Shown: piece by piece, positions 1 to 64,000 of the stretch
Layout of the letters: each line of letters opens with the position of its first letter
Numbering within the stretch: position 1 is the stretch's first letter
Assembly (NCBI GenBank): GCA_035294085.1
Contig: DATGLP010000008.1
Span: forward strand, 151,681 to 215,680
Direction: 5' to 3'
Length of the DNA stretch: 64,000 nucleotides
From: Acidimicrobiales bacterium
GTDB lineage: Bacteria > Actinomycetota > Acidimicrobiia > Acidimicrobiales > Bog-793
Position numbers and translations under genes: made by a program
The notes under the pieces: generated by a model
The model's database searches: none
Told to the model about the DNA's origin: nothing
The model's input: only the letters and a program-made list of their open reading frames with translations

Positions 1-282
1 AGCCCGATCGTCGAGGAGCTGTTCTTCCGGGGGCTCCTCCTGCGCGGGCTGCTCGCCAGCCTGTCCGGGCGCCTGGGGCGCGCCGCGCCGGCGGTCGCGA
101 TCGGCGCGAGCGCGCTCGTCTTCGGCCTCGCGCACTTCGAGGCGCTCCAGCTGCTCGGCCTGGTCGGCTTCGGCGTCGTCCTCGGGGTGCTCGCGTGGCG
201 GACGGGCCGCCTCGGCCCGGGGATCGTCGCGCACGTCGCCTTCAACGCGGCGACCTTCGTCGTCGTGGCCACGGGACACTAG
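1..282 (+). CDS. CPBP family intramembrane protease (3' part only)
   Basis: The window opens inside this gene; 93 codons and a TAG stop are present. The fragment begins SPIVEELFFRGLLLRG, which carries the EExxxR signature of the CPBP (Abi/CAAX-protease-like) family. It continues with FGLAHFEALQ (second conserved His) and ends with a HVAFNAA motif in a hydrophobic helix, the third conserved site. These residues form the membrane-embedded glutamic protease centre of the family. Substrate unknown. The N-terminal helices lie outside the window. The gene precedes a sugar-phosphate mutase that has its own promoter, so no functional link is implied. Confidence 0.85.
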   Translation, partial: SPIVEELFFRGLLLRGLLASLSGRLGRAAPAVAIGASALVFGLAHFEALQLLGLVGFGVVLGVLAWRTGRLGPGIVAHVAFNAATFVVVATGH

Positions 283-294
283 GCCGGCGCCGGG

Positions 295-300
295 TAGGCT
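295..300 (+). promoter_or_regulatory. -10 element of a leaderless promoter for the mutase gene
   Basis: TAGGCT fits the actinobacterial -10 pattern TANNNT and lies 7 bases before the GTG start at 308, so transcription would begin at or next to the start codon. No Shine-Dalgarno sequence is present. The same spacing recurs ahead of nrdR, the DUF167 gene and the sigma factor gene. Confidence 0.5.
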
Positions 301-307
301 CGCCGTC

Positions 308-1717
308 GTGACGCCGAGCACGCCGCTCGCCCGGATCTTCAAGGCCTACGACGTGCGCGGGGTCGTCCCCGACGAGCTGGACGAGCGCGCCGCCTTCGCG
401 ATCGGCGCCGGCTTCGCGCGCTTCGCGGCCCGGTCCGAGGGCGCGCGCCGGCTGCTCGTGGGCCGGGACATGCGGGTCTCGGGCCCCGCGCTCGCCGCCG
501 CGTTCATCGAGGGCGCGCGCGGCGCCGGCAGCGACGTCGTCGACCTCGGCCTCGCCTCGACCGACCTCGTCTACTTCGCGTCCGGGCACCTGGACGCGCC
601 GGCGGCGATGCTCACGGCCTCCCACAACCCGTCGGCCTACAACGGGATGAAGTTCTGCCTCGCCGGCGCCCGGCCGGTGGGCGAGGAGAGCGGCCTCGCC
701 GAGATCCGGCGCCTCGCCGAGGAGGTGCTCGCCGAGCCGGGAACGGCCCGCGTCGGCGCCGCCGGCTCGCTCGTGGCGTGCGACCTGCTCGACGAGTTCG
801 CCGCGCACGTCCGCAGCTTCGTCGACGCCTCGAGGCTCGCGCCGCTGTCCATCGTCGCCGACACCGCGAACGGCATGGGTGGCCTCGTCGCGCCCCGTGT
901 CTTCTCCGGCCTGCCCTTCCGCCTCGAGGTCCTCTACGGCGAGCTCGACGGCACCTTCCCGCACCACCCGGCCGACCCGATCCAGCCCGAGAACCTGCGC
1001 GACCTCACGGCCCGCCTCGAGGAGGTGGGGGCGGACGTCGGACTCGCCTTCGACGGGGACGCCGATCGCGTCTTCCTCGTCGACGACCTCGGCCGGGCGC
1101 TCTCGGGATCGACGACGACGGCGATCGTGGCCGAGGCCATGCTCGAGAAGCACCCGGGCGCCACGATCCTCTACAACTGCATCTGCTCGAAGGCCGTCCC
1201 CGAGGTCATCGCCGAGCACGGCGGGATCGGCGTGCGCACCCGAGTCGGACACTCGTTCATCAAGGCCGTGATGGCCGAGACGGGCGCCGTCTTCGGCGGG
1301 GAGCACTCGGGGCACTACTACTTCCGGGACAACTACCGAGCCGACTCGGGCATCATCGCCGCGCTCGTCGTCCTCGAGGTGCTCTCGCGCGCCGGCGTGC
1401 CGCTGTCGGAGCTGCGCCGGCCCTTCGAGCGCTACGCCGCTTCCGGCGAGATCAACCGACGCGTCCCGGACCCGGGACGCGTGATCGAGGCCCTCGCCGC
1501 GCGCTTCGGCGCGCTCGGCGCCTCGATCGACCGCCTGGACGGCCTCACCGCCGACTTCGGCGGCTGGTGGTTCAACCTCCGGGCGTCGAACACCGAGCCG
1601 CTGCTCCGCCTGAACGTCGAGGCAGCCGACGAGGCGGCCGTCGCCGCGCACGTGGAGGAGGTGCTCGGCGCGATCGACGAGCTCGGCGTGCCGGCGCACG
1701 GGAGGGAGGGAGGCTGA
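308..1717 (+). CDS. manB: Phosphomannomutase/phosphoglucomutase
   Basis: A 469-residue alpha-D-phosphohexomutase that interconverts hexose 1- and 6-phosphates through a phosphoserine intermediate, supplying sugar nucleotides for glycans. Landmarks in order: the catalytic serine loop TASHNPSAYNGMKF near residue 100, the metal-binding loop FDGDADRVFLVD near 250, the sugar-specificity loop GEHSGHYYFRDNY near 325 and the phosphate-binding loop RASNTEPLLRLN near 425. GEHSG is typical of bifunctional PMM/PGM enzymes. The GTG start follows a close -10 element without SD. The Trm112-like gene begins directly after its stop, and a phosphosugar isomerase-like gene follows, so the three form a sugar-phosphate unit. 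Confidence 0.9.
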   Translation: MTPSTPLARIFKAYDVRGVVPDELDERAAFAIGAGFARFAARSEGARRLLVGRDMRVSGPALAAAFIEGARGAGSDVVDLGLASTDLVYFASGHLDAPAAMLTASHNPSAYNGMKFCLAGARPVGEESGLAEIRRLAEEVLAEPGTARVGAAGSLVACDLLDEFAAHVRSFVDASRLAPLSIVADTANGMGGLVAPRVFSGLPFRLEVLYGELDGTFPHHPADPIQPENLRDLTARLEEVGADVGLAFDGDADRVFLVDDLGRALSGSTTTAIVAEAMLEKHPGATILYNCICSKAVPEVIAEHGGIGVRTRVGHSFIKAVMAETGAVFGGEHSGHYYFRDNYRADSGIIAALVVLEVLSRAGVPLSELRRPFERYAASGEINRRVPDPGRVIEALAARFGALGASIDRLDGLTADFGGWWFNLRASNTEPLLRLNVEAADEAAVAAHVEEVLGAIDELGVPAHGREGG

Positions 1718-1975
1718 GTGGGGCTCGACCCGTTGCTGCTCGAGATCCTCGTCGATCCCGAGGACAAGGCGCCGCTGTGGTACTTCGAGGACGAGGCGTC
1801 GCTGTACAACCCGCGCCTCAGGCGCCGCTACCCGATCCGCGACGGGATCCCGGTCCTCCTCGTCGGCGAGGCGGAGACCGTCGACGACGCCGAGCACGCG
1901 CGGCTCAGCGCGAAGTCCGAGGCCGCGCGGACGACCGGCGGCCCCGAGGCCTCGGAGGACGCCGCTGCACCCTGA
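1718..1975 (+). CDS. Trm112-family small protein (UPF0434-like)
   Basis: An 85-residue protein with the pattern LLEILVDPEDKAPLWYFEDE...YPIRDGIPVLLVGEA, the Trm112p-like fold. The zinc cysteines seen in many relatives are absent here (LVDPEDKAPL in place of CPxCKGPL), as in other actinobacterial members. It starts with GTG immediately after the mutase stop, so translation is probably coupled. Actinobacterial genomes often keep this gene between manB and a SIS-domain isomerase; its exact role is not established. Confidence 0.75.
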   Translation: MGLDPLLLEILVDPEDKAPLWYFEDEASLYNPRLRRRYPIRDGIPVLLVGEAETVDDAEHARLSAKSEAARTTGGPEASEDAAAP

Positions 1976-2984
1976 CGCGCCCGACAGCCAGAACCTGCTC
2001 GCCGCCACCCTCGAGCTGCCCGAGCAGCTCGGCCGGGCGGCGACGGCCGCCGCCGGGCTGGCGGACGGGCTGCCGGCGCGGCCCTCCGCGCTCGTCGTCG
2101 TCGCCGCCGGTCCCGACGCCATCGGCGGCGCCTGCCTCGCCGGCGCGGCCGGCGACGAGCTCGGCGTGCCGCTCGTCGTCGTGCCGCCGGTGCGCCTGCC
2201 CGGCTTCGTCGGCGAGTCGACGCTCGTGTGCGTCGAGTCGAGCGACCCGAGCGACCCGGCCTGCGCCGACGCCCTCGCCGAGGCGAAGGCGCGCGGCGCC
2301 TCCGCCATCCTCGTCGCCGGCGAGGGACGCCTCGCCGAGGTGGCGCTCGAGCTCGGCGTCGAGCGCCTCGGCGTGCCGCGCTCGGCACGGGACGCGCGGG
2401 CCGCGCTCGGCCACCTCGTCGCCCCCCTCTTCGTGCTCGCCCACGAGCTCGGCGTCCTGCCCGGCGGTCGTGAGGCGATCGAGGCGGCTATGGCCGCGAC
2501 GCGCCGCCGGCGCGCCGCCCTGCTCGGCGGGGACAGCCCGGCGCTGCGCCTCGCGCGCGCCGTCGACGGCTCGTTCCCGCTCGTGCTCGGCGCCGCCGGC
2601 CCGGGCGCCGTGGCGGCGCGTCGCCTCGCGACGGCGGTGCGCCTCGGCCCGAAGGTCCTCGCGCTCGCGGCCTGCTCGCCGGACCTCGAGCGCGACTGGG
2701 TGAGCGCCTTCGGCCAGGCCGGCGACGTCACGCGCCAGCTCCTCGTCGCCGTGGAGCTCCTCACCTCCTTCGATCCGCCGCGCGACGTGCGCCTCGCCGA
2801 GCTGCTCGACGAGGTGGTCGCGGCGCGCGAGCGCGTCGAGGCGCAGGGCGACGGCCGCCTCGCGCAGCTCCTCGACCTCGTCCTCGTCGGCGACGTCGCG
2901 GCGCTCGAGCTCGCGGCGGCGGCCGGGGTCGACCCGGGGCCGGCCCCCGCGGTGGGCGAGGTGGCGCCACCGCGCCCGGCCTAG
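1965..2984 (+). CDS. SIS-domain phosphoglucose/phosphomannose isomerase-like protein
   Basis: About 339 residues. The N-terminus (SQNLLAATLELPEQLGRAA) and the layout of two SIS-like halves plus a C-terminal helical region match the actinobacterial bifunctional PGI/PMI-like family that follows manB and Trm112. The usual glycine-rich phosphosugar loop of the first half is degenerate (AAGPDAIGGACLAGAAGD), so activity is uncertain. The only conventional start in frame is GTG at 2166, which would remove about 67 conserved residues. A CTG at 1965 sits 5 bases after GGAGGA (1954-1959) and overlaps the previous gene, so I favour CTG. The stop codon TAG is part of the next -10 element. Confidence 0.7.
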   Translation: MHPDAPDSQNLLAATLELPEQLGRAATAAAGLADGLPARPSALVVVAAGPDAIGGACLAGAAGDELGVPLVVVPPVRLPGFVGESTLVCVESSDPSDPACADALAEAKARGASAILVAGEGRLAEVALELGVERLGVPRSARDARAALGHLVAPLFVLAHELGVLPGGREAIEAAMAATRRRRAALLGGDSPALRLARAVDGSFPLVLGAAGPGAVAARRLATAVRLGPKVLALAACSPDLERDWVSAFGQAGDVTRQLLVAVELLTSFDPPRDVRLAELLDEVVAARERVEAQGDGRLAQLLDLVLVGDVAALELAAAAGVDPGPAPAVGEVAPPRPA

Positions 2985-2987
2985 GCT
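2982..2987 (+). promoter_or_regulatory. -10 element ahead of the miaA leader RNA
   Basis: TAGGCT overlaps the stop codon of the isomerase-like gene and would start a transcript near 2994, at the edge of the structured region before miaA. No convincing -35 hexamer is seen. Confidence 0.4.
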
Positions 2988-2993
2988 GGCAGC

Positions 2994-3106
2994 GGCGGTG
3001 CCCGAGCGGGACTGTGGTTGCAAGTCGATGCCAGCCGCAGGCGAAACGACCCACGTAAGGCGACCCGTGGTCGCCGAGCATGGTGCGGCTTAGAGGTAAG
3101 CCCCGC
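2994..3106 (+). ncRNA. Structured leader or small RNA upstream of miaA, class unknown
   Basis: The 165-base gap before miaA folds well. Stem A pairs 3013-3020 with 3032-3039 (8 bp, 11-base loop). Stem B is a perfect 7-bp hairpin, 3059-3065 with 3069-3075, and a 3-base loop. Stem C is a perfect 6-bp hairpin, 3087-3092 with 3097-3102, and a GAGG loop. CCACG at 3051-3055 can also pair with CGTGG at 3066-3070, which would break stem B, so two mutually exclusive folds are possible. A -10 element lies just upstream. It could be a riboswitch-like leader of miaA-dapF-hflX or an independent small RNA. I could not match it to tmRNA, RNase P, SRP, cobalamin, SAM, SAH or c-di-GMP motifs. Confidence 0.4.
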
Positions 3107-3149
3107 CCGGCGTGGCGCCGGACGGCGCCCGGCGGAGAAGGGGTGAAGC

Positions 3150-4202
3150 GTGCCTAGCGAGGCGGCGCCGAGCCGGCACGCGCCGGCTGCCGCCGCCCGG
3201 CGCGCGAGCCCCTCGGCGGGCGAGTGTGGGGTCAAAGACCAGGTCAGCCGCTCGGGCATCGCCCCCGTCGCGGGGGCGATCCTCGGCCCGACCGCGACGG
3301 GCAAGACGGCCCTCGCCGTCGCGCTCGCCCGGCTCCTCGATCTCGACCTCGTGTCGGTCGACGCGATGGCCGTCTACCGGGGGCTCGACGTCGGGACGGC
3401 GAAGCCCTCGCCCGCCGAGCGCGCCGGCGTCACCTGGCACCTCCTCGACCTCGTCGACGCGAGCGAGCCCTACTCGGTCGCGCAGTTCCAGGCCGAGGCG
3501 CGCCGCGTCCTCGACGGCCTCGCCGCGCGCCGCCGGCGCGCGCTGCTCGTCGGCGGGACGGGCCTGTACCTCCGGGCCGTTCTCGACGGCCTCGAGCTGC
3601 CCGGGCGCTACCCGGCCGTGGCGGCCGCCCTCGAGGCAGAGGCGGCGGCCGTCGGCGTCGCGCCCCTCTACGAGCGCCTGCGCGTGCTCGACCCGACCGC
3701 GGCGAGTCGGATCGAGCCAGGCAATCGTCGCCGCATCGTGCGCGCCCTCGAGGTCAGCATCGGCTCGGGCCGTCCGTTCAGCTCGTACGGCCCCGGCCTC
3801 ACCGCCTACCCGCCGGCGACCGTTCCGCTCGTCGGACTGCGCCTCGGGCGCGCCGCGCTCGCCCGTCGGATCGCGCAGCGCCTCGAGCGCCAGCTCGCAG
3901 CCGGTTTCGTGGCGGAGGTCGAGGCCCTCGCCCGCCGCCCCGAGGGGATCTCGCTGACGGCGCGCCAGGCGCTCGGCTACCGGGAGCTGCTCCGGCACCT
4001 CGAGGAGGGGCTGCCGCTCGATCAGGCGCGCGCGGAGATCCTCCGGCGCACGCGCCGGCTCGCCCGCCGCCAGGAGGCCTGGTTCCGCCGCGACCCGCGG
4101 GTCGTCTGGCTCGACGCCGATCGCCCCGACCTCCTCGATGCCGCGGCCGCGCTCGTCGACCCGACCGGAAGCGGCCGGTTGCGTGGGACAATGGTGTCGT
4201 GA
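3150..4202 (+). CDS. miaA: tRNA dimethylallyltransferase
   Basis: Transfers a dimethylallyl group to the N6 of A37 in tRNAs that read UNN codons. The P-loop GPTATGKTALAVALA is near residue 46, followed by the family motifs DAMAVYRGLDVGTAKP and HLLDLVDASEPYSVAQF, and by LVGGTGLYLRAVLDGL. The C-terminal half has the RxxxWFRRDPRVVWLD segment. Length 350 residues includes an unusual disordered Ala/Arg/Ser-rich N-terminal extension of about 35 residues; the GTG at 3150 is preceded by GGAGAAGGGG, but a shorter form cannot be excluded. dapF follows after 43 bases. Confidence 0.9.
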   Translation: MPSEAAPSRHAPAAAARRASPSAGECGVKDQVSRSGIAPVAGAILGPTATGKTALAVALARLLDLDLVSVDAMAVYRGLDVGTAKPSPAERAGVTWHLLDLVDASEPYSVAQFQAEARRVLDGLAARRRRALLVGGTGLYLRAVLDGLELPGRYPAVAAALEAEAAAVGVAPLYERLRVLDPTAASRIEPGNRRRIVRALEVSIGSGRPFSSYGPGLTAYPPATVPLVGLRLGRAALARRIAQRLERQLAAGFVAEVEALARRPEGISLTARQALGYRELLRHLEEGLPLDQARAEILRRTRRLARRQEAWFRRDPRVVWLDADRPDLLDAAAALVDPTGSGRLRGTMVS

Positions 4203-4245
4203 CCCGGGGCTGGTGCATCGGCTCGGAGCGCCGAGGGGCGGCGCG

Positions 4246-5082
4246 ATGAGGACGCTCGCGCTCGAGAAGTACGAGGCGCTCGGCAACGACTTCCTCGTCG
4301 TCGTGGACCTCGCGCGCGCCTTCGCGTCCGACGGGCGCCTCGCGGCGGCGCTGTGCGACCGCCACGCGGGCGTCGGCGCGGACGGCCTCATCTGGCTGCG
4401 CCCGGGCGCGTCGCCCGGGGCGGTGCGCATGGAGCTGCGCAACGCCGACGGGAGCCGGGCCGAGACGAGCGGGAACGGCCTGCGTTGCGCCGCGCTCGCC
4501 GCGGCGCGCGCCGGCCTCGTCGACGGCGCGGCGTTCTCCATCGATACGGACGCGGGTGCGCACGCGGTGCGCCTCGAGTCGGCAGCCGGCGCCGCCGGGG
4601 TCGTCGCCGTGGACATGGGGCCGCTCGAGGTGGCCGAGGAGGCGTGCCCGCCGCTTCGCGGGCACCGGTCCTTCCGGGTCGACGCCGGCAACCCCCATCT
4701 CGTCATCCTCGGCCCCATCCCGGACGAGGGCACCGTCGCCGCGCTCGGCGCCCGTCTCGAGGCGGCGACGCCCGGCGGCGTGAACGTCGAGTTCGTCGTG
4801 CCGCACGGGCGCGGCGAGCTGGAGCTCGTCGTCTGGGAGCGGGGCGCGGGCCTCACGAGGGCCTGCGGCAGCGGGAGCTGCGCGGCCGCTGGCGCGGCCC
4901 GACTCGCGGGCGTGACCGGCGACCGCGTCGTCGTGCACAACCCCGGGGGGCCGCTCACGGTCGAGCTGTCCGGGACGGACCCGGCGCGCCCGCGGGCGCG
5001 CCTGGTCGGCCCCGCCCGGCACGTCGCCGGCGTCACGGTCGACCTCGAGGAGCTCGGCGCGAGGGAGCCGGCTGGCGCGTGA
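4246..5082 (+). CDS. dapF: Diaminopimelate epimerase, first catalytic Cys replaced by Ser
   Basis: Converts LL- to meso-diaminopimelate for peptidoglycan and lysine. 278 residues from the ATG at 4246 (GAGGGGCG upstream). Family motifs: EKYEALGNDFLVV at the N-terminus, DRHAGVGADGLIWL, NADGSRAETSGNGLRC, and GLTRACGSGSCAAAGAA. In characterised enzymes two cysteines act as acid and base. The second is present (Cys207 in ACGSG), but the first lies in a C-G-N-G context and is serine here (Ser75 in TSGNG). A cysteine occurs five residues later (LRC). It may be a lineage variant or have altered chemistry. The stop overlaps hflX by 4 bases. Confidence 0.85.
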   Translation: MRTLALEKYEALGNDFLVVVDLARAFASDGRLAAALCDRHAGVGADGLIWLRPGASPGAVRMELRNADGSRAETSGNGLRCAALAAARAGLVDGAAFSIDTDAGAHAVRLESAAGAAGVVAVDMGPLEVAEEACPPLRGHRSFRVDAGNPHLVILGPIPDEGTVAALGARLEAATPGGVNVEFVVPHGRGELELVVWERGAGLTRACGSGSCAAAGAARLAGVTGDRVVVHNPGGPLTVELSGTDPARPRARLVGPARHVAGVTVDLEELGAREPAGA

Positions 5083-6380
5083 GCCTCATCGAGCGGAGCT
5101 TTCGCGAGCGCATCGTCCTCGTCGGCGTGGTGACCTGGCCGCGCACCCTCGCCGAGGTCGAGGCGAGCCTCGACGAGCTGCGCCTCCTCGTCGACACCGC
5201 GGGGGCGGACGAGGTCGCCCGGGTCGTCCAGGCACGCGAGACGCCGGACCCGGCGACCTACATCGGTCGAGGCAAGGCGGCGGAGCTCCACCGGCTCTGC
5301 GAGGAGGTCGACGCCGACACGGTCGTCTTCGACGAGGAGCTCACGCCCGCCCAGCAGCGCAACCTCGAGCACCTCCTCGGGCGCAGCGCCATCGACCGGA
5401 CGGCGGTGATCATGGACATCTTCGCCCAGAACGCCCGCACGCAGGAGGGTCGGGCCCAGGTCGAGCTGGCACTCCTGCGCTACCGGCTGCCGCGCCTTCG
5501 AGGGCGGGGCGGGGGGCTGTCGCAGCAGGCCGGGGGCATCGGCACGCGCGGCCCCGGCGAGACGCAGCTCGAGGTGGACCGCCGCCGGATCGCGCGCCGG
5601 ATCCAGCACCTCGAGGCGGAGCTGCGCACGCTCGAGGCGACGCGGCGAACCCAGCGCCGTGCCCGCCGCCGCGCCGCGCTGCGCTCGCTGTCCCTCGTCG
5701 GCTACACGAACGCCGGCAAGTCGACCCTCCTCAACGCGCTGACCGACGCCGGCGTGCTCGTCGAGAACCGCCTCTTCGCCACGCTCGACCCCCGGACGCG
5801 CCGCCTCGAGCTGCCCGGCGGGGAGGCGGTGCTGTGCTCCGACACCGTCGGCTTCGTGCGCAAGCTGCCCCACCAGCTCGTGCAGGCCTTCCACTCCACC
5901 CTCGAGGTCGTCACCGACGCGGACCTCCTCGTCCACGTCGTCGACGCCTCCGCCCCCGACCCCGACGCGCAGGTCGCGGCCGTGCGCGCCGTGCTCGCCG
6001 AGATCGGTGCCGCCTCGATCCCCGAGCTCCTCGTCTACAACAAGGCGGACCTCGACCCCGCCGCGGCGCGCCGCCTCGTGCGCGCGCACCCCGGCTCCGT
6101 CGCCTGCTCGGCGCGCAGCGGTGCCGGCCTGCCGGCGCTCCTCGAAGCGGTGGCTGCGGCCCTTCGCGCCGCGGACCGCACCGTCGACCTCGCCGTCCCC
6201 TACGAGCGGGGGGACGTTCTCGCCGCGCTCCATCGCGCCGGGGAGGTCCTCGAGCAGCGCGACGCGGGCGGGTCGCTGCACGTGCGCGCCCGCCTCGACG
6301 AGGCGTCGCGCCGACGCTTCGCCGCCTTCTCTGCGCCCGCGGCGTCGCTCGGCGTCGACGGCGCGCGCTCGGGCGAGTGA
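5079..6380 (+). CDS. hflX: GTPase HflX
   Basis: A ribosome-associated GTPase of 433 residues that splits stalled ribosomes. The N-terminal domain has YIGRGKAAEL and FDEELTPAQQRNLE, and the conserved linker is TRGPGETQLEVDRRRI. The G domain contains G1 GYTNAGKSTLL, G3 DTVGFVRKLP, G4 YNKADL and a SARSGAGL G5-like segment. GTG overlaps the dapF stop as GTGA. The order miaA-dapF-hflX is widespread in Actinobacteria. Confidence 0.93.
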   Translation: MSLIERSFRERIVLVGVVTWPRTLAEVEASLDELRLLVDTAGADEVARVVQARETPDPATYIGRGKAAELHRLCEEVDADTVVFDEELTPAQQRNLEHLLGRSAIDRTAVIMDIFAQNARTQEGRAQVELALLRYRLPRLRGRGGGLSQQAGGIGTRGPGETQLEVDRRRIARRIQHLEAELRTLEATRRTQRRARRRAALRSLSLVGYTNAGKSTLLNALTDAGVLVENRLFATLDPRTRRLELPGGEAVLCSDTVGFVRKLPHQLVQAFHSTLEVVTDADLLVHVVDASAPDPDAQVAAVRAVLAEIGAASIPELLVYNKADLDPAAARRLVRAHPGSVACSARSGAGLPALLEAVAAALRAADRTVDLAVPYERGDVLAALHRAGEVLEQRDAGGSLHVRARLDEASRRRFAAFSAPAASLGVDGARSGE

Positions 6381-6480
6381 GCGCGGCGGCGTGGTCCGGC
6401 GCGCGGCCCCAGGGCGGCGGCCGGTGGCCGGGCGGACGGCGCGGGCAGGGCGCCGGGGCCCGGCGGGGAGCCGCGCGCCG

Positions 6481-7617
6481 ATGAGCGCGCCCGCGCCCTT
6501 CGAGGTGCCGGTCTACCCCTTCGACCGCCTCGCCCCGCTCGCGGCCCTCGCGCAGGCGCTGCCGGGCGGCCTCGTGGACCTCTCCGTCGGCACGCCGTGC
6601 GACCCGCCCCCGGCCGCCGTCGTCGACGCCCTCGCGGATCCCGTCTCGGCCCGCGGCTACCCCGCCGGCGTCGGGTCGCCGCGCGTGCTCGACGCGGCCC
6701 GCGGGTGGCTCGAGCGGCGCTTCGGCGTCTCGCTCGAGCGCGGCCAGCTCGCGGCGTGCGTCGGGACGAAGGAGCTCGTCGCCGGGGTGCCGCACTGGCT
6801 GCGGCTGCGCGCGCCCGAGCGCGACACCGTGCTCTACCCGGCCGTCTCCTACCCGACGTACGCGATGGGGGCCGAGCTCGCGCGCTGCCGGGCGGTCCCG
6901 GTCCCGGCGCGCGAGGACGGCACGATGGACCTCGACTCGATCGCGGCGCGCGACGCCGAGCGGGCGCTGTGCCTGTGGCTGAACAGCCCGTCGAACCCGA
7001 CCGGCGCCCTCGACGACCTCGCCGCCGCGGCGAGCTGGGGCCGGGCGCGCGGGGTGCCGGTGCTGTCCGACGAGTGCTACGCCGAGTTCACCTGGGACGG
7101 CCCGCCGCGCACCATCTTGGCGACCGGGCTCGAGGGCGTCCTCGCCATCCACTCGATCTCGAAGCGCTCGAACGCGGCCGGCCTGCGCTTCGGCTTCTAC
7201 GCCGGGGACCCCGACCTCGTCGGCTTCCTCTCCGAGCTCCGCCGCCACGCCGGCTTCATGGTGCCCGGCCCCGTGCAGGCCGCCGCGGCCGTGGCGCTCG
7301 ACGACGACGCGCACGTCGAGCTCCAGCGCGAGCGCTACCGCCGCCGCCTCGAGCGCGTCGTGGCGATCCTCGCCGCGCTCGGGGTGCCGGCTCGCCTGCC
7401 GGCGGGCGGCTTCTACCTGTGGGTCGCGGCGCCCGAGGCGGCGGGAGGCAGCGAGGACCCGGCGTGGTCCTTCGCGCGCCGCCTCGCCGAGCGCGCCGGC
7501 GCGCTCGTCAGCCCCGGCGAGTTCTACGGCAGGAGCGCCGCGCGCTACGTCCGACTCGCGGTCGTCCAGCCCGACGAGCGCATCGAGCTCGTCGCCCGCC
7601 GCCTCGGCGTCGACTGA
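6481..7617 (+). CDS. dapC: Succinyldiaminopimelate aminotransferase
   Basis: A class I/II PLP aminotransferase of 378 residues that transfers the amino group from glutamate to N-succinyl-2-amino-6-ketopimelate. Fold-type I motifs: YPAGVGSPRVLDAARGWL, LNSPSNPTGAL (substrate Asn), LSDECYAEFTW (PLP Asp/Tyr) and the Schiff-base lysine in SISKRSNAAGLRFGF. The ATG at 6481 gives the usual actinobacterial DapC N-terminus. dapD and dapE follow, supporting this substrate over other aminotransferase roles. Confidence 0.9.
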   Translation: MSAPAPFEVPVYPFDRLAPLAALAQALPGGLVDLSVGTPCDPPPAAVVDALADPVSARGYPAGVGSPRVLDAARGWLERRFGVSLERGQLAACVGTKELVAGVPHWLRLRAPERDTVLYPAVSYPTYAMGAELARCRAVPVPAREDGTMDLDSIAARDAERALCLWLNSPSNPTGALDDLAAAASWGRARGVPVLSDECYAEFTWDGPPRTILATGLEGVLAIHSISKRSNAAGLRFGFYAGDPDLVGFLSELRRHAGFMVPGPVQAAAAVALDDDAHVELQRERYRRRLERVVAILAALGVPARLPAGGFYLWVAAPEAAGGSEDPAWSFARRLAERAGALVSPGEFYGRSAARYVRLAVVQPDERIELVARRLGVD

Positions 7618-7656
7618 CGGCGAGGCGCTAGCGTGCGCCCCTCGGGGAGGAGGCAG

Positions 7657-8484
7657 ATGCAGGACCTGGCATCGGCGATCGGGGAGCTGTGGGAGCGACG
7701 CGAGACGCTGCAGGAGGAGGACCCGGCGGCGCTCGCCACCGTGAGCGAGGCGATCGAGCTCTTGGACACCGGGGCGGCCCGTGTCGCCGAGGTGGACGCG
7801 GCGAGCGGCACGGTCGTCGTCCACGAGTGGCTGAAGCAGGCGATCCTGCTCTTCTTCCGCTTGCGTCGCGTCCAGACGGTGCCGCTCGGCCCGTTCGAGT
7901 TCGCCGACAAGCTGCCGCTCAAAACCGGCTACGAGGCCGCCGGGGTGCGGGTCGTCCCCGGGGCCTCGGCGCGCTGGGGTGCCTTCATCGACCGCGGCGC
8001 CATCCTCATGCCGAGCTACGTGAACATCGGGGCGCGCGTCGGGGCGGGGAGCATGGTCGACACGTGGGCGACGGTCGGCTCGTGCGCGCAGATCGGCGAG
8101 CGGGTGCACCTCGCGGGCGGCGTCGGCATCGGCGGTGTCCTCGAGCCGCCGAACGCCGTGCCGGTCGTCGTCGAGGACGACGCGCTCGTGGGGAGCCGCT
8201 GCATGGTGACCGACGGGGCGCGCATCGGTCGCGGGGCGGTCCTCGGCGCGGGCGCGATCCTCAACCCCTCGATCCCGGTGATCGACGCCGAGACCGGCGA
8301 GGAGCTCTCCCGAGGGGTGGTGCCGCCCTGGTCGGTCGCGGTCGGCGCCTCGCGGCGGCGCACCTACGGTGGGGGCGAGTTCTTCCTCCCGTGCGTGCTC
8401 GTCGTCAAGCGGCTCGAGGAGGGCGAGCGCCACGACAAGGCGCAGCTCAACGAGCTGCTGCGCACCCACGGCGCCTCCGCGTAG
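7657..8484 (+). CDS. dapD: Tetrahydrodipicolinate N-succinyltransferase, proteobacterial-type length
   Basis: Transfers succinyl from succinyl-CoA to tetrahydrodipicolinate. 275 residues: a short helical N-domain, then a left-handed beta-helix of hexapeptide repeats containing AFIDRGAILMPSYVNIGA and MVDTWATVGSCAQIG. VVHEWLKQAILLFFR and GGVGIGGVLEPPNA closely resemble my recollection of the Escherichia coli-type enzyme rather than the longer mycobacterial one. ATG at 7657 is preceded by GGGGAGGAGG; a GTG at 7633 is upstream of that SD. TAGCGT at 7629-7634 may be a -10 element. Confidence 0.92.
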   Translation: MQDLASAIGELWERRETLQEEDPAALATVSEAIELLDTGAARVAEVDAASGTVVVHEWLKQAILLFFRLRRVQTVPLGPFEFADKLPLKTGYEAAGVRVVPGASARWGAFIDRGAILMPSYVNIGARVGAGSMVDTWATVGSCAQIGERVHLAGGVGIGGVLEPPNAVPVVVEDDALVGSRCMVTDGARIGRGAVLGAGAILNPSIPVIDAETGEELSRGVVPPWSVAVGASRRRTYGGGEFFLPCVLVVKRLEEGERHDKAQLNELLRTHGASA

Positions 8485-8499
8485 GCGCACGGCGAGCTC

Positions 8500-9573
8500 G
8501 TGGACCTGCTCGCGCTCACCGCCGAGCTCGTCGCGATCCCCTCGGCGAGCGGGCACGAGCGCGCCCTCGCGGACCACCTCGAGGGGCTCCTGCGCGCCCG
8601 CGAGGCGCTCGAGGTCGTCCGCATCGGCGACAACCTCGTCGCCCGCTCGCCCGACGCACTCGGCCTCCGCCTCCTGCTCGCCGGGCACCTCGACACCGTC
8701 CCGCCCGCTGGCGGCGGACCCGTGCTCGACGGCGACGTCCTCTACGGGTGCGGCAGCGCGGACATGAAGTCGGGCCTCGCCGTCATGGTCGCGCTCGCCG
8801 CGCTCGAGGGCGCGTCCTGCGACCGCACCTTCGTCTTCTACGCCCGCGAGGAGGTCGCTCGAGCGGACTCGGGGCTCCTCGAGATCGAGGCGGCCCGCCC
8901 CGACCTCCTGCAGGCCGACGCCGCGGTGCTGCTCGAACCCACCGCCGGTCGGGTCGAGGCGGGGTGCCAGGGCGTGCTGCGTCTCGGGGTGACCCTGGCG
9001 GGCCGCCGGGCGCACAGCGCCCGCCCCTGGACCGGCGTGAACGCCATCCACCGCGTCGCGCCGCTCCTCGAGCGCGTCGCGGCGTTCGAGGAGCGGCGGC
9101 CCGTCCTCGATGGCTGCGAGTACCACGAGACGCTCCAGGCGGTGTCGATCGAGGGGGGCGTGGCGGGGAACGTCGTGCCGGACGCCTGCCGCGTCGTCCT
9201 CAGCCACCGCTTCGCCCCGGACCGCTCGGGCGGCGAGGCCGAGGCGGCGCTCGCCGACCTCCTCGCCCCCGCGCTCGAGCCGGCCTTCGGCGACCGGGTC
9301 GAGCGCCTCGAGCTCGCGCCGGCCGCCCCGCCGCACCTCGACCACCCGGCGCTCGCCGCCCTCGTCGCGGCGAGCGGCACGGCCCCGGCGGCGAAGCTCG
9401 GCTGGACCGACGTCGCCTTCTTCGCCGAGCGCGGCGTCCCGGCGGCGAACTTCGGCCCCGGCGACCCGCTGCTCGCGCACCGCGAGGACGAGCGCGTCGG
9501 GCGCGCCGAGCTCGAGGCGGTCTACGAGGCGCTGGCGGGCCTCCTCGGGCGCGGCACGGCGAGCCCGTGCTAG
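8500..9573 (+). CDS. dapE: Succinyl-diaminopimelate desuccinylase
   Basis: An M20-family dinuclear zinc amidase, 357 residues, releasing succinate to give LL-DAP. Metal-site segments: LLAGHLDTVP (His and Asp), YGCGSADMKSGLA (bridging Asp) and YAREEV (catalytic Glu pair). The dimerisation domain contains GRRAHSARPWTGVNAI. GTG start, 15 bases after the dapD stop. It converges with lexA: its TAG stop directly abuts the lexA stop, leaving no room for a separate terminator. Confidence 0.92.
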   Translation: MDLLALTAELVAIPSASGHERALADHLEGLLRAREALEVVRIGDNLVARSPDALGLRLLLAGHLDTVPPAGGGPVLDGDVLYGCGSADMKSGLAVMVALAALEGASCDRTFVFYAREEVARADSGLLEIEAARPDLLQADAAVLLEPTAGRVEAGCQGVLRLGVTLAGRRAHSARPWTGVNAIHRVAPLLERVAAFEERRPVLDGCEYHETLQAVSIEGGVAGNVVPDACRVVLSHRFAPDRSGGEAEAALADLLAPALEPAFGDRVERLELAPAAPPHLDHPALAALVAASGTAPAAKLGWTDVAFFAERGVPAANFGPGDPLLAHREDERVGRAELEAVYEALAGLLGRGTASPC

Positions 9574-10200
9574 CTACAGCCGACGCAGGACCGCGACGAC
9601 CTTCCCGTAGATGGTGACCTCGTCCGGCGCGAGCACGAGCTCGTCGTAGGCGGGGTTGGCCGGCCGGAGGACGACGCTGGCCCCCCGCCGGGCGAGGCGC
9701 TTCACGGTCGCCTCCCCGTCGGGGATCCCGGCGACGACCAGCTCGCCTGGCTCGGCGCTCGGCTGGCGCCGGACGACGACGAGGTCGCCGTCGAGGATCC
9801 CCTCGCCGACCATGGAGTCGCCCCGGACGCGCAGCATGAACAGCTCGCCCGAGCCGGTCAGGTCGGCCGGGAGCGGGACCACGTCCTCGACGTCCTCCTC
9901 GGCGAGGACCCCGGTGCCGGCCGCGACGCGCCCGACGAGCGGGACGTGGGTGACGGGCCGCAGGCGCCGCGGCGTTCCGGCGATCGGCTCGCGCGAGACG
10001 GTGATCGCGCGCGGCTTGGTCGGGTCTCGTCGCAGGTAGCCCTCGCGCTGGAGGACCTGGAGGTGGGCGTGCACCGTCGAGGAGGAGGTGAGCCCGACCG
10101 CCTCCCCGATCTCGCGCACCGAGGGGGGGTAGCCGCGCTCCTCGAGCTGCGCGGCGATGAACTCGAGGATCGCCCGCCGCTTGCCGCTCAGTACTGCCAC
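9574..10200 (-). CDS. lexA: SOS repressor LexA
   Basis: 208 residues. The N-terminal winged helix-turn-helix (RRAILEFIAAQLEERGYPPSVREI...STVHAHLQVLQREGYL) binds SOS boxes. The C-terminal S24 domain has the self-cleavage bond in VGRVAAGTGVLAEE (Ala-Gly), the catalytic serine in GDSMVGEGILDGD and the lysine in GEATVKRLAR. GTG start at 10200 follows a GGAGGGGGG SD. It is transcribed away from a LysM gene, and four LexA-box-like sites lie in the shared upstream region, so it is probably autoregulated. Confidence 0.95.
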   Translation of the reverse strand: MAVLSGKRRAILEFIAAQLEERGYPPSVREIGEAVGLTSSSTVHAHLQVLQREGYLRRDPTKPRAITVSREPIAGTPRRLRPVTHVPLVGRVAAGTGVLAEEDVEDVVPLPADLTGSGELFMLRVRGDSMVGEGILDGDLVVVRRQPSAEPGELVVAGIPDGEATVKRLARRGASVVLRPANPAYDELVLAPDEVTIYGKVVAVLRRL

Positions 10201-10260
10201 GTCGCCCCCCTCCGCTGCCGATACCGCCGGCGCCACCGTAGCGGCTGTCACAGCGCCAGG

Positions 10261-10353
10261 CAAACATCTGTTCGTGAAACGTGTGTTCGAAGGAGTGTTG
10301 ACGTCGAACAGGTGTTCGTGACAGGATCGCCGCGAACGCCGAACAGGTGTTCG
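10261..10353. promoter_or_regulatory. Cluster of four LexA (SOS) boxes
   Basis: Two perfect copies of CGAACAGGTGTTCG occur at 10305-10318 and 10340-10353, matching the actinobacterial LexA palindrome CGAAC-N4-GTTCG. Two single-mismatch sites with AAAC in the left half lie at 10261-10274 and 10276-10289. TTGACG at 10298-10303 may be a -35 for the rightward gene. The two left sites are closer to lexA and the two right ones closer to the LysM gene, so both directions can be repressed. Confidence 0.85.
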
Positions 10354-10410
10354 ATGAGCGCCGGACGGGCCGTGGGCAGTCGCGGCGCGGTCGGCGGAGG
10401 AGGTCGAGCG

Positions 10411-10851
10411 ATGGCCGCGCTCGTCGTCGGTGGCACGCACCGGCTCGGCGCCGCGGGCAGGGGCGCCCACCTGCGCCTGCTCGAGGGAGGGGCGGGCGCG
10501 AGGCGCCCGGCGCGCGACCCCCGGCAGGGCGCGTGGCGGGCACGGGCCCGCAGCGCCGTCGCCGGTCTCGCGACGCTCGGCGCGCTCGTCGGCCTGTGGT
10601 TCGGCGCCGGCGCGCTGCGCTCCCTCGGCGCACGACCGGCGGCGAGCCAGGTGGGCGGCGGGAGCTGCCGCTACGTCGTGCGCGAGGGCGACACGCTCTG
10701 GTCGATCGCCACGCGCGCCGAGCCGGGGGGCGATCCGCGCCCCCTCGTCGATCGGCTCGCCGCGCAGGTGCACGGCGCGGTCCTCCTCGCCGGGAGCGAG
10801 CTGGCCGTCCCCTGCGGCGCGCCGCGACGGCGTCCGGTCGCCACCGGCTAG
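10411..10851 (+). CDS. SOS-controlled LysM membrane protein, likely cell-division suppressor
   Basis: 146 residues: a basic N-terminus, one transmembrane helix (GLATLGALVGLWFGAGAL, about 50-70), then an extracytoplasmic LysM domain (YVVREGDTLWSIATRAEPGG). A LysM protein divergent from lexA behind LexA boxes is the arrangement of Bacillus YneA, mycobacterial ChiZ (Rv2719c) and corynebacterial DivS, which delay septation after DNA damage. The ATG at 10411 has GGAGGAGG 7 bases upstream; an in-frame ATG at 10354 abuts the last LexA box and lacks an SD. Function is inferred from context; sequence identity to those proteins is not claimed. Confidence 0.8.
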   Translation: MAALVVGGTHRLGAAGRGAHLRLLEGGAGARRPARDPRQGAWRARARSAVAGLATLGALVGLWFGAGALRSLGARPAASQVGGGSCRYVVREGDTLWSIATRAEPGGDPRPLVDRLAAQVHGAVLLAGSELAVPCGAPRRRPVATG

Positions 10852-10854
10852 CGT
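10849..10854 (+). promoter_or_regulatory. -10 element of a leaderless nrdR promoter
   Basis: TAGCGT overlaps the LysM gene stop codon and is 6 bases before the nrdR GTG. No SD precedes that start, so a leaderless transcript is likely. Confidence 0.45.
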
Positions 10855-10860
10855 CACCTC

Positions 10861-11358
10861 GTGCGCTGCCCGCGCTGCGCAGCTTCCGATGACCGCGTCG
10901 TCGACTCGCGCGAGGTGGACCTCGGGGCGGCGGTGCGGCGCCGGCGCGAGTGCCGCTCCTGCGGCTACCGCTTCACGACCTTCGAGCGCATCGCCGGCAG
11001 CGCCCTCGTCGTCACGAAGCGCTCGGGCCAGCGCGAGCCCTTCCTCCGGGCGAAGGTGGCGTCGGGGGTGCGCGCCGCGTGCAAGAACCGGCCGGTGGGC
11101 GAGGACGTCGTCGACGCGTTGGCCGCCGACGTGGAGGCCGCGCTCGCCCAGGTCGGCCCCGAGGTGACGAGCCAGCAGATCGGGATCGCGGTGCTCGACC
11201 GCCTGCGCGCCGTCGACCACGTCGCCTACCTGCGCTTCGCCAGCGTGTACAAGGGCTTCGAGGAGGCCGGGGACTTCGCGCGCGAGGCCGGCCTGCTCAC
11301 GAAGACGACCGCGCCCAAGCACCACTTGAATCCGCCGGACGACCCGCGCCGTGGCTGA
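10861..11358 (+). CDS. nrdR: Ribonucleotide reductase regulator NrdR
   Basis: 165 residues: an N-terminal zinc ribbon (MRCPRCAASDDRVVDSR...CRSCGYRFTTFER) and an ATP-cone domain (VTKRSGQREPFLRAKV) that senses ATP/dATP. NrdR represses ribonucleotide reductase operons when dATP is high. In many Actinobacteria it sits next to lexA, as here. The stop overlaps the next gene by 8 bases. Confidence 0.95.
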   Translation: MRCPRCAASDDRVVDSREVDLGAAVRRRRECRSCGYRFTTFERIAGSALVVTKRSGQREPFLRAKVASGVRAACKNRPVGEDVVDALAADVEAALAQVGPEVTSQQIGIAVLDRLRAVDHVAYLRFASVYKGFEEAGDFAREAGLLTKTTAPKHHLNPPDDPRRG

Positions 11359-12061
11359 GCTCGTCGCGGGGGCGCCGTCGCGCGCCCTCGCCGTCTACGC
11401 GCACCCCGACGACGCCGACGTCTCGTGCGGGGCCACGCTCGCGGCCTGGGCCGAGCAAGGCTGCGAGGTCCACGTCGTCGTGTGCACCCTCGGGGAGAAG
11501 GGATCGCCCGACCCCGCGGCGGACGCCGGCGAGCTCGCCCGGCGGCGCCGGGCGGAGGTCGCCGCCGCGAGCGCCCTCCTCGGCGTCGCCGAGGTCCACC
11601 CCCTCGGCCACCGGGACGGGGAGATCGACAACGACCTGGCGCTGCGCTTCGAGCTCGTCTCCCTCATCCGGCGCCTCCGACCCGACGCGCTCGTGTGCCC
11701 GGACCCCACGGCCGTCTTCTTCGGCGAGCACTACTACAGCCACCGCGACCACCGCGTCGTCGGCTTCGCGGCGCTCGACGCCGCGGCGCCGGCGGCGGCT
11801 GCGCCGCTGTACTTCCCCGAGGCGGGGCCGCCGCACCCCGTCGAGGTCGCCTACCTCTCGGGGTCGCTCGAGCCGAACGCCTACGTCGACGTCTCGTCGA
11901 CCATCCGGCGCAAGGTGGAGGCCGTCCTTCGCCACGAGAGCCAGCTCGAGGGCTCGGGGCGCCTCCTCGCCGAGGCGATCGAGGAGCGGGCGAGCGCGGC
12001 GGGGCGGGTCGCCGGCGTCGCCTTCGCCGAGGCGTTCCGCCGCCTCTACCTCGGCCGGTGA
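11351..12061 (+). CDS. PIG-L/LmbE family deacetylase
   Basis: 236 residues with the zinc motif YAHPDDADVSCG near the N-terminus and the second metal site SHRDHRVVGFAALDA. The family removes N-acetyl groups from sugars such as GlcNAc-inositol (MshB) or glycan intermediates. The usual HPDDE is HPDDA here, but the Asp pair is kept. The substrate cannot be read from sequence; mycothiol or bacillithiol precursors and lipid-linked sugars are candidates. GTG start overlaps nrdR, and its stop overlaps dinB (GTGA). Confidence 0.85.
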   Translation: MAELVAGAPSRALAVYAHPDDADVSCGATLAAWAEQGCEVHVVVCTLGEKGSPDPAADAGELARRRRAEVAAASALLGVAEVHPLGHRDGEIDNDLALRFELVSLIRRLRPDALVCPDPTAVFFGEHYYSHRDHRVVGFAALDAAAPAAAAPLYFPEAGPPHPVEVAYLSGSLEPNAYVDVSSTIRRKVEAVLRHESQLEGSGRLLAEAIEERASAAGRVAGVAFAEAFRRLYLGR

Positions 12062-13386
12062 CGGTGCCCGACGAGGGGGGCGGCGGGGCGACCGACGTCC
12101 TCCACGTCGACATGGACTGCTTCTTCGCGCAGATCGAGGTGCTCGCCGACCCCTCGCTTCGCGCCCGGCCGGTCGTCGTCGGGGGCACCGGCGGGCGCGG
12201 CGTCGTCGCCTCGGCCTCCTACGAGGCGAGGGCCTTCGGCATCGCCTCGGCGATGCCCATGGCCGAGGCGCGTCGCCGCTGCCCGTCAGCTGCCTTCCTG
12301 CCCGTGCGCCACGAGGCGTACGCAGCGGTGCACCGGCGGCTCGTGGCGCTGTGCGCCTCGGTCACCCCGCTCGTCGAGCCGGTGGCGCTCGACGAGGCCT
12401 ACCTCGACGTGTCGGGCGCGCACCGGCTGCTCGGGCCGAGCCCGGCGATCGCCATCGAGCTGCGGCGCGCGATCGCGGCCGAGCTCGGCCTGGTGTGCTC
12501 GGTTGGCGTCGGGCGGACGAAGCTCGTCGCCAAGCTGGCGTCGCGCGCGGCCAAGCCGAGCGTCGACGCGGGCACGTTGCGGTCGGGGCCCGGGGTGCGG
12601 GTCGTGTCGCCGGCGCGCGAGCTCGACTTCCTCTGGCCGCACCCCGTCAGCGCCCTGCCCGGGGTCGGGCCCCGCGCGGCCGGGCGGCTGCGGCAGGTGG
12701 GCGTCGAGACGGTCGGGGAGCTCGCCGCGCTCGAAGCCGAGCAGGTGCGCCGGCTGCTCGGGCGGGCGAGGGGCGACGTGCTCCACGCGCTCGCGTGGGG
12801 GCACGACCCGCGCCCGGTCCGGCCCGAGCGCCCAGTGCGCTCGATCGGCCGGGAGGAGACGTTCCCACGCGACGACGCGTGCCGCGACTCGCTCGCGCGC
12901 AAGGTTCGCGAGCTCGCCGCCGCCGTCGCCGAGCGCTGCCGGCAGGAGCACGTGCTCGCCAGGACCGTGACGCTGAAGGTGCGCTTCGGCGACCTCGCGA
13001 CGACCACCCGGTCGGTGACCTCCCGGCGCGGGTTCACGACGGCGGCCGAGATCGCCGCGGCCGCCGGCCAGCTGCTCGGGAGCGTCGACGTCGAGCGCAC
13101 CGTGCGGCTCCTCGGCGTGAGCGCCTCGGGGCTGTGCCCGCTCGAGCTCGCGCCCGGGCACCAGCTCGACCTCTTCGGCGCCGCGGGGGCCACGAGCGAC
13201 GGGCGCCGGGGCGAGCTCGAGGCGGCGACCGCCTCGATCCGCCGCCGCTACGGCGAGGGCGCGATCGGGCCCGCTGCCGAGGTCGCGCGAGGCGCTCGGC
13301 GGGCTCGCTCGGGCGCGCCGAGGGCGGCGCGCGCCGTTGTTGGCGCGACGGGCGCGCGCGACAATGTGCCGGGATCTGCGGGCTGA
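12058..13386 (+). CDS. dinB: DNA polymerase IV
   Basis: A Y-family translesion polymerase of 442 residues. Palm motifs: HVDMDCFFAQIE near residue 15 and ALDEAYLDVSGA near 110, giving the catalytic acidic residues; fingers and template contacts in SVGVGRTKLVAKLASR. A helix-hairpin-helix region (LPGVGPRAAGRLRQVGV) precedes the little-finger domain. HQLDLFG near residue 375 looks like a beta-clamp-binding motif. About 60 basic, disordered residues follow. No LexA box is visible immediately upstream; it may be read from the nrdR/PIG-L transcript. Confidence 0.93.
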   Translation: MTVPDEGGGGATDVLHVDMDCFFAQIEVLADPSLRARPVVVGGTGGRGVVASASYEARAFGIASAMPMAEARRRCPSAAFLPVRHEAYAAVHRRLVALCASVTPLVEPVALDEAYLDVSGAHRLLGPSPAIAIELRRAIAAELGLVCSVGVGRTKLVAKLASRAAKPSVDAGTLRSGPGVRVVSPARELDFLWPHPVSALPGVGPRAAGRLRQVGVETVGELAALEAEQVRRLLGRARGDVLHALAWGHDPRPVRPERPVRSIGREETFPRDDACRDSLARKVRELAAAVAERCRQEHVLARTVTLKVRFGDLATTTRSVTSRRGFTTAAEIAAAAGQLLGSVDVERTVRLLGVSASGLCPLELAPGHQLDLFGAAGATSDGRRGELEAATASIRRRYGEGAIGPAAEVARGARRARSGAPRAARAVVGATGARDNVPGSAG

Positions 13387-13420
13387 GGGCTGGGCGATGG
13401 CCAGCCGAGGAGGGGAGCGG

Positions 13421-13783
13421 GTGCCGCTTTCCGAGGAAGAGCAGCGCATCCTGCAGGAGATGGAGCAGAAGCTCTACGCGGACGACCGCGCGTTCGTCAC
13501 GCGGGTGCGCGCCGAGGCGAGCCGCTCGCTCGCCAGCCGACCGCTGCGCTGGTCGGTCCTCGCCTTCGTCGCGGGGCTCGCCGTGCTGCTCGCTTCCTTC
13601 CGCTCCTCCCTGCTGCTCGGCACCCTCGGCTTCCTCGTCATGGTGGTCGCCGCGCTGGCCTTCGAGCGCAGCGCCCGCCAGGCGTTCGGCCCTGCCGACG
13701 GGTCCGGCCGCGGGCGCCGTACCCGCTCGGGCGACCTGCTCGCCTCGCTCGCCAGCCGCCTGCGCGGGCGCCGAGGACGCTGA
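13421..13783 (+). CDS. DUF3040 small membrane protein
   Basis: 120 residues beginning VPLSEEEQRILQEMEQKLYADD, the hallmark of the actinobacterial DUF3040 family. Two adjacent transmembrane helices lie at about 45-85 (WSVLAFVAGLAVLLASF and LLLGTLGFLVMVVAALAF), with a basic tail. Function unknown. GTG at 13421 has GAGGAGGGGA 6 bases upstream; ATG codons further up have no SD. Confidence 0.75.
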   Translation: MPLSEEEQRILQEMEQKLYADDRAFVTRVRAEASRSLASRPLRWSVLAFVAGLAVLLASFRSSLLLGTLGFLVMVVAALAFERSARQAFGPADGSGRGRRTRSGDLLASLASRLRGRRGR

Positions 13784-13791
13784 GCAGGTTC

Positions 13792-14097
13792 ATGGACGGC
13801 GGGGGGCGCGCGCGGCGCCTCCGCCTCCTCCCCGCCGTCCTCGCCGTCGTCGCCCGACCGGACCTGTGGCCGACGGCGCTGCGGCTCGTGGCTTCGCTCG
13901 CTCCCGACGGCTGGTGGCGGCGGGCGCCGTTCCTGCCCGTGCCGGACCGGCGCTGGCTCGCCTTCCGCCTCACCACCGCGTACGGCGCGCCGGACGCGAC
14001 GCCGCGCCCCGCGGACGTCGTCGAGCACCTGGCCTGGCTCCGGGAGGAGCGGCGCCTCCTCGCCGCCTACCGCCGGTGGCGCCGCTGGTCGCGCTAG
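13792..14097 (+). CDS. Conserved-looking small protein of unknown function
   Basis: 101 residues, basic and Trp-rich (PDLWPTALRLVASLAPDGWW, WLAFRLTTAYGAPD, HLAWLREERRLLAAYRRWRRW). I recall similar proteins in Acidimicrobiia, but no function is known to me. It begins 8 bases after the DUF3040 stop and its stop codon lies at a possible -10 element (TAGCCT, 14095-14100) for the HNH gene. Confidence 0.55.
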   Translation: MDGGGRARRLRLLPAVLAVVARPDLWPTALRLVASLAPDGWWRRAPFLPVPDRRWLAFRLTTAYGAPDATPRPADVVEHLAWLREERRLLAAYRRWRRWSR

Positions 14098-14136
14098 CCT
14101 CCCCGAGCATGCGAGGCGACGCGGCGCCGTTCGACC

Positions 14137-14664
14137 ATGCGTGACGCGTTCGGGCGCTCGCTCGTCCTGAACGCGACCTTCGAGCCGCTCTGCGTCGTCT
14201 CCTCGCGCCGGGCGCTCGTCCTCGTCCTCGACCGCAAGGCGGAGATGGTGCACGCGACCGGCGTCGTCTTCCGTTCGGCGCGAGCGGCCTACCCCGAGCC
14301 TTCGGTCGTGCGCCTCGGCCGCTACGTGCGGGTGCCGCGCCAGACCAGGCTGGCGATCACCCGCCGGGCCGTGTTCGCGCGCGACGGCCATCGCTGCCAG
14401 TACTGCGGCGCGCAGGCGGAGAACATCGACCACGTCGTGCCGCGCAGCCGTGGCGGCGCGCACAGCTGGGACAACGTCGTCGCCGCCTGCCGGCGCTGCA
14501 ACGCGGCGAAGGAGGACCGCCTCCTCGAGGAGGCCGGCCTGACCCTGCGGCGCCCGCCGCGCCAGCCGCGCTCGCGCGTGTGGCTGCTCGCCGCGAGCGG
14601 CGACATCCACGAGGACTGGGGGCCGTACGTGGCGCCGGTCCTCGAGCACGCGGTGGGCCTCTGA
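14137..14664 (+). CDS. HNH endonuclease family protein
   Basis: 175 residues. The central HNH/zinc region reads CQYCGAQAENIDHVVPRS then GGAHSWDNVVAACRRCNAAKEDR, with paired CxxC zinc knuckles and the H-N-H metal residues (IDHV, DNVV, CNxxK). The N-terminus LVLNATFEPLCVVSSRRAL is typical of the chromosomal, non-mobile HNH proteins common in Actinobacteria. DNA target and role are unknown. A short ORF (14109-14144) starts just after a -10 element and ends inside this gene's first codons, suggesting coupling. Confidence 0.85.
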   Translation: MRDAFGRSLVLNATFEPLCVVSSRRALVLVLDRKAEMVHATGVVFRSARAAYPEPSVVRLGRYVRVPRQTRLAITRRAVFARDGHRCQYCGAQAENIDHVVPRSRGGAHSWDNVVAACRRCNAAKEDRLLEEAGLTLRRPPRQPRSRVWLLAASGDIHEDWGPYVAPVLEHAVGL

Positions 14665-15368
14665 CGCTGCGCCGCGCGCCAGCGCCCCGCCGGGTCGGCA
14701 CCTGGCAGCTCCTCGAGCGCGTCGGCGAGCCCGCGGCGCTGCTCGAGCGGCCGGAGCCCTGCGGCGCGCGCCTCGCCGTGCTCGCCCGGCCGAGCGCTCC
14801 CGGCCTCGTGCTCGGGTCGAGCCAGCGGGAGGCGGACGCCGACCGGCAGGCGTGCGCGTCGGCTGGGTGCTCGCTGGTGCGCCGCCGGAGCGGCGGCGGC
14901 GCCGTCCTCGTGGCACCCGGGCGCCAGGTCTGGCTCGACGTGTACGTGCCGCGCGGCGACCCGCTCGACGAACGCGACGTCGTGCGAGCGGCGTTCTGGC
15001 TCGGCGAGCTGTGGCGCGAGGCGCTGCGCCCCCTCGTCGGCGCCGGTTCCCTCGCCGTGCACCGCGGGGGGCTCGCGCCCGGCTCCTTCGGCCGGCTCGC
15101 CTGCTTCGCCGGCCTCGGGCCCGGCGAGGTCACCCTCGCAGGCCGCAAGGTGGTCGGGATCTCCCAGCGGCGGGACCGAGCAGGGACGTGGCTGTCGTCG
15201 CTCGCGCCGATCGCCTTCCGACCGGAGGAGACGGCGTCGCTGCTCGCCCTCGACGCGACCGAGCGCGCCCGGCTGCGCGCCGAGCTCGCGGCGAGGGTGC
15301 ACGTCCTCGCCCTCGAGGCGGGCGTCCTCGAGCTCGCCCTCCTCGAAGCCCTCGCAGCGCTGGCGTAG
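14661..15368 (+). CDS. Lipoate/biotin-protein ligase family protein
   Basis: About 235 residues with the BPL/LplA/LipB fold: VRRRSGGGAVLVAPGRQVWLD (RRxxGGGAV site), a middle FAGLGPGEVTLAGRKVVGIS segment carrying the conserved ligase lysine, and a short C-terminus. It should attach or transfer lipoate or octanoate to a carrier, though the substrate is not certain. Start choice is awkward: no ATG/GTG/TTG lies near the previous stop, only CTG at 14661 in a CTGA overlap; GTG at 14580 would overlap the HNH gene by 85 bases. Confidence 0.7.
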   Translation: MTLRRAPAPRRVGTWQLLERVGEPAALLERPEPCGARLAVLARPSAPGLVLGSSQREADADRQACASAGCSLVRRRSGGGAVLVAPGRQVWLDVYVPRGDPLDERDVVRAAFWLGELWREALRPLVGAGSLAVHRGGLAPGSFGRLACFAGLGPGEVTLAGRKVVGISQRRDRAGTWLSSLAPIAFRPEETASLLALDATERARLRAELAARVHVLALEAGVLELALLEALAALA

Positions 15369-15434
15369 GCCGGCGGAGGACGAGCCGGGCCCGCGCTCGG
15401 GCGCCTCGAGGGCGCCGACGCGGGAGCCGCGGCG

Positions 15435-15454
15435 AGGGACCTTCGGTCCTTTCT
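15435..15454 (+). terminator. Intrinsic terminator after the ligase gene
   Basis: AGGGACC-TTC-GGTCCTT forms a short stem with a 3-base loop followed by TCT, 67 bases after the lipoate-ligase-like stop. It ends the preceding operon. Confidence 0.55.
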
Positions 15455-15501
15455 CCACGGACCGGGAAGGCGGCGAGGCCGGGCGTCGTTGCTCATCGTC
15501 A

Positions 15502-15519
15502 GATACCGGGTGGGGTATC
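15502..15519. promoter_or_regulatory. Palindromic operator-like site, GATACC-N6-GGTATC
   Basis: A perfect 6-6-6 inverted repeat with a G-rich centre lies 20 bases before the start of the small membrane protein gene. The ATACC...GGTAT shape with G/C-rich core resembles operators of the CsoR/RcnR/CstR repressor family. No such repressor is encoded in this window. Confidence 0.5.
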
Positions 15520-15538
15520 ACCCGGAGGAGGTGGTCCG

Positions 15539-15763
15539 ATGCGACTGATCCAGTTCCTGGAAGGCGCGACCGGCCGGCTCGCGCGCGTCGTCGCGGGCGC
15601 CGTGCTCGTCGGTCTCGGCGCGTGGCTCGGCACGACCGACGGCGGTGGCTGGTGGGCACTGCTCGCGGTGGGCCTCGTCCCCCTGGCGGCCGGGCTCGCG
15701 AACGTGTGCCTCCTCGCGCCGCTCTTCGGCGCGCCGGTGCGGCACGCTCCGCGCTCGGTCTGA
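15539..15763 (+). CDS. DUF2892 (YgaP-like) small membrane protein
   Basis: 74 residues with two hydrophobic helices (GRLARVVAGAVLVGLGAWLG and WWALLAVGLVPLAAGLANVC). The layout, with a Gly/Pro-rich second helix ending in a Cys and PLFGAP, fits the DUF2892/YgaP transmembrane family, often linked with rhodaneses and sulfur or metal stress. ATG at 15539 follows GGAGGAGG. It probably shares control by the upstream palindrome with the next gene. Confidence 0.7.
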   Translation: MRLIQFLEGATGRLARVVAGAVLVGLGAWLGTTDGGGWWALLAVGLVPLAAGLANVCLLAPLFGAPVRHAPRSV

Positions 15764-15982
15764 GCGCGCCGGCGCCGGGCGCGCGCACCGGCCGTGGGTC
15801 CTGGGGAGGGGCGGCGTCGACCCTGCCGCCGTGGCCGGGGGCGGGCGGCCCGGCCCGCCGCTCGCCGTCCCCGAGCGCTCCGGGCGCCCGTCCGGCTCGC
15901 CGAGGCGGTCCGCCAGCGAGCGCGCCGGCGCGAGCCGGGTCGCCGGCGCGCGCGGGCGGCGCACGGTGGAGGGTAGGTAGTC

Positions 15983-16915
15983 GTGGACCTGCTCGTCTCG
16001 CTCGACCTGTGGAGCCCCCGTCACGGGCTCTCGCTCGGCGTCGTGGTCGTCACCGCCATCGTCCTCGGCGTCGTCCATGGCGTCACCCCGGACGAGCACA
16101 CGTGGCCGATCACCTTCTCCTACGCCCTCGGTTCGTTCTCCGCCCGCCGGGGCATGCGCGCCGCCCTCAGCTTCTCCGTGTCGTTCACCTTCCAGCGTGC
16201 GCTGCTCTCCGAGCTCGCCTACCTCGGGCTCATCCACGTCGCCAACGACCCCACCTACAACGCCCTCATCTACGTGGTCGTCGGCGCCGTGATGGCCGCT
16301 GCCGCCTTCTACGTGCTGCGGCTGCGCTGCGCGCTGCACCTGCACCTGTGGCCGCCGAGGATCGGCAGCTGCCACCGTCCGAGCCACGCGGCGACCGCCG
16401 AGTGGTCCGGGCGGACGCCGACGCCGGCGATGGCAGCGGTGCACGGGTTCATCGCGGGCTGGGGCCTCGGGGCCTTCGCCCTCGTCATGGCGAGCGTCCT
16501 GGCGCCGGCCATGCCGTCGGCCGCACTGGGGTGGGTCCCCGGCGCTGCCTTCGGGCTCGGCACCACCGCGGTCCTGGCCGGCGCGGGCGCCGTCATCGGC
16601 TCGCTCGTCCGTCACCAGCGTCTGCCCGCCGAGCTCGCCGAGCGCGTCGCGCAGGAGGGGGCGGGCTGGACGCTGCTCGTCGGCGGGGCCCTCTTCGCGG
16701 GGGCCGGCGGGGCTGGGCTCGCCGACCCCGCCGTCATGACGTCGGGGATCGCGACGGGGCTCCACGTGCACAACCTCGACGAGCTCGGCGTCGGGACGCT
16801 CCTCGTCGTCCTCGTCGTCCTCGTCGCCGCCGTGACGATCGCCCGGACCGTCCACCGGTTCCGCCGTCTCGGGTCGGCCGGAGGCGGCCGGTCGGCTGTC
16901 GAGGGGCGCGCCTGA
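15983..16915 (+). CDS. Polytopic membrane protein, UreH/NicO-like transporter
   Basis: 310 residues with about six to seven hydrophobic segments. The first carries VLGVVHGVTPDEHTW, an H-x4-D-x-H type motif reminiscent of metal-binding helices in NicO/UreH/DsbD-related exporters. Further His-bearing parts are ALHLHLWPPRIGSCHRPSH in a loop and LHVHNLDELG near the end. I infer a metal or sulfur-compound exporter. GTG start has GGAGG 11 bases upstream. The preceding 219 bases are G+C-rich and hold no other clear gene. Confidence 0.6.
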   Translation: MDLLVSLDLWSPRHGLSLGVVVVTAIVLGVVHGVTPDEHTWPITFSYALGSFSARRGMRAALSFSVSFTFQRALLSELAYLGLIHVANDPTYNALIYVVVGAVMAAAAFYVLRLRCALHLHLWPPRIGSCHRPSHAATAEWSGRTPTPAMAAVHGFIAGWGLGAFALVMASVLAPAMPSAALGWVPGAAFGLGTTAVLAGAGAVIGSLVRHQRLPAELAERVAQEGAGWTLLVGGALFAGAGGAGLADPAVMTSGIATGLHVHNLDELGVGTLLVVLVVLVAAVTIARTVHRFRRLGSAGGGRSAVEGRA

Positions 16916-16948
16916 GCGTGGCGTCGCGCGGCGGGGTCCGGACGGGTC

Positions 16949-17908
16949 CTAGGAGGCTCGCGCCGGTGTGCGAGCCGAGGCGCGCGCGTGCTCGAGCACC
17001 GCGGCGAGCCCGGCCGTCAGGCTGGTGGCGGGCCGCCAGCCGAGCAGGCGTGCGGCGCGGCTCGAGTCGAGCGCGCTGGCGCGCACCTCGCCGACCCGGG
17101 CCGGTCCGTGGAGCGGGGGCGGCGCACCCCTCGCCAGCCGGGCCATCGCCAGGTAGAGCTCGTTGACCGAGGTCTCGCGGCCCGTCCCGATGTTGAAGGT
17201 CCCCTCGGCCTCGCTCGTTGCGGCTCGCACGAAGGCGTCGGCGACGTCGTCGACGTACACGAAGTCGCGCGTCTGGCCCCCGTCGCCGAAGATCGTGGAG
17301 GGGCGCCCCGCGGCGAGGTTCGCGGCGAAGATGGCGACGACGCCGGCCTCGCCGCTCGGGTCCTGGCGGGGACCGTAGACGTTGGCGAGGGCGAGGGCGG
17401 CCGAGCGCAGGCCGGCGAGGCTGCGGTAGGCGGCGAGGTAGTCGAGCAGCGCGCGCTTCGTGATCCCGTAGAAGGAGGTGGGGCGCTGCGGGTGGTCCTC
17501 GGCGACGGGCAGGCACGCCCGGTCGACGTCGCCGTAGAGGGTGCCGCCGCTCGCCGCGGCGACGACCTTGCGCACCCCCGCCCGGCGCGCGGCGTCGAGG
17601 ACGCGCACGGTGCCCAGTACGTTCACCGTCGCGTCGCGCGCGGGGTCCGCGATCGAGGCGGCGACGCTGGCTTGGGCCGCGAGGTGGAAGACGACCTCCG
17701 GTCGGCGCTGCGCGACGAAGGCGGTGAGCGCGTCCGAGCAGATGTCGATCTGCTCGAAGCGCGCCCCTGCCGCGATCGCGCCCGCGAGGTTGGCGAGCCG
17801 CCCGGTCGACAGGTCGTCGACGACGTCGACCGTGTGGCCGTCGGCCAGCAGGCGGTCGGCGAGCGTCGACCCGATGAAGCCGGCACCGCCGGTCACGAGC
17901 GTGTGCAT
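16949..17908 (-). CDS. NAD-dependent sugar-nucleotide epimerase/dehydratase
   Basis: An extended SDR of 319 residues, similar to UDP-glucose 4-epimerase. The NAD-binding motif VTGGAGFIGSTLADRL is at the N-terminus, with Asp pair VVDDLSTG, FHLAAQASV, the serine region AASGGTLYGD and the catalytic YGITK. Substrate region: NVYGPRQDPSGEAGVV and FGDGGQTRDFVYVDDVA. Last gene of the minus-strand glycan operon, 45 bases after the GH16 gene, with a GGAAGGAG SD. It presumably supplies an activated sugar for the glycosyltransferases upstream. Confidence 0.88.
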   Translation of the reverse strand: MHTLVTGGAGFIGSTLADRLLADGHTVDVVDDLSTGRLANLAGAIAAGARFEQIDICSDALTAFVAQRRPEVVFHLAAQASVAASIADPARDATVNVLGTVRVLDAARRAGVRKVVAAASGGTLYGDVDRACLPVAEDHPQRPTSFYGITKRALLDYLAAYRSLAGLRSAALALANVYGPRQDPSGEAGVVAIFAANLAAGRPSTIFGDGGQTRDFVYVDDVADAFVRAATSEAEGTFNIGTGRETSVNELYLAMARLARGAPPPLHGPARVGEVRASALDSSRAARLLGWRPATSLTAGLAAVLEHARASARTPARAS

Positions 17909-17953
17909 CTCAGTCTCCTTCCGGTCCGTCCCTGCCCGGCGCAGCCCGCAGGC

Positions 17954-18979
17954 TCACCTGCGCTGCCAGACGCGCACGTAGTCGAGCCGCAGGCTCGCCG
18001 GCCAGCGCGTCCCGACGTCGGTGCTCGGCGTGCCGAGCGTGGCGAGGTCGGCGATGAGGTACATCGGCGTCGAGACGGAGACCTCGGCCTCGAAACGGCG
18101 CACCCCGTCGACGTACCAGGTGATCGACGTCGGCTCCCAGTCGACGGCGAAGGTGTGGTAGCCGGTCGACAGGCTCGGGTCCTCGACGATGGCGTGCGGG
18201 TGCGAGCCGGGCCGGTCGTGGACCCCGAGCATCGCCTGGTCGGGGTTCGACCCCCAGACCTCGAAGAGGTCGATCTCGGGGGGGAAGGCGTGGTCGGCCG
18301 GGAGCATCCAGACCGCGGGCCACAGCCCGGTGCCGGTGGGTAGCTCGGCGCGCACCTCCACGTAGCCGTGCTCGAAGGCGAAGTGGCCGCTCGTCTGGAT
18401 GAGGCCCGACGTGAAGGGCCGGCCCGCGGCGGGCCCCGGGCGTGCCGTGAGCGAGGCGACGCCGCCGCCGACGGCCACGTTGGCCGCCTCGTACCACTCG
18501 GTCTCGGGGTTCCCCTCGTTCGTGCAGCCCCAGTCGTAGCAGGTGGACCAGCGCGCCGTGTCGAGGGCGCTCCCGCTGAACTCGTCGTCGAACACGAGGT
18601 GCCAGTCGCCGGCGAGCCCGGGCGGCCGCGCCGGCGGCGGGGCGCTCGACGGCGCGAGCTCGGCGGGCGGGATCGGCGCGTGCCGGGTCGCCTGCGTGGC
18701 GCCCGTCGCCGGGGGGGAGCGCCGGGGCGCCGGCGGCGGGCTCGCGAGCCACAGGACGCTCGCGGCCGCGAGGCCGGCGAGGGCGAGCACGGCGGCGACC
18801 CGAGCCGCCCGCGCCCGCCCGCCCCGGTCGGCCGGCCGAGGCGCCCGGGGCCGTCGCGGCGCCGGCGAGGCGAGCCGACGGCGCGTCGGCGGCGCGTCCA
18901 CCCGTGGTCGGCGCGCGGCACCGCTGGGCGCTCGCGCCTCGAGGAGGCGCGGCGCTGCGCTGGGGGCGCCGGTCCTCAC
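17954..18979 (-). CDS. Membrane-anchored glycoside hydrolase family 16
   Basis: 341 residues: a basic cytoplasmic N-terminus of about 55, one transmembrane helix (ARVAAVLALAGLAAASVLWL), a Pro/Ala/Ser linker, then a GH16 beta-jelly-roll. The catalytic motif EIDLFEVWG matches E-x-D-x-x-E (nucleophile and acid/base). Other family features: FDDEFSG, GHFAFEHGYVEVRAELP, GLWPAVWMLP and YHTFAVDWEPTSITWYVDG. GH16 enzymes cleave or transglycosylate beta-1,3/1,4-glucans and galactans, so it may trim or release the glycan. GTG start overlaps the upstream stop (GTGA). Confidence 0.9.
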   Translation of the reverse strand: MRTGAPSAAPRLLEARAPSGAARRPRVDAPPTRRRLASPAPRRPRAPRPADRGGRARAARVAAVLALAGLAAASVLWLASPPPAPRRSPPATGATQATRHAPIPPAELAPSSAPPPARPPGLAGDWHLVFDDEFSGSALDTARWSTCYDWGCTNEGNPETEWYEAANVAVGGGVASLTARPGPAAGRPFTSGLIQTSGHFAFEHGYVEVRAELPTGTGLWPAVWMLPADHAFPPEIDLFEVWGSNPDQAMLGVHDRPGSHPHAIVEDPSLSTGYHTFAVDWEPTSITWYVDGVRRFEAEVSVSTPMYLIADLATLGTPSTDVGTRWPASLRLDYVRVWQRR

Positions 18980-19350
18980 GGCGAGCTCCTCGGTCGGCGC
19001 GCGACGCGCCCGGCGACGAGGACGCCGGTCAGCCCGGCGAGGCAGGACAGCACGGCGAGCGCGCTGAAGGCGTGGCCGAGGGAGAAGCCGACGCTCACCA
19101 CGGTGGCGAGCGAGAGACTCGCCGCGACGGCGAGGACGGCCCGTTCGAGGCCGGTACCGAGCTCGACCAGGCGGACGAGGGCGTAGCCGGGGACGAGACC
19201 GACGAAGCCGAAGGTGGCGAGCGCCCGCCAGGCGACCGGCGCGTGCGCCGCCACGGCGAGCACGGCGAGCGCGGCGCACAGCGCGAGCAGCCCGTCCGCC
19301 GGTGCGACGCGCGCCGGGCGCCCGGCGGCCTCCCTGGCCGCGGGCGTCAC
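18976..19350 (-). CDS. Small membrane protein of the glycan operon
   Basis: 124 residues with three to four hydrophobic helices (LLALCAALAVLAVAA, ALATFGFVGLVPGYALV, AVLAVAASLSLATVVSVGFS, FSALAVLSCLAGLTGVL). No family recognised; the pattern FVGLVPGYALVRL recalls N-terminal pieces of some DUF1616-type or polysaccharide-synthesis membrane proteins, which is weak. Joined by GTGA overlaps to genes on both sides, so it is co-translated with the operon. Confidence 0.65.
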   Translation of the reverse strand: MTPAAREAAGRPARVAPADGLLALCAALAVLAVAAHAPVAWRALATFGFVGLVPGYALVRLVELGTGLERAVLAVAASLSLATVVSVGFSLGHAFSALAVLSCLAGLTGVLVAGRVARRPRSSP

Positions 19351-22016
19351 GGCGTGCCCCTGCTCGGGTGGTGGACGAGCTCGAGCGCGAGCACGGTCGG
19401 GGTGGACACGACGACGCGGAAGTGGCCCGAGGCGAGGACCTGCGAGCGGATGCGCGCCAGCGATCCCGGGGGCAGCAGGCCCTGCTCGCCGATCACCGCC
19501 GCGTCGGTGGCGGTGAGCAGGAGGTAGGCGTGGCGGTAGGGGCGCATCGCGCGCAGGAGGGTGCCGACGGGATCCGCGAGGAGCCGCTCGACGGCCTTCG
19601 GCCCGACCTGCGTGTACCAGTAGGTCGTGTAGTGCTCGTAGCCGTGCAGCGGCCAGGTGTCGTCGCCGACGAGGCCCGTGACGTACGAGCCGGGCGGCGC
19701 CAGCGCGTAGAAGCGGGCCGTGGCGGCCACCTCGTTCGGCGAGAAGTAGTTGACGCGCTCCTTGCCGTAGTAGGAGACGGCGAAGGCCGCGAGCAGCGCG
19801 CCGGCGACGGCGAACTTCGCGCCGTCCGCGAGGCGCGAGGCCCGCCGGCGCGCCGGGTGGAAGGCGGCGGCGCCGAGGAGGGCGAGGAAGGGGAGCGCGA
19901 ACAGGTAGACGCGAAAGACGATCTCGCCGCCGTAGCTGTTGCCGAGCAGGGCGGGCACCGGCGAGACGCACAAGAGCGCGGCCGCGAGCCAGGAGCGCCG
20001 GCGCTCGGATCGCCAGTTCCGCCAGACGCCGACGAGGGCGACGAGGCAGATCCAGGCGGTGAGCAGGCGGTCGACGCGCGAGATGAGGAGCTGGTCGGGG
20101 CTCGCGTAGGCGGCGTTGAACTGGTTGACCGACGCGTTCGAGAAGAGGTCGCCGAGGCCGGCGCTGAGCGAGGGGAAGTTGGTGGCGATGAACGTGTGCC
20201 CGGCGAGCAGGACCCAGGCGGCCGAGACCGCGAGGGCGACGGCGGGCAGCGACCGGTAGTAGAGGCGGCGGCCGAGCGCCAGGGCGGCGAGGGCCGTCAC
20301 CACCATGAACGGCGTCAGCTGGTGCGTGCAGGCGATGGCGAGCGTGCACAGGAGGACGAGGCCGTACGCGGCGCGCCGTCGGCGCCGCGCCGTCGGGTCC
20401 GCCGCGCCGTGCTCGCCGACGTCGTGCCGCCCCGGCAGGTAGCGCAGGCAGAGCGCGAGGACGACGAGGTAGAGGAAGAACGCGAAGCCCTGCGGCGAGA
20501 AGTAGTCCTGGCCGATCCAGTTGCCGAGGTAGAAGAGCCACAGCGCCGTCCAGCGCAGCCGGACGTCGCTCGTGAAGGCCCCCGAGATGAGCGCGAGCGG
20601 CCCGGCGTAGGCGAGCTCGCTGACGAAGGGGGCGAGACCGGCGTAGCCGAGCGCGGACGAGAGCCCCGAGCCGCTCGTGAGGGTGGCGTTCAAGGTGAAG
20701 AAGCCGGGCCAGTCCTGGTAGGCGACGAGCGACGGGATCGGCTGGGTGAGGTCCACGCCGTGGGTGTCGATGACGAAGCCGGTGATGGCCACGTGCTTCC
20801 AGGCCCAGGAGTAGCGCAGCGTCCCGTACAGGAGCGCCGGCGTGAGGTGGAGCACGGCGAGGAGTGCGACGAGGTGCGCCGCGAGCAGGAGCGGGTGCGC
20901 CGGTGCCCGGCGGACCCACCAGGCGAAGCCCGCCGTGAGCAGGCCGAGGCTGAGGAAGTACGCCGCGGGGAGCACGGAGACGAGGCCGAAGTCGCTCATG
21001 CGCGCGAGGTCGACGCCGTGGACGAGGACGTGGACCCACAGCGCGAGCGCCCCGGCGAGCACCGCCAGTCCGGCCACCGGCGCGAGCGAGAGCCGGCCGC
21101 GCAGGTAGCCCGCGAAGGTCGCGCCCGTCCCGGCGAGCGCCGCGACCGCGGCGAGCCCCCGGCTCGGGCGCCCGCGCGCCGCCTCGCCGAGCGAGGCCGC
21201 GACGGCGCGGGGCACGGTCGAGACCAGGTAGCTGCGCTCGTCGGCCAGGGCGCGGGAACGGCCGGCGAGGCGGACCACCTCCGCCTTGGAGCGGCCCTCC
21301 CCGTAGCAGCGGCGGAGGAAGTAGCGCCACGTCCCCCGGGCGGGCGGGACCCGGTGGTGGACGACGGCGCCCGGCTCGTAGACGAGGCGGACGCCGTTGC
21401 CCGAGCGCTGCGCGCGGATGCACAGCTCCGTCTCCTCGCAGCCGGCGCTGTTCGTCCCGTTGCGCCCGAGGCGCTCGCTGAAGCCGCCGAGCGAGACGAG
21501 CAGGTCTCGCCGGAACGACATGTTCGCGCCGACGAAGTTGCGCACCGGCCTCGTCGAGGAGGGCATCCCGGCGTGGCTGCAGCCGACGACCCAGTCGAAC
21601 GCCGGCGGGAACCAGTCGGGGCGCCTGGCCGACCACCTCGGCACGACGCGCCCGCCCGCGCCCACGACGCCGGGCTCCTCGTAGGCGGCGAGCAGACGCT
21701 CGAGCCAGCGCTCGTCGGCGGCGGCGTCGTCGTCGAGGAAGGCGACGACGTCGCCGCGGGCGCGCGCGATGCCCGTGTTGCGCCCACCCGACAGGCCGGC
21801 CGGCCCGGCGTTCTCGACGACGAGGGCGCGTGGGAACGCGAGCCGGGCCCGTTCGAGGAGCGGCGGACAGTGGTCGATGACGACGATCACCTCGGTGGGC
21901 GGCCGGGTCTGGCGCAAGGCGGAGGCGACGGCTGCGCACAGGTCGTCCCAGCGCTCCTCGGTGTACGCGCAGATCACGACCGAGACGCGCAGGCCGAGCG
22001 CCGCGAGGGTGGTCAC
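19347..22016 (-). CDS. GT2 glycosyltransferase fused to a large multi-pass membrane domain
   Basis: 889 residues. Residues 10-300 form a family 2 glycosyltransferase: SVVICAYTEERW, NAGPAGLSGGRNTGIA, the metal-binding FLDDDAAADERWL (about 94-106) and acceptor-site CEETELC. A cytosolic stretch (YFLRRCYGEGRSKAEVVRLAG) follows. From about 320 onward roughly a dozen hydrophobic helices alternate with extracytoplasmic loops (HGVDLTQPIPS, NYFSPNEVAATARFY), the layout of GT-C or polysaccharide polymerase proteins. It may extend and transfer lipid-linked sugar, or couple synthesis to polymerisation. GTG start, GTGA overlap with the flippase-kinase gene. Confidence 0.8.
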   Translation of the reverse strand: MTTLAALGLRVSVVICAYTEERWDDLCAAVASALRQTRPPTEVIVVIDHCPPLLERARLAFPRALVVENAGPAGLSGGRNTGIARARGDVVAFLDDDAAADERWLERLLAAYEEPGVVGAGGRVVPRWSARRPDWFPPAFDWVVGCSHAGMPSSTRPVRNFVGANMSFRRDLLVSLGGFSERLGRNGTNSAGCEETELCIRAQRSGNGVRLVYEPGAVVHHRVPPARGTWRYFLRRCYGEGRSKAEVVRLAGRSRALADERSYLVSTVPRAVAASLGEAARGRPSRGLAAVAALAGTGATFAGYLRGRLSLAPVAGLAVLAGALALWVHVLVHGVDLARMSDFGLVSVLPAAYFLSLGLLTAGFAWWVRRAPAHPLLLAAHLVALLAVLHLTPALLYGTLRYSWAWKHVAITGFVIDTHGVDLTQPIPSLVAYQDWPGFFTLNATLTSGSGLSSALGYAGLAPFVSELAYAGPLALISGAFTSDVRLRWTALWLFYLGNWIGQDYFSPQGFAFFLYLVVLALCLRYLPGRHDVGEHGAADPTARRRRRAAYGLVLLCTLAIACTHQLTPFMVVTALAALALGRRLYYRSLPAVALAVSAAWVLLAGHTFIATNFPSLSAGLGDLFSNASVNQFNAAYASPDQLLISRVDRLLTAWICLVALVGVWRNWRSERRRSWLAAALLCVSPVPALLGNSYGGEIVFRVYLFALPFLALLGAAAFHPARRRASRLADGAKFAVAGALLAAFAVSYYGKERVNYFSPNEVAATARFYALAPPGSYVTGLVGDDTWPLHGYEHYTTYWYTQVGPKAVERLLADPVGTLLRAMRPYRHAYLLLTATDAAVIGEQGLLPPGSLARIRSQVLASGHFRVVVSTPTVLALELVHHPSRGTP

Positions 22017-24415
22017 CGGGCCAGCACCGCCTCGAGCACCGGCTCGACGTTGGAGGCCCACCACAGGGCGTGGCGGTGGTAGCGGCGGGACTTCTGGAGG
22101 TTCCCGGCGACGTGGTTGAGCCAGGTCCACAGGACGAGCTCGCGGTGGTCGATCGGGCTCGCAGCCACCGCCGGTGCCGCCTCGCCGAGCACGGCGTCGT
22201 CGGGCCAGTCGGGCTCGGCGAGCACGCGGCGGACGAGCTCGCCGAGCTGGCAGCGGCGCGTCTCGCAGTAGAGCGTGCCGACCCACGCGAGCACGTCGAG
22301 CTCGGCGAGGCCGTGTGGGTTCGCCTGGCCCCAGTCGAGGACACCCGTCACGCGCAGCGCGTCGGGCGCGAGCAGGACGTTGCCGGGCGTGAAGTCGCCG
22401 TGGGTCCACGACAGCCGGACCACCTTCCCGCGGGCCGCGTCCCGCAGCCGGCTCCCGAGGCGCTCCAGGGCGTCGGCGTGGGCCACGGGGACGTCGCGCC
22501 TCGGATGGGTGCGCGCGAGCAGGTCGAGCTTGGGCGTGAGGATGCCGTCGAGGAGCGTGTCGTCGAGGAGCCGTGGCGCCGCGGTGGCGGCGTGGAGGCT
22601 CGCGATGGCCTGGAGCCCGGCGCGCGCGACCCTCGTGCGCAGCCACGGCGCGCCGAGGACGAGGAGCCTCGCCGAGACGCCCGGGAGCGCCGGCTGGACG
22701 ACGAAGCTCGGCTCGCCGTCCCCCTGCAACGACGGCGCCGGCAGCAGGCTCCGGAAGGCGCGCAGGCGGTCGTCGGAGCCGAGCGCCTCGAGGACGCGCT
22801 GCTCGGCGAGCAGCTCGGCGAGGGCCCGGTCGCTGCGGGGGACCTTCACCACGGCGAGCGGGACGCGCGCCGGGCTCTGCAGCAGCAGGACGGTGAGGTC
22901 GGAGGCGCTCGGCGCCACGTGCAGCTCGGCGATGCGGCGCGACGTACCGAGGCACTCGAGCGGCAGGTGCGAGACGAGCTGGGGGAGCAGCCGCGACGCG
23001 AGCCGGCGCGCCTCGCGCACCTGGCGCGGTCGGCGCAGCGGGTTGTGGAGGTCCGGGAGGGAGCGGCGCACGAGGAGGCGTGCCGCGCCGAGCCGCGCGG
23101 CGGCGACGGGCCGCGGCCTGGCGGCCCGCGCCGGCGCGGCGAACAGGACACGGCCGAAGGCGGGGAGGACGATCGCGGCGACGGCGCACTGGGCGACGAG
23201 CCAGGCGAGCCCGGCGGCCGCGATGCCGAGGTGGTCGAGGAGGGCAGCGGTGAGCCCGATCACCGAGGCGCACAGGCCGAGGTCGAGGAGGAAGACCAGC
23301 CGGGTCCGGCGCTGCACCCGCAGCGCGCCCACCGCGGTCGAGTTGACGATGAAGGGGAGGGACGAGAGCGCGAGCAGCCGCAGCGTCGTCGTCCCGGTCG
23401 CCGCGTAGGAGCGGCCGAAGAGGGAGAGGATCGCGGGCGCGCCCGCGACCACGACGGCGACGGCGGGGACGAGGAGCTTCGTGAGGTGCACGATGACGCG
23501 GCGGCACTGCGGCCCGAGCTGGCGCGCGTCGGCGGCGGTCTCGACCACGAGCGACAGGCCGATGTTGATGCTGACGAGGTAGAGGGCGTAGGCGATCACC
23601 CACGAGAGGCTGAAGGCGGCGCTCACGGCCGGGCCGGCGTGCTCGATCACGAGGAGCGGGAGTAGGAGCGTCGCGGTGAGCCAGCACAACGACGCGAGGT
23701 AGTCGTAGGGGACGTAGCGGACGAGGTCGTGGAGGCGCACGTCGCCCTCCGGGGAGCGCCGCTGCTGGCGCGGGATCGCCCGGCCGAAGAGGTAGAGGTT
23801 CGTCGGCACGACCGTGGCGAGCGACGCGAGCGTCCAGGCGACGAAGATGCCCGCACCCTTGAAGCTCGCCGCGAAGGGCAGGACGAGTCCCGCCTTGAGG
23901 AGGGAGAAGCCGGCGTTCTCCACCGGCACCCACGGCGCCCGCCGCAGGCCCGTGAGGGCCCCGTCCTCGAGGACGAAGATCGCCCACACCGCGGTGGCGA
24001 GCGTCCACCACACGACCATCAGGTGGTCGCGGCGGATGAAGTCGAGGCGCCCGGCGAGCTCGGGCACGAGGAGGGCGAACCCGAGCGCCAGCACGACGGC
24101 CACGACGACGGCGAGCGCGTAGCTCGAGACGACGAAGCGCAGGATCTTGCGGCCGGCGGTCGGGATGAAGCGCGTCAGCGCGCTCGTCAGATTGAGCTGC
24201 GCGACGCCGCCGAGGAAGGTCATCGTCGACAGCGCCGCGGCGTCGCGCCCGACGTCGGCCGCCGGGTAGCCGCGTGCCGCCAGCACCCAGAACGCCATCC
24301 CGATGGCAGACGTCGCCATCGAGCTGAGCACGAGGGCGTGCCCGTTGCGGAAGAGGGGGTCCCGGAGCTCCTCGAGGAGCGCCGGCCGCCGCAGCGCGTG
24401 GCCTGTCCGGCTCAC
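22013..24415 (-). CDS. Wzx-type flippase fused to an aminoglycoside-phosphotransferase-like kinase
   Basis: 800 residues. Residues 20-430 are a MOP-superfamily polysaccharide flippase with about 12 helices (RNGHALVLSSMATSAIGMA at the start; GGVAQLNLTSALTRFIP; FFGRSY-like LFGRSYAATGTTTLRLLAL). Residues 480-800 form an APH/choline-kinase-like domain: lysine in AVVKVPRSDRALAEL (about 525), Brenner motif WTHGDFTPGNVLLAP (671-678) and metal-binding LDWGQANPHGLAELDVL (694-). All key kinase residues appear intact. I know no characterised protein with this fusion. It could phosphorylate the exported glycan or its lipid carrier. GTG start overlaps the next gene. Confidence 0.8.
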   Translation of the reverse strand: MSRTGHALRRPALLEELRDPLFRNGHALVLSSMATSAIGMAFWVLAARGYPAADVGRDAAALSTMTFLGGVAQLNLTSALTRFIPTAGRKILRFVVSSYALAVVVAVVLALGFALLVPELAGRLDFIRRDHLMVVWWTLATAVWAIFVLEDGALTGLRRAPWVPVENAGFSLLKAGLVLPFAASFKGAGIFVAWTLASLATVVPTNLYLFGRAIPRQQRRSPEGDVRLHDLVRYVPYDYLASLCWLTATLLLPLLVIEHAGPAVSAAFSLSWVIAYALYLVSINIGLSLVVETAADARQLGPQCRRVIVHLTKLLVPAVAVVVAGAPAILSLFGRSYAATGTTTLRLLALSSLPFIVNSTAVGALRVQRRTRLVFLLDLGLCASVIGLTAALLDHLGIAAAGLAWLVAQCAVAAIVLPAFGRVLFAAPARAARPRPVAAARLGAARLLVRRSLPDLHNPLRRPRQVREARRLASRLLPQLVSHLPLECLGTSRRIAELHVAPSASDLTVLLLQSPARVPLAVVKVPRSDRALAELLAEQRVLEALGSDDRLRAFRSLLPAPSLQGDGEPSFVVQPALPGVSARLLVLGAPWLRTRVARAGLQAIASLHAATAAPRLLDDTLLDGILTPKLDLLARTHPRRDVPVAHADALERLGSRLRDAARGKVVRLSWTHGDFTPGNVLLAPDALRVTGVLDWGQANPHGLAELDVLAWVGTLYCETRRCQLGELVRRVLAEPDWPDDAVLGEAAPAVAASPIDHRELVLWTWLNHVAGNLQKSRRYHRHALWWASNVEPVLEAVLAR

Positions 24416-27174
24416 GAGCCGTCCCGGAGCCTGGCGCGAAGGGCGAGGAGGCGCGCGAGCCGCAGCGGGACGCCGCGCAGGCCGGCCTCCCGCAGCGAGA
24501 GGAGCTCGAGGAGCGCTCGTGCGGGCGGCGCGCCCGGCGCCAGTGCGCAGCGCTCGCAGCCCCCGGGTCGGTGGCCGAGGAGCCGGCGCACCGCCTCGGC
24601 GAGGCCTGCCTGGTAGGGGTCGCGGAGGACCTGGGCACCCGCCTCGGCGAGCGCCGGCGCAGCGTTGGCCGGGGCGAGGGCGAGGCTGGCGAGCGCGAGC
24701 ATGCCTGCGTCGGCCTCGCTGTCGCCGACGGCGAGGGCGAGGCGCGGCTCGGCATCGACACCGCCGGCGCCGAGCAGCGCGCGCAGTGCGACCGCCTTGT
24801 CGCAGCCGCGCGCGACGAAGTCGGTCTGCTCCTCGCCGTAGACGGGGACCACCTCGTCGCGGACGCCGGCCGCGTCGACGAGGTGCGCGACGAGTGCCGG
24901 CTCGAGCCCGACGCGCCGGCCGCCGGGGCCGCGGCGGTAGGCGCGCACCGAGCGCCGGTAGCTCGCGTCGATCACGACGTCGGGGCGCGCGTCGCAGGTC
25001 TCGCGCAGAGCGTCGAGCGCCGCGCGCTCGGGCGGGTGGAGCAGCTCGCGCACCGAGGCGTCGCGCCCGTCGTGGACGACCCCGCCGTACTCGCCGACGC
25101 CGCCGGGCAGTCCCCAGGCGACACAGCGGTCGACGACCTCGTCGAGGCTGCGCCCGGTGGCGAGGACGACCCGGTAGCCGTGGGCGCGAAGGGCGCGCAG
25201 CGCCATCGCACCGAGGTGGGTCGTGGCCGGGAAGCCGAGCACGGTCGTCTCGAGGACGCCGTCGAGGTCAAGCGCGCACCACGGCCCCTCGGGCGGCGGA
25301 TCGAGGTCGGCGAGGTAGCGCTCGTGCACGAAGCGCTGGAAGGCGCGCGCCTGCCGGCGAGCCGTCTCGTCCGGGTCGAGCTCAGCGAGGCGTCGCAGGT
25401 TCCACAGGTGGACGAGCTGGAAGACGAGCCAGCGCTCGGGCTCGACGCGCCGGCCGCTCGCCGCCTCGAAGGCGGTGCGCAGCGCAGCGGGGAAGGCCGG
25501 GTCGCCGGAGGCGCTCGCGCAGGCCGCGAGGTCCGCGGCGACGTCGTAGCTCGCGAGGTCGAGGTGGCCGCCGGACCCCTCGGCGAAGTCCTCGCGTACG
25601 GCGGGGCGGCGCCAGTCCGTGAGGAACCAGCCGCCGCGCGCGGCCGGTCCGTCGGTCACGGCCGGCACGCTCGCCTCCACGAGCCGTCTCGCCACCGGCT
25701 CGCTCACGAGCGGGCGCATCGCGAGCTCGAGGGGACCGAGCGGACGTCCGACGAGGCGTGCTGCCACCTCCCAGACGGGCTGACGTCCGGCGAGGAGCGC
25801 GGCCCGGTCTCGCGCGACGCCGAGTGCTCGCTCGCGCTGCGCGGCGTGCGCGGCGACGAGCGGCGCCACCTCGGCGGTCAGGCGCTCGCCGTCGAGTCGT
25901 CGGGCCTCCGGCAGCTGACGGTGGTAGAGGACGCCGTCGACGAGACCGATGACGGGCGCGAAGAGCGACGGCGCGGCCGTGGCGAGGGCCACGGCGCGCC
26001 TGCCGAAGTAGCCGAGGCCGACGCCTTGCGCCACGACCGGCTCGATGCGCACGACCGAGGCGTCTCGCCAGCGGACGCGAAAGGCGCGCCGCAGGTGTCC
26101 GCGCGCGGGCCGAGTGGCCGGACCCAGCGCCTCGATCTCCTCGACGACCGCCGCGGGTCCGAGCAGGCGAGCGAGCGAGCGCGCCACCTCCTCGGGGCGG
26201 AACTGGCGATGGCACGCCCACTCGTCGAAGGGGAGCACGAGCGCCGGGATCCCCCCGAGGGCGTCGGGAAGGCGCGCCTCGGCATCGAAGGATGCCAGGG
26301 CGAGCACGAGCTGGGACGGCTGCACCCGGGCCTCGCAGCGCAGGCCGTCGACGACGGCAGCGAGGGAGCGGCCGCTCTGCGGCGGGTCGTCCACGACGAG
26401 GACCGAGCCGCCGCGCGCGGCGCAGCGGCACAGGGTGGCCCGCGCCGAGGGCGCCACCGGCCAGCCAGGCCGAGCCGAGGCGACGCCGACCTCGCGAAAG
26501 CCGAGGCGCGCGAGGCCGGCGGCGAGGAGCGGGGCGAGGTACGAGCCCGAGGTGCGCACCCCGACGACGGTGATCGGGCGCGAGCGGTCGGGCCAGCGTG
26601 CCGCGTAGCGCGTGGCGAGCTCGACGAGGTCCGCCGGTCGCTGGTCGAAGCTGTGGAAGCACGACGGTGGCCGCAGGACCTCGCCGGCGTACCGGGCGCC
26701 GAGCGGCGCGAGCGCCTCGACGAGCGCGCTGCCGTGCTCCTCGAGGCGCGCGGCGAGCATCGGGGTCGCCCCGTCCCCGCCGCCGACGACGAGGCCGGCG
26801 AGCTCGGCGAGGAGCCGCTCGAGACCTGCGAGGGCACTGGCTTCGACGCGTCGCTCGCGACGGCCGACGGCGGAGGCAGCGCGCTCGGCCAGCCGCGCGC
26901 CACGCGCCGCGGCCGCGGCGGTCCGGCCCTCGCGCTCGCGGGCGTAGGCCGCGACGCGCCGCAGGAGGCGCCGTGCTGGCGGGCAGGCGTCGGCGAGGAC
27001 CTGGTGGACGCCGGCGGCGAGGAGGTAGGCGTCGAGCCAGTTCCGCGCCGTGAGCTCGTCACCGAGCATCGAGACGAGCGCTTCCAGGTCGCCCAGCAGG
27101 TCGAGGGGCGCGGCGCGCGTGCCGAGGGGGGCACCCTGCTCGCCCGGCGCGACGTCGCGTACGACCGTGGTCAT
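24412..27174 (-). CDS. Phosphoribosyltransferase / kinase-like / HAD phosphatase multidomain protein
   Basis: 920 residues. 1-150: helical, Ala/Arg-rich. 160-340: type I phosphoribosyltransferase-like, with ITVVGVRTSGSYLAPLL and a PRPP-loop VLVVDDPPQSGRSL (about 258-271). 355-600: a region recalling aminoglycoside-phosphotransferase/kinase folds (VAQGVGLGYFGRRA, WFLTDWRRPAVREDF, LDLASYDVAADLA), possibly degenerate. 630-860: HAD phosphatase, with DLDGVLETTVLG (636-), LATGRS and GDSEADAGML (817-). The last 50 residues have CERC. Combined PRPP chemistry and phosphatase suggest a phosphoribose-based modification. Single ATG with GTGA/ATGA overlaps on both sides. Confidence 0.7.
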   Translation of the reverse strand: MTTVVRDVAPGEQGAPLGTRAAPLDLLGDLEALVSMLGDELTARNWLDAYLLAAGVHQVLADACPPARRLLRRVAAYAREREGRTAAAAARGARLAERAASAVGRRERRVEASALAGLERLLAELAGLVVGGGDGATPMLAARLEEHGSALVEALAPLGARYAGEVLRPPSCFHSFDQRPADLVELATRYAARWPDRSRPITVVGVRTSGSYLAPLLAAGLARLGFREVGVASARPGWPVAPSARATLCRCAARGGSVLVVDDPPQSGRSLAAVVDGLRCEARVQPSQLVLALASFDAEARLPDALGGIPALVLPFDEWACHRQFRPEEVARSLARLLGPAAVVEEIEALGPATRPARGHLRRAFRVRWRDASVVRIEPVVAQGVGLGYFGRRAVALATAAPSLFAPVIGLVDGVLYHRQLPEARRLDGERLTAEVAPLVAAHAAQRERALGVARDRAALLAGRQPVWEVAARLVGRPLGPLELAMRPLVSEPVARRLVEASVPAVTDGPAARGGWFLTDWRRPAVREDFAEGSGGHLDLASYDVAADLAACASASGDPAFPAALRTAFEAASGRRVEPERWLVFQLVHLWNLRRLAELDPDETARRQARAFQRFVHERYLADLDPPPEGPWCALDLDGVLETTVLGFPATTHLGAMALRALRAHGYRVVLATGRSLDEVVDRCVAWGLPGGVGEYGGVVHDGRDASVRELLHPPERAALDALRETCDARPDVVIDASYRRSVRAYRRGPGGRRVGLEPALVAHLVDAAGVRDEVVPVYGEEQTDFVARGCDKAVALRALLGAGGVDAEPRLALAVGDSEADAGMLALASLALAPANAAPALAEAGAQVLRDPYQAGLAEAVRRLLGHRPGGCERCALAPGAPPARALLELLSLREAGLRGVPLRLARLLALRARLRDGS

Positions 27175-28574
27175 CGGGTGTCGCCGGCCCGGCGGAGGCG
27201 GTGCCGGCTGCGCAGGTAGGCAGCGGGCCCGGCGAGGATGCCGCGCCGTTCGAGGCGCGACAGTGCCGCCGGCCATGCCGGCGCGCCGGGTACGAGACGA
27301 GCGAGGTCGCCCTCGGCGATCGCAGCGGCACCGGAGTGCCTGAACGTGTGGACGAGGGCCTGGGGGAGGCGGCCGGCGAGCGCCGCCGCGACGCGAGCGT
27401 CCTTGAGCGCGACGCTCGTCACGTAGGCGCCGAGTCCGACGCCGTAGCCGTAGGCCTGGCGGGCGAGCGCCGCCGGCTCGCGGTGGTGACGGTGCCACGC
27501 GATCGCGGCGGGCTGGTACGCGAGCGCGGCGCCCGTCTGGAGCACGCTGAAGAGGGCGGCGAGGTCGTCACCCCCCATCGCCGGGGTGCCGGTCCCGAGC
27601 GCCGGGTCGAACCCGCCGATGTCCCGCAGCAGCCGGGCGTCGAACGCCATGCTCGCGCCCGAGCCGAGGCGCCCTGCGGAGAAGGGGAAGAGCGGATCGG
27701 CGGGGCGGCGGGTGGCCCGGTCGACGACGAAGGGGGCGAAGCCCTTGGCGAAGCGCCCATGGGCCTCGAGGAGCCACTGCGTGGGTGTCTCGAGCTCTGC
27801 AGGAAGGATGAGGCCGGTCGCCGCCCCGACGGCGGGGTCCGTGACGAACGGTTCGACGAGGGCGCTGAGCCAGCTGCGGTCGACGACGACGTCGTCGTCG
27901 GTGAACGCGACGACGTCGCCCTGCGCCTCGCTAAGCGCTCGATTGTGGGCGGCGCCGAGCCCGCGGCGGCGCTCGCGCACGTAGCGGGCGGTGGCGACGC
28001 CCGCGAAGCGACGCTCGCACGCGACTCTCGTGTCGTCGCTCTCGGGGTCGTTGTCGACCACGATGATCTCGAACTCCGGGTAGTCGAGCGCGAGCAGGGA
28101 GTCGAGGCACCGCTCGAGCTGGCGCGGCCGCTCGCGTGTGGCCACGACCACCGAGGCGGGCCGCGCCCGGGCGAGGGCCTCGCGCCGGGCTGCGAGGCAC
28201 CGGGGACGTGGGCACGGCGCGGGTCGCCAGAGCTCGAGGGGACGGACCGGGACGAGGCCGTCGGCGCGCAGGTGCGCGTCGATGGCCGGACCGAGCGCCG
28301 AGGAGACCGCCTCGCTCCAGGAGCGAGGAGGCTCGGGCGCGGCCAGGTCGAGTGCCACGACGCCGAGCGGATGGCCGTGGAGGCGGACGAGGACGAGGGC
28401 CGTTCGTGCCTGGCGCGCCACACCGTCGCCGGCGCTCGATCGCCCGGGGAGGAGGCTGCGCAGGCCGGCCTCCAGGTGGACCTCGAGGACGGCGAGGGGG
28501 AAGCAGGTCGTGGGCGATCCGACGGCAGCGCCTCGCTCCTCACGAGCGCGTGGCGCGAGGGCACTCGTCGCCAT
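27171..28574 (-). CDS. Family 2 glycosyltransferase with N-terminal extension
   Basis: 467 residues. The first 130 form an unassigned domain (LEVHLEAGLRSLLPG...HGHPLGVVALDLAAPEP). A GT2 domain begins at about 140: SVVVATRERPRQLERCLDSLL, IIVVDNDPESDDTR, LGAAHNRALSEAQGDVVAFTDDD (metal site DDD) and the GGDDLAALFSVL acceptor motif. No clear transmembrane helices, so it is probably a soluble or peripheral enzyme. It starts ATG in a TGATG junction with the upstream GT2 gene. Confidence 0.85.
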   Translation of the reverse strand: MATSALAPRAREERGAAVGSPTTCFPLAVLEVHLEAGLRSLLPGRSSAGDGVARQARTALVLVRLHGHPLGVVALDLAAPEPPRSWSEAVSSALGPAIDAHLRADGLVPVRPLELWRPAPCPRPRCLAARREALARARPASVVVATRERPRQLERCLDSLLALDYPEFEIIVVDNDPESDDTRVACERRFAGVATARYVRERRRGLGAAHNRALSEAQGDVVAFTDDDVVVDRSWLSALVEPFVTDPAVGAATGLILPAELETPTQWLLEAHGRFAKGFAPFVVDRATRRPADPLFPFSAGRLGSGASMAFDARLLRDIGGFDPALGTGTPAMGGDDLAALFSVLQTGAALAYQPAAIAWHRHHREPAALARQAYGYGVGLGAYVTSVALKDARVAAALAGRLPQALVHTFRHSGAAAIAEGDLARLVPGAPAWPAALSRLERRGILAGPAAYLRSRHRLRRAGDTR

Positions 28575-29461
28575 CACTCGGGGAGCGCCAGCGGGTCGTC
28601 GCCGCTCGCGTCCGCACGCGCGCGCCTCGCCTCGACGCGCTGCGCGATGAGCGTCCGCAGGACTCGCTGGCCGTCCCGGAAGCTGTGCAGGCTGGAGCGA
28701 CCTCCTCGTCTCGGCAGCTCGAGGCTCGGGATCTCGGCGATGCGCAGGCCGGCGAGGAAGGCCCGCACCGTGAGCTCGGTCTCGATCTCGAACCCGGTCG
28801 ACTCGAGGGCGAGGTGCTCGAGGAACCGCCGGCGGAAGGCGAAGAACCCGTAGCACAGGTCGGTGAAGCGAGACCCGTAGAGGAGGTTGGCGACCGCGAG
28901 CAGGCCGCGGTTGCCGATCCGCCTGAGGGGCGTGATGTCGAGGGAGCCGCCGCCGCCCACGAAGCGCGAGCCCTTCACGAAGTCGTAGCCGCGCTCGAGG
29001 AAGTAGAGCAGGTGGGGGATCTCCTCCGGAGACATGCTCCCGTCCGCGTCCATCGCGACGATGACCTCACCCCGAGCGGCGTGGAACCCGGCGCGCAGCG
29101 CGCACCCCTTGCCGCGGGCGGGTTCGGAGATGATGCGGATGTCGGGGCGGCAGGCGCGCGCCATCAGGCGGGTGGCGTCGCGGGATCGGCCGTCGACGAG
29201 GAGGATCTCGTCGACGCAGGCCGGCACGCGCTCGAGTACGTGCGCGAGGTTGCGCGCCTCGTTCTTCGCCGGGATGACGAGGCTGACGGCCGTCGCGTCT
29301 GCTCGTTCACCGGACCGGTCTGCGTGCTCGGGCGCGTCGGTGTCGGGCGGCAGAGGTGCGATCGCTGGGAAGCGGTCGACGCGCCCGTCGACGGCCGCCC
29401 GGCCAGCGTCGCGCGCGAGCGCCTTCTCGTGCGCTCCGTCGGCGAATGCTTGTGATGACAC
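28574..29461 (-). CDS. Dolichol-phosphate-mannose-synthase-like GT2, first gene of the glycan operon
   Basis: 295 residues. GT2 core after a 60-residue disordered N-terminus: SLVIPAKNEARNLAHVLERVP, LVDGRSRDATRLMA, RGKGCALRAGFHAARGEVIVAMDADGSMSPEEI (D-x-D metal site) and VKGSRFVGGGGS. This is the pattern of polyprenyl-phosphate sugar synthases, which would make a lipid-linked sugar donor. Start GTG at 29461 with AAGGAGGGGG about 10 bases upstream. It opens an eight-gene run reading to 16949. Confidence 0.85.
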   Translation of the reverse strand: MSSQAFADGAHEKALARDAGRAAVDGRVDRFPAIAPLPPDTDAPEHADRSGERADATAVSLVIPAKNEARNLAHVLERVPACVDEILLVDGRSRDATRLMARACRPDIRIISEPARGKGCALRAGFHAARGEVIVAMDADGSMSPEEIPHLLYFLERGYDFVKGSRFVGGGGSLDITPLRRIGNRGLLAVANLLYGSRFTDLCYGFFAFRRRFLEHLALESTGFEIETELTVRAFLAGLRIAEIPSLELPRRGGRSSLHSFRDGQRVLRTLIAQRVEARRARADASGDDPLALPE

Positions 29462-29480
29462 GGTGATGAAGCCCCCTCCT

Positions 29481-29510
29481 TGTGTGCTCGTTCGGTGCGT
29501 GCTCGTTCCG
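29481..29510. repeat. Two tandem 15-bp direct repeats upstream of the glycan operon
   Basis: TGTGTGCTCGTTCGG (29481-29495) is followed at once by TGCGTGCTCGTTCCG (29496-29510), 13 of 15 identical. They lie just upstream of the SD of the first operon gene, where a regulator such as the adjacent LuxR protein could bind. Confidence 0.4.
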
Positions 29511-29592
29511 TTCGTCCCGATCGGTCCCTGCTCCGTGCCCCCGTCTGCTCGGATCCTCCGACCGCTGCGGCTCGCCACGGCAGGTGGCCCCG

Positions 29593-30246
29593 CTACTTCG
29601 GGCGCAGACCGGCGTCGAGCGCCACGGAGACCGCCGCGAGGTTGGAGTGCACGTTCAGCTTCAGCTGGATGTTCCGGGTGTGCGTCCGCACGGTGTTCAC
29701 CGCGAGGTGGAGCCGGTCGGCGATCTCCTGGTGCCCGAGGCCCTCGACGAGGAGCTCGAGGATCTGCAGCTCGCGCTCGGTGAGCGACGCGAGCAGCGAG
29801 TGCGGACGGGTGGTCGTCGAGCGCGACCGGAGCTCGGCGAAGAGGCTGGCGATGAGCGGCGGCGAGATCCACATCTCGCCGCGTCCGGCCCAGCGCACCG
29901 CCGAGACGAGATCCTGCACCGGCGCGACCTTCAAGACGCACGCGGACGCGCCCATCCGCATCGCCGTCGCCATCGCCTCGGCGTCGTCGCGGCAGGTGAG
30001 CAGGACCACGGCGGGCGCGTGCTGGAGCGCCTTGAGGCGCGGGATGAGGTTCGTCGCGTCCGTGTCGTCGAGGTCAGCGTCGAGGACGACGACCTCTGGA
30101 TGGCTCGTTGCGACGAGGTCCGGCACCTGGCTGAGCGACGACGCCGTGCCGACGACCCGGATGTCCGGCTCGTGGGCGAGGCAGGCGGTGAGCCCATCGC
30201 GCAGGACCGGATGGGTGTCGACGATCGCGACGGTCGTTTCGTGCAC
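29593..30246 (-). CDS. NarL/LuxR-family response regulator
   Basis: 217 residues: receiver domain (VAIVDTHPVLRDG; phospho-acceptor Asp in VVVLDADLDD; conserved Lys in CVLKVAP) and a LuxR helix-turn-helix (LTERELQILELLVEGLGHQEIADRLHLAVNTVRTHTRNI). No cognate histidine kinase is adjacent. It lies 131 bases upstream of and in the same direction as the glycan operon, with the secreted Ig/TIG gene divergent on its other side, so it may control both. GTG start at 30246; the SD is weak. Confidence 0.88.
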   Translation of the reverse strand: MHETTVAIVDTHPVLRDGLTACLAHEPDIRVVGTASSLSQVPDLVATSHPEVVVLDADLDDTDATNLIPRLKALQHAPAVVLLTCRDDAEAMATAMRMGASACVLKVAPVQDLVSAVRWAGRGEMWISPPLIASLFAELRSRSTTTRPHSLLASLTERELQILELLVEGLGHQEIADRLHLAVNTVRTHTRNIQLKLNVHSNLAAVSVALDAGLRPK

Positions 30247-30550
30247 GACGGCAGTGTCGCGGCAGGCTCCTAGTCCGCCTACCGCTACGCGGGGGATCTT
30301 CCTACGTCGCACGGTGGAGGCACGGCCAGCGCGCCCGCGCCGGGCAGATGGAGATCGGCCGCTACTTGCAAGGAAGGAGCGTGGATCGGCGCGTCCCCGT
30401 CCGGAGTGGCGCGGCGGCTCGGAACCTCCGCGGGGATGCGTAGTCGCCTCACCCATCCGCCCGATGCGGCGCGAGCGCCTCGTCGCGACCATGCCCCCAG
30501 AGGTTCTTCGTGGGACGCAAGGCCGAAGGCCGCGGCTGAGGGAGGCTCGC
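30247..30550. other. Divergent regulatory region, regulator / secreted protein
   Basis: A 304-base gap between two divergent genes. I see no clear -35/-10 pair. AAGGAAGGAG at 30370-30379 precedes GTG at 30381, which opens a 20-codon reading frame ending at 30443. It might be a leader peptide but has no other support. Confidence 0.3.
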
Positions 30551-33076
30551 GTGGGCGAAGGGCGTGCACCGGCGGGCGGCGAGGCGCGTGCGGGGGCGTC
30601 GAGTGCTGGGGAGAGGGGGCGGGATCGCGTCCGCCGGCGGCTCGTCCTCCTCGCCGGTGCCGCGCTCGCCGCGGGCCTCGCCGCTTCGGCGCCGGTGCTC
30701 GCGGTGAAGCCCGCCGAGGCGGCGAGCGCGCCGCTCGTGTCGGTGTCGACGAGCGAGCTCGACGCCGCGGCCCGGCCGATCGTGCTGCCGGCGACGCTCG
30801 CGCCGGGAGACGTCCTCCAGGTGACCTTCAATCAGGCGGTGTCGGTCGACCCCACGAGCTTCAGCCTCGAGCTGACCGACGGCGTCATGGTCGCGTCGCT
30901 CGACGCCGCGGACGCCACCGCCGTCGCCTCCGGGTCGACCCTGTCCGTCACCGCCGGGCCGGGCGCGCCCGCGGTCTCCCTCGGCGTGCTCGAGATCCTC
31001 GGCGCGACGGGCGTGACGGCCGCGTCCTCCGGTGCCCCGTGGAACCTCGTGCTCAGCGGCGAGGCGTCCCGCGTCGACAGCCCCAAGGCGCCGACGACCT
31101 GCACGCCCGTCTACACGCGCGTCTTCGGCGGTACGAACTGCTCGATCGGCTTCACCCACCCAGGTCCGACCGTCCCCGACGTCTACGACGTGATCGCCGT
31201 CCCGACGATCGACCTCCCCGGACCGCCCCTCGACACCGCTCCCGAGGTCATCACCAACTGCGGCGGCGGCTCGACCGACACCGTGTACGACACCGCGACC
31301 GGGACCGTGCTCGGCCAGGCCCCCTGCGGGACCTACGACGCGGGCGAGCCGTACCTCGGCAACACCACGTCCTCCTCGCTCGACTACATCCCCACACCGG
31401 CGCTGCGCTCCTTCGAGCCCGTCGGCGTCGTGGAGACGCTGCCCAACTCGCCCTACGTGAGCGCGACCGCGGTCCCGCCGCTGTGGAGCGGCGTGTCCGT
31501 GAGCGGCAACACGGCCACGTTCACCTACGACACGCCGGTCTCCTGCCAGAGCCCCGGCTCCCCGAACACCTACTCGCAGTTCACCTTCTCCGCGCCGTGG
31601 TGGTCGACTGACTCGGTCGTCTACGCGTCGGCGGTCACCTGCCCGGCGACGGAGTCGAGCCAGCTCACGGTCACGTTCCCCGAGACGATCCCGAGCGCCG
31701 TGCACTTCAAGTACACCGGCTACGGCTACGACGCCCAGGGTGTGGGCTACTTCGTGGTCGGCGGCTCCTCCAGCCCGCTCGCGGGCGAGCGTGAGGCGTC
31801 GCAGAGCGCGTACGCGGGTCCAGCCGCCGCGCCGGCGGACCCGAGCATCGCCACGTTCGGCGCGGGGAGCGTCGCCGCCAGCCCCGGCGGGGCGAGCGTC
31901 TCGCTCTCGTACGCGGTGAGCGACGCGACGCGCTGCGAGGTGACGGTGTCGCCCTCCGACGGGGTGCAGGTCTCGCTGCCGTACGCGACGCTCGCGAGCG
32001 ACCCGGCGCCGGCGTCGCTCGTGCCATGCCCGGACGCGCTCGGCACGGGCACGGTGACCTTCCCTCCGAACACCTCCGGCGCGCCGCAGCGCTACGAGCT
32101 CGTCCTGCGGGCCGCGGGTCTGGCCGGCTCGACCGCAGCGGAGGCGCAGACGACGGTCGAGGTCCCGCCGGCGCCACCGGGTATCGCCAACCTGTCCGTC
32201 TCGCCGAGCTCGCTCGGTGCGGCAGGGGGCACGGCGACGGTGACCTACGCCACGTCGAACGCGACCTCCTGCGAGCTCGCCGCGACACCGTCGGTGGCCG
32301 GATCTGGCGCGCTGGCCTGTGGCGCAACGAGCGCGACCGTGAGCATCCCGGCGAACTCGTCGACCACCGCGCTCGCCTACCTGCTCACGCTGACGGCCAC
32401 CGGGCCGGGAGGTTCCACCTCCGCGAGCGTCGAGCTCTCGGTCGCGCCCGCAACCCCGCCCCCGACGCCGCCGGCGGGCACCTCGGCGCCGCCCACCAGC
32501 GCGCCGCCGGCGACGCTGGTGTCACCGGCGCCGGTGCGCCGTCAGGTCCCCGAGGTTGCGTCGCTCGTGCCTCGCTCCGCGCCGCCCGGGCGCGCCGTCG
32601 TCATCGTGGGCGACCACTTCACCGAGCGCGTCGCCGTGCGCTTCGGGGCGCTGCTCGCCAGACAGGTGCGCGTCCTGTCGCCGACGCGCCTTCGCGCCGT
32701 GGTGCCGCGCGGCGCCGGGCGCGTGCGCGTCAGCGTGCACACCGCCTACGGGACGAGCCAGCCGGCGCCGGGCGCCGTGTTCACCTACCGCACGTCCCCG
32801 GGCCACACCAGGCACGGGCCACGCGTCACGACTGTCGTGCCTCGCTCCGCGCCGCCCGGGCGCGCCGTCGTCATCGTGGGCGACCACTTCACCGAGCGCG
32901 TCGCCGTGCGCTTCGGGGCGCTGCTCGCCAGACAGGTGCGCGTCCTGTCGCCGACGCGCCTTCGCGCGGTGGTGCCGCGCGGCGCCGGGCGCGTGCGCGT
33001 CAGCGTGCACACCGCCTACGGGACGAGCCAGCCGGCACCGGGCGCCGTGTTCACCTTCGCCCGTCGCCCGAGCTAG
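30551..33076 (+). CDS. Large secreted protein with Ig-like and two TIG/IPT domains
   Basis: 841 residues. A long basic N-terminus is followed by a signal-peptide helix (LVLLAGAALAAGLAASAPVLA) ending near AEAASA. Then come a domain with DPTSFSLELTDGVMV, an unassigned Cys-containing region of about 230 residues (CTPVYTRVFGGTNCSIGFTHP), two related Ig-like modules (ASVSLSYAVSDATRCEV and ATVTYATSNATSCEL), a Pro/Thr-rich linker, and two nearly identical TIG/IPT domains (VPRSAPPGRAVVIVGDHFTE). No LPXTG or anchor helix, so it is likely released or held by other surface material. GTG start has GGGAGG 5 bases upstream. Confidence 0.75.
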   Translation: MGEGRAPAGGEARAGASSAGERGRDRVRRRLVLLAGAALAAGLAASAPVLAVKPAEAASAPLVSVSTSELDAAARPIVLPATLAPGDVLQVTFNQAVSVDPTSFSLELTDGVMVASLDAADATAVASGSTLSVTAGPGAPAVSLGVLEILGATGVTAASSGAPWNLVLSGEASRVDSPKAPTTCTPVYTRVFGGTNCSIGFTHPGPTVPDVYDVIAVPTIDLPGPPLDTAPEVITNCGGGSTDTVYDTATGTVLGQAPCGTYDAGEPYLGNTTSSSLDYIPTPALRSFEPVGVVETLPNSPYVSATAVPPLWSGVSVSGNTATFTYDTPVSCQSPGSPNTYSQFTFSAPWWSTDSVVYASAVTCPATESSQLTVTFPETIPSAVHFKYTGYGYDAQGVGYFVVGGSSSPLAGEREASQSAYAGPAAAPADPSIATFGAGSVAASPGGASVSLSYAVSDATRCEVTVSPSDGVQVSLPYATLASDPAPASLVPCPDALGTGTVTFPPNTSGAPQRYELVLRAAGLAGSTAAEAQTTVEVPPAPPGIANLSVSPSSLGAAGGTATVTYATSNATSCELAATPSVAGSGALACGATSATVSIPANSSTTALAYLLTLTATGPGGSTSASVELSVAPATPPPTPPAGTSAPPTSAPPATLVSPAPVRRQVPEVASLVPRSAPPGRAVVIVGDHFTERVAVRFGALLARQVRVLSPTRLRAVVPRGAGRVRVSVHTAYGTSQPAPGAVFTYRTSPGHTRHGPRVTTVVPRSAPPGRAVVIVGDHFTERVAVRFGALLARQVRVLSPTRLRAVVPRGAGRVRVSVHTAYGTSQPAPGAVFTFARRPS
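32565..32786 (+). repeat. TIG-domain DNA repeat, copy 1
   Basis: A 222-base stretch repeated 270 bases downstream with only about two differences. It encodes the TIG/IPT domain of the secreted protein. Confidence 0.9.
32835..33056 (+). repeat. TIG-domain DNA repeat, copy 2
   Basis: Second copy of the 222-base unit, including synonymous sites identical to copy 1, pointing to recent duplication or gene conversion. A 48-base linker separates the two. Confidence 0.9.
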
Positions 33077-33625
33077 CCCGTGGCGCCGCTGAGGAAGATG
33101 CCGGTGCCACCGTGGCGCTCGGAGGACCGATCTGGTGGTGCCGGTCCCTCGTTCCTCGCCTTCACGGTGGTTGTCTCCGTCAGCGGACCGGCCGCCCTCG
33201 AGTGACGGTGGTCGTCGGCCGCCAGTGCAGTGCCCGCCGTGACGTCCTGGGGGCGCGCATCGTGCTGCCCGGTGCTCATGGCGGCACCGACGTCGGATCG
33301 GTCGACCCGCGAGGTCTGCGTCGACGTCGTCTCGAGGTGGCGCAGGCGCTCTTCCGAGGAGGAGCGCGCCGGTCCCCTGGGTCGCAGGCGCTCGGCGCGC
33401 CCGCAGCGTTTCGCCGGCGAGGTCGTCGCCGCTGTCGAGGCGACGCGTCGAGCCGCTCGATCGCCGTGGGCTGTCGTCTTGAGCGGGCGCTCGCACGAAC
33501 GCGCTGCCCAGGCGACCGCCAGGGGCCTCGCGGAGGAGTTCGTCACACTCGATCCGGCGCTGCCTCGTGCAGCGGCAGCCAAGCCCCGGCACGGCTCGCT
33601 CCTGGACCTTGTCCTGCGGGCCTGG
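33077..33625. other. 549-base stretch without a confident gene
   Basis: It lies between the 3' ends of two convergent genes. A plus-strand frame (33230-33775) has a partly protein-like section (FAGEVVAAVEATRRAARSPWAVVLSGRSH) but lacks an SD-supported start and would overlap the kinase gene by 150 bases. A degraded gene is possible. I see no clear terminator. Confidence 0.3.
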
Positions 33626-35071
33626 TCAGGTCGCGGCGCTCGCTATCACGGTATCGGGGAGCTCAACGGTGACCACGGCGCCGCCGGCAGCGGTGTTCGC
33701 AGCCTCCGCCCGACCGCCCTGTGCGGCGGCGATGGCCGACACGATGGCGAGCCCGAGGCCGGTGCCCCCGGTTGAACGGCCGCGGGCGACATCGGACCGG
33801 GCGAAGCGCTCGAAGGCCCGAGGCAGGAACGTCGGCGAGAAGCCGGGACCTTCGTCGGCGACGCTGACCACGAGTGTCGCGCCGCGCGCGCGGGCAGCAA
33901 TGGTCACCGTCGATGACGCGGGCGCGTAGCGCAGGGCGTTCTCGAGGAGGTTGTCGAGTACTTGACGCAGGCGGCCAGGGTCGACAAGCGCCTCAAGTCC
34001 TGTGTCCGTGTCGATGCCGAGCCTCACCTGGAGCCGCGCGGCTTCGCTCTCCCACGCCGCCGCGCACCGTTCCAGCAGCGGATTGATCGCGACCTTCTCG
34101 GGCAGCAAGGTGAGTTGGCCACTGTCTCGCTGAGCCAGCACCAGCAGGTCCTCGGCGAGGCGGGCGACATGGTCTGCCTCACCGAGCGCACTCTGCACGG
34201 CGGCCGCGAGCTCGGCGCGCGAGCGTCCCGATCGAGCGGCGAGCTCAAGTTCCGCGCGCAGGACGGCAAGCGGCGTACGCAGCTCGTGACCGGCGTCCGC
34301 GACGAAGGTCCGTTCCCTCGTCAGCGTGTCCGAGAGTCGAGCGAGAGACTCGGAGAGGCGGGCGAGGAGATGATTCAGGGTCTTGCCGAGGCGCTCCAGC
34401 TCGTCGTGCGTCGGCGGCACCTCGATCCCTGCGTCGCGTGGGGGGTCGGCGGTTGCGAGCGCCTCGACCTCCCGGCGCATCGCCTCGACCGGTGCCAACG
34501 CGGCACGGGCGAGCAGGTAGGCAGCGAGGCCCGCAAGGGACACGCCGACTACGCCGGCGATGGCGAGTGCCCGGTCGACGTTGTGGAGCGTCTCGTCGAT
34601 TGTCGCCAGCGAGGCGCCGATGACGACCAGCCACCCTCGGCGGCCTCCGACGGGGACGACGAGCAGCCGGAGCCGGCCACGTTCATGGGGCCGGGCGACG
34701 GTGAGGCGCAGCCGCCCGGTCGTGGCGTCCCGTGTCTCTGCGGGAGTGAGGAGCGCAGCAGCACCTGCCGCCTGATTCGCCTCGACGACCCGCCCACCGG
34801 GGGCGAGCACCTGAAGGAGGTACTCGCTCGGCACCGCTGAGCTGGGTGCCGCCGTCGTGCCCACCGGGACGCCACCGGCGTCCTGCAGGTTCTCCTGGCC
34901 TCCTGGTCCTGGCGTGGACTGGAGTGCCTGGGTGGCCTGAGCGGCCAGATTCGCATCGAGGGTCTCGACGAGACTCGAGGCGAGCAGGCTCGAGAAGAGG
35001 AAGCTCCCGAGCGCGAACACCGCCGAGGTCGCGACGAGGGCGACGAGGGTCAGGCGGAGGCGGACCGACAC
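33626..35071 (-). CDS. Sensor histidine kinase (OmpR-pair type)
   Basis: 481 residues: an N-terminal helix (LTLVALVATSAVFALGSFL), an extracytoplasmic sensor of about 130 residues, a second helix (ALAIAGVVGVSLAGLAAYLLA), HAMP, the phospho-acceptor FVADAGHELRTPLAVL, and an HATPase with N box DNLLENALRYAP, G1 VADEGPGFS and G2 GGTGLGLAIV. It begins with GTG three bases after the response regulator stop. The input is unknown. Codon use is less extreme in third-position G+C than in the dcw genes. Confidence 0.93.
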   Translation of the reverse strand: MSVRLRLTLVALVATSAVFALGSFLFSSLLASSLVETLDANLAAQATQALQSTPGPGGQENLQDAGGVPVGTTAAPSSAVPSEYLLQVLAPGGRVVEANQAAGAAALLTPAETRDATTGRLRLTVARPHERGRLRLLVVPVGGRRGWLVVIGASLATIDETLHNVDRALAIAGVVGVSLAGLAAYLLARAALAPVEAMRREVEALATADPPRDAGIEVPPTHDELERLGKTLNHLLARLSESLARLSDTLTRERTFVADAGHELRTPLAVLRAELELAARSGRSRAELAAAVQSALGEADHVARLAEDLLVLAQRDSGQLTLLPEKVAINPLLERCAAAWESEAARLQVRLGIDTDTGLEALVDPGRLRQVLDNLLENALRYAPASSTVTIAARARGATLVVSVADEGPGFSPTFLPRAFERFARSDVARGRSTGGTGLGLAIVSAIAAAQGGRAEAANTAAGGAVVTVELPDTVIASAAT

Positions 35072-35074
35072 GGC

Positions 35075-35755
<681 letters not shown>

Positions 35756-35837
35756 CGCTCGTTGTTCTCCTCCGCTTCGAGGCTAGGCATCAGGAGATGT
35801 GGAAACGATGAGAGCGTTGCCTGCCTGGGTGGAAGCG

Positions 35838-35869
35838 ACGGAGCCCTGCCTGAGTGCAGGGCTCCGTCG
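35838..35869 (-). terminator. Strong hairpin terminator, 13-bp perfect stem
   Basis: GACGGAGCCCTGC and its exact complement flank a 6-base loop. It lies 32 bases beyond the stop of the small secreted protein gene, separating it from the response regulator. It could work in either orientation; there is no long T-run. Confidence 0.7.
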
Positions 35870-35900
35870 GTGCCTCCTGCCGGCGGCAGGCGGCGATCGC

Positions 35901-36410
35901 TCAGGCGCCGCCGCTCACGTCGGTCCCGCCGGCCTGGCTTCCCGCCTGTTCCTGGGCGCCCCCCGGAGCATCGATGCCAGCGGCGCCCGCCGACTCGGCC
36001 GTGCTCGTGTCCTGGCCGCCGCCGTCGACGCCATTCGGGTCCTGATGGCCGCCGGACGACTGGACGTCGCTGCCCGCGGGATCGGCGAAGCTGCCGGGGC
36101 CGTCGCTCTCGGTGCCGAACGCCGATGCGGGCGCGTCGGCGCCCTGCACGGTCCCGCCAACCCAGCTGGAGGTGCCGGTGGTCGTCGGACCAGAGGTCCC
36201 GTCCGCCCCCGGCGTCCCTGCGCTCGTGTCCGCGCTCGAGCCCGTTGACGCCGAGATCGTCGCTGGCGACGTCGGTCCCGGCTCGCTCTCGGCCGCTGCG
36301 ACGCCTACGCTGAGGCCGCCAGCCGCGACCAGCGTGGCGGCGGCGAGACCGATCCGCACTGCCGTGCGCGTTCGCCCATCGGTTCCCTGTGTCATGTCCG
36401 TCTCCTTCAT
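35901..36410 (-). CDS. Small secreted Ser/Thr/Gly-rich protein
   Basis: 169 residues. The signal peptide (TAVRIGLAAATLVAAGGLSVGVAAA) is followed by a low-complexity chain rich in Gly, Ser, Thr, Ala and Asp, without cysteines or aromatic-rich motifs. No domain recognised; composition suggests an extended surface or exported linker-like protein. ATG at 36410 has GGGAGG about 9 bases upstream; ATG at 36395 also has AAGGAG. Located directly upstream of a two-component system on the same strand, so it may be its target or sensed partner. Confidence 0.6.
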   Translation of the reverse strand: MKETDMTQGTDGRTRTAVRIGLAAATLVAAGGLSVGVAAAESEPGPTSPATISASTGSSADTSAGTPGADGTSGPTTTGTSSWVGGTVQGADAPASAFGTESDGPGSFADPAGSDVQSSGGHQDPNGVDGGGQDTSTAESAGAAGIDAPGGAQEQAGSQAGGTDVSGGA

Positions 36411-37881
36411 CGTCTTGCCTCCCGGCGAGGACAGGATGACGAACCGTCGATGTGAGGACGATGAGGCGAGGCTGTGTTCTCGGCGGTCAGCGTGCCGGCC
36501 GGCTTGAGCCGCGATCGGCTGGTTCGCGCTGCCTTCGAGGTTGACGTCCCATCGAGCAGCGTCGGCAGCGGCTGGGCCTCGCGGATCGGCCGAAGGGTGT
36601 GCCGAACCGGCCGCTTTGGGGCGTGGCACCTCGGGAGGTCGAGACGTGCCGCGACCACGCAGGCGACGAGGAAGACGATGGGCAGCCCGCACGGCACCGT
36701 GGCGAGCGGGTGGCCGAGACGCCCCCCGACGCTGTGACGGAAGCCGAGCAGGTCCGCGCAGGGTGGGGCCGGGTCGGGATGTGGGCGGTCCGGAGCGCGA
36801 CGACAGCGCTCACCCCAGCAGTCCGTCGCCGAGGTCCAGCAGGGGACAGGGCGGCGGAGAGGATCCTGCATCGCGGCAGCCGAGGTGGAACGTCAGCGCC
36901 GTGACGCCCCTTACCTGCGTGCCGAGAGCGAAGGTGGCGAGCACGCGGCCCCCGGTACGAGACCCCCCGCCGCGACGTCGCGGTTGGAACCTGTCAAGCA
37001 TGTTGCGACGCGGTCCCGCGACGCCTCCCGTGCGAGCTCCTCGCTGGGGTCGTTGATCCGTGCCACGGTGGGCCTCGGCGGCTCGGGCGGTAGGCCTTGG
37101 AATCTGTCGGGGTTGGTGCAGCAGGCGGCCTCGGGCGTGGCCGCGCGTGGGGCGCGGGCCGCCTCGGCCGTCCCGGAGTGGACGGGGGCCGGCGAGCGGT
37201 AGCGAATGCCCGAGTGCTGGTGGTCGTGGCTGTGGGAGGCGAGGAGCGCCTGGGAGAACGCCCGTGGGTCCCGTCACCGAGCTCGACGTCATCGAGCCGC
37301 GCCGATTCGCGCAGATGGCGTGCTGAGCGGGCGACACCTGGTGACGCGCCACCGCCTCGGCGATTGGGATCGCTGACCAGCTCGCCATCCTCGGACGGGT
37401 CGACGCATCAGGCCAGACGCAGCGGCTGAGGATCTCGAGCACCACCTCGAGATCGCTGTCGACGCGTCGCGCGGGCGCAGGGAGCCGGGTGATGGAGTCG
37501 TCCCGCCACGGGAGCTGGCCGATGCCGGGCTGAGCTCCGGGCTCGACGGACCGGCCAGGAAGCGCCGGGCGCGCCTCGCCAGCCTCCGCGGGCTTCCCGC
37601 TCGAGCCTCGCCCCCCGTCGGCTCGCGCCTCGCTGCACCTTCTCCCGGTGCTGTCGCCCCCGCTACGGCGGCCCGACGCGACCTGGGGTGCTCCGATCGA
37701 CCGAGCCATGGCGACGAGGGTTCGCTTCGCGCATGTCCTGGTGGTGGCGAGCCCCTGCGCAGCGCTCGACCCGACGTCGAGCGCTGGCTCAGCGACTGAC
37801 CACCGGGCGATGCACCGACGAACGAGCGCGCGACCGCGAGCGCGCCAGCCCCTCGCCTCGCCGGACGCCACCGACGAGCGC
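36411..37881. other. 1.5-kb low-coding stretch with an IS remnant
   Basis: Reading frames here are short or have unnatural Arg/Pro/Ser-rich composition on both strands, and none has a convincing start. The only recognisable content is the transposase remnant at about 36994-37270. The stretch separates two regulatory gene groups and looks like decaying sequence. Confidence 0.5.
36994..37270 (-). pseudogene. 3' remnant of an IS3-type (rve) transposase
   Basis: Reading the minus strand in one frame without a start gives FSQALLASHSHDHQHSG, then IRYRSPAPVHSGTAEAARA and NPDRFQGLPPEPPRPTVARIND. This matches the C-terminal end of IS3-family integrase-core transposases (the Hx3HSG..TP..VH.G.a PeRF..kPP..P...wIN pattern). 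A TGCTTGACAGGTTCC stretch at the end is familiar from such elements. The catalytic DDE part and the other end are not found. Confidence 0.55.
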
Positions 37882-38547
37882 TCAGCCAGACCGCGCCACC
37901 TGAGGCGCTTCGGGCTGCGCCGGGATGACCTCGGTGCGGATCGCGTGCGCGACGAGCGCGAGACGCGAGTGCACGCCGAACTTGGCGAACAGGTGCTGCA
38001 GGTGGGTCCGCACCGTCGCGTCGCCGACGCCGAGCTTGGCCGCGATCTCGCCGGTTGCCGCCCCGCGCGCGAGCAGCTCGAGCACGGCGCGCTCGCGTGG
38101 AGTGAGGGCCGCGCTGCGCCGTGTCGGCGAGCCGCGGCGAGCGAGCGCGCGCGCGGCTCGCGACCAGGTGCGCGAGGAGGGTCCCTCCCGCGCGCGCACC
38201 GCCTCCCGGACCACGCGCTCGATCTCGTCGACGCCGTCGACCCGGAGGCAGATGCCGTTCGCGCCGGCCTCGAGCGCGCGCCACAGCGCGCTCGGCTCGA
38301 GTTCGCTGCTCAAGGCGACGAGCGGGAGGTCCGGGAGGCGCCGCCTCACGAGCGAGACGACTGCGGCCGCCTCGAGCGGAGCCGAGGGCAGGTCGAGCAG
38401 GCAGGCATCGACCTCGCTCGTCGCGGCGAGCTCGGCCGTCTCCTCGGGGGTCGTCGGGCACGCCAGGACCTCGTGGCCGCGGCTGGCGAACAGCGACGAC
38501 AGCGCCTCGCTGAACAAGAGGTGCTCGTCGTAGATGATGAGGCGCAA
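37882..38547 (-). CDS. LuxR-family response regulator
   Basis: 221 residues: receiver-like domain (RLIIYDEHLLFSEALSSLF; Asp in VDACLLDLPSAP; VALSSELEPSALWRAL) and a LuxR helix-turn-helix (LTPRERAVLELLARGAATGEIAAKLGVGDATVRTHLQHLFAKFGVHSR). TTG start at 38547 has GGAGGA 7 bases upstream. The receiver lacks the usual Lys (CLRVDG instead of xxKxx), so phosphorylation may not be used. No kinase is adjacent. It reads away from the dcw cluster. Confidence 0.8.
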   Translation of the reverse strand: MRLIIYDEHLLFSEALSSLFASRGHEVLACPTTPEETAELAATSEVDACLLDLPSAPLEAAAVVSLVRRRLPDLPLVALSSELEPSALWRALEAGANGICLRVDGVDEIERVVREAVRAREGPSSRTWSRAARALARRGSPTRRSAALTPRERAVLELLARGAATGEIAAKLGVGDATVRTHLQHLFAKFGVHSRLALVAHAIRTEVIPAQPEAPQVARSG

Positions 38548-38969
38548 CCCGGTCTCCTCCGTTCGTACTCGCGACGCCAAGCGCCGGTCCCGCTCCGTGC
38601 CAGGTCGCCCGGCCCTGGCGGGGCCGCCCTCGCCGGACCGATTTGGGCGCTGACGTTCACCGTGCGGCGTCTCCCTGCCGCGCACGTGCGTTCCTACCCT
38701 CGCACTAGGCGGGATTATGCAGGCGCGCCGCGCCCCGCCAGCCACCGCCGTCGACACGAGCATCGTCGACCTCACGACCTGGCCGGATGCGCGTGGCGGG
38801 TGCTCGGGCGCGCTGGGTGGCGGCACCGGACGGGGTCTCACCCCTTCGCGCCCCTCGGGCATGGGCGCGTCGGCGCGCGCCGAGCGCGCGAGATGCCTCG
38901 GGCCGCCGCGGCAGCGGCGCTCGGACGCCGACGCGCGCCGAGTGGTGCCGGTGTTGACGGCCCCGGTGG
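38548..38969. other. Intergenic region between LuxR regulator and mraZ promoter
   Basis: About 420 bases separating divergent genes. A 96-codon plus-strand frame (38717-39007) has low-complexity composition and no SD, so I do not call it. No repeats or RNA genes seen. Confidence 0.4.
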
Positions 38970-39015
38970 TTGACGGTGGTGGGATTGGTACATACAGTGG
39001 TGCGTAGTGGCGCGA
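38970..39015 (+). promoter_or_regulatory. mraZ/dcw promoter with possible MraZ-type direct repeats
   Basis: TTGACG (38970-38975), a 17-base spacer and TACAGT (38993-38998) form a good sigma-70-type promoter. Overlapping and just downstream are two 10-base direct repeats, AGTGGTGCGT (38996-39005) and AGTGGCGCGA (39006-39015). MraZ is known to repress its own promoter by binding short G-rich direct repeats, so these are candidate operators. Confidence 0.6.
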
Positions 39016-39064
39016 AAGGGAGGGGTCGCCCTGGCGCCGTGGCGGGGCGGAAAGGATCGCCGCG

Positions 39065-39493
39065 ATGGCCGTGGCAGCGCGCTTCTTCGGCAGCTACGAG
39101 CACACGCTCGACGCCAAGGGGCGCGTGATCCTGCCGGCCAAGCTGCGTGCCCACTTCCTCCAGCCCGGCTACCTCACCCGCCACCTCGAAGGCTGCCTGG
39201 CCCTGTGGACCGTCGAGGAGTTCGAGCAGGAGGTGGAGGCACGGTTGGCCCAGGCCCAGGGGGACGCGCCGGCCCGCAACGAGGTCCGGGAGTGGGCCGC
39301 CGCGGTCTTCGAGGCGGAGATCGACCGGCAGGGCCGGATGGCGATCCCCGCGCCGCTGCGCGCGTACGCAGGGCTCAACCAGGAGGTCCTCATCGTCGGC
39401 ATGATCAACCGCGTCGAGCTGTGGTCGCCGCTGGCGTGGCGTGCGAAGGAGCTGCCCAAGGCGGCCACCGTCGCGTCGGGCGGCGAGCGATGA
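39065..39493 (+). CDS. mraZ: Transcriptional regulator MraZ
   Basis: 142 residues: two AbrB-like (SpoVT) half domains, FFGSYEHTLDAKGRVILPAKLRAHF and EIDRQGRMAIPAPLRAYAGL, each with the DxKGRxxxP-type signature. It binds upstream of the dcw operon and moderates its expression. ATG at 39065 has GGAAAGGA upstream. First gene of the dcw cluster; a 176-base leader follows before rsmH. Confidence 0.95.
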   Translation: MAVAARFFGSYEHTLDAKGRVILPAKLRAHFLQPGYLTRHLEGCLALWTVEEFEQEVEARLAQAQGDAPARNEVREWAAAVFEAEIDRQGRMAIPAPLRAYAGLNQEVLIVGMINRVELWSPLAWRAKELPKAATVASGGER

Positions 39494-39553
39494 TGGCCGT
39501 GCTCGGCGCGCACGCCAGTTGGCGCCGGACGTCGGCACGTGACGAAGGCTCCC

Positions 39554-39676
39554 GGCTCATCAGCTGTTCCTCGGCCGCGGCCACCGGTCGTCGCCGAGCA
39601 ACCCTCTCCGCCGATCAACCGCCGCGTCGTTCGACGCCGGCGACCGAACGCGCGGCCGAGGAACAGCCGATGAGCC
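39554..39676 (+). ncRNA. Long hairpin leader sequestering the rsmH start (mraW-motif-like)
   Basis: Bases 39554-39579 are complementary to 39651-39676 over 26 positions with one A-C mismatch. The right arm contains GAGGA (the only SD) and the ATG of rsmH at 39670, so the folded form should block translation. The 71-base interior has further pairing (CGGTCG...CGGCGACCG). A conserved RNA called the mraW motif is known in the 5' region of mraW (rsmH) in Actinobacteria; this may be a divergent member or an analogue. Confidence 0.65.
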
Positions 39677-40632
39677 GCCAGCCCGGCCACGTCCCGGTCA
39701 TGGTCGAAGAGGTTCTCGAGCTGCTCGCGCCGGTTCCGCCAGGCCTCGTGCTCGACGCCACGGTGGGGTGGGGCGGCCATGCGGCGGCGATCCTCTCGGC
39801 GCGGCCAGACTGCCGCCTCGTCGGGCTCGATCGCGACCGGGAGGCCGTCGCAGCCGCTGCCGCCGCGCTCGCGCGCTTCGGCGGGCGGGCGCGCGTCCTG
39901 CACGCTCGCTTCGACGCCCTCGCGCAGGTCGTCGCCGGCGAGCGCACGTCCTCCGGCGAGCCGCTCGTCGCCGTGCTCTTCGACCTCGGCGTGAGCTCGC
40001 ACCAGCTCGACACGGCCGAGCGCGGCTTCAGCTACCGGCGGGATGCGCCGCTCGACATGCGCATGGATACCTCGACGGCCACGACGGCCGCCGACCTCGT
40101 CAATACCGCAGACGAGCGGTGGCTCGCCGGGCTCTTCGCCGAGCACGGCGAGGGTCGTCTCGCCAGGCGGATCGCCCGCGCGATCGTGACGGCGCGCCCG
40201 TTCGAGACGACCGGCGAGCTCGCCGACGCGGTCGCCCGGGCGGTCCCCGCGAGCGGCCGCCGACGGGGGCACCCGGCCCGCCGTGTCTTCCAGGCACTGC
40301 GCTGCGCGGTCAACGAGGAGCTCGAGCTGCTGGCCCCGGCCCTCGACGTGGCGATCTCGCTCCTCGAGGCGCGCGGTCGACTCGTCGTCCTCTCCTACCA
40401 CTCGGGCGAGGAGCGCATCGTGAAGGAGCGGCTGCGCATCGCCGAGACCGGCGGCTGCAGGTGCCCCACCGGGCTCCCCTGCGCCTGCGGCGCGCAGCCA
40501 CTCGTGCGTGTCCTCACGCGCGGTGCGCGCCTGCCATCCGAAGCGGAGGTCCGAGCGAACCCGCGCGCGCAGAGCGCGCGCCTGCGCGCCGCCGAGCGGC
40601 TCGATGCGACCGCTCGCGTCCGCGAGGGCTAG
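39670..40632 (+). CDS. rsmH: 16S rRNA m4C1402 methyltransferase RsmH
   Basis: 320 residues. HVPVMVEEVLELL at the N-terminus, SAM-binding LDATVGWGGHAAAIL, LVGLDRDREAV, LFDLGVSSHQLDTAERGFSYR and the active-site-side YHSGEERIVKERLR are family hallmarks. It methylates N4 of C1402 in the ribosomal P site. ATG at 39670 sits within the right arm of a long hairpin. The ftsL ATG overlaps the end of its TAG stop context. Confidence 0.95.
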   Translation: MSRQPGHVPVMVEEVLELLAPVPPGLVLDATVGWGGHAAAILSARPDCRLVGLDRDREAVAAAAAALARFGGRARVLHARFDALAQVVAGERTSSGEPLVAVLFDLGVSSHQLDTAERGFSYRRDAPLDMRMDTSTATTAADLVNTADERWLAGLFAEHGEGRLARRIARAIVTARPFETTGELADAVARAVPASGRRRGHPARRVFQALRCAVNEELELLAPALDVAISLLEARGRLVVLSYHSGEERIVKERLRIAETGGCRCPTGLPCACGAQPLVRVLTRGARLPSEAEVRANPRAQSARLRAAERLDATARVREG

Positions 40633-41034
40633 ATGGCCGCGGCCGGCCTCGCAGGAGCCCGACGGCCGGAGCGCCGGCGGGTCGAGTTCGCCGTCGTCGA
40701 GGCGCGACGGCAGGCGGTGCGCGGCGCCCGGCGGCGCGCCCGGGGGCTCGTCGCGCTCGCCGCGGCCGTCGTGCTCGGCGCGCTCCTCCTCGTCGCCGCG
40801 GTCCAGGCCGAGGTCGCCTCCCGCCAGGTGCGCATCGACGAGCTCAGCCAGCAGCTGGCCTCTGCCGTGAGCGAGAACGAGAACCTCCAGCTCGCCCGGG
40901 CCCAGCTCGCCTCGCCCCGGAGGATCCTCACGCTCGCCGAGCGCCAGCTCGGCATGGTGGGGCCGGGATCCGTCCAGTACCTCACGCCGGTCGATCCGGG
41001 TCCGACGGTCGCCGAGGCGCAGGCGGCTCGCTGA
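40633..41034 (+). CDS. ftsL: FtsL-like division protein
   Basis: 133 residues: a basic cytoplasmic N-terminus, one transmembrane helix (GLVALAAAVVLGALLLVAAVQ), and a periplasmic coiled coil (RIDELSQQLASAVSENENLQLARAQL) followed by ILTLAERQLGMVGPGSVQYL. The position between rsmH and ftsI and this topology define FtsL, which with FtsB/DivIC and FtsQ activates FtsWI. Confidence 0.85.
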   Translation: MAAAGLAGARRPERRRVEFAVVEARRQAVRGARRRARGLVALAAAVVLGALLLVAAVQAEVASRQVRIDELSQQLASAVSENENLQLARAQLASPRRILTLAERQLGMVGPGSVQYLTPVDPGPTVAEAQAAR

Positions 41035-41035
41035 G

Positions 41036-42790
41036 ATGGCCGACCAGCACCGCCACCCGGGTCGGCGCGCCGAGCTGCGGCGCGCTGCGCCGCCGGGCGG
41101 CCGGGCGAGGCCGCGTCGGCTGGCGGCGGTCGCGCTCGGGTTCTCGGGCGCGGCCGCCCTGCTCGTCGGGCGCCTGCTCATCGTGCAGGTGCTCGACGGC
41201 GCCCGGTACGCCGCCTACCAGCAGGGCGAGGTCGATCAGACCGTCGCGCTCCCTGCAGCGCGCGGCCCCATCTACGACCGCTCGGGGGACGTGCTCGCGC
41301 TGTCGGTGCCCCGCTACGACGTGGTGGCCGACGACTTCCTCATCAGCGCGCCGCGCGCCGAGGCGGCCGCGCTCGCCCCGGTGCTCGGGTCCTCTCCCCG
41401 GTCGCTCACGGCGGCGCTCTCGCAGCGCAACGGGTACGTGGTGCTCGCCCGTCAGGTGACGGCCGCGACGCGCGCCCGCATCGACGCCCTCGGCCTCGCC
41501 GGGATCTCCTTCGTCGACGACGCCCGACGCGTCTACAGCGGCGGCTCGCTCTTCCAGCCGCTCCTCGGGGGCGTCAACCTCGCGGGCGAGGGCGACGCCG
41601 CCCTCGAGTACCAGTTCGACAAGGTCCTCGCCGGCCGACCGGGCCGCGAGCTCGTGGCGGAGGCGCCCGGCGGCCTCGCCCTGCCCGGCGGGGTGCGCCG
41701 AGTGGTGCCGCCGCGCGGGGGGAGCGGGATCGTGCTCACCATCGACGAGCCGCTCCAGCTCGAGGTGACGCGGGACCTCGCGGCGCAGATGCGGGCGACC
41801 CATGCCGCGAGCGGCATCGCCGTCGTCGAGGATGCGCGCACCGGCGCGATCCTCGCCATGGTCGATCTCGTCGCGGGCAGGAGAGGGGCGATCGGCCCGG
41901 CGCCCACCAACCTCGCGCTCACCTCCGTCTACCAGCCGGGCTCGGTCATGAAGCTCGCCACGATGGCATGGGCGCTCAAGGACGGCCTCATCTCGCCGAA
42001 CTCGACGTTTACCGTGCCCGACTCGATCGACGTCGGCGGCTACACCTTCCAGGACGCCGAGATCCATCCGACCGTGCAGATGACGGCGCGCCAGATCCTC
42101 GCCCAGTCCTCGAACGTCGGGACCATCGAGATCTCGAGGCTCCTCGGCCTGGACCGCCTCGCCCGGGCGCTCAGCGCGTTCGGCTTCGGCCGGCTCACCG
42201 GCCTCGGCTGGCCCGGGGAGTCGCCCGGGATCATCGGCACGCCGGCGACCTGGTACGGCTCGACCGCGGCGGCGGTGCCCATCGGCACGGGCGTCGCGGT
42301 CACGCCGATGCAGGTTCTCGACGCGTTCGACGCGGTCGCGGACGGCGGCGTCCTGCGCCCGCCGCACCTCGTCGCGGCGACCGTCACCCCGCAGGGGGTC
42401 GTGCACCGTGTGCCGGTCCCGAGGGGCACCCGGATCCTCTCCCGCTCGACGGCCGAGCAGGTCGTGTCGATGCTCGAGGGCGTCGTCCGCCAGGACGGGA
42501 CCGCCGTGCTCGCGAGCATCCCGGGGTACACCGTGGCAGGCAAGACCGGGACCGCGCAGGTCCCGAGCCCGGGCGGCGGCTACGTCCCGGGCGACTGGAA
42601 CGCCACCTTCGTCGGCTTCGTCCCTGCCCAGGCCCCGGCGCTCGCCGGGATCGTCGTGCTCAACCACCCGACCCCGATCTACGGTGGCCTCGTGTCCGCG
42701 CCGGTCTTCTCGCGCGTCATGCGCTACGCGCTGCGCCGGTTCGACATCGCACCGCCGGCGGCTCGACCGGCCGGCGCCGCCCGCCGGTGA
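41036..42790 (+). CDS. ftsI: Septal peptidoglycan transpeptidase (class B PBP) FtsI
   Basis: 584 residues. An N-terminal helix (LAAVALGFSGAAALLVGRLLIVQVL) precedes the dimerisation domain with RGPIYDRSGDVLALS. Transpeptidase motifs: SVMK in YQPGSVMKLAT (nucleophile Ser), SSN in AQSSNVGTIEIS and KTGTAQ. No PASTA domains follow, unlike some actinobacterial PBPs. It cross-links peptidoglycan at the septum with FtsW. ATG two bases after the ftsL stop. Confidence 0.94.
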   Translation: MADQHRHPGRRAELRRAAPPGGRARPRRLAAVALGFSGAAALLVGRLLIVQVLDGARYAAYQQGEVDQTVALPAARGPIYDRSGDVLALSVPRYDVVADDFLISAPRAEAAALAPVLGSSPRSLTAALSQRNGYVVLARQVTAATRARIDALGLAGISFVDDARRVYSGGSLFQPLLGGVNLAGEGDAALEYQFDKVLAGRPGRELVAEAPGGLALPGGVRRVVPPRGGSGIVLTIDEPLQLEVTRDLAAQMRATHAASGIAVVEDARTGAILAMVDLVAGRRGAIGPAPTNLALTSVYQPGSVMKLATMAWALKDGLISPNSTFTVPDSIDVGGYTFQDAEIHPTVQMTARQILAQSSNVGTIEISRLLGLDRLARALSAFGFGRLTGLGWPGESPGIIGTPATWYGSTAAAVPIGTGVAVTPMQVLDAFDAVADGGVLRPPHLVAATVTPQGVVHRVPVPRGTRILSRSTAEQVVSMLEGVVRQDGTAVLASIPGYTVAGKTGTAQVPSPGGGYVPGDWNATFVGFVPAQAPALAGIVVLNHPTPIYGGLVSAPVFSRVMRYALRRFDIAPPAARPAGAARR

Positions 42791-44268
42791 GCGGGGCTCG
42801 CGTGGGCCGTGAGCCCCCACGCGTCGACCTCGGCCGTCTCGTCGAGGCAGTCCAGCCGCTCGCGGTCCTCGGCGACCCGGGCGGGGTCGAGGTCCGCGCG
42901 GTCGTGTTCCACCACGCCGAGGTCGTCGCCGGCTCCCTGTTCTGCTGCATCCCCGGCGCCCGCCACGACGGCCACGACTACGCGCGCGCGGCGCGCGACG
43001 CGGGCGCGGTCGCCTTCGTCTGCGAGCGCTCCCTCGGCGCGGCCGCGGGTCCAGCCGTGCAGCTCGTCGTGGCACCGGGCGGGGCGCGCCAGGCGATGGC
43101 CCGTGCAGCGTGCGCCTTCTACGGGCATCCCGCTCGGGCGATGCGCTGCGTCGGCGTCACCGGGACGGACGGCAAGACGACCACGACCTACCTGCTGCGC
43201 TCGATCCTCGAGCGCTACGGCTGGCCCACCCTCGTCGTCGGGACGCTCGACGGCGGGCGCACGACGCCGGAGGCGCCGGAGCTGCAGCGGCGCCTCGCCG
43301 AGGCGCGCGACGCGGGGGTCCGGGCGTGCGCCATCGAGGTGAGCAGCCACGCCCTCGCGCTCGGGCGCGTCGAGGGCATGCGGTTCGACGTCGGCGTGTT
43401 CACGAATCTGTCACCCGAGCACCTCGACTTCCACGGGTCGCTGGAGGCCTACTTCGAGGCGAAGGCCAGCCTGTTCACCCCCGAGCGGTGCCGCTTCGGG
43501 GTGGCCAACGCGGACGACGAGCACGGGGCGCGGCTGCTCGCCGCCGCGCCGATCCCCATGGCGTCGTTCTCCCTCGCCGACGCCCACGACCTCGAGGTGG
43601 GTGTCGCCGGGAGCCGCTTCCGCCTCGGTCGCCACCGGGTGCACCTGCGGCTCGGAGGGGTGTTCAACGTGCGCAACGCGCTCGGCGCGGCCGTGGCGGC
43701 GCGCGCCCTCGGCGTCGAGGCAGCGGCCATCGTCGAGGGGCTCGAGGCGGCCGCGCCGGTCCCCGGGCGGTTCGAGGCGATCCCGGGCCCGAGCGGCGTG
43801 ACCGTGGTCGTCGACTACGCGCACACGCCGGCCGCTCTCGAGCAGGTGCTCCAGGCGGCGCGGGGGTGCCCGGCGTCCCGCTCCCGAAGCGGCAGGGTGA
43901 TCGCCGTCTTCGGGTGCGGGGGCGAGCGCGACCGGGGGAAGCGCCCGGCGATGGGCGCCGTGGCGGCGAGGCTCGCGGACCTCGTCGTGCTCACCTCGGA
44001 CAACCCCCGCAGCGAGGACCCGCTCGCCATCATCGGGGAGATCCGCGCCGGCATGCCCGCGGGCACGCCCCACCTCCTCGAGGTGGACCGACGGGCGGCG
44101 ATCGCGGCCGCGCTGCGTGCGGCACGCCCCGGCGACGTCGTCGTCGTCGCGGGCAAGGGGCACGAGAGGTCCCAGGAGGTCGCCGGGCGCTCGCTGCCCT
44201 TCGACGACCGCGAGGTCGTCCGGGCCTCGGTCGCGGCCCTCGGCCTCGGGGAGGCCGCGGCGCGGTGA
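42787..44268 (+). CDS. murE: UDP-MurNAc-tripeptide ligase MurE (meso-DAP adding)
   Basis: 493 residues. ATP loop GVTGTDGKTTTTYLL, EVSSHAL, NLSPEHLDFHG, the ligase motif DYAHTPAALEQVL and the substrate motif SDNPRSEDP; DNPR is the signature for meso-diaminopimelate instead of lysine, fitting the dap genes in this window. GTG overlaps the ftsI stop. Its own stop overlaps mraY directly, leaving no murF. Confidence 0.94.
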   Translation: MSGARVGREPPRVDLGRLVEAVQPLAVLGDPGGVEVRAVVFHHAEVVAGSLFCCIPGARHDGHDYARAARDAGAVAFVCERSLGAAAGPAVQLVVAPGGARQAMARAACAFYGHPARAMRCVGVTGTDGKTTTTYLLRSILERYGWPTLVVGTLDGGRTTPEAPELQRRLAEARDAGVRACAIEVSSHALALGRVEGMRFDVGVFTNLSPEHLDFHGSLEAYFEAKASLFTPERCRFGVANADDEHGARLLAAAPIPMASFSLADAHDLEVGVAGSRFRLGRHRVHLRLGGVFNVRNALGAAVAARALGVEAAAIVEGLEAAAPVPGRFEAIPGPSGVTVVVDYAHTPAALEQVLQAARGCPASRSRSGRVIAVFGCGGERDRGKRPAMGAVAARLADLVVLTSDNPRSEDPLAIIGEIRAGMPAGTPHLLEVDRRAAIAAALRAARPGDVVVVAGKGHERSQEVAGRSLPFDDREVVRASVAALGLGEAAAR

Positions 44269-45308
44269 TCGCCATCTTCACGGCCGGTGGCGTGGCGCTC
44301 CTCATCGCTGGCTTCGGGACCCCGGTGCTGCTTCGCTGGCTGTCCAGCCGGCGCATCGGCCAGCAGATCAGGGAGGACGGTCCGGCGATCCACCTCGTGA
44401 AGGCCGGCACGCCGACGATGGGCGGCCTCGCGATCATCGCCGCGGTGGCGGGGGGCTACTTCCTCGGCCACGTCGGCACGCACGTACCGTTGTCCGCTGG
44501 TGGCGTCCTCGTCGTGGCCGCGGTCGTCCTCGCCGGCGCGATCGGCTTGGCGGACGACTGGCTGAAGGTCCGGCGCCGGCGCAGCCTCGGCCTCAACAAG
44601 CGGGCGAAGCTCGCCCTCCAGCTCGCCGTCGGCGTCGGCTTCTCGCTCGCCGCCGTCTACCTCGCCGGCGCTCGCACGACGCTCTCGTTCACCCGCTTCG
44701 ACGTCCCCGGCATCGCGCTCGGGGCCGGCGTGTGGACCGTGTGGGCCACCTTCGTCATCGTCGCCGAGGCGAACGCCGTCAACCTCACGGACGGGCTGGA
44801 CGGGCTGGCTGCGGGGTCGTCGGCGTTCAGCTTCACCTGCCTCACGCTGATCGGCTACTGGGAGTTTCGCCACGCCCACCTCTACGGGGTCGCCCATCGG
44901 GGGCTCGACGCCCTCGATCTGGCGCTCGCGGCGATCGCGATGGGTGGGGCCTGCGTCGGGTTCCTCTGGTGGAACGCGGCGCCGGCGCGCATCTTCATGG
45001 GCGATACCGGCTCGCTCGCCATCGGCACGGGGCTCGCCTGCATCGCGCTCGAGCTCAACCTGGCCCTCCTGCTGCCGGTCATCGGCGGGCTCTTCCTCGT
45101 CGTCACGCTCTCGGTCGTCGCGCAGGTGGTCGCGTTCCGCTGCTTCGGCACCCGTATCTTCCGCATGGCGCCGCTCCACCATCACTTCGAGCTCGTCGGC
45201 TGGCCGGAGACGACCGTCATCGTGCGGTTCTGGATCTTCTCCGGGCTGTGCACCGCGGTCGCCCTCGGGGTCTTCTACGCCGACTTCCTCGGGGTGCGGA
45301 AGCTGTGA
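44265..45308 (+). CDS. mraY: Phospho-MurNAc-pentapeptide translocase MraY
   Basis: 347 residues, ten predicted helices. Family motifs: KAGTPTMGG, IGLADDWLKVRRRRSLGLNKRAK (catalytic Asp pair), EANAVNLTDGLDGLAAG, WWNAAPARIFMGDTGSLAIG and the APLHHHFELVGWPE His loop. It makes lipid I at the membrane. GTG start overlaps the murE stop, GTGA. Confidence 0.95.
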   Translation: MIAIFTAGGVALLIAGFGTPVLLRWLSSRRIGQQIREDGPAIHLVKAGTPTMGGLAIIAAVAGGYFLGHVGTHVPLSAGGVLVVAAVVLAGAIGLADDWLKVRRRRSLGLNKRAKLALQLAVGVGFSLAAVYLAGARTTLSFTRFDVPGIALGAGVWTVWATFVIVAEANAVNLTDGLDGLAAGSSAFSFTCLTLIGYWEFRHAHLYGVAHRGLDALDLALAAIAMGGACVGFLWWNAAPARIFMGDTGSLAIGTGLACIALELNLALLLPVIGGLFLVVTLSVVAQVVAFRCFGTRIFRMAPLHHHFELVGWPETTVIVRFWIFSGLCTAVALGVFYADFLGVRKL

Positions 45309-46678
45309 GCGGGCCCGGCGCGTCCCTTCGGAGGGTCCTCGTCGTGGGCTTCGCGCGCACGGGCAGGGCCGTCGCCGAGCTCCTCGTCCGGCGCGGCGTC
45401 GCGACGGTCGCGCTCGACGACGCGCCCGGCGCGCCGGCGCTCGCTGCCGCCGAGGGCCTCGGGGTCGAGCTGCGCCCGACGCCGCCGGACGCCGACCTGC
45501 GGCGGCTGCTCGAGCAGGTCGACCTCGTCGTCGTGAGCCCGGGGATACCGCCGCGGCATCGCGCGATCGAGCTCGCGCCGAGCGGAGCGGTCGTCTCCGA
45601 GCTGGAGCTCGCCTATCGGCTCGGCGTGCCACCGATCGTCGCGGTGACGGGGACGAACGGCAAGACGACCGTCACCGGCCTCGTCGCGACCATGCTCGCA
45701 GCCTCGGGCGTGCGTGCCCGCGCCCTCGGCAACATCGGGGAGCCGCTCGTCACCGCCGTGGGGCGGCGCGACCTCGACGTCGCCGTCGTCGAGGTCTCGT
45801 CGTTCCAGCTGGCCTTCACGCAGCGCTTCCGGCCCGCGGTCGCCACCTGGCTCAACCTCGCCGAGGACCACCTCGACTGGCACCCGAGCCTCGAGCACTA
45901 CGTCGCCTCGAAGGCGCGGGTGTGGACCAACCAGCAAGGCGACGATGTCGCCGTCGCCAACGCCGAGGACCCCGTCGTGCGCGAGGCCGCCCGGCTCGTC
46001 CGGGGTCGGCTCGTCCGCTTCGGGCGCGACGCCGGCGAGTACCGCGTCGAGGGCGACGCGCTCGTCGGCCCATCCGGCGAGCCGCTCATCCGGCGCGCCG
46101 ACCTCCGGCGGGCGCTGCCCCACGACGAGCTGAACGCGCTCGCGGCGCTCGCCACGGCGCTCGAAGCCGGCGCGGAACCGGACGCCTGCCGCGGCGCGCT
46201 CGAGCGCTTCGAGCCGCCCCCGCACCGCGTCGAGTTCGTCGCGAGCGTCGACGGCGTCGACTACTACGACGACTCGAAGGCGACGACGCCGTCGGCGGCT
46301 CGGGCTGCCCTCGAGGGGTTCGAGCGGGTCGTGCTCATCGCTGGCGGGCGGAACAAGGGGCTCGACCTCTCGGCGATGCGGCCGGCGCGCGGGCACGGCG
46401 GGTCGGCGCGCCCGAGCGCCGTCGTGGCCATCGGCGAGGCCGCCGACGAGGTCGCGGCGGCGTTCGAGGAGCTGTGCCCCGTGGTGCGCGCCGGGTCGAT
46501 GCGCGAGGCCGTCGAGGCCGCCTCGCGGCTCGCGGCGAGCGGCGACGCGGTCCTGCTCTCGCCTGGCTGCGCCTCGTTCGACTGGTACCGGTCCTACGAG
46601 GAGCGCGGCGAGGACTTCGCCCGGGCGGTCCTCGAGCTCGCGAGCGACCGGGCGACCGGCGCGCGGAGGGGCGCCTGA
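45305..46678 (+). CDS. murD: UDP-MurNAc-L-alanine:D-glutamate ligase MurD
   Basis: 457 residues: Rossmann N-domain (RVLVVGFARTGRAVAELL, VVVSPGIPP), ATP loop VTGTNGKTTVTGL, EVSSFQL, NLAEDHLDWH and the ADP-site region YYDDSKATTPSAARAAL, LIAGGRNKGLDLS. The C-terminus LLSPGCASFDWYRSYEERGEDF is diagnostic of MurD. GTG overlaps mraY. Confidence 0.95.
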   Translation: MSGPGASLRRVLVVGFARTGRAVAELLVRRGVATVALDDAPGAPALAAAEGLGVELRPTPPDADLRRLLEQVDLVVVSPGIPPRHRAIELAPSGAVVSELELAYRLGVPPIVAVTGTNGKTTVTGLVATMLAASGVRARALGNIGEPLVTAVGRRDLDVAVVEVSSFQLAFTQRFRPAVATWLNLAEDHLDWHPSLEHYVASKARVWTNQQGDDVAVANAEDPVVREAARLVRGRLVRFGRDAGEYRVEGDALVGPSGEPLIRRADLRRALPHDELNALAALATALEAGAEPDACRGALERFEPPPHRVEFVASVDGVDYYDDSKATTPSAARAALEGFERVVLIAGGRNKGLDLSAMRPARGHGGSARPSAVVAIGEAADEVAAAFEELCPVVRAGSMREAVEAASRLAASGDAVLLSPGCASFDWYRSYEERGEDFARAVLELASDRATGARRGA

Positions 46679-47919
46679 TGGCCTCGCCGCAGCGGCGGCT
46701 GCCGAGACCTGCACCGGCGCGGGTCCCGGGGGCGCCGCGCCTTCGGGTCATCACCGGGGGCGCCGGCGCGCCACGGCCGAGCGCGCACGCCCCGGCGACG
46801 ACACGGACCCCCGCGGCGGGCGACGCTCGGCGCATCACCGCCCTGGCCGCGCTCCTCACCGCGTTCGGCCTCGTCATGGTGCTGTCCGCCTCGCCGGTGG
46901 TCTCGATCGTCGACTACGGCTCCGCCTGGTCGCTCTTCGAGCGGCAGCTGCTGTGGAGCGTGCTCGGCGTGCTCGGCTTCGCGCTCGCCCGCCGGGTCGA
47001 CCTCGCCCGCCTGCGACGGCTCGCCGTGCCGCTGCTCGTGGGGACGACCCTGCTCCTCCTCGCCGTGCTCGCGCCCGGTATCGGCCGCAGCGCCGGTGGC
47101 TCGAGCCGCTGGATCGGCGCGGGCTTCGTCCGGATCCAGCCCTCGGAGCTCGCGAAGCTCGCCTTCGTGCTCTTCGCCGCCGACCTCGTGTGCCGGCGCG
47201 CCGGCGCACGCGACGAGCTGCGCGAGATCGTGCGGCCGCTCGCCCTCGTGCTCGCGTTCCTCGGCGTCCTGATCCTGAAGCAGCCCGACATGGGGACCGC
47301 GATCGTCCTCGTGTGCATCTGCGGGCTCGTGCTCTTCGCCGGCGGGGTGCGGACGCGGCTGCTCGTCGGCGGGCTCGGGCTCGTCGCGCTCGCCGGCGGG
47401 GCGCTGGCGCTCGCAGCCCCGTACCGGCGCGCGCGGCTGCTCTCGTTCGTCAACCCGTTCGCGCACGCCACCACGACCGGCTACCAGGTGGTCCAGTCCC
47501 TCGCCGCGCTCGGCTCGGGGCACCTCACCGGTGCCGGCTTCGCGGGGTCGGCCACCACCTACGGGCTGCTGCCGAACGCGCAGACGGACTTCATCTTCGC
47601 CGTCGTCGGCAACGAGCTCGGGCTCCTCGGCGCCGTCGGGGTCGTCCTCGCCTTCCTCGCCTTCGGCTGGGTGGGGCTGCGCATCGCCGCGCACGCGCCC
47701 GATCGCTTCTCCGCGCTCGTCGCGGTCGGCGTCACGGGCTGGATCGTGTGCCAGGCGCTCATCAACATCGGCGGCGTGACCGGCATCCTCCCCGAGACGG
47801 GCATCCCCCTGCCGTTCCTCTCCTTCGGCGGCTCCTCCCTCGTCGTCGTGCTCGTCGCGAGCGGCCTCCTCGCGAACGTCGCGCGGGCGCGGGCCACCCA
47901 GGAGGAGGGCGCGCCGTGA
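46678..47919 (+). CDS. ftsW: SEDS peptidoglycan polymerase FtsW
   Basis: 413 residues: a Pro/Arg-rich cytoplasmic tail of about 50, then ten helices. Conserved parts: GGSSRWIGAGFVRIQPSELAKLAF, LKQPDMGTA (catalytic Asp of SEDS enzymes), YQVVQSLAALGSG, PNAQTDFIFAVVGNELG and PLPFLSFGGSSL. Polymerises septal glycan with FtsI. Starts ATG in a TGATG junction. Confidence 0.94.
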   Translation: MASPQRRLPRPAPARVPGAPRLRVITGGAGAPRPSAHAPATTRTPAAGDARRITALAALLTAFGLVMVLSASPVVSIVDYGSAWSLFERQLLWSVLGVLGFALARRVDLARLRRLAVPLLVGTTLLLLAVLAPGIGRSAGGSSRWIGAGFVRIQPSELAKLAFVLFAADLVCRRAGARDELREIVRPLALVLAFLGVLILKQPDMGTAIVLVCICGLVLFAGGVRTRLLVGGLGLVALAGGALALAAPYRRARLLSFVNPFAHATTTGYQVVQSLAALGSGHLTGAGFAGSATTYGLLPNAQTDFIFAVVGNELGLLGAVGVVLAFLAFGWVGLRIAAHAPDRFSALVAVGVTGWIVCQALINIGGVTGILPETGIPLPFLSFGGSSLVVVLVASGLLANVARARATQEEGAP

Positions 47920-49127
47920 CCGCTCGCGGCGAGGCGCTGTTCATCACGGGAGGCGGGACGGCCGGCCACGTGCTGCCGGCGCTCGCCATCGCCGACGCCC
48001 TCGTGGCGAGCGGCGTCGAGCGTTCGGCGCTGCGCTTCGTCGGGTCGCGCCGGGGAATGGAGGCGCAGCTCGTCCCGCCGCGCGGCATCGCCCTCACCCT
48101 CCTGCCCGGCCGGGGGGTCGTCCGCCGTCCGACGCCCGCGAGCGCCGCGGCGCTGGCAGGCCTCGGCGTCGCCCTCGCGCGCGCCCTCGTGCTCGTCGCC
48201 TGGCACCGGCCGCGCGCGGTCGTGAGCCTGGGCGGCTACGCAGCGCTCGCCTGCTCGCTCGCGGCCGCGGCGCTGCGCCGGCCGCTCGTCGTCGTGAACG
48301 TCGATGCGGTGCCGGGCGCCGTGAACCGGGTCACCGGCCGCTTCGCCCGGGTCTGCGCCGTCGCCTTCACCGGCACGCCGCTGCCGCGCGCGGTGGTGAC
48401 CGGGGCGCCGGTGCGTCCCGAGGTGCTCGGCGTCGACCGCTCGCCCGAGGGGCGAGCCTGCGCGCGCCGGCGCCTCGGCGTCGGAGACGGCGCCCTCGTG
48501 GCGGTCGTCGGCGGGTCGCTCGGCGCCCGGCGCCTCAACGACGCGGCCCTCGACCTGGCGAGGCGCCTCGCGGGCCGCAGCGATCTGCTCCTCTACCACG
48601 TCGCCGGTGCCCGCAACCTCGAGGAGGTCGGCCGCCGGCGCGCCGCGCTCGGCTCGCCGAGCGGGTCCGTCGCCTACCGCCTCGTCGGCTTCGAGGAGCG
48701 GATGCCCGAGCTGCTCGCCGCGGCGGACCTCGTGGTGTGCCGAGCCGGCGCGTCGACGGTCGCCGAGCTCGCGGTCGTCGGCACGCCGAGCATCCTCGTG
48801 CCGCTGCCCGGCGCGCCCGGCGACCACCAGCGTCGGAACGCCGACGCGCTCGCGCGCGCGGGGGGCGCCATCGTCCTCGACGACGCGGCGTGCACCGGCG
48901 AGCGCCTCGCGGGGCTGGTCGAGGAGCTGCTCGAGGATCCCGCTCGCCTGGCGGAGATGTCCCGGGCCGCGCGTACCCTCGGCCGGCCGGACGCCGCCGC
49001 GGCGATTGCGCGCCTCGTCGCCGAGGTAGCCGCGGCGCCGCCGAGCGGACGGGTGCCGGGCGGGCGTGGGGCGCGCCACGGCGAGGAGCGCTCGCCGGGC
49101 GCTGGCGCGAGGAGCGCTCGCCGGTGA
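47916..49127 (+). CDS. murG: Lipid II synthase MurG
   Basis: 403 residues, a GT28 glycosyltransferase that adds GlcNAc to lipid I. GGGTAGHVLPALAIADAL at the N-terminus, VSLGGYAALACSLAA, VVGGSLGARRLNDAAL, and the C-domain UDP site CRAGASTVAELAVVGTPSILVPLPGAPGDHQ. A disordered Arg/Gly tail of about 30 residues ends it. GTGA overlap with ftsW. Confidence 0.95.
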   Translation: MTARGEALFITGGGTAGHVLPALAIADALVASGVERSALRFVGSRRGMEAQLVPPRGIALTLLPGRGVVRRPTPASAAALAGLGVALARALVLVAWHRPRAVVSLGGYAALACSLAAAALRRPLVVVNVDAVPGAVNRVTGRFARVCAVAFTGTPLPRAVVTGAPVRPEVLGVDRSPEGRACARRRLGVGDGALVAVVGGSLGARRLNDAALDLARRLAGRSDLLLYHVAGARNLEEVGRRRAALGSPSGSVAYRLVGFEERMPELLAAADLVVCRAGASTVAELAVVGTPSILVPLPGAPGDHQRRNADALARAGGAIVLDDAACTGERLAGLVEELLEDPARLAEMSRAARTLGRPDAAAAIARLVAEVAAAPPSGRVPGGRGARHGEERSPGAGARSARR

Positions 49128-50491
49128 GCGCCCCGGACCTCAGCCGGCCGCGGCGCGTCCATGTCGTCGGGATCGGGGGCGCGGGGATGAGCGCCATCGC
49201 CACGGTGCTGCGCGAGATGGGCCACGTGGTCTCCGGCAGCGACGTGAAGGACGGACCGGCGCTCGAGCGCCTCCGGGCGCTCGGGGTCGAGGTGCGAGTC
49301 GGCCACGATGCGGCGAACGTGGCCGGCGCCGAGGTCGTCGCGACCTCGAGCGCCGTCCCGCCGGGCAACGTCGAGCTCGCGGCGGCCCGGAGCGCCGGCG
49401 TGCCCATCCACTCGCGCGCCGAGACGCTCGCCGCGATCTGCGCGCAGCGGCGCACGCTCGCGGTGGCGGGCACGCACGGCAAGACGACGACGACCTCGAT
49501 GGTGGCGCTCGTGGCGGCGGAGGCGGGTCTGTCGCCCTCGTTCCTCGTCGGCGGGGAGGTCAACGAGATCGGCACGAACGCCGCGTGGTGCCCCGGCGAG
49601 TGGCTCGTCGTCGAGGCCGACGAGAGCGACGGAACCTTCCTCGAGCTCGCCCCGGAGGTCGCGCTCGTGACGAACGTCGAGCCAGATCACCTCGAGCACT
49701 ACGGGTCCGTCGAGGCGCTGGAGCGCGCGTTCGGCCGCTTCCTCGCGAACGCGCCGCGGGCGGTCGTGTGCGCCGACGACGCCCGCGCGCGCTCCCTGGC
49801 GCCACCCACGGCCAGGACGTACGGCTTCGCCCCCGGCGCGCACGTGCGCATCGCGCGCTTCGCGGGAGGGCGTGCCTCGCTCACGCTCGGCCTCGAGGTC
49901 GACGGCGAGGCGGTCGACGACTGGACGGTGCCGGTGCCCGGGGCGCACAACGCCCGCAACGTCGCGGGCGCGGCGGCGGCCGCGCTCGAGCTCGGCATCC
50001 GGCTCGAGGTGGTCGGACGGGCGCTCGCCCGGTTCGCCGGCGTGGCCCGTCGCTTCGAGTTCCGCGGGGAGCGCAACGGGGTGACCTTCGTGGACGACTA
50101 CGCGCACCTGCCGGGCGAGGTCGAAGCCGCGCTGTCGACGGCGCGCCTCGGCGGGTTCCGGCGCATCGTCGCCGTGTTCCAGCCGCACCGCTACTCGCGC
50201 GTCGAGGCGCTCGCGCCGGACTTCGCGCACGCCTTCGTGCAGGCGGACGTCCTCGTCGTGACCCCGATCTACGCCGCCGGCGAGAGCGCGCGCCCGGGCG
50301 TGTCCTCGAAGCTCATCGTCGACGCCGTGCTCGCCGCCCACCCCGAGGCGCGCGTCGTCAGCTGCTCGAGCCGCGGCGAGGTCGTCGAGTTCCTCGCCGC
50401 GACGTTGCGGCCCGGCGACTGCTGCCTCACGCTGTCCGCCGGAGACCTGACGAGCCTCGGCGACGAGCTCTCGGCCGGAGGGGCCGGTTGA
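49124..50491 (+). CDS. murC: UDP-MurNAc:L-alanine ligase MurC
   Basis: 455 residues: VHVVGIGGAGMSAIATVL, SGSDVKDGPALERL, TSSAVPPGN, the ATP loop VAGTHGKTTTTSM, VEADESDGTFL, NVEPDHLEHYG and DDYAHLPGEVEAAL, FQPHRYSR. Adds the first residue of the stem peptide. GTGA overlap with murG. Confidence 0.95.
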   Translation: MSAPDLSRPRRVHVVGIGGAGMSAIATVLREMGHVVSGSDVKDGPALERLRALGVEVRVGHDAANVAGAEVVATSSAVPPGNVELAAARSAGVPIHSRAETLAAICAQRRTLAVAGTHGKTTTTSMVALVAAEAGLSPSFLVGGEVNEIGTNAAWCPGEWLVVEADESDGTFLELAPEVALVTNVEPDHLEHYGSVEALERAFGRFLANAPRAVVCADDARARSLAPPTARTYGFAPGAHVRIARFAGGRASLTLGLEVDGEAVDDWTVPVPGAHNARNVAGAAAAALELGIRLEVVGRALARFAGVARRFEFRGERNGVTFVDDYAHLPGEVEAALSTARLGGFRRIVAVFQPHRYSRVEALAPDFAHAFVQADVLVVTPIYAAGESARPGVSSKLIVDAVLAAHPEARVVSCSSRGEVVEFLAATLRPGDCCLTLSAGDLTSLGDELSAGGAG

Positions 50492-51417
50492 TGCCGCTCG
50501 CCGCCCGGGCGGCGGCGGTCGAGGCGGCGGCGCGCCTCCTCGGCGGGTGGGCGCGGCGCGACGAGCCGATCGGGGGGCGCACCACCTACCGCGTCGGTGG
50601 CCGGGCCGCGCTCTTCGTCGAGCTCGGCGAGCCCGGCGTGGCCGACGCGCTCTGCGAGGCCGTGGCCGAGACCGGCGTCGACGTGCTCGTCCTCGGCAGG
50701 GGCTCGAACCTCCTCGTCGCCGAGCGGGGCTTCGCCGGCGTGTGCGTCGCCCTCGGGCCGCCGCACGACGCGCTGCGCGTCGAGGCCGCGAGCGCGAGCC
50801 TCGAGGCCGGCGGCGCCGTGCCGCTCCCGGTCGTGGCGCGCCGGGCCGCCGCGGCCGGGCTCACCGGGATGGAGTGGGCGGTGGGCATCCCCGGGTCGGT
50901 CGGCGGTGCGGTGCGGATGAACGCCGGCTCCCACGGCTGCGAGACGGCCGACCGCCTCGTCTCGGCTCGCGTCCTCGACCTTCGCGACGGGGTCGGGCGC
51001 GACCTGCCCGCCGCGGCGCTCGCGCTCGGCTACCGGCGCTCGGCGATCGGGCGCTACGAGGTGGTCTGCTCGGCGCGCTTCGCGCTCGAGCGCGCCGAGG
51101 CGAGCCGGGCGCAGGCGCTCGTCGCGCAGCTCGTGCGCTGGCGCCGGGAGCACCAGCCCGGCGGGCGCAACGGCGGCTCCGTCTTCGCCAACCCCCCCGG
51201 CGAGTCCGCCGGCCGCCTCATCGAGGCGGCAGGGCTGAAGGGTCGGCGGCGCAACGGCGCCCGCGTGTCCACGAAGCACGCGAACTTCATCGTGGTCGAA
51301 CCCGGAGGCACGGCCGACGACGTCTACGCGCTCGCCTGCGAGGTGCGCGAGGTCGTCGCGGCGCGCCTCGGCGTCGAGCTCGCCTGGGAGCTGGAGACCG
51401 TGGGGTTCGCGCCGTGA
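50491..51417 (+). CDS. murB: UDP-GlcNAc-enolpyruvate reductase MurB
   Basis: 308 residues, FAD enzyme making UDP-MurNAc. TTYRVGGRAALFVEL, LGRGSNLLVAERGF, MEWAVGIPGSVGGAVRMNAGS, the proton-donor serine in NGGSVFANP and IEAAGLKGRRRNGA are family motifs of type I MurB. ATG in a TGATG junction with murC. The start of a UDP-GlcNAc-specific partner (murA) is not in the window. Confidence 0.94.
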   Translation: MPLAARAAAVEAAARLLGGWARRDEPIGGRTTYRVGGRAALFVELGEPGVADALCEAVAETGVDVLVLGRGSNLLVAERGFAGVCVALGPPHDALRVEAASASLEAGGAVPLPVVARRAAAAGLTGMEWAVGIPGSVGGAVRMNAGSHGCETADRLVSARVLDLRDGVGRDLPAAALALGYRRSAIGRYEVVCSARFALERAEASRAQALVAQLVRWRREHQPGGRNGGSVFANPPGESAGRLIEAAGLKGRRRNGARVSTKHANFIVVEPGGTADDVYALACEVREVVAARLGVELAWELETVGFAP

Positions 51418-52208
51418 GCGCACCCTCCGTCGCGCCGGCGCGCGAGCGGCGGGCAGCGCCGCGACCGGACCCCAAGGTGCTGGCGCGGCGCGTCGCCGTG
51501 GCGCGCGCAGCGGGCCGCCGCCGCCTGCGCCGCGCCGGTGTGGCGGCGGCGGTCGTCGCCCTCGGCGTCCTCGCGCTCGTCGTGCTGCACTCGCCGCTGT
51601 GCTCGGTGCGCACCGTCACCATCGTCGGCGCGCGCCACACCACGCGCGCCGAGGTCCTCGCCGCCACGGGCTTGCGGGCCCATCCGCCGCTCATCGACGT
51701 GAGCAGCGCGCGGGCCGAGGCGGCCCTCGAGGCGCTGCCCTGGGTCGCGCGGGCGCGGGTCACGAAGCGGTGGCCGTCGGCCGTGTCGATCGTCCTCAGG
51801 GAGCGGGTCGCGGTCGCCGCCGCGCCGATTCCCGGTGGCCGGGTCGCGCTCCTCGACCCGAGCGGCCGGGTCCTCGAGGACGTGGCGCGCGCCTCGGGGG
51901 TGGTGCCGCTCGCCGGCCTCGCGCGCGTGCCGCGCCCGGGCGGCTTCGTCGAGGCGCCCGGCGCCTCCCTCGCTGCGGTCGCCGCCGAGGTCCCCGCCTC
52001 CCTCGTCGGCCGGATCGCCTACCTCGCCGAACGCCGTGGCCTCGGGGTCGTGTGCCGCATCGTCCACGGCCCCCTCGCCGTGCTCGGCACTGCGGCCGAC
52101 CTGCACGAGAAGTTCGTGGCCCTCGCGACCGTCCTCGCTCGGGTGGATGTGACGGGAATCGTCACAATCGACCTGCGGGTTCCCTCGAGGGCGGTCTTGA
52201 CCCCGTGA
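51414..52208 (+). CDS. ftsQ: Division protein FtsQ
   Basis: 264 residues: a basic cytoplasmic tail of about 40, a transmembrane helix ([21 protein letters not shown]), a POTRA domain ([23 protein letters not shown]...[27 protein letters not shown]) and the FtsQ beta domain. It links FtsL/FtsB to the divisome. GTGA overlap with murB. Its 3' end carries the ftsZ promoter. Confidence 0.92.
52148..52166. promoter_or_regulatory. Inverted repeat upstream of the ftsZ promoter
   Basis: TGTGACG-GGAAT-CGTCACA, a perfect 7-5-7 inverted repeat inside ftsQ, centred about 43 bases before the ftsZ -35 hexamer. It looks like a dimeric regulator site, though it also encodes conserved-looking FtsQ residues. 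Confidence 0.35.
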
Positions 52209-52225
52209 GGTGCCCGCCCTATGTT
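52197..52225 (+). promoter_or_regulatory. ftsZ promoter
   Basis: TTGACC (52197-52202), a 17-base spacer and TATGTT (52220-52225) sit across the ftsQ stop. The start would be near 52232, giving a leader of about 190 bases before the ftsZ TTG. This fits separate control of FtsZ levels. Confidence 0.6.
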
Positions 52226-52419
52226 CACGACGTCCGAGTCCCTACCTGCTCCGGTCGCCCGCGCCGGGGCTCGCCAGCTCAGCTCGTCGTCTCCGAGTCG
52301 ACCCGTCGGCGCGAGGGTCGCGGGCGGGCCGGGACGGACGCGCAGCGGGATTCCCGGTGCCGAGGGCTGGCGGTGAGGTTGTCCCGGGGAGTGGGTCAGC
52401 AGGGAGACGGGGGACAGAA

Positions 52420-53520
52420 TTGAGCGGCGCATCGCAGAGCTTCATCGCCGTGATCAAGGTCGTGGGCGTGGGCGGCGCGGGCGTCAACGCGGTGAACCGG
52501 ATGATCGAGGCCGGCCTGCGCGGCGCCGAGTTCATCGCGGTCAACACCGACGCCCAGGCCCTGCTCATGAGCGAGGCCGACATCAAGCTCGACATCGGCC
52601 GCCAGCTGACCCGTGGGCTCGGTGCCGGCAGCGACCCGGAGATCGGTCGCGCGGCCGCCGAGGACCACATCGAGGAGATCGAGGAGGTCCTGAAGGGCGC
52701 CGACATGGTGTTCATCACCGCCGGCAAGGGCGGCGGGACCGGCACCGGCGCGGCGCCGGTCATCGCCGAGATCGCCCGCAGCCTCGGGGCGCTCACGATC
52801 GGCGTGGTGACCCGACCGTTCGACTTCGAGGGGCGGCGCCGGTCGGTGCAGGCCGAGCAGGGGATCCAGCGCCTGAAGGAGAAGGTGGACACGCTCATCG
52901 TGATCCCGAACGAGCGCCTCCTGTCGCTCGCCGACGCGAGCACGACGATGGTGGACGCCTTCAAGATGGCCGACGAGGTGCTCCTCCAGGGGGTGCAGGG
53001 GATCACCGACCTCATCAACGTGCCGGGCCTCGTGAACACCGACTTCGCCGACGTGAAGATGATCATGAGCAACGCGGGCAGCGCCATCATGGGGATCGGC
53101 TCGGCGACCGGGGAGGGTCGGGCGGTGAACGCCGCCCGGCACGCGATCACGAGCCCGCTGCTCGAGGCCTCGATCGAGGGCGCCCGGGGCATCCTGCTCA
53201 ACATCGCGGGCGGCTCGAACCTGAAGCTCTTCGAGGTCAACGAGGCCGCCCAGACGATCCACGGCGTCGCGCACCCTGACGCCAACATCATCTTCGGCAG
53301 CGTGATCGACGACTCGCTCGGCGACGCGGTGAGGGTCACCGTCATCGCCGCGGGCTTCGATCGCTTCGAGGAGCGCGCCTCGCAGCGCGGCGCGCGCGCC
53401 GAGCAGCAGGCGGCCCGTGGTGCCGAGCCCGAGCGCCCGCCGGTCGATGTCTTCGCTGTGGGGGGCGACGAGGTCGACCTCGGTGACGACGACTTCGACG
53501 TCCCCTCCTTCCTCCGCTAG
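52420..53520 (+). CDS. ftsZ: Cell-division GTPase FtsZ
   Basis: 366 residues. [22 protein letters not shown], the tubulin signature [17 protein letters not shown]7 loop [17 protein letters not shown], and IAAGFDR near the end of the core. A short linker leads to the C-terminal peptide [11 protein letters not shown], which binds SepF. TTG at 52420 is used; no ATG/GTG lies closer to the conserved N-terminus, and GGGGGA is just upstream. ftsA is absent, as normal in Actinobacteria where SepF serves as anchor. Confidence 0.96.
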
Positions 53521-53569
53521 CGGGCCGGGGCGCCCGGCGGCGACCCTCGGCGGGGGCGCCCGGGCGGCG

Positions 53570-54208
53570 ATGACGACGAGGGCTGACGGGGACGCCCGCC
53601 GCTGGCGGCACGGTGCCGTCGGGGACCTCCCTGCCGACCTGCCCTCCCTCCCGTGGCGCTTCGCTCGCCAGGTGCACGGGGGCGCCGTCGCCGTCGTCGA
53701 CGGCCGGCCCGGACCGTTCGGGGATGCCGCGGACGCCCTCGTGACCACCGCCGCGGACCTGCCCGTCGCCGTGCTCGGAGCCGACTGCGCCCTCCTCGCG
53801 CTGGCCGGGACGGAACGCGTCCTCGCCGTCGTGCACGCGGGCTGGCGCGGCCTCGTCGCCGGCGTCGTCGAGCGGGCGCTCGAGGCGATGCGGCGCCTCG
53901 GCGCCCAGGGGATCGAGGCCGTCCTGTCGCCGTGCATCCACCCGGAGTGCTACGCCTTCTCGGCCGGTGACCTCGCGGCGGCGGCTCGCCGCCTCGGACC
54001 GGCCGCCCTCGGCCGCACGGGCCGGGACGAGCCGGCCTTCGACCTCCCGGCGGCGGTGCGCGCCGTGCTCGCGCGCGAGGAGGTTCCGCTCGTCGCCACC
54101 CTCGGCGGCTGCACCGCCTGCGACGGGGGGCGGTGGTTCTCGAGCCGGGCGCGCCGGGAGGAGGCTCGCCACGCGCTCGTCGCCTGGTGGCCGTCGGCCG
54201 GACCGTGA
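53570..54208 (+). CDS. pgeF: Peptidoglycan editing factor PgeF (YfiH/laccase-domain)
   Basis: 212 residues, of the family of multicopper-polyphenol-oxidase-like proteins that remove wrongly incorporated residues such as L-Ser from UDP-MurNAc. Metal/active-site motifs: RQVHGGAV, LGADCALLAL, VVHAGWRGLVAGVV and CIHPECYAFS. The ATG at 53570 is 49 bases after ftsZ; yggS follows with a GTGA overlap. ftsZ-pgeF-yggS-sepF is the common actinobacterial order. Confidence 0.9.
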   Translation: MTTRADGDARRWRHGAVGDLPADLPSLPWRFARQVHGGAVAVVDGRPGPFGDAADALVTTAADLPVAVLGADCALLALAGTERVLAVVHAGWRGLVAGVVERALEAMRRLGAQGIEAVLSPCIHPECYAFSAGDLAAAARRLGPAALGRTGRDEPAFDLPAAVRAVLAREEVPLVATLGGCTACDGGRWFSSRARREEARHALVAWWPSAGP

Positions 54209-54918
54209 CGACGCCCGGCGGGTCCGGGGACCTCGCCCGGATCGGGGAGCGGCTGGAGCGCGTCCGCCGGCGGATCGCCGTGGCCGGCGGCGACCTCGCG
54301 AGGATCCGGATCGTCGCGGTGACGAAGGGGTTCGGTCTCGACGAGCTGCGCGCCGCCGTCGCGCTCGGGTGCGTCGACGTCGGCGAGAACTACGCGCACG
54401 AGCTCGTCACCAAGGCGGCGGCCGTCGGCGCCTCGCTGCCGGTGCGCTGGCACTTCCTCGGTGCCGTCCAGCGCAACAAGCTGGCGCGGCTCGCGCCCCT
54501 CGTCGCCTGCTACCAGGGCGTCGACCGGCTCGAGGAGGGGGAGGCGATCGCGGCGCGCGCGCCGGGCGCCGAGGTCCTCGTCGAGGTGAACGCCGCCGGC
54601 CTCCCCGGTCGCCCCGGCGTGCCGCCCGGCGAGGTGCCGTCGCTCGTGGCCGCGCTCGAGCGCCTCGACCTCGCCGTGCGCGGCCTCATGACGGTGGCAC
54701 CTCCCGAGCGGGAGACGGCACGCCGCTGCTTCGAGACGGTGGCGGCCCTCGTCGCCGACCTCGGCCTCGAGGAGGCCTCGATGGGCATGAGCGACGACCT
54801 CGAGCTGGCCGTCGCCGCAGGCTCGACGATGGTGCGCGTCGGGCGCGCCCTGTTCGGGAGCCGCCCGGCGCGCCCCGCGCCGGAGACGCCCCCGGCGCGT
54901 CCTCGGGTGCCACAATAG
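54205..54918 (+). CDS. PLP homeostasis protein YggS
   Basis: 237 residues, alanine-racemase-like N-terminal fold. Schiff-base lysine in RIVAVTKGFG, then VDVGENYAHELV, WHFLGAVQRNKLARL, VLVEVNAAGLPGRPGV, GLMTVAPPE and MGMSDDLELAVAAGSTMVRVG. It buffers pyridoxal phosphate and has no enzyme activity shown. GTGA overlap with pgeF. Confidence 0.92.
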   Translation: MTTPGGSGDLARIGERLERVRRRIAVAGGDLARIRIVAVTKGFGLDELRAAVALGCVDVGENYAHELVTKAAAVGASLPVRWHFLGAVQRNKLARLAPLVACYQGVDRLEEGEAIAARAPGAEVLVEVNAAGLPGRPGVPPGEVPSLVAALERLDLAVRGLMTVAPPERETARRCFETVAALVADLGLEEASMGMSDDLELAVAAGSTMVRVGRALFGSRPARPAPETPPARPRVPQ

Positions 54919-54939
54919 GGTCCTCGCAGGAGGGTGGAC

Positions 54940-55476
54940 ATGGCATCGTTCGTGAACAAGGCGCTCGCCTACCTCGGCTTGAAGGACCTCGAGGACGACG
55001 AGCTCTACGACGACTACGAGCCGGTCGAGGAGGCTCGCCACGCCCCCCACCGCTCGCCCCGCTCCGCCTACCCCGATCCGGCCCGTCCGGAGGCGGCCGA
55101 GACGCGCAGCCTCGTGCGCCCCTTCGTCCCCGAGGAGGCCCGCGAGGCGCCCGGGACACGCCAGGCCGTCGTCCGCCCGCTGGCGCCGAGCCGGCCCGCT
55201 GCCGCCAAGGTGCACGTCGTCGCCCCGACCCGCTTCGCCGACGCCCAGCAGATCGGCGACCTCGTGAAGGCGTCGAATCCGGTCATCGTCAACCTCACGA
55301 CGAGCGACCGCGACCTCGCGCGGCGGATGATCGACTTCTGCTCCGGCCTCACCTACGCGCTCGGCGGCTCGATGGAGAAGGCGGCAGACCAGGTCTTCCT
55401 CCTCACCCCCTCGAACGTCGAGGTCACCGCCGAGGAGCGCCAGCGCCTCCAAGAGCACGGGCTGCTCCACTCGTGA
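54940..55476 (+). CDS. sepF: FtsZ membrane anchor SepF
   Basis: 178 residues: an amphipathic N-terminal helix (MASFVNKALAYLGL) for membrane binding, an acidic then disordered linker of about 75, and the DUF552 core (KVHVVAPTRFADAQQIGDLVKASNPVIVNLTTSDRDLARRMIDFCSGL split across its conserved parts, with GGSMEKAADQVFLLTP). Start ATG at 54940 with CAGGAGG at 54927-54933; GTG at 54934 is too close to that SD. It tethers FtsZ to the membrane in place of FtsA. Confidence 0.93.
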   Translation: MASFVNKALAYLGLKDLEDDELYDDYEPVEEARHAPHRSPRSAYPDPARPEAAETRSLVRPFVPEEAREAPGTRQAVVRPLAPSRPAAAKVHVVAPTRFADAQQIGDLVKASNPVIVNLTTSDRDLARRMIDFCSGLTYALGGSMEKAADQVFLLTPSNVEVTAEERQRLQEHGLLHS

Positions 55477-55516
55477 GGCGCGCCGCCCTCGGGCCGCCGG
55501 CGGCGAGAGGCTGACG

Positions 55517-55780
55517 ATGGCCCTGCGGATCATCGTCGACCTGCTCCAGTTCTACGTCGTCGTCCTCTTCGTCCGCATCGTCCTCTCCTGGTTCCCGATC
55601 CACCCCTGGTCGCGCCTCGCCCGGGTGGTCCGCGTGCTCGCGGCGGTGACCGACCCGGTCCTCGCGCCCGTGCGGCGGGTCCTGCCGCCGCTGCGGGTGG
55701 GCTCGATGGGCCTCGACCTGTCGCCGCTCGTCGTCCTCTTCGCCCTCCAGCTCGTCGTCCGGCTGCTCGAGCTCGGGTAG
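55517..55780 (+). CDS. YggT family membrane protein
   Basis: 87 residues with two helices (IIVDLLQFYVVVLFVRIVLSW and LVVLFALQLVVRLLELG) separated by the family segment TDPVLAPVRRVLPPL. Often next to sepF and divIVA in Gram-positive bacteria; proposed to act in cell shape or osmotic adaptation, mechanism unknown. Confidence 0.9.
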   Translation: MALRIIVDLLQFYVVVLFVRIVLSWFPIHPWSRLARVVRVLAAVTDPVLAPVRRVLPPLRVGSMGLDLSPLVVLFALQLVVRLLELG

Positions 55781-56120
55781 TCGCGCGCCATCCGCGAGCG
55801 CGGCGCGGGCCGAAGGTACGATCGGCCGCATCACGTCGTTGCTGCGTCGCCGGAGCGGGAGTCGCAACGTGGGATCGCTGCGCGAGGCGGAGGCAGCGCT
55901 CGGTGCGCCGGGGCGCGACCGGCGTGCAGGCGGGACAGGTCGCCGGCCGGGCGCAGCGTGGGGGCACCGCCGCCGGTGCGCGCTCGCGGGCGCTCCGGCT
56001 CCCGCGGGCCGCGCCGGCGCGTCGAGGACCGAGGGTGAGGTCGGTGCGCGAGCACCGCACGGACGGATCGAAAGGGGGACGGGGAGCCGGGCCGTCGCGC
56101 CGGCGGGCCCCTGACGACGA
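55781..56120 (+). other. 340-base intergenic region before divIVA
   Basis: No convincing gene. TACGAT at 55816-55821 could be a -10 for divIVA with a long leader, but no -35 is clear. GGGGAC and GGGGAG lie 20-40 bases before the divIVA ATG. G+C-rich with several small inverted repeats. Confidence 0.3.
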
Positions 56121-56855
56121 ATGGAGATCTCGGGGAAGGTCCTGCGGGAGGTCGAGTTCAGGGACCGCCTGCGCGGCTACGACACCGACGAGGTGGACGA
56201 GTTCCTCGAGAACGTCGCCGTCGCGGTGGACGAGCTGCGCGCCGAGCTGGACGCCCTGCGTCAGCGGGCCGCCTCCCAGGCCGAGCCGACCCCCGACGAC
56301 GACGCGATCCGCCGGACCCTCGTGCTCGCGCAGCGCACGGCCGACCTCGCCATCAAGGAGGCGAACGAGGAGGCGAGTCGGATCCTCGAGTCCGCCCGCG
56401 CGCAGGCGCAGGCACTCGTCGCCGGCGCCGAGGAGCGCGCCCGGCAGCTCGAGAGCGAGGCTGCCGACGACCTCACCCAGCGCATCGCGCGCCTCGGCGA
56501 GGAGCGTCGCCGCCTCGAGCTCGAGCTGGCCGCCCTCGTCCGCCTCGCCGAGGCCGAGCGCGAGCGCCTCAGCGCGGGCCTGACCGCCGCGCTCCGCCAG
56601 GTCGAGCAGGGGCTCGCCGTCTCCGAGGCCGCTCGCGCCGCGCTCGAGGCGGCGCAGGCCCGTCTCGAGGCGAGCGAGCCGGCCGCGCCGGCGAGCGACG
56701 GCGTCCCGGCGGAGGGGGCGGGCGAGGCTGCCCCGGACGCGGAGGACGCGCTCTGGGCCCGCTGGACCTCGGGCGTGGACCTCGGGCCCCTCGCCGAACC
56801 AGGCGCCGAGGGTGCCGATCCCGGCGCCGAGTGGCGCGGCGGCTGGGGCGGCTGA
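56121..56855 (+). CDS. divIVA: Polar growth/division protein DivIVA (Wag31-like)
   Basis: 244 residues. The N-terminal DivIVA lipid-binding domain (ISGKVLREVEFRDRLRGYDTDEVDEFLENVA) is followed by a long Ala/Glu/Arg coiled coil to about residue 185 and an acidic, disordered tail ending RGGWGG. It senses negative membrane curvature and organises growth at poles and septa. ATG at 56121. It converges with ileS 12 bases beyond its stop. Confidence 0.92.
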   Translation: MEISGKVLREVEFRDRLRGYDTDEVDEFLENVAVAVDELRAELDALRQRAASQAEPTPDDDAIRRTLVLAQRTADLAIKEANEEASRILESARAQAQALVAGAEERARQLESEAADDLTQRIARLGEERRRLELELAALVRLAEAERERLSAGLTAALRQVEQGLAVSEAARAALEAAQARLEASEPAAPASDGVPAEGAGEAAPDAEDALWARWTSGVDLGPLAEPGAEGADPGAEWRGGWGG

Positions 56856-56867
56856 GCGCGCGCCGCG

Positions 56868-59800
56868 CTACGAGCGGCGTGCGAGGCCGACCGTGACGCG
56901 GCGCGAGTCGGGGAGGGCGTAGACCGCGTCGCCACCTCGGGGCGCGCCGACCTCGAGGGCCGTGGCGAGCGTCTGGCGGCTGAGCTCGGGGCCCCAGCGA
57001 TCGAGGAGGGCGGCGACGTCGTCGGGGACGCCGAGGCGGAGTGCGATCCGGTCCGTCACGTCGAGGCCGGCCTCCTTGCGTGCCTGCTGCACGATCCGGA
57101 CGAGGTCCCGTGCCGTCCCCTCCTCCGCGAGCTCCCTCGTGACCTCGAGGTCGAGGGTGACGACGCTCGCCTCGTCCGACAGCACCCGGCTCGAGCGCTC
57201 GTCCTCGGGGAGCAGGCGGACGGCGTACTCGCCCTCGAGGAGCGGGACCCCGCCGGCCACCACGCGTCCGTGCTCGTCGCGGGCCCAGTCGCCACGGCGC
57301 GCCGCGCCGAGCACGTGCTGGGTCGCCGGGCCGAGGCGCGGGCCGAGGGCCGCGGGCACCGGGGCGAGGACGGTCCTCGCCGTGCCGGCGAGGTCCTCGG
57401 TGAGGACCACCTCCTTCACGTTCACCTCGTCGGCGATGAGCTCGGTGAACGGCGCGAGGCGGGCGGCACCGGCGCCGGCGACGGTCAGCCGGCGCAGCGG
57501 GAGGCGCGCCCGGCGGCGTTCGGCCTTGCGGATCGAGTGCGCGGCAGAGCAGACGGCGCGCGCCAGGTCCATCGACTCGACGAGCTCGCGGTCGGCTGGC
57601 AGGCCGGACACGTCGGGCCAGTCGGCGAGGTGGACGCTGCGCTCGCCGGTGAGGCCCCGGAAGATCGCCTCGGCGAGGAAGGGGAGGAGCGGGGCGACGA
57701 GCTTCGAGAGGACGACGAGGACCGTGTGCAAGGTGTCGTAGGCGTCGAGCTTGTCGGCGCGATCGACGGCGAGCGCGCGCCAGAAGCGCTCCCGGCTGCG
57801 TCGCACGTACCAGTTCGTGAGGGCGTCGAGGAAGGTCTCGACCGACGAGGTGGCCGAGGCGAGGTCGTAGCGGTCCAGGGCTGCCGTCACCGCCTCGGCG
57901 AGCAGCCGCGTCTTGGCCAGGACGTAGCGGTCCAGGACGCCCGACTGGTCCGTTCGGAAGCGGCCGACGACGCCGTCGACCCGGCCGTAGAGGGCGAGGA
58001 AGTGCCAGCAGTTCCAGATCGGGTTGAGGACGCGGCGCACCGGCTCGGCGATGGCCTGCTCCTCGATGGCCACGTCGAGGCCGCGCAGCACGGGCGCCGA
58101 CAGGAGGTACCACCGGAGCGCGTCCGCGCCGATGCGAGCGAAGACGTCCTCGGGGTCCGGGAAGTTCTTGAGGCGCTTGGAGAGCTTGCGTCCGTCGTTT
58201 CCGAGGACGACGCCGTGCGCGATGCAGTTGGAGAACGCGGGACGGTCGAACAGGGCCGTGGCGAGGACGTGGAGCGTGTAGAACCAGCCGCGCGTCTGCC
58301 CGACGTACTCGCAGATGAAGTCGGCGGGGAAGCTCTCCTCGAAGCGTCGCGCGTGCTCGAAGGGGTAGTGGAGCTGGGCGAAGGGCATCGAGCCGGACTC
58401 GAACCAGCAGTCGAGCACGTCGGGCACGCGGCGCATCGTCGACGACCCGGTCGGGTCGTCGGGGTTCGGGCGCGTCAGCTCGTCGATGGCCGGCCGGTGC
58501 AGGTCGGCGGGCCTGACCCCGAAGTCGGCCTCGAGCTCGTCGAGGCTCCCGTAGACGTCGACGCGGGGGTAGTCGGGGTTGTCGCTCTTCCACACCGGGA
58601 TCGGCGCGCCCCAGAAGCGGTTCCGCGAGATCGACCAGTCGCGAGCCCCCTCGAGCCACCTGCCGAAGGCGCCGTCCCGGACGTGGGCGGGGACCCAGTT
58701 GATCGACCGGTTGAGCTCGACCATGCGCTCCTTCAGCGCGCTCACCCGGACGAAGAACGAGCGAACGGCCCGGTAGATGAGGGGCGTGTCGGTCCGCCAG
58801 CAGTGCGGGTAGCTGTGCGCCCACTCCTCACGCGCGACGAGCGCGCCGTGGCGCTCGAGCGCGTCGATGATCGCCGGGTTGGCGGCGAAGACCTGGTGCC
58901 CGGCGAAGTCGGGGACCGAGGCGTCGAAGCGGCCGCGGTCGTCGACGGGGCAGACGATCGGCAGGCCCGCGGCCTCGCAGACTCGTTGGTCGTCCTCGCC
59001 GAAGCCGGGGGCGAGGTGCACGATGCCCGTCCCCTCGTCGGTGGCAACGAAGTCTGCCGCGAGCACGCGGAAGGCGCCCGGCGTGCTCGCGAAGTAGGGG
59101 AAGAGCGGCTCGTAGCGGCGCCCGACGAGGTCCCGACCGCTGACCGTGCCGACGCGCTCGGCTCCCGCGAGCAGCCCGGCGAGCGCCTCGACGCGCGCCT
59201 CGGCCAGCGCGAAGCGCTCGCCGTCGCGCTCGAAGACCGCGTAGTCGAGGTCCTCCCGCACGGCGAGGGCGAGGTTCGAGGGGAGCGTCCAGGGTGTGGT
59301 CGTCCACACGTAGAGGTTGAGCCGTTCGCCGCCGGACTCCTCGAGCCGGAAGCGGACCGTCACGGCCGGGTCGATGCGCTCCCGGTAGGCGTCGTCCTGG
59401 CGCGTCTCGAAGTTGGACAGCGGCGTCTCGCACTCCCAGCAGTAGGGCAGGACACGCAGCCCCTCGTAGACGAGGCCCCGCTCGTAGAGCGCCTTGAAGG
59501 CCCACAGGACGCTCTCCATGTAGGAGCGGTCCATCGTCTTGTAGTCGTGCTCGAAGTCGACCCAGCGCCCCTGGCGGGTCACGTAGCGCTGCCAGGCGTC
59601 GCGGTAGCGGAGCACGGAGGTGCGGCAGTAGTCGTTGAAGCGGGCGATCCCGAACTCGGTGATCGGTCCCCGTCCCGAGACGCCGAGCTCTCGCTCGGCC
59701 TCCGTCTCGGCTGGCAGGCCGTGGCAGTCCCAGCCGAAGCGGCGCTCGACGTGGCGACCGCGCATCGTCTGGTAGCGGGGGATGGCGTCCTTCACGAAGC

Positions 59801-60008
59801 CCGTGAGCAGGTGCCCGTAGTGGGGGAGCCCGTTGGCGAAGGGCGGTCCGTCGTAGAAGATGAACTCCTCGGCGCCCTCGCGCGCCTCGACGGAGGCCCG
59901 GAAGGTCTCGTCCTTCGCCCAGAAGGCGAGGATCTCCTCCTCGAGCGCCGGGTAGTCCGGGCGATCGGGGACCTCGGGGTAGGAGCGCAGGTCGGCCGGC
60001 ACGTCCAT
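56868..60008 (-). CDS. ileS: Isoleucyl-tRNA synthetase
   Basis: 1046 residues, class I synthetase. HIGH-type motif NGLPHYGHLLTG (about residue 55), GWDCHGLPAETEAERELG, editing domain with VWTTTPWTLPSNLAL and DEGTGIVHLAPGFGEDD, DVLDCWFESGSMPFAQ, KMSKS-type KLSKRLKNFPDP, and anticodon-binding C-terminus ending in the EGTARDLVRIVQQARK module. The length and KLSKRLKN context suggest the eukaryote-like (type 2) class, which tends to be mupirocin-resistant. ATG at 60008 has no SD and lies 6 bases after a -10 element. Confidence 0.96.
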   Translation of the reverse strand: MDVPADLRSYPEVPDRPDYPALEEEILAFWAKDETFRASVEAREGAEEFIFYDGPPFANGLPHYGHLLTGFVKDAIPRYQTMRGRHVERRFGWDCHGLPAETEAERELGVSGRGPITEFGIARFNDYCRTSVLRYRDAWQRYVTRQGRWVDFEHDYKTMDRSYMESVLWAFKALYERGLVYEGLRVLPYCWECETPLSNFETRQDDAYRERIDPAVTVRFRLEESGGERLNLYVWTTTPWTLPSNLALAVREDLDYAVFERDGERFALAEARVEALAGLLAGAERVGTVSGRDLVGRRYEPLFPYFASTPGAFRVLAADFVATDEGTGIVHLAPGFGEDDQRVCEAAGLPIVCPVDDRGRFDASVPDFAGHQVFAANPAIIDALERHGALVAREEWAHSYPHCWRTDTPLIYRAVRSFFVRVSALKERMVELNRSINWVPAHVRDGAFGRWLEGARDWSISRNRFWGAPIPVWKSDNPDYPRVDVYGSLDELEADFGVRPADLHRPAIDELTRPNPDDPTGSSTMRRVPDVLDCWFESGSMPFAQLHYPFEHARRFEESFPADFICEYVGQTRGWFYTLHVLATALFDRPAFSNCIAHGVVLGNDGRKLSKRLKNFPDPEDVFARIGADALRWYLLSAPVLRGLDVAIEEQAIAEPVRRVLNPIWNCWHFLALYGRVDGVVGRFRTDQSGVLDRYVLAKTRLLAEAVTAALDRYDLASATSSVETFLDALTNWYVRRSRERFWRALAVDRADKLDAYDTLHTVLVVLSKLVAPLLPFLAEAIFRGLTGERSVHLADWPDVSGLPADRELVESMDLARAVCSAAHSIRKAERRRARLPLRRLTVAGAGAARLAPFTELIADEVNVKEVVLTEDLAGTARTVLAPVPAALGPRLGPATQHVLGAARRGDWARDEHGRVVAGGVPLLEGEYAVRLLPEDERSSRVLSDEASVVTLDLEVTRELAEEGTARDLVRIVQQARKEAGLDVTDRIALRLGVPDDVAALLDRWGPELSRQTLATALEVGAPRGGDAVYALPDSRRVTVGLARRS

Positions 60009-60013
60009 GGCCC

Positions 60014-60020
60014 TACGATA
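60014..60020. promoter_or_regulatory. Symmetric -10 element shared by ileS and the DUF167 gene
   Basis: The near-palindrome CCCTACGATAGGG reads TACGAT (60014-60019) rightward, 7 bases before GTG at 60027, and TATCGT (60020-60015) leftward, 6 bases before ATG at 60008. Only 18 bases separate the two start codons, so both transcripts would be leaderless and share one melting site. Confidence 0.55.
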
Positions 60021-60026
60021 GGGCTC

Positions 60027-60392
60027 GTGGCCGACCGGCTCTTCGAGGTCGAGCGCCCGGGGCAGGCGGGCGAAGCGGTGGTGCTGCGCTGCTACCTGCA
60101 GCCAGGCGCAGGGCGCGCCGCGGTCGTCGGCCGGCGGGGCGACGCGCTGCACGTGCGCGTCGCCCCCCCGCCGGCCAACGGGCGGGCGAACGCGGCCCTC
60201 ACCGAGCTCGTCGCGTCGCTCTTCGACGTCGCCCCCTCGGCGGTGACGATCGCGTCGGGCGAGCGGTCCCGCCACAAGCGCGTCCGCATCAGCGGCGTGG
60301 ATGCCGCCACCGCCGACCGGCGCATCGACGAGGCGCTCGCCGCCGCGGCGGCGGCCGATCGGGTCGGCGCGCGCCGGCGGGGTGCGCGCTAG
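60027..60392 (+). CDS. DUF167/YggU family protein
   Basis: 121 residues: LRCYLQPGAGRAAVVGRRGDALHVRVAPPPANGRANAAL then the ASGERSRHKRVRI strand, the DUF167 fold. Conserved in bacteria and eukaryotes; function unknown. No SD; leaderless start from the shared -10 element. Confidence 0.85.
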   Translation: MADRLFEVERPGQAGEAVVLRCYLQPGAGRAAVVGRRGDALHVRVAPPPANGRANAALTELVASLFDVAPSAVTIASGERSRHKRVRISGVDAATADRRIDEALAAAAAADRVGARRRGAR

Positions 60393-60466
60393 GGCCGGCG
60401 CCGGCCGGGGGTATCGACGCCCCGTTGGCGATCGGATAACGTCGCGCACCCTTGCCCGGAGAGGAG

Positions 60467-61279
60467 ATGCTGAGCACGATGCCCCGGACGACGACCTCGA
60501 CGGCTTCGGTCGAGGCGAAGGACCCGGGCGAGGGCAGGAAGAGGTCCTCCCCGGCCCGCCGAAGCGACGCGGCGGCCGAGGCGGGCACGTCCGACCGCCC
60601 GAGCGCCTCGAGCCCGAGCGCCTCGAGGAGGTCATCGGCCAAGGCGCCGGCGTCCGCCTCGAAGACGGGTGGGGCCAAGGCTGCGGCGCGCAAGCAGCCC
60701 GCCGCGCGCCAGTCCGGCGCGACGAAGGCGGCGGGCGCCACGCGGGAGCGGCCGGCCAAGGCGCCGGCGGCCGCGCAGGGCCGCCAGCCTGCGACCGCCC
60801 AGCGCGCGCCGGCGCGCAAGCCGTCGGCTGCGGAGACGTCGAGCCGTCGGCCGAGCCGCGCGGCCCGGCCGGCCAAGGCGGCCAAGGCCGCGGCGGCCGG
60901 GTACGCGGGCGACGAGCGCTTCCTCGCCCACCAGCGCCAGGCGCTCCTCGAGGAGCGAGCGACCTACCTCGAGCAGGCGCAGTCGCTGCGCGCCGAGGCG
61001 GAGTCGCTCGTCGAGGAGATGGAGCCCGGCGACGTCCAGTTCGACGAGGAGTCGGGCGAGGGCGGGACGGTCACGGTGGATCGCGAGCGCGATCTGGCGC
61101 TGTCCGCCCAGGCGCTCGCCGCGGTCGAGGAGATCGAGGAGGCCCTCGCCAAGATCGAGTCGGGCCGCTACGGCATCTGCGAGCGCTGCGGCGAGCTCAT
61201 CCCCAAGGCGAGGCTCGAGGCCCTGCCCTACGCGCGCCTGTGCATCGCCTGCAAGAGCGGGGGCCTGTCGCGCCGCTGA
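60467..61279 (+). CDS. DksA/TraR-type zinc-finger protein with Ala/Lys/Pro-rich tail
   Basis: About 270 residues. The first 150 are low-complexity, rich in Ala, Lys, Arg, Pro and Ser ([22 protein letters not shown]), resembling histone H1-like tails. The C-terminal part has a helical hairpin ([23 protein letters not shown]) and the zinc finger [26 protein letters not shown] (C-x2-C-x17-C-x2-C). DksA-family proteins modulate RNA polymerase through the secondary channel. The basic tail may bind nucleic acid. ATG at 60467 after GGAGAG. Confidence 0.8.
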
Positions 61280-61800
61280 GCTCCCGCCTGGCGCGCCCGG
61301 GCGCGGGCGCGAGCTGGCGGCGGACCCTCACCGTCTTCGCCGTCGCGGCCGCCGTCGTCGGGCTCGACCAGCTGACGAAGGCGCTCGCGCTCGAGCACCT
61401 CAAGGGACCACCGGTCCACCTCGTCGGGCCCCTCTCCCTCGCCCTCGCGTACAACAGCGGGATCGCCTTCTCGCTCGGCACCGGCCTCGGCGGGCCGATC
61501 CTCGTGCTCGTCGGCCTGCTCGTGCTCGGCCTCGTCGCGTCGGCGCGCCTCGTGACGAGCAGGGCGGGCGCCGTCGCGCTCGGCCTCGTGCTCGGCGGCG
61601 CGCTCGGCAACCTCGTCGACCGGCTCGCGCGCGCCGGTGCGGTCGTCGACTTCATCCGGACGACCTTCTGGCCGACCTTCAATCTGGCCGACGCTGCGAT
61701 CGTCTGCGGCTGCGCCGCACTCGTCGTGCGCTCGCTGCGCCGACCGGCGGCGCGCCGCGGGCGCGCGCGGGCTCGCGACGAGGGGACGGCGCAGCGGTGA
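61240..61800 (+). CDS. lspA: Lipoprotein signal peptidase
   Basis: An aspartic protease with four helices that cuts lipoprotein signal peptides. [14 protein letters not shown] at the N-terminus, [32 protein letters not shown] and [20 protein letters not shown] carry the two catalytic aspartates. GTG at 61240 (186 residues) overlaps the zinc-finger gene by 40 bases; CTG at 61276 in a CTGA overlap (174 residues) is the other option and fits the family start better. rluD follows with a GTGA overlap. Confidence 0.88.
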
Positions 61801-62711
61801 CCGAGGAGATCGTCGTGCCGAGCGAGCTCGCCGGTGCGCGCCTCGATCGCTGCCTCGCGCTGCTCGCCGGGCGCTCTCGCTCGGAGGCGGCGGCGCTCAT
61901 CGAGGCGGGGGCCGTGCACCTGGACGGCGTACCGGCGACGCTGCGCCGACGGCGCGTCGCTGCGGGCCAGCGCCTCTCGCTCGCCGAGCCGCCAGCCCCC
62001 CGCCGCGCCGCGTGCGCGCCCGCACCGGTCGACTACCGCGTCGTCTACGAGGACGAGGCGATCATCGTCGTCGACAAGCCCGCCGGCGTCGTCGTGCACC
62101 CCGGGCGCGGGCACGACGACGACACGCTCGCGGCGGCGCTCCTCGCCGCCTACCCCGAGCTCGCCGGGGTGGGAGAGCCGGGTCGCAACGGGATCGTGCA
62201 CCGCCTCGACAAGGACACCTCCGGCCTCCTCGCCGTGGCGCGCACCGAGCAGGCGCGCGCCGCCCTCGCCCGTCAGCTCGCCGAGCGGTCGATGGGGCGT
62301 ACCTACCGTGCGCTCGTCCTCGGGACCATGGCGGCCGACGCCGGCGTCGTCGAGGCCCCCATCGGGCGGAGCCTCGCCAGCCGGACGCGCATGGCGGTGC
62401 GCGTCGACGGCAGGCCGGCGCGCACGCGCTACGAGGTGCTCGCCCGCTACCGCTGGCCGGTCGACGCGACCGAGCTGCACGTCGAGCTCGAGACCGGCCG
62501 GACGCACCAGATCCGCGTCCACCTGGCAGCCATCTCCCACCCGGTGGCGGGCGACGCCTCCTACGGCGGCCGCTCGCTCGCCCTCGGCCTGCGGCGCCCC
62601 TTCCTGCACGCCGAGCGCCTGCGCGTCGCCCACCCCACGAGCGGCGCACCGCTCGAGCTCACCTCGCCGCTGCCGACCGACCTCGCCGCGGTCCTCGGCA
62701 GCTGCTCGTGA
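61797..62711 (+). CDS. rluD: 23S rRNA pseudouridine synthase, RluD type
   Basis: 304 residues: an N-terminal S4 domain (GARLDRCLALLAGRSRSEAAALIEAGAVHLDG) and the RluA/C/D catalytic domain with NGIVHRLDKDTSGLLAVAR (catalytic Asp in HRLD), VVYEDEAIIVVDKPAGVVVHPG and GRTHQIRVHLAAISHPVAGD. lspA-rluD adjacency is common. GTGA overlap with lspA. Confidence 0.92.
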   Translation: MTEEIVVPSELAGARLDRCLALLAGRSRSEAAALIEAGAVHLDGVPATLRRRRVAAGQRLSLAEPPAPRRAACAPAPVDYRVVYEDEAIIVVDKPAGVVVHPGRGHDDDTLAAALLAAYPELAGVGEPGRNGIVHRLDKDTSGLLAVARTEQARAALARQLAERSMGRTYRALVLGTMAADAGVVEAPIGRSLASRTRMAVRVDGRPARTRYEVLARYRWPVDATELHVELETGRTHQIRVHLAAISHPVAGDASYGGRSLALGLRRPFLHAERLRVAHPTSGAPLELTSPLPTDLAAVLGSCS

Positions 62712-62716
62712 GCGCC

Positions 62717-63535
62717 TCAGGCCGCCGGGTGGAGGGCTTCGACCTCCGGCTGGGCAGCGAGGAAGCGCAGCGCCGCCGCCTCGAGGCTGCGGACGCGGCG
62801 CACCCCGATGCCGAGCTCGCGGGCCGTCGTCTCGAGCGACGCCGGGGCACGGCCGCTGAGGCCGAAGCGCAGGCGCACGACCGACCGCTCGAGCTCGGGC
62901 AGTCGGTTGACCGCGTCCTCGAGGCGCGAGCGGGCGAGCGCGTCGACCGTCGACTCGTCGAGTGCGTCCTCGTCGGTGGCGATGAGGTCGCCGAGGGTCG
63001 CGGTCGCGTCGGCGCTGAGCGGCTGGTCGAGGCTCGCCACAACCCGCGGCAGGCGCGGCTCGTAGCCGTCCCCGCTCTCGCGCTCGGCGGCCGCCTCGGC
63101 GGCAACGGCGTCCTCGGGAAGGCGGATGGCACGCCCCTTCGACTGCACGGCCCGCTGGAGCGACTGGCGGATCCACCAGGTCGCGTACGTCGAGAACTTG
63201 AAGCCGCGGCGCCAGTCGAACTTCTCGACGGCGCGCATCAGCCCGAAGGTCCCCTCCTGGATGAGGTCGGTGAGGTCCACCCCTCGCCCCTGGTAGCGGC
63301 GGGCCCAGTGCACGACCAGCCGCAGGTTGGCCGCGATCATCTCGGCGCGAGCCGCCTCGTCGCCGCGTTCGATGCGCTGCGCCAGCGCGACCTGCTGCTC
63401 GGCGCTGAGCAGCGGGTGCCTGCCCAGGTCGTCGAGGAACAGGCGCATCAGGTCCGGCCCCCGTTCGGGGCGCTCGACCTGCTCGTCCGTCGTGATCACG
63501 GTGGTGATGGCGAGGTCTCCTTCAGCTTCCGCCAA
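62717..63535 (-). CDS. Sigma-70 family RNA polymerase sigma factor (group 2-like)
   Basis: 272 residues. Region 1.2 ([31 protein letters not shown]), region 2 ([44 protein letters not shown]), a short region 3 and region 4 ([38 protein letters not shown]). No long region 1.1, so it looks like a HrdB/SigB-like alternative principal-type factor. TTG at 63535 has no SD but lies 6 bases after TAGCCT (63547-63542), consistent with leaderless expression. Confidence 0.88.
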
Positions 63536-63541
63536 CGACCG

Positions 63542-63547
63542 AGGCTA
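63542..63547 (-). promoter_or_regulatory. -10 element of a leaderless sigma factor promoter
   Basis: TAGCCT on the minus strand, 6 bases before the TTG start at 63535. Confidence 0.4.
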
Positions 63548-63676
63548 GCGCCGTTGGTCTCGTTCTAAGGTTGCACCGTTGCTAACGCCACGCTCGCCCC
63601 GCTCATTCCAGCCCGTTGCCTCCCGGGCCCTCGGGGAAGTCCTTCCCTGAAGGCAGCCGCGCTAAGCGAGGCGGCG

Positions 63677-64000
63677 GTGGGCGGCGCGGCGGCACCCGAG
63701 GACTTGACGCTCGACCTCGTCCTCGTGCGCCACGCCTCCACGGCGTGGAGCCGCAGCCACCGCCACACCGGGCGCACGGACCTGCCCCTCGACGAGGCGG
63801 GGCGGGGCGAGGCTCGCTCCCTCGCTCGGCGCCTCGCCGGCCTGGAGCCGGCCCGGGTCCTCGTGAGCCCGCTCCGGCGCGCTCGCGAGACCTGCGAGCT
63901 GGCCGGCTTCGGGGAGCGCGCCGAGGTCCTCGACGACCTCGCCGAGTGGGACTACGGCGAGTACGAGGGGCGGCGCGCCTCGGAGGTGCGCGCCGAGCGG
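63677..64000 (+). CDS. Histidine phosphatase family protein (5' part, runs off the window)
   Basis: 108 codons are present with no stop. DLVLVRHASTAWSRSHRHTGRTDLPLDEAGRGEA is the phosphoglycerate-mutase-like RHG motif (here RHAST) with its downstream family pattern, followed by VLVSPLRRARETCELAG and EWDYGEYEGRR (acid residue Glu). GTG at 63677 follows GAGG; TTG at 63704 is an alternative. The substrate is unknown. Confidence 0.8.
   Translation, partial: MGGAAAPEDLTLDLVLVRHASTAWSRSHRHTGRTDLPLDEAGRGEARSLARRLAGLEPARVLVSPLRRARETCELAGFGERAEVLDDLAEWDYGEYEGRRASEVRAER

Follow-up and report, generated by a model that had tools for sequence, protein, structure and literature searches.

The question raised by this locus is what kind of glycan its genes assemble, and what is contributed by G3, a protein that looks like an undescribed enzyme placing ribose on a surface sugar chain. 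Eight genes run on the minus strand from 29461 down to 16949 among the open reading frames (ORFs) of a 64-kb window (the whole stretch of DNA that was analyzed). The preliminary description had reported them as a tight array, and all of the ORFs are present: the six junctions from G1 to G7 are all 4-nt ATGA or GTGA overlaps, including those of G2 with both G1 and G3, and a gap of 45 nt separates G7 from G8. A strong AAGGAGG ribosome-binding site lies ahead of G1; a promoter scan gave no signal above chance. The host is a high-GC actinobacterium. The operon and two neighboring genes are as follows.

G1, 28574-29461, minus strand: GT2, polyprenyl-phosphate sugar synthase-like (PF00535, 92.6 bits; nearest curated model AglJ, under cut-off)
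G2, 27171-28577, minus strand: cytoplasmic GT2 (PF00535, 89.9 bits at 142-255)
G3, 24412-27174, minus strand: four-domain PRTase/kinase-fold/HAD protein (AlphaFold model and conserved motifs)
G4, 22013-24415, minus strand: flippase-APH kinase fusion (PF01943 and PF01636 in aligned members)
G5, 19347-22016, minus strand: GT2 (AglG-like)-GT-C fusion (PF00535, 85.5 bits; GT-C half by structure match)
G6, 18976-19350, minus strand: small 4-TM protein, positional partner of the GT-C gene (4 hydrophobic segments)
G7, 17954-18979, minus strand: membrane-anchored GH16 endo-glycanase (PF00722, 66.2 bits)
G8, 16949-17908, minus strand: extended SDR NDP-sugar epimerase/dehydratase (PF01370, 201 bits)
NarL/LuxR-type response regulator, 29593-30246, minus strand: 131 bp upstream of G1 (PF00072 and PF00196)
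S_IPT, 30491-33076, plus strand: divergent secreted neighbor protein with two near-identical C-terminal repeats

The domains named earlier for G1 and G2 (GT2), G3 (PRTase and HAD), G4 (flippase), G7 (anchored GH16), and G8 (epimerase) were all upheld. G1 scored 123 bits against the AglJ model, short of the equivalog cut-off of 325. G2 has a conserved N-terminal extension of ∼135 aa with no assigned function. G7 has one TM segment (residues 61 to 79) and the GH16 catalytic motif ExDxxE, present as EIDLFE at residue 235, and G8 has the motifs GGAGFIG and YGITK. Neither a Wzy_C polymerase nor a UbiA domain was found among the eight operon proteins.

G4 consists of a multi-TM lipid-glycan flippase (residues ∼1 to 430) and an APH-family kinase (∼490 to 800). 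The Wzx-type flippase family PF01943 matched 5 of 13 aligned members, the window copy scoring 24.2 bits, slightly below the cut-off of 28.2. The idea of a flippase-kinase fusion is upheld by PF01636 (APH), found in 12 of the 13 members, and by an intact kinase motif (K, HGD, N, DW, with H672, D674, N679, and D694 invariant), although the window copy itself has no Pfam match for the kinase. Flippase and kinase form one fused protein in 12 loci and are separate genes in 9. The G4 kinase is the only one in the operon with an intact catalytic motif.

G5 had been described as a GT2, and its N-terminal half (∼1 to 305) does match PF00535, but a GT-C membrane glycosyltransferase half (∼310 to 889) had been overlooked. 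The GT2 half scored 228 bits against the AglG model, below the equivalog cut-off of 440. The GT-C half (residues 370 to 883) resembled yeast STT3 (8agc_A; Z 22.3 over 456 aa, rmsd 4.8) and AglB (3waj; Z 21.1 over 444 aa), an assignment that depends on a structure model with a pTM of 0.67. The WWD motif, also as WWE or WWN, was absent from all 12 relatives checked; Pfam STT3 gave no match, nor did a GT-C profile run against PDB sequences. The GT-C half is thus predicted to have an oligosaccharyltransferase-like fold but has no WWD motif. At 12 of 22 loci, the next gene after the GT-C gene is a small one with 3 to 4 TM segments (G6 here), and in most cases the two share a 4-nt overlap.

In the AlphaFold model of G3 (pLDDT 91.3), a helical N-domain is followed by a type-I-like PRTase (∼165 to 336), a choline-kinase fold (∼340 to 625), a HAD-IIB domain (629 to 873), and a C-terminal CxxC. 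In the PRTase, GxRTSGxYLxP and D262 are invariant and D263, P264, and G268 nearly so. The PRPP loop (DDPPxSG plus GxRTSG) and the HAD motifs (DxD, K, and GDxxxD; D636/D638, K793, D818, and D822) are each at least 95% conserved among 42 relatives. A PRPP-binding transferase domain and a HAD phosphatase thus share one polypeptide, as in gPRT-PRP enzymes. Pfam Pribosyltran (PF00156) matched 23 of the 42 relatives (best 2.2e-6), which points to type I for the predicted PRTase. According to a 2022 structure paper, gPRT reportedly has a divergent fold of its own. Type-I PRTases act mostly on nitrogen bases, not glycans. The HAD domain matched 1wr8 (Z 22.4 over 221 aa) as well as Cof, SPP, and T6PP (HAD-IIB), and by motifs and modeled fold it is predicted to be a complete HAD-IIB phosphatase. 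Its cap is of the alpha/beta C2 type, not alpha-helical as in PRP domains. The middle domain had been called kinase-like. The fold bears this out (choline kinase, Foldseek E 1.8e-4), but a phosphorylating activity does not follow, since there is no conserved HxD motif and just D508, D544, and D548 are conserved. G3 has no clear membrane segment, its single hydrophobic stretch sitting within a folded domain. Two other ideas about G3 were dropped. Its middle domain showed no profile-profile similarity to the G4 kinase (probability 0.1%), and therefore the two are not recent duplicates; a relation to Ter-type PRTase_2/TRSP proteins found no backing in Pfam, where none of 42 members gave such a match with E as high as 0.1.

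Homologs of G3 occur at a minimum of 50 loci in 84,980 genomes, a lower bound because the collection scan requires an exact peptide. Neighborhoods were counted over a 10-kb range at 30 non-redundant loci with flanks. The conserved co-occurrence that the preliminary description had proposed looking for was found: the GT2s, flippase, APH kinase, and GT-C have homologs near G3 at 17 to 22 of the 30 loci (G2, 22; flippase, 21; kinase, 20; G5 GT2, 20; GT-C, 19; G1, 17), a polysaccharide deacetylase at 19, and GH16 at 15. This conserved neighborhood also supports a dedicated glycan operon, as had been suggested, one that covers lipid loading and flipping, transfer on the outside, and trimming. The same genes occur together, in shuffled arrangements, in dozens of genomes of Actinomycetota and Chloroflexota, and the remainder of the window, a small control, holds no second copy of any operon gene; chance co-occurrence is therefore excluded. 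Culturable bearers include Streptomyces, Streptacidiphilus, Amycolatopsis, and Rhodococcus. Genes that are fused in the window often have separate homologs elsewhere.

The full set of eight genes is not the conserved unit. One locus (L016) carries all eight families, and three from Chloroflexi/Anaerolineales MAGs (L018, L022, and L024) carry the same set, shuffled; however, a G8-type epimerase is near G3 in only 4 of the 30 loci, the deacetylase belongs to the core, and G3 is optional. The recurring core is made up of G1, G2, G4, and G5 (in many cases with the domains split), together with GH16 and a polysaccharide deacetylase, the last of which is missing from the window. G3 is an optional module of this conserved system. 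The machinery is present without G3 at L100 and L101, and G3 adjoins a Wzy_C ligase, a flippase, and GNATs at L050, a GT4 and a flippase at L037, and a GT4 at L036, and is found in two copies with GT2 and GH44 at L055, in each case without the eight-gene set. Some G3 loci (for example, L041 and L047) have no recognized glycan gene within 10 kb. GT-C was present in 4 of 7 genomes with G3 compared to 16 of 291 without it (Fisher p 4.6e-4). When the pairwise distances of G3 were set against those of each partner, the correlation was 0.74 to 0.89, a mirror-tree signal confounded by common descent. G3 is rare: it matched in 2 of 396 genomes of a phylum-wide sample, one of them HAD-only, and in plasmids there was no match.

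The LuxR regulator reported next door is real, with no sign of conserved membership; it is a possible regulator of the operon. The C-terminal repeat of S_IPT spans 270 bp with 99% matches. A relative adjoins the flippase-kinase gene at L012 (446 bits), and none was present at 48 loci of the neighborhood comparison. An association of S_IPT with the glycan operon is possible but unproven.

The operon is very probably a lipid-carrier-dependent line for glycan assembly and export. Sequence and structure show the domain content, the fusions, the intact motifs, and the recurring neighborhood; the substrates, ribosylation, order of steps, and final acceptor are inferred, as follows. G1 probably puts the first sugar on polyprenyl phosphate, and G2 and the GT2 half of G5 would lengthen the lipid-linked glycan, with G8 providing an epimerized NDP-sugar. 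The G3 PRTase would move 5-phosphoribose from PRPP onto the growing glycan, and the HAD domain would then strip the 5-phosphate to leave ribose, both steps taking place on one polypeptide; the kinase-fold domain may be a degenerate scaffold or bind the acceptor. The flippase half of G4 would carry the lipid-linked glycan across the membrane, while the kinase half of G4 may phosphorylate some group on the carrier, the sugar, or the glycan. With the aid of G6, the GT-C half of G5 would hand the glycan to an outside acceptor, and G7 would trim the exported product. A ribosylated glycan, already suggested in the preliminary description, is favored because the PRPP-binding loop and every HAD motif are intact in G3, which adjoins glycan genes even in other locus types. 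Against it stand the nitrogen-base habit of type-I PRTases, a cap type unlike that of known phosphoribose phosphatases, and the G3 loci with no recognized glycan gene nearby. O-ribosylation by BtrL/BtrP in butirosin is a precedent. The proposal as a whole, with G3 ribosylation and every assigned step, comes close to an even call.

If G3 instead acted on the lipid carrier, its PRTase and then its HAD domain would make polyprenyl-phosphate-ribose, the flippase would export it, and the G5 GT-C would add the pentofuranose outside, as in three-component systems. The parts list fits (a PRPP enzyme with phosphatase, a MOP-type flippase, a GT-C, and an epimerase; PMC11127046), but G3 lacks a UbiA domain and a clear membrane segment, and the flippase/GT-C pair occurs without G3 and must therefore have another donor, making this reading quite improbable. 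The loci without G3 speak for an ordinary exopolysaccharide locus in which the GT-C is the polymerase and G3 a nucleotide/sugar-metabolism enzyme that supplies or regulates precursors, with no ribosylation of the product. The Actinoplanes imp and wps-1 clusters combine similar parts (PMC12691653, PMC13390465). However, G3 travels with several kinds of glycan loci, and a PRPP site and sugar-phosphatase fold in one protein suit glycan ribosylation better than precursor supply; we consider this explanation unlikely.

Archaeal Agl-type protein glycosylation, with AglJ/AglG-like GT2s, a flippase, and an oligosaccharyltransferase-like GT-C acting on secreted proteins such as S_IPT, would account for the best curated models of G1 (AglJ) and the G5 GT2 (AglG), for the STT3/AglB fold, and for a secreted protein family adjoining the cluster both here and at L012. 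It is nevertheless very improbable: those scores are far under the cut-offs, the WWD motif is found in 0 of 12 relatives with no Pfam STT3 match, S_IPT occurs at only one other locus, and GH16 and the deacetylase suit a polysaccharide better.

Ribosylation of the glycan by G3 gives a sharply testable enzyme hypothesis in which a single protein converts PRPP and glycan to ribosyl-glycan. It also draws attention to an export system found across two bacterial phyla, in which a flippase-kinase accompanies a GT-C of an orphan family. The G3 reaction may be a third route by which bacterial glycans acquire ribofuranose. Its full form is tentative and somewhat doubtful: a third, undescribed route in which a soluble type-I-like PRTase, a degenerate kinase fold, and a C2-capped HAD ribosylate lipid-linked glycans from PRPP, within a widespread uncharacterized actinobacterial and chloroflexal export system based on a flippase-kinase and on a GT-C that has the STT3 fold but belongs to a new family. 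If true, bacterial glycobiology would gain both a new donor route and a new transferase family, and the ribose-containing glycans of Gram-positive-type envelopes would have a gene marker.

As to known systems, Wzx/Wzy capsule or exopolysaccharide loci share the Wzx-type flippase, and the operon lacks their Wzy_C polymerase. That the gene set matches no characterized locus, as previously supposed, agrees with literature searches, which gave only the Actinoplanes clusters, and these differ. In Actinoplanes missouriensis, the partners of a flippase are an Alg6/8-like GT-C plus a 5-TM protein in imp, and GH26 plus a kinase-like protein in wps-1 (PMC12691653, PMC13390465). The imp cluster resembles the operon in its actinobacterial flippase, GT-C (ImpE, compared with the G5 GT-C by description only), and small TM protein (ImpD), and wps-1 in its kinase-like WpsI and GH26. 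However, imp has three GT4 enzymes and GH5, and neither cluster has a named PRTase-HAD or AglJ-like GT2. Haloarchaeal Agl N-glycosylation (AglJ, AglG, AglR, and AglB) shares the nearest curated GT2 models, a lipid-linked glycan, a flippase, and an STT3-fold GT-C, whereas the operon scores under the equivalog cut-offs, lacks WWDYG, and has GH16, PRTase, and kinase, which like the deacetylase are foreign to Agl.

The three-component pentofuranose systems (Citrobacter; PPPRS, MATE flippase, and GT136 GT-C) likewise have a PRPP enzyme with phosphatase, a flippase, a GT-C, and an optional epimerase, the likeness in GT-C being one of fold (G5 370 to 883). In contrast, the operon lacks a UbiA-type synthase and adds GT2 enzymes and a kinase, and its GT-C has neither a Pfam family nor a sequence relative in the PDB. 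The closest parallel to the proposed reaction comes from the O antigens of Klebsiella, where two-step PRPP-dependent ribosylation by PRT and HAD proteins is established (PMC11127046, PMC11231755). In PRP domains, the known phosphoribose phosphatases, the cap is alpha-helical (PMC11127046). G3 differs from the gPRT-PRP ribofuranosyltransferases of Klebsiella O4/O7 in its type-I-like PRTase, additional kinase-fold domain, HAD-IIB with C2 alpha/beta cap, host, and locus, but like them it unites a PRPP transferase and a HAD phosphatase in one protein, lies in glycan loci, and would follow the same two-step logic.

The eight genes of the cluster (G1 to G8 in transcription order) were found where the preliminary description had placed them:

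28574-29461, minus strand: G1, GT2
27171-28577, minus strand: G2, GT2
24412-27174, minus strand: G3, PRTase/kinase-fold/HAD protein
22013-24415, minus strand: G4, flippase-kinase
19347-22016, minus strand: G5, GT2 plus GT-C
18976-19350, minus strand: G6, small TM protein
17954-18979, minus strand: G7, GH16
16949-17908, minus strand: G8, epimerase

An AAGGAGG sequence stands upstream of G1, the six consecutive junctions from G1 to G7 are 4-nt ATGA/GTGA overlaps (taking GTG at 28577 as the G2 start), and a 45-nt gap separates G7 from G8. The cluster is a textbook operon with translational coupling. The rest of the 64-kb window contained no second copy of any cluster gene. Nearby lie an adjacent pair of histidine kinase-like and response regulator-like genes (33626-35755, minus strand) and a secreted protein (30491-33076, plus strand) with a C-terminal pair of almost identical IPT-like repeats (32565-33056; 270-bp unit, 99% matches), a relative of which adjoins the flippase-kinase gene in L012 (8776-11214), a locus from another genome.

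Scanning of 84,980 genomes yielded 50 G3 loci, mostly from Actinomycetota, Chloroflexota, and Dormibacterota. Thirty non-redundant loci had flanks of 7 kb or longer on each side; in these, the neighbors of G3 were G2 (22 loci), flippase (21), kinase (20), the GT2 of G5 (20), GT-C (19), polysaccharide deacetylase (19; for example, L018:12706-13527), G1 (17), GH16 (15), GNAT genes of the Acetyltransf_6 family (11), and epimerase (4). The window operon has no deacetylase; a different sugar may be involved here, or the gene may reside at another site in the genome. In seven loci (L019:10152-11183 and six others), a gene for a secreted phosphoesterase of the PF04185 family adjoins G3. A small gene with 3 to 4 TM segments comes after the GT-C gene in 12 of 22 loci, in most cases overlapping it by 4 nt, an arrangement shared by G6. 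The fusions, previously considered unusual, are present here, but flippase and kinase are fused in 12 loci and separate in 9, and GT2 and GT-C are fused in 4 loci and separate in 16. Thus, the proteins fused here also co-occur as products of separate genes. The distances for G3 correlated with those for its partners at 0.74 to 0.89, values that shared descent can also produce.

The AlphaFold model of G3 was confident (pLDDT 91.3, pTM 0.92). Residues ∼165 to 336 form a type-I-like PRTase (PF00156 found in 23 of 42 relatives), the middle domain resembles choline kinases in fold (Foldseek E 1.8e-4), and residues 629 to 873 are a HAD-IIB phosphatase (structural match 1wr8, Z 22.4). Across the 42 relatives, GxRTSGxYLxP and D262 were essentially invariant, D263, P264, and G268 were at least 95% conserved, and all HAD motifs were retained, while the kinase HxD motif was not conserved in the middle domain. 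On these motifs, G3 is likely both an active PRPP enzyme and an active phosphatase, and its kinase-fold domain is probably not a normal kinase. Variants include two separate genes in an Ignavibacteria MAG (L063:9641-12312), two oppositely oriented copies flanking GT2 genes (L055), and a HAD-only relative (G408, L112:9402-10655) with a conserved C-terminal CxxC and no PRTase, near an acyltransferase-3-like gene.

G4 joins a multi-TM flippase to an APH-family kinase; Pfam detected the kinase in 12 of 13 aligned members, and H672, D674, N679, and D694 were invariant. For G5, the preliminary description was too narrow, having overlooked the GT-C second half, for which neither a Pfam family nor a sequence relative in the PDB was found. 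In the G5 model (pLDDT 80.7, pTM 0.67), this half superimposes on the GT-C fold of oligosaccharyltransferases (yeast STT3, Z 22.3, 456 residues; archaeal AglB, Z 21.1, 444 residues). However, all 12 GT-C relatives lack the WWD motif of true oligosaccharyltransferases and 11 carry GQDYF in its stead; we therefore rejected that assignment and call the modeled domain a GT-C of an unnamed family. The GT2 enzymes are G1, G2, and G5 residues 1 to 305; the best curated models, AglJ for G1 and AglG for the G5 GT2, scored far under equivalog cutoffs. G2 begins with 135 residues that are conserved in relatives and match no family. G7 is a GH16 with one TM anchor and an EIDLFE motif, and G8 is an extended SDR.

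G3 is a module rather than the system core. Among 298 genomes of the order, G3 occurred in 7, GT-C in 20, and both in 4 (P = 4.6e-4), and two loci (L100 and L101) have G1, the G5 GT2, G2, deacetylase, GH16, flippase, kinase, and GT-C with G3 absent. Away from this system, G3 is often still within a glycan locus: beside a Wzy_C ligase, flippase, and acyltransferases (L050), GT4 and flippase (L037), GT4 (L036), or GT2 and GH44 (L055).

That G3 moves from one kind of glycan locus to another is the strongest reason to think that it acts on the glycan itself; alternatively, G3 might load the lipid carrier or only supply precursors. In the inferred mechanism, the GT2 enzymes would build a lipid-linked glycan, G3 would ribosylate it, the flippase would export it with phosphorylation by the attached kinase, and GT-C would transfer the exported glycan, trimmed by GH16. 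The product of the system might instead be glycosylated proteins.

No published description of this gene set was found in a search of mostly open-access literature. In the nearest experimentally studied actinobacterial clusters found, Actinoplanes imp and wps-1, a flippase is accompanied by either a GT-C plus a small TM protein or a kinase-like protein plus GH26; however, imp employs GT4 enzymes, and a PRTase-HAD is reported for neither (PMC12691653, PMC13390465). Known bacterial ribofuranose routes are UbiA-based three-component systems and the cytoplasmic gPRT-PRP enzymes, dual-domain ribofuranosyltransferases of Klebsiella O antigens (PMC11127046, PMC11231755). The latter share the logic of G3, a PRPP step followed by dephosphorylation by a fused HAD, whereas G3 differs in parts, having another cap type, a type-I-like PRTase, and an extra domain.

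Follow-up and report, generated by a model that had tools for sequence, protein, structure and literature searches.

What does a kinase do on a polysaccharide flippase? The question is raised by a single gene in a 64,000-nucleotide stretch of Acidimicrobiales DNA (the window, referring to the whole stretch analysed), whose product appears to consist of a Wzx-like flippase followed by a kinase of the APH family. An earlier sequence-only reading of this DNA had described one uninterrupted 800-residue frame, and this is confirmed at 22013-24415, where no internal stop is present. The coordinates were exact; the strand, which had been left unstated, is minus, and a plus-strand reading of the same interval is ruled out by a stop codon in that frame. 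The gene and its parts are laid out as follows.

22013..24415, minus strand: fusion gene, Wzx-like flippase plus APH-family kinase (800 residues, GTG start)
23156..24415, minus strand: predicted flippase domain, residues 1-420, 12 transmembrane helices with N-terminus and C-terminus inside (from PF01943, averaged hydropathy and a positive-inside count)
22931..23155, minus strand: Arg-rich, predicted cytoplasmic linker, residues ~421-495 (from alignment and loop charge)
22013..22930, minus strand: predicted APH-family kinase domain, residues ~496-800 (from PF01636, alignment and the APH-fold matches of a low-confidence model)
22844..22846, minus strand: K524, beta-3 lysine (kinase alignment)
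22379..22402, minus strand: H672-G-D674-xxxx-N679 catalytic loop (kinase alignment)
22334..22336, minus strand: D694 of the D-W motif, the metal-binding Asp of APH kinases (kinase alignment)

The simplest answer would be that there is no such protein, and that an assembly or sequencing artefact has joined two adjacent genes. The source assembly (2.42 Mb) is in 31 contigs, which leaves some room for such an error, but the same junction occurs in independent assemblies of many genera and in complete rhizobial plasmids, and an artefact is improbable in the extreme. Third-position GC is 0.95-1.00 in each 80-codon block of both domains, and this constancy indicates that there is no frame break where flippase and kinase meet. 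With the junction recurring in independent assemblies and the codon signal continuous across it, a sequencing error or misread stop between the domains is excluded.

A search for the fusion in other Actinobacteria, as the sequence-only reading had proposed, yields homologous fusions in related and distant genomes. Full-length fusions are present in Actinomycetota (G000, G001, G004 with two, G058, G391, G214 with two, and G586), one close relative being an Acidimicrobiaceae metagenome assembly, and on megaplasmids of the Rhizobiaceae Shinella zoogloeoides, Ensifer adhaerens and Sinorhizobium fredii, so that the architecture spans two phyla, Actinomycetota and Pseudomonadota. The rhizobial fusion loci contain a family 16 glycoside hydrolase (GH16), a polymerase-like membrane protein and family 2 glycosyltransferases (GT2s), with a GNAT gene in those of S. 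fredii and Rhizobium sp. and a deacetylase in those of Shinella and Rhizobium sp. Because the same fusion recurs in exopolysaccharide clusters of distant bacteria, the flippase-kinase fusion is real. No relatives of it were found in viral contigs. On a plasmid of Rhizobium sp. RCAM05350 (L119:11911-13975), the fusion gene appears to be broken into several frames and is annotated in pieces; genes outside the window were called with a home-made coding-potential script.

The N-terminal half matches Polysacc_synt (PF01943) with E 2.7e-5 to 5.1e-6 and 24.2-26.6 bits, below the curated cut-off of 28.2, and no MurJ/MviN Pfam match was found in a Pfam scan of the fusion protein. The 12-helix Wzx-like flippase that had been read from the sequence is borne out by hydropathy, which gives 12 peaks when averaged over 25 aligned flippases. 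In the same alignment, lysine and arginine number 22.0 on the N-terminal side vs 4.9 on the opposite side, and, given this excess on the side of both termini, the N-terminus, the C-terminus and hence the kinase are predicted to be cytoplasmic; the cytoplasmic placement of the kinase claimed earlier thus holds as a prediction from helix number and positive-inside charge. The full-chain AlphaFold model, built from two alignment rows with a mean pLDDT of 42, is unusable for domain placement. Residues 1-420 can be assigned, from these sequence features, as the Wzx-like flippase of an exopolysaccharide assembly operon. Between the two domains, the Arg-rich linker differs in length among homologues in the alignment.

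The C-terminal 354 residues, scanned alone, match APH (PF01636) with E 1.4e-13 and 51.7 bits against a cut-off of 23.2, a domain that Pfam leaves unreported when the full chain is scanned; the domain search proposed with the two families of HMMs therefore returns PF01943, under its cut-off, in the N-terminal part and PF01636, above its cut-off, in the isolated C-terminal part. The MOP superfamily includes MATE pumps, and APH(3') models give the kinase weak scores, so that a drug-resistance protein, composed of a MATE-like exporter and an aminoglycoside phosphotransferase, has to be considered. It is very unlikely: the NCBIfam APH models reach 20.9 bits against a cut-off of 450, the N-terminal half matches Polysacc_synt, and the gene lies in a glycosyltransferase operon, in an exopolysaccharide context that is repeated elsewhere.

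By both sequence and fold, the best matches of the kinase are APHs and fructosamine, malto-, glucosamine and choline kinases. The kinase-only model is of low confidence (pLDDT 58, pTM 0.55) and serves for fold class only; its best structural match has Z 9.1 and an rmsd of 5.7 A over 255 residues, and the VIA-align matches listed for it are APH-fold kinases. A fold match at this level supports membership of the APH family, not any particular substrate.

Whether the domain is an enzyme can be judged from its residues. The lysine, HGD...N and D that had been reported as kept are all present in the window protein, as K524, H672-G-D674, N679 and D694. Among 20 kinase copies, the H-G-D, N and D-W set is intact in 18, including all stand-alone ones, and the three rhizobial fusions, additional to these, keep it as well. 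Position 524 is K in 17 copies, R in two (G214a, G586) and H in one, and the alignment further reveals a C-terminal family signature, WLxHVxxNLxKSxRYxxxxxWxxxNVxxVL. The two copies whose catalytic residues are gone, G004b (LGA, E, G) and G214b (HGN, N, NW), are both fused, and each of their genomes, G004 and G214, also has an intact fused copy. From 18 intact copies and two fused exceptions, the domain looks mainly enzyme-like, with a minority of pseudokinase paralogues, and we infer that the kinase is active.

The degenerate copies lend some weight to a different role, in which the kinase-fold domain would sense a ligand or partner and gate the flippase, catalysis being secondary or auto-regulatory. 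They have lost the catalytic residues and kept the domain alongside an intact copy, and there is a precedent in mycobacterial MurJ/MviN, where the C-terminal pseudokinase domain, which lies inside the cell, has been proposed to gate the flippase (PMC6180346, PMC10166564). Retention of the catalytic set in nearly all copies, stand-alone ones included, argues against such a regulatory module, and G004b sits on a long branch (2.28), which fits plain decay; we regard gating as an unlikely primary function.

The genes around the fusion point to its place in polysaccharide assembly, and comprise the following.

28574..29461, minus strand: family 2 glycosyltransferase, AglJ / polyprenyl-phosphate-sugar-synthase-like (profile matches)
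27171..28577, minus strand: family 2 glycosyltransferase of the operon (profile matches)
24412..27174, minus strand: upstream PRTase-HAD gene, 920 residues, 4-nt overlap with the fusion (PRTase-like and HAD-IIB motifs)
19347..22016, minus strand: family 2 glycosyltransferase plus polytopic membrane part, 889 residues, 4-nt overlap with the fusion
18976..19350, minus strand: small membrane protein (weak DUF1616 match)
17954..18790, minus strand: GH16 glycoside hydrolase (recurrent fusion neighbour)
16949..17908, minus strand: NAD-dependent sugar epimerase (profile match)

Together with the fusion gene, those from 29461 down to 18976 form a minus-strand operon in which consecutive genes overlap by about 4 bases, and the GH16 and epimerase genes come after it on the same strand. 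The polytopic part of the 19347-22016 product is Wzy-like by position and by a weak EpsG match. This gene content identifies the operon as an exopolysaccharide (EPS) assembly locus. Tailoring genes are abundant in the kinase and flippase loci, including NodB deacetylase, GNAT/FemAB, GH16 and ATP-grasp. ATP-grasp proteins adjoin the fusion or the kinase at L072:12002-13480 and L077:8689-9921, and a third, different one lies at L112:2775-3998. Divergent from the window operon, a gene at 30695-33076 (plus strand) encodes a large secreted-type protein, a relative of which (E 1e-141) adjoins the intact G004 fusion at L024:2777-5149; this protein may belong to the EPS system.

The upstream neighbour has an unusual layout, with a type I PRTase-like domain (VDDPPQSGRS loop), a long conserved middle and a HAD-IIB phosphatase, and its full-length rows keep both the VDDPPxSGxS-type loop and the DxDG, TGRS, K and GDSxxD motifs. 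Such PRTase-HAD proteins of about 900 residues, with a C-terminal GHRPGxCxxC motif, are encoded at 24412-27174 (minus) in the window and at L074:10217-12997, L026:7130-10099, L112:7504-10410 and L115:9412-12060. A second kinase-like domain, suspected by eye in the middle region, was rejected when profile comparison proved no better than shuffled controls. The protein resembles the gPRT-PRP proteins, glycan phosphoribosyltransferase-phosphatases that use PRPP to attach ribofuranose (PMC11127046), and Hib Bcs3 CriT/CrpP (PMC10299916) in combining a PRPP-type transferase with a HAD phosphatase in a polysaccharide context. It differs from them in its long unassigned middle region and in lacking a sequence match to them among the PDB search matches listed: a profile search against the PDB listed only general HAD phosphatases, with no Bcs3 or solved gPRT. 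PRTase-HAD is possibly a PRPP-dependent ribofuranosyltransferase, and if the likeness to gPRT-PRP holds, the EPS would contain ribofuranose.

This neighbour bears on what the kinase may phosphorylate. The kinase could be a tethered small-molecule enzyme supplying a precursor in phosphorylated form (sugar phosphate, amino-alcohol phosphate or the like), to be built into the polymer or used in decorating it, with the fusion serving only to co-localise and co-express it. Close relatives are soluble stand-alone proteins (in G604, G522, G422, G049, G334 and Mycobacterium-type genomes), the fold neighbours of the low-confidence model are small-molecule kinases, and PRTase-HAD, itself a soluble enzyme of sugar-phosphate type, adjoins the kinase or the fusion in all seven genomes that have it (G000, G001, G004, G049, G334, G392, G422). 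Since separate kinase copies are among those that adjoin the PRTase-HAD gene, a role in precursor supply is also allowed, and in G334 the kinase and PRTase-HAD adjoin a fusion of an NTP-transferase with an aminotransferase. Yet precursor supply leaves unexplained why kinase and flippase are joined in several distinct lineages, and most fused loci (G058, G391, G214 and the rhizobial ones) have no PRTase-HAD in the stretch read, nor was this gene found in the plasmid collection; a precursor kinase is a possible but doubtful account of the fusion. The NTP-transferase/aminotransferase fusion, about 600 residues long, occurs in flippase/kinase-type loci at L112:4735-6621 and L118:7900-9744 (a Pseudonocardia plasmid), and suggests that the glycan may be decorated from a nucleotide-activated amino compound.

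Further evidence comes from loci in which flippase and kinase are separate. The unfused kinase lies in the same exopolysaccharide locus as the flippase in G604 (~4 kb away), G522 (~2 kb) and G392 (~4 kb); in G392 the flippase, GNAT, PRTase-HAD and kinase genes follow one another in this order on one strand, an arrangement that we interpret as the split form of that in the window. G052 has a weak kinase match ~11 kb from its flippase, and in G610 a separate kinase lies at a contig end. The kinase is found in 8 of 29 flippase-selected genomes (7 without the weak G052 match) vs 5 of 325 class genomes, but the Fisher p-value of this co-occurrence is indicative only, since search depth (6 vs up to 58 candidates scored) and cut-off (1e-25 vs 1e-15) differ; the physical adjacency of the genes is the stronger evidence. 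G049 has kinase and PRTase-HAD side by side, no flippase being seen close to them, and G420 falls within the fused flippase clade without a kinase. Changes between the fused and the separate state number at least 3 on the kinase tree and at least 5 on that of the flippase, from which the two domains appear to have been joined or parted repeatedly in evolution; these counts leave a single origin unsupported and are compatible with repeated gain of the fusion as well as with one gain and subsequent losses.

Related genes show other arrangements. In Mycobacterium-type genomes the kinase family adjoins a polyprenyl-sugar-synthase-like GT2, with no flippase nearby (L083:5969-7797, L114:8968-10823). 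Flippases of the same group are joined to a polymerase-like membrane protein in G585, G555 and G052, and single chains of 1016-1377 residues with these two parts are encoded at L082:11298-15431, L087:5458-9330 and L027:6899-9949, the L082 and L087 chains coming from genomes of 9-10 Mb. In the Mycobacterium-type genome G733, a flippase of the same group is fused to an AMP-binding, carrier and thioesterase module (L088:6855-10736, minus strand, 1293 residues), giving an exporter that carries an NRPS-like unit.

The reading that we prefer, at somewhat under an even chance, is close to the suggestion of the sequence-only reading: the lipid-linked glycan or its carrier would receive a phosphate from the kinase at the cytoplasmic face, and the fusion would couple this modification to translocation. 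The acceptor would be the polyprenyl-linked repeat unit, at a sugar or another of its hydroxyls, or else the carrier itself; phosphorylation would precede or license flipping, and the fusion would couple it to translocation by the flippase. Counted in favour are the recurrent fusion, the kept catalytic residues, the predicted inside location of the C-terminus, the tailoring-rich loci, the WbdD precedent discussed below and the separate kinases within the flippase loci of G604, G522 and G392. Counted against are the mostly small-molecule substrates of APH-family kinases, the retention of two catalytically degenerate fused copies, the G049 and Mycobacterium-type kinases without a nearby flippase, and the G420 flippase without a kinase.

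A bolder and more doubtful version of coupled phosphorylation and export is a “modify, then flip” checkpoint, in which the flippase’s own kinase phosphorylates the lipid-linked cargo as a ticket for translocation, in at least two phyla and in places with a pseudokinase as the gate. How a flippase recognises a completed lipid-linked glycan is an open question in polysaccharide export, and the recurrent fusion and splitting, together with natural degenerate paralogues, offer a direct route to test the coupling of modification to flipping. From such a flippase one would expect phosphate on the exopolysaccharides, or at least on their intermediates, of Acidimicrobiia relatives, other actinobacteria and rhizobia, and cultivated strains of Sinorhizobium fredii, Ensifer and Shinella make this practical to examine.

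Among known systems, the flippase half resembles the Wzx of Wzx/Wzy-dependent clusters, having 12 predicted helices, a Polysacc_synt match below the cut-off, and an operon that it shares with glycosyltransferase genes and one for a polymerase-like membrane protein. An ordinary Wzx chain stops once its last helix is complete, whereas the fusion carries a kinase. In mycobacterial and corynebacterial MurJ (MviN), as here, one chain carries a MOP-type flippase and then a kinase-fold domain located inside the cell; however, MurJ has 14 helices, is the proposed lipid II flippase, and its pseudokinase is phosphorylated by the Ser/Thr kinase PknB, while the window protein has 12 predicted helices, an exopolysaccharide locus and an APH-family domain with intact catalytic residues. 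MurJ/MviN is the closest described architecture, with the window protein falling outside it by family, helix number and kinase type. The claim that no described protein has such an architecture needs narrowing accordingly: a flippase with a catalytically dead domain of another kinase family exists, and what stands is that no report of a flippase joined to an APH kinase with intact catalytic residues was found in the literature searched, which mostly excludes subscription journals.

On the kinase side, phosphorylation of a polyprenol-linked glycan ahead of export has a precedent in WbdD, a kinase-methyltransferase from E. coli O9a (PMC3482155); the kinase fold of WbdD is eukaryote-like, its action ends polymerisation in a pathway that uses an ABC transporter, and it is separate from the exporter. 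By family, motifs, PF01636 and fold matches, the fusion kinase is closest to APHs, LicA choline kinase and the fructosamine, malto- and glucosamine kinases, but these are soluble, act on small molecules and are not joined to a transporter. What is new relative to these systems is that an EPS flippase carries its own, apparently active kinase, an arrangement in which a sugar chain may be phosphorylated and exported in physically coupled steps.
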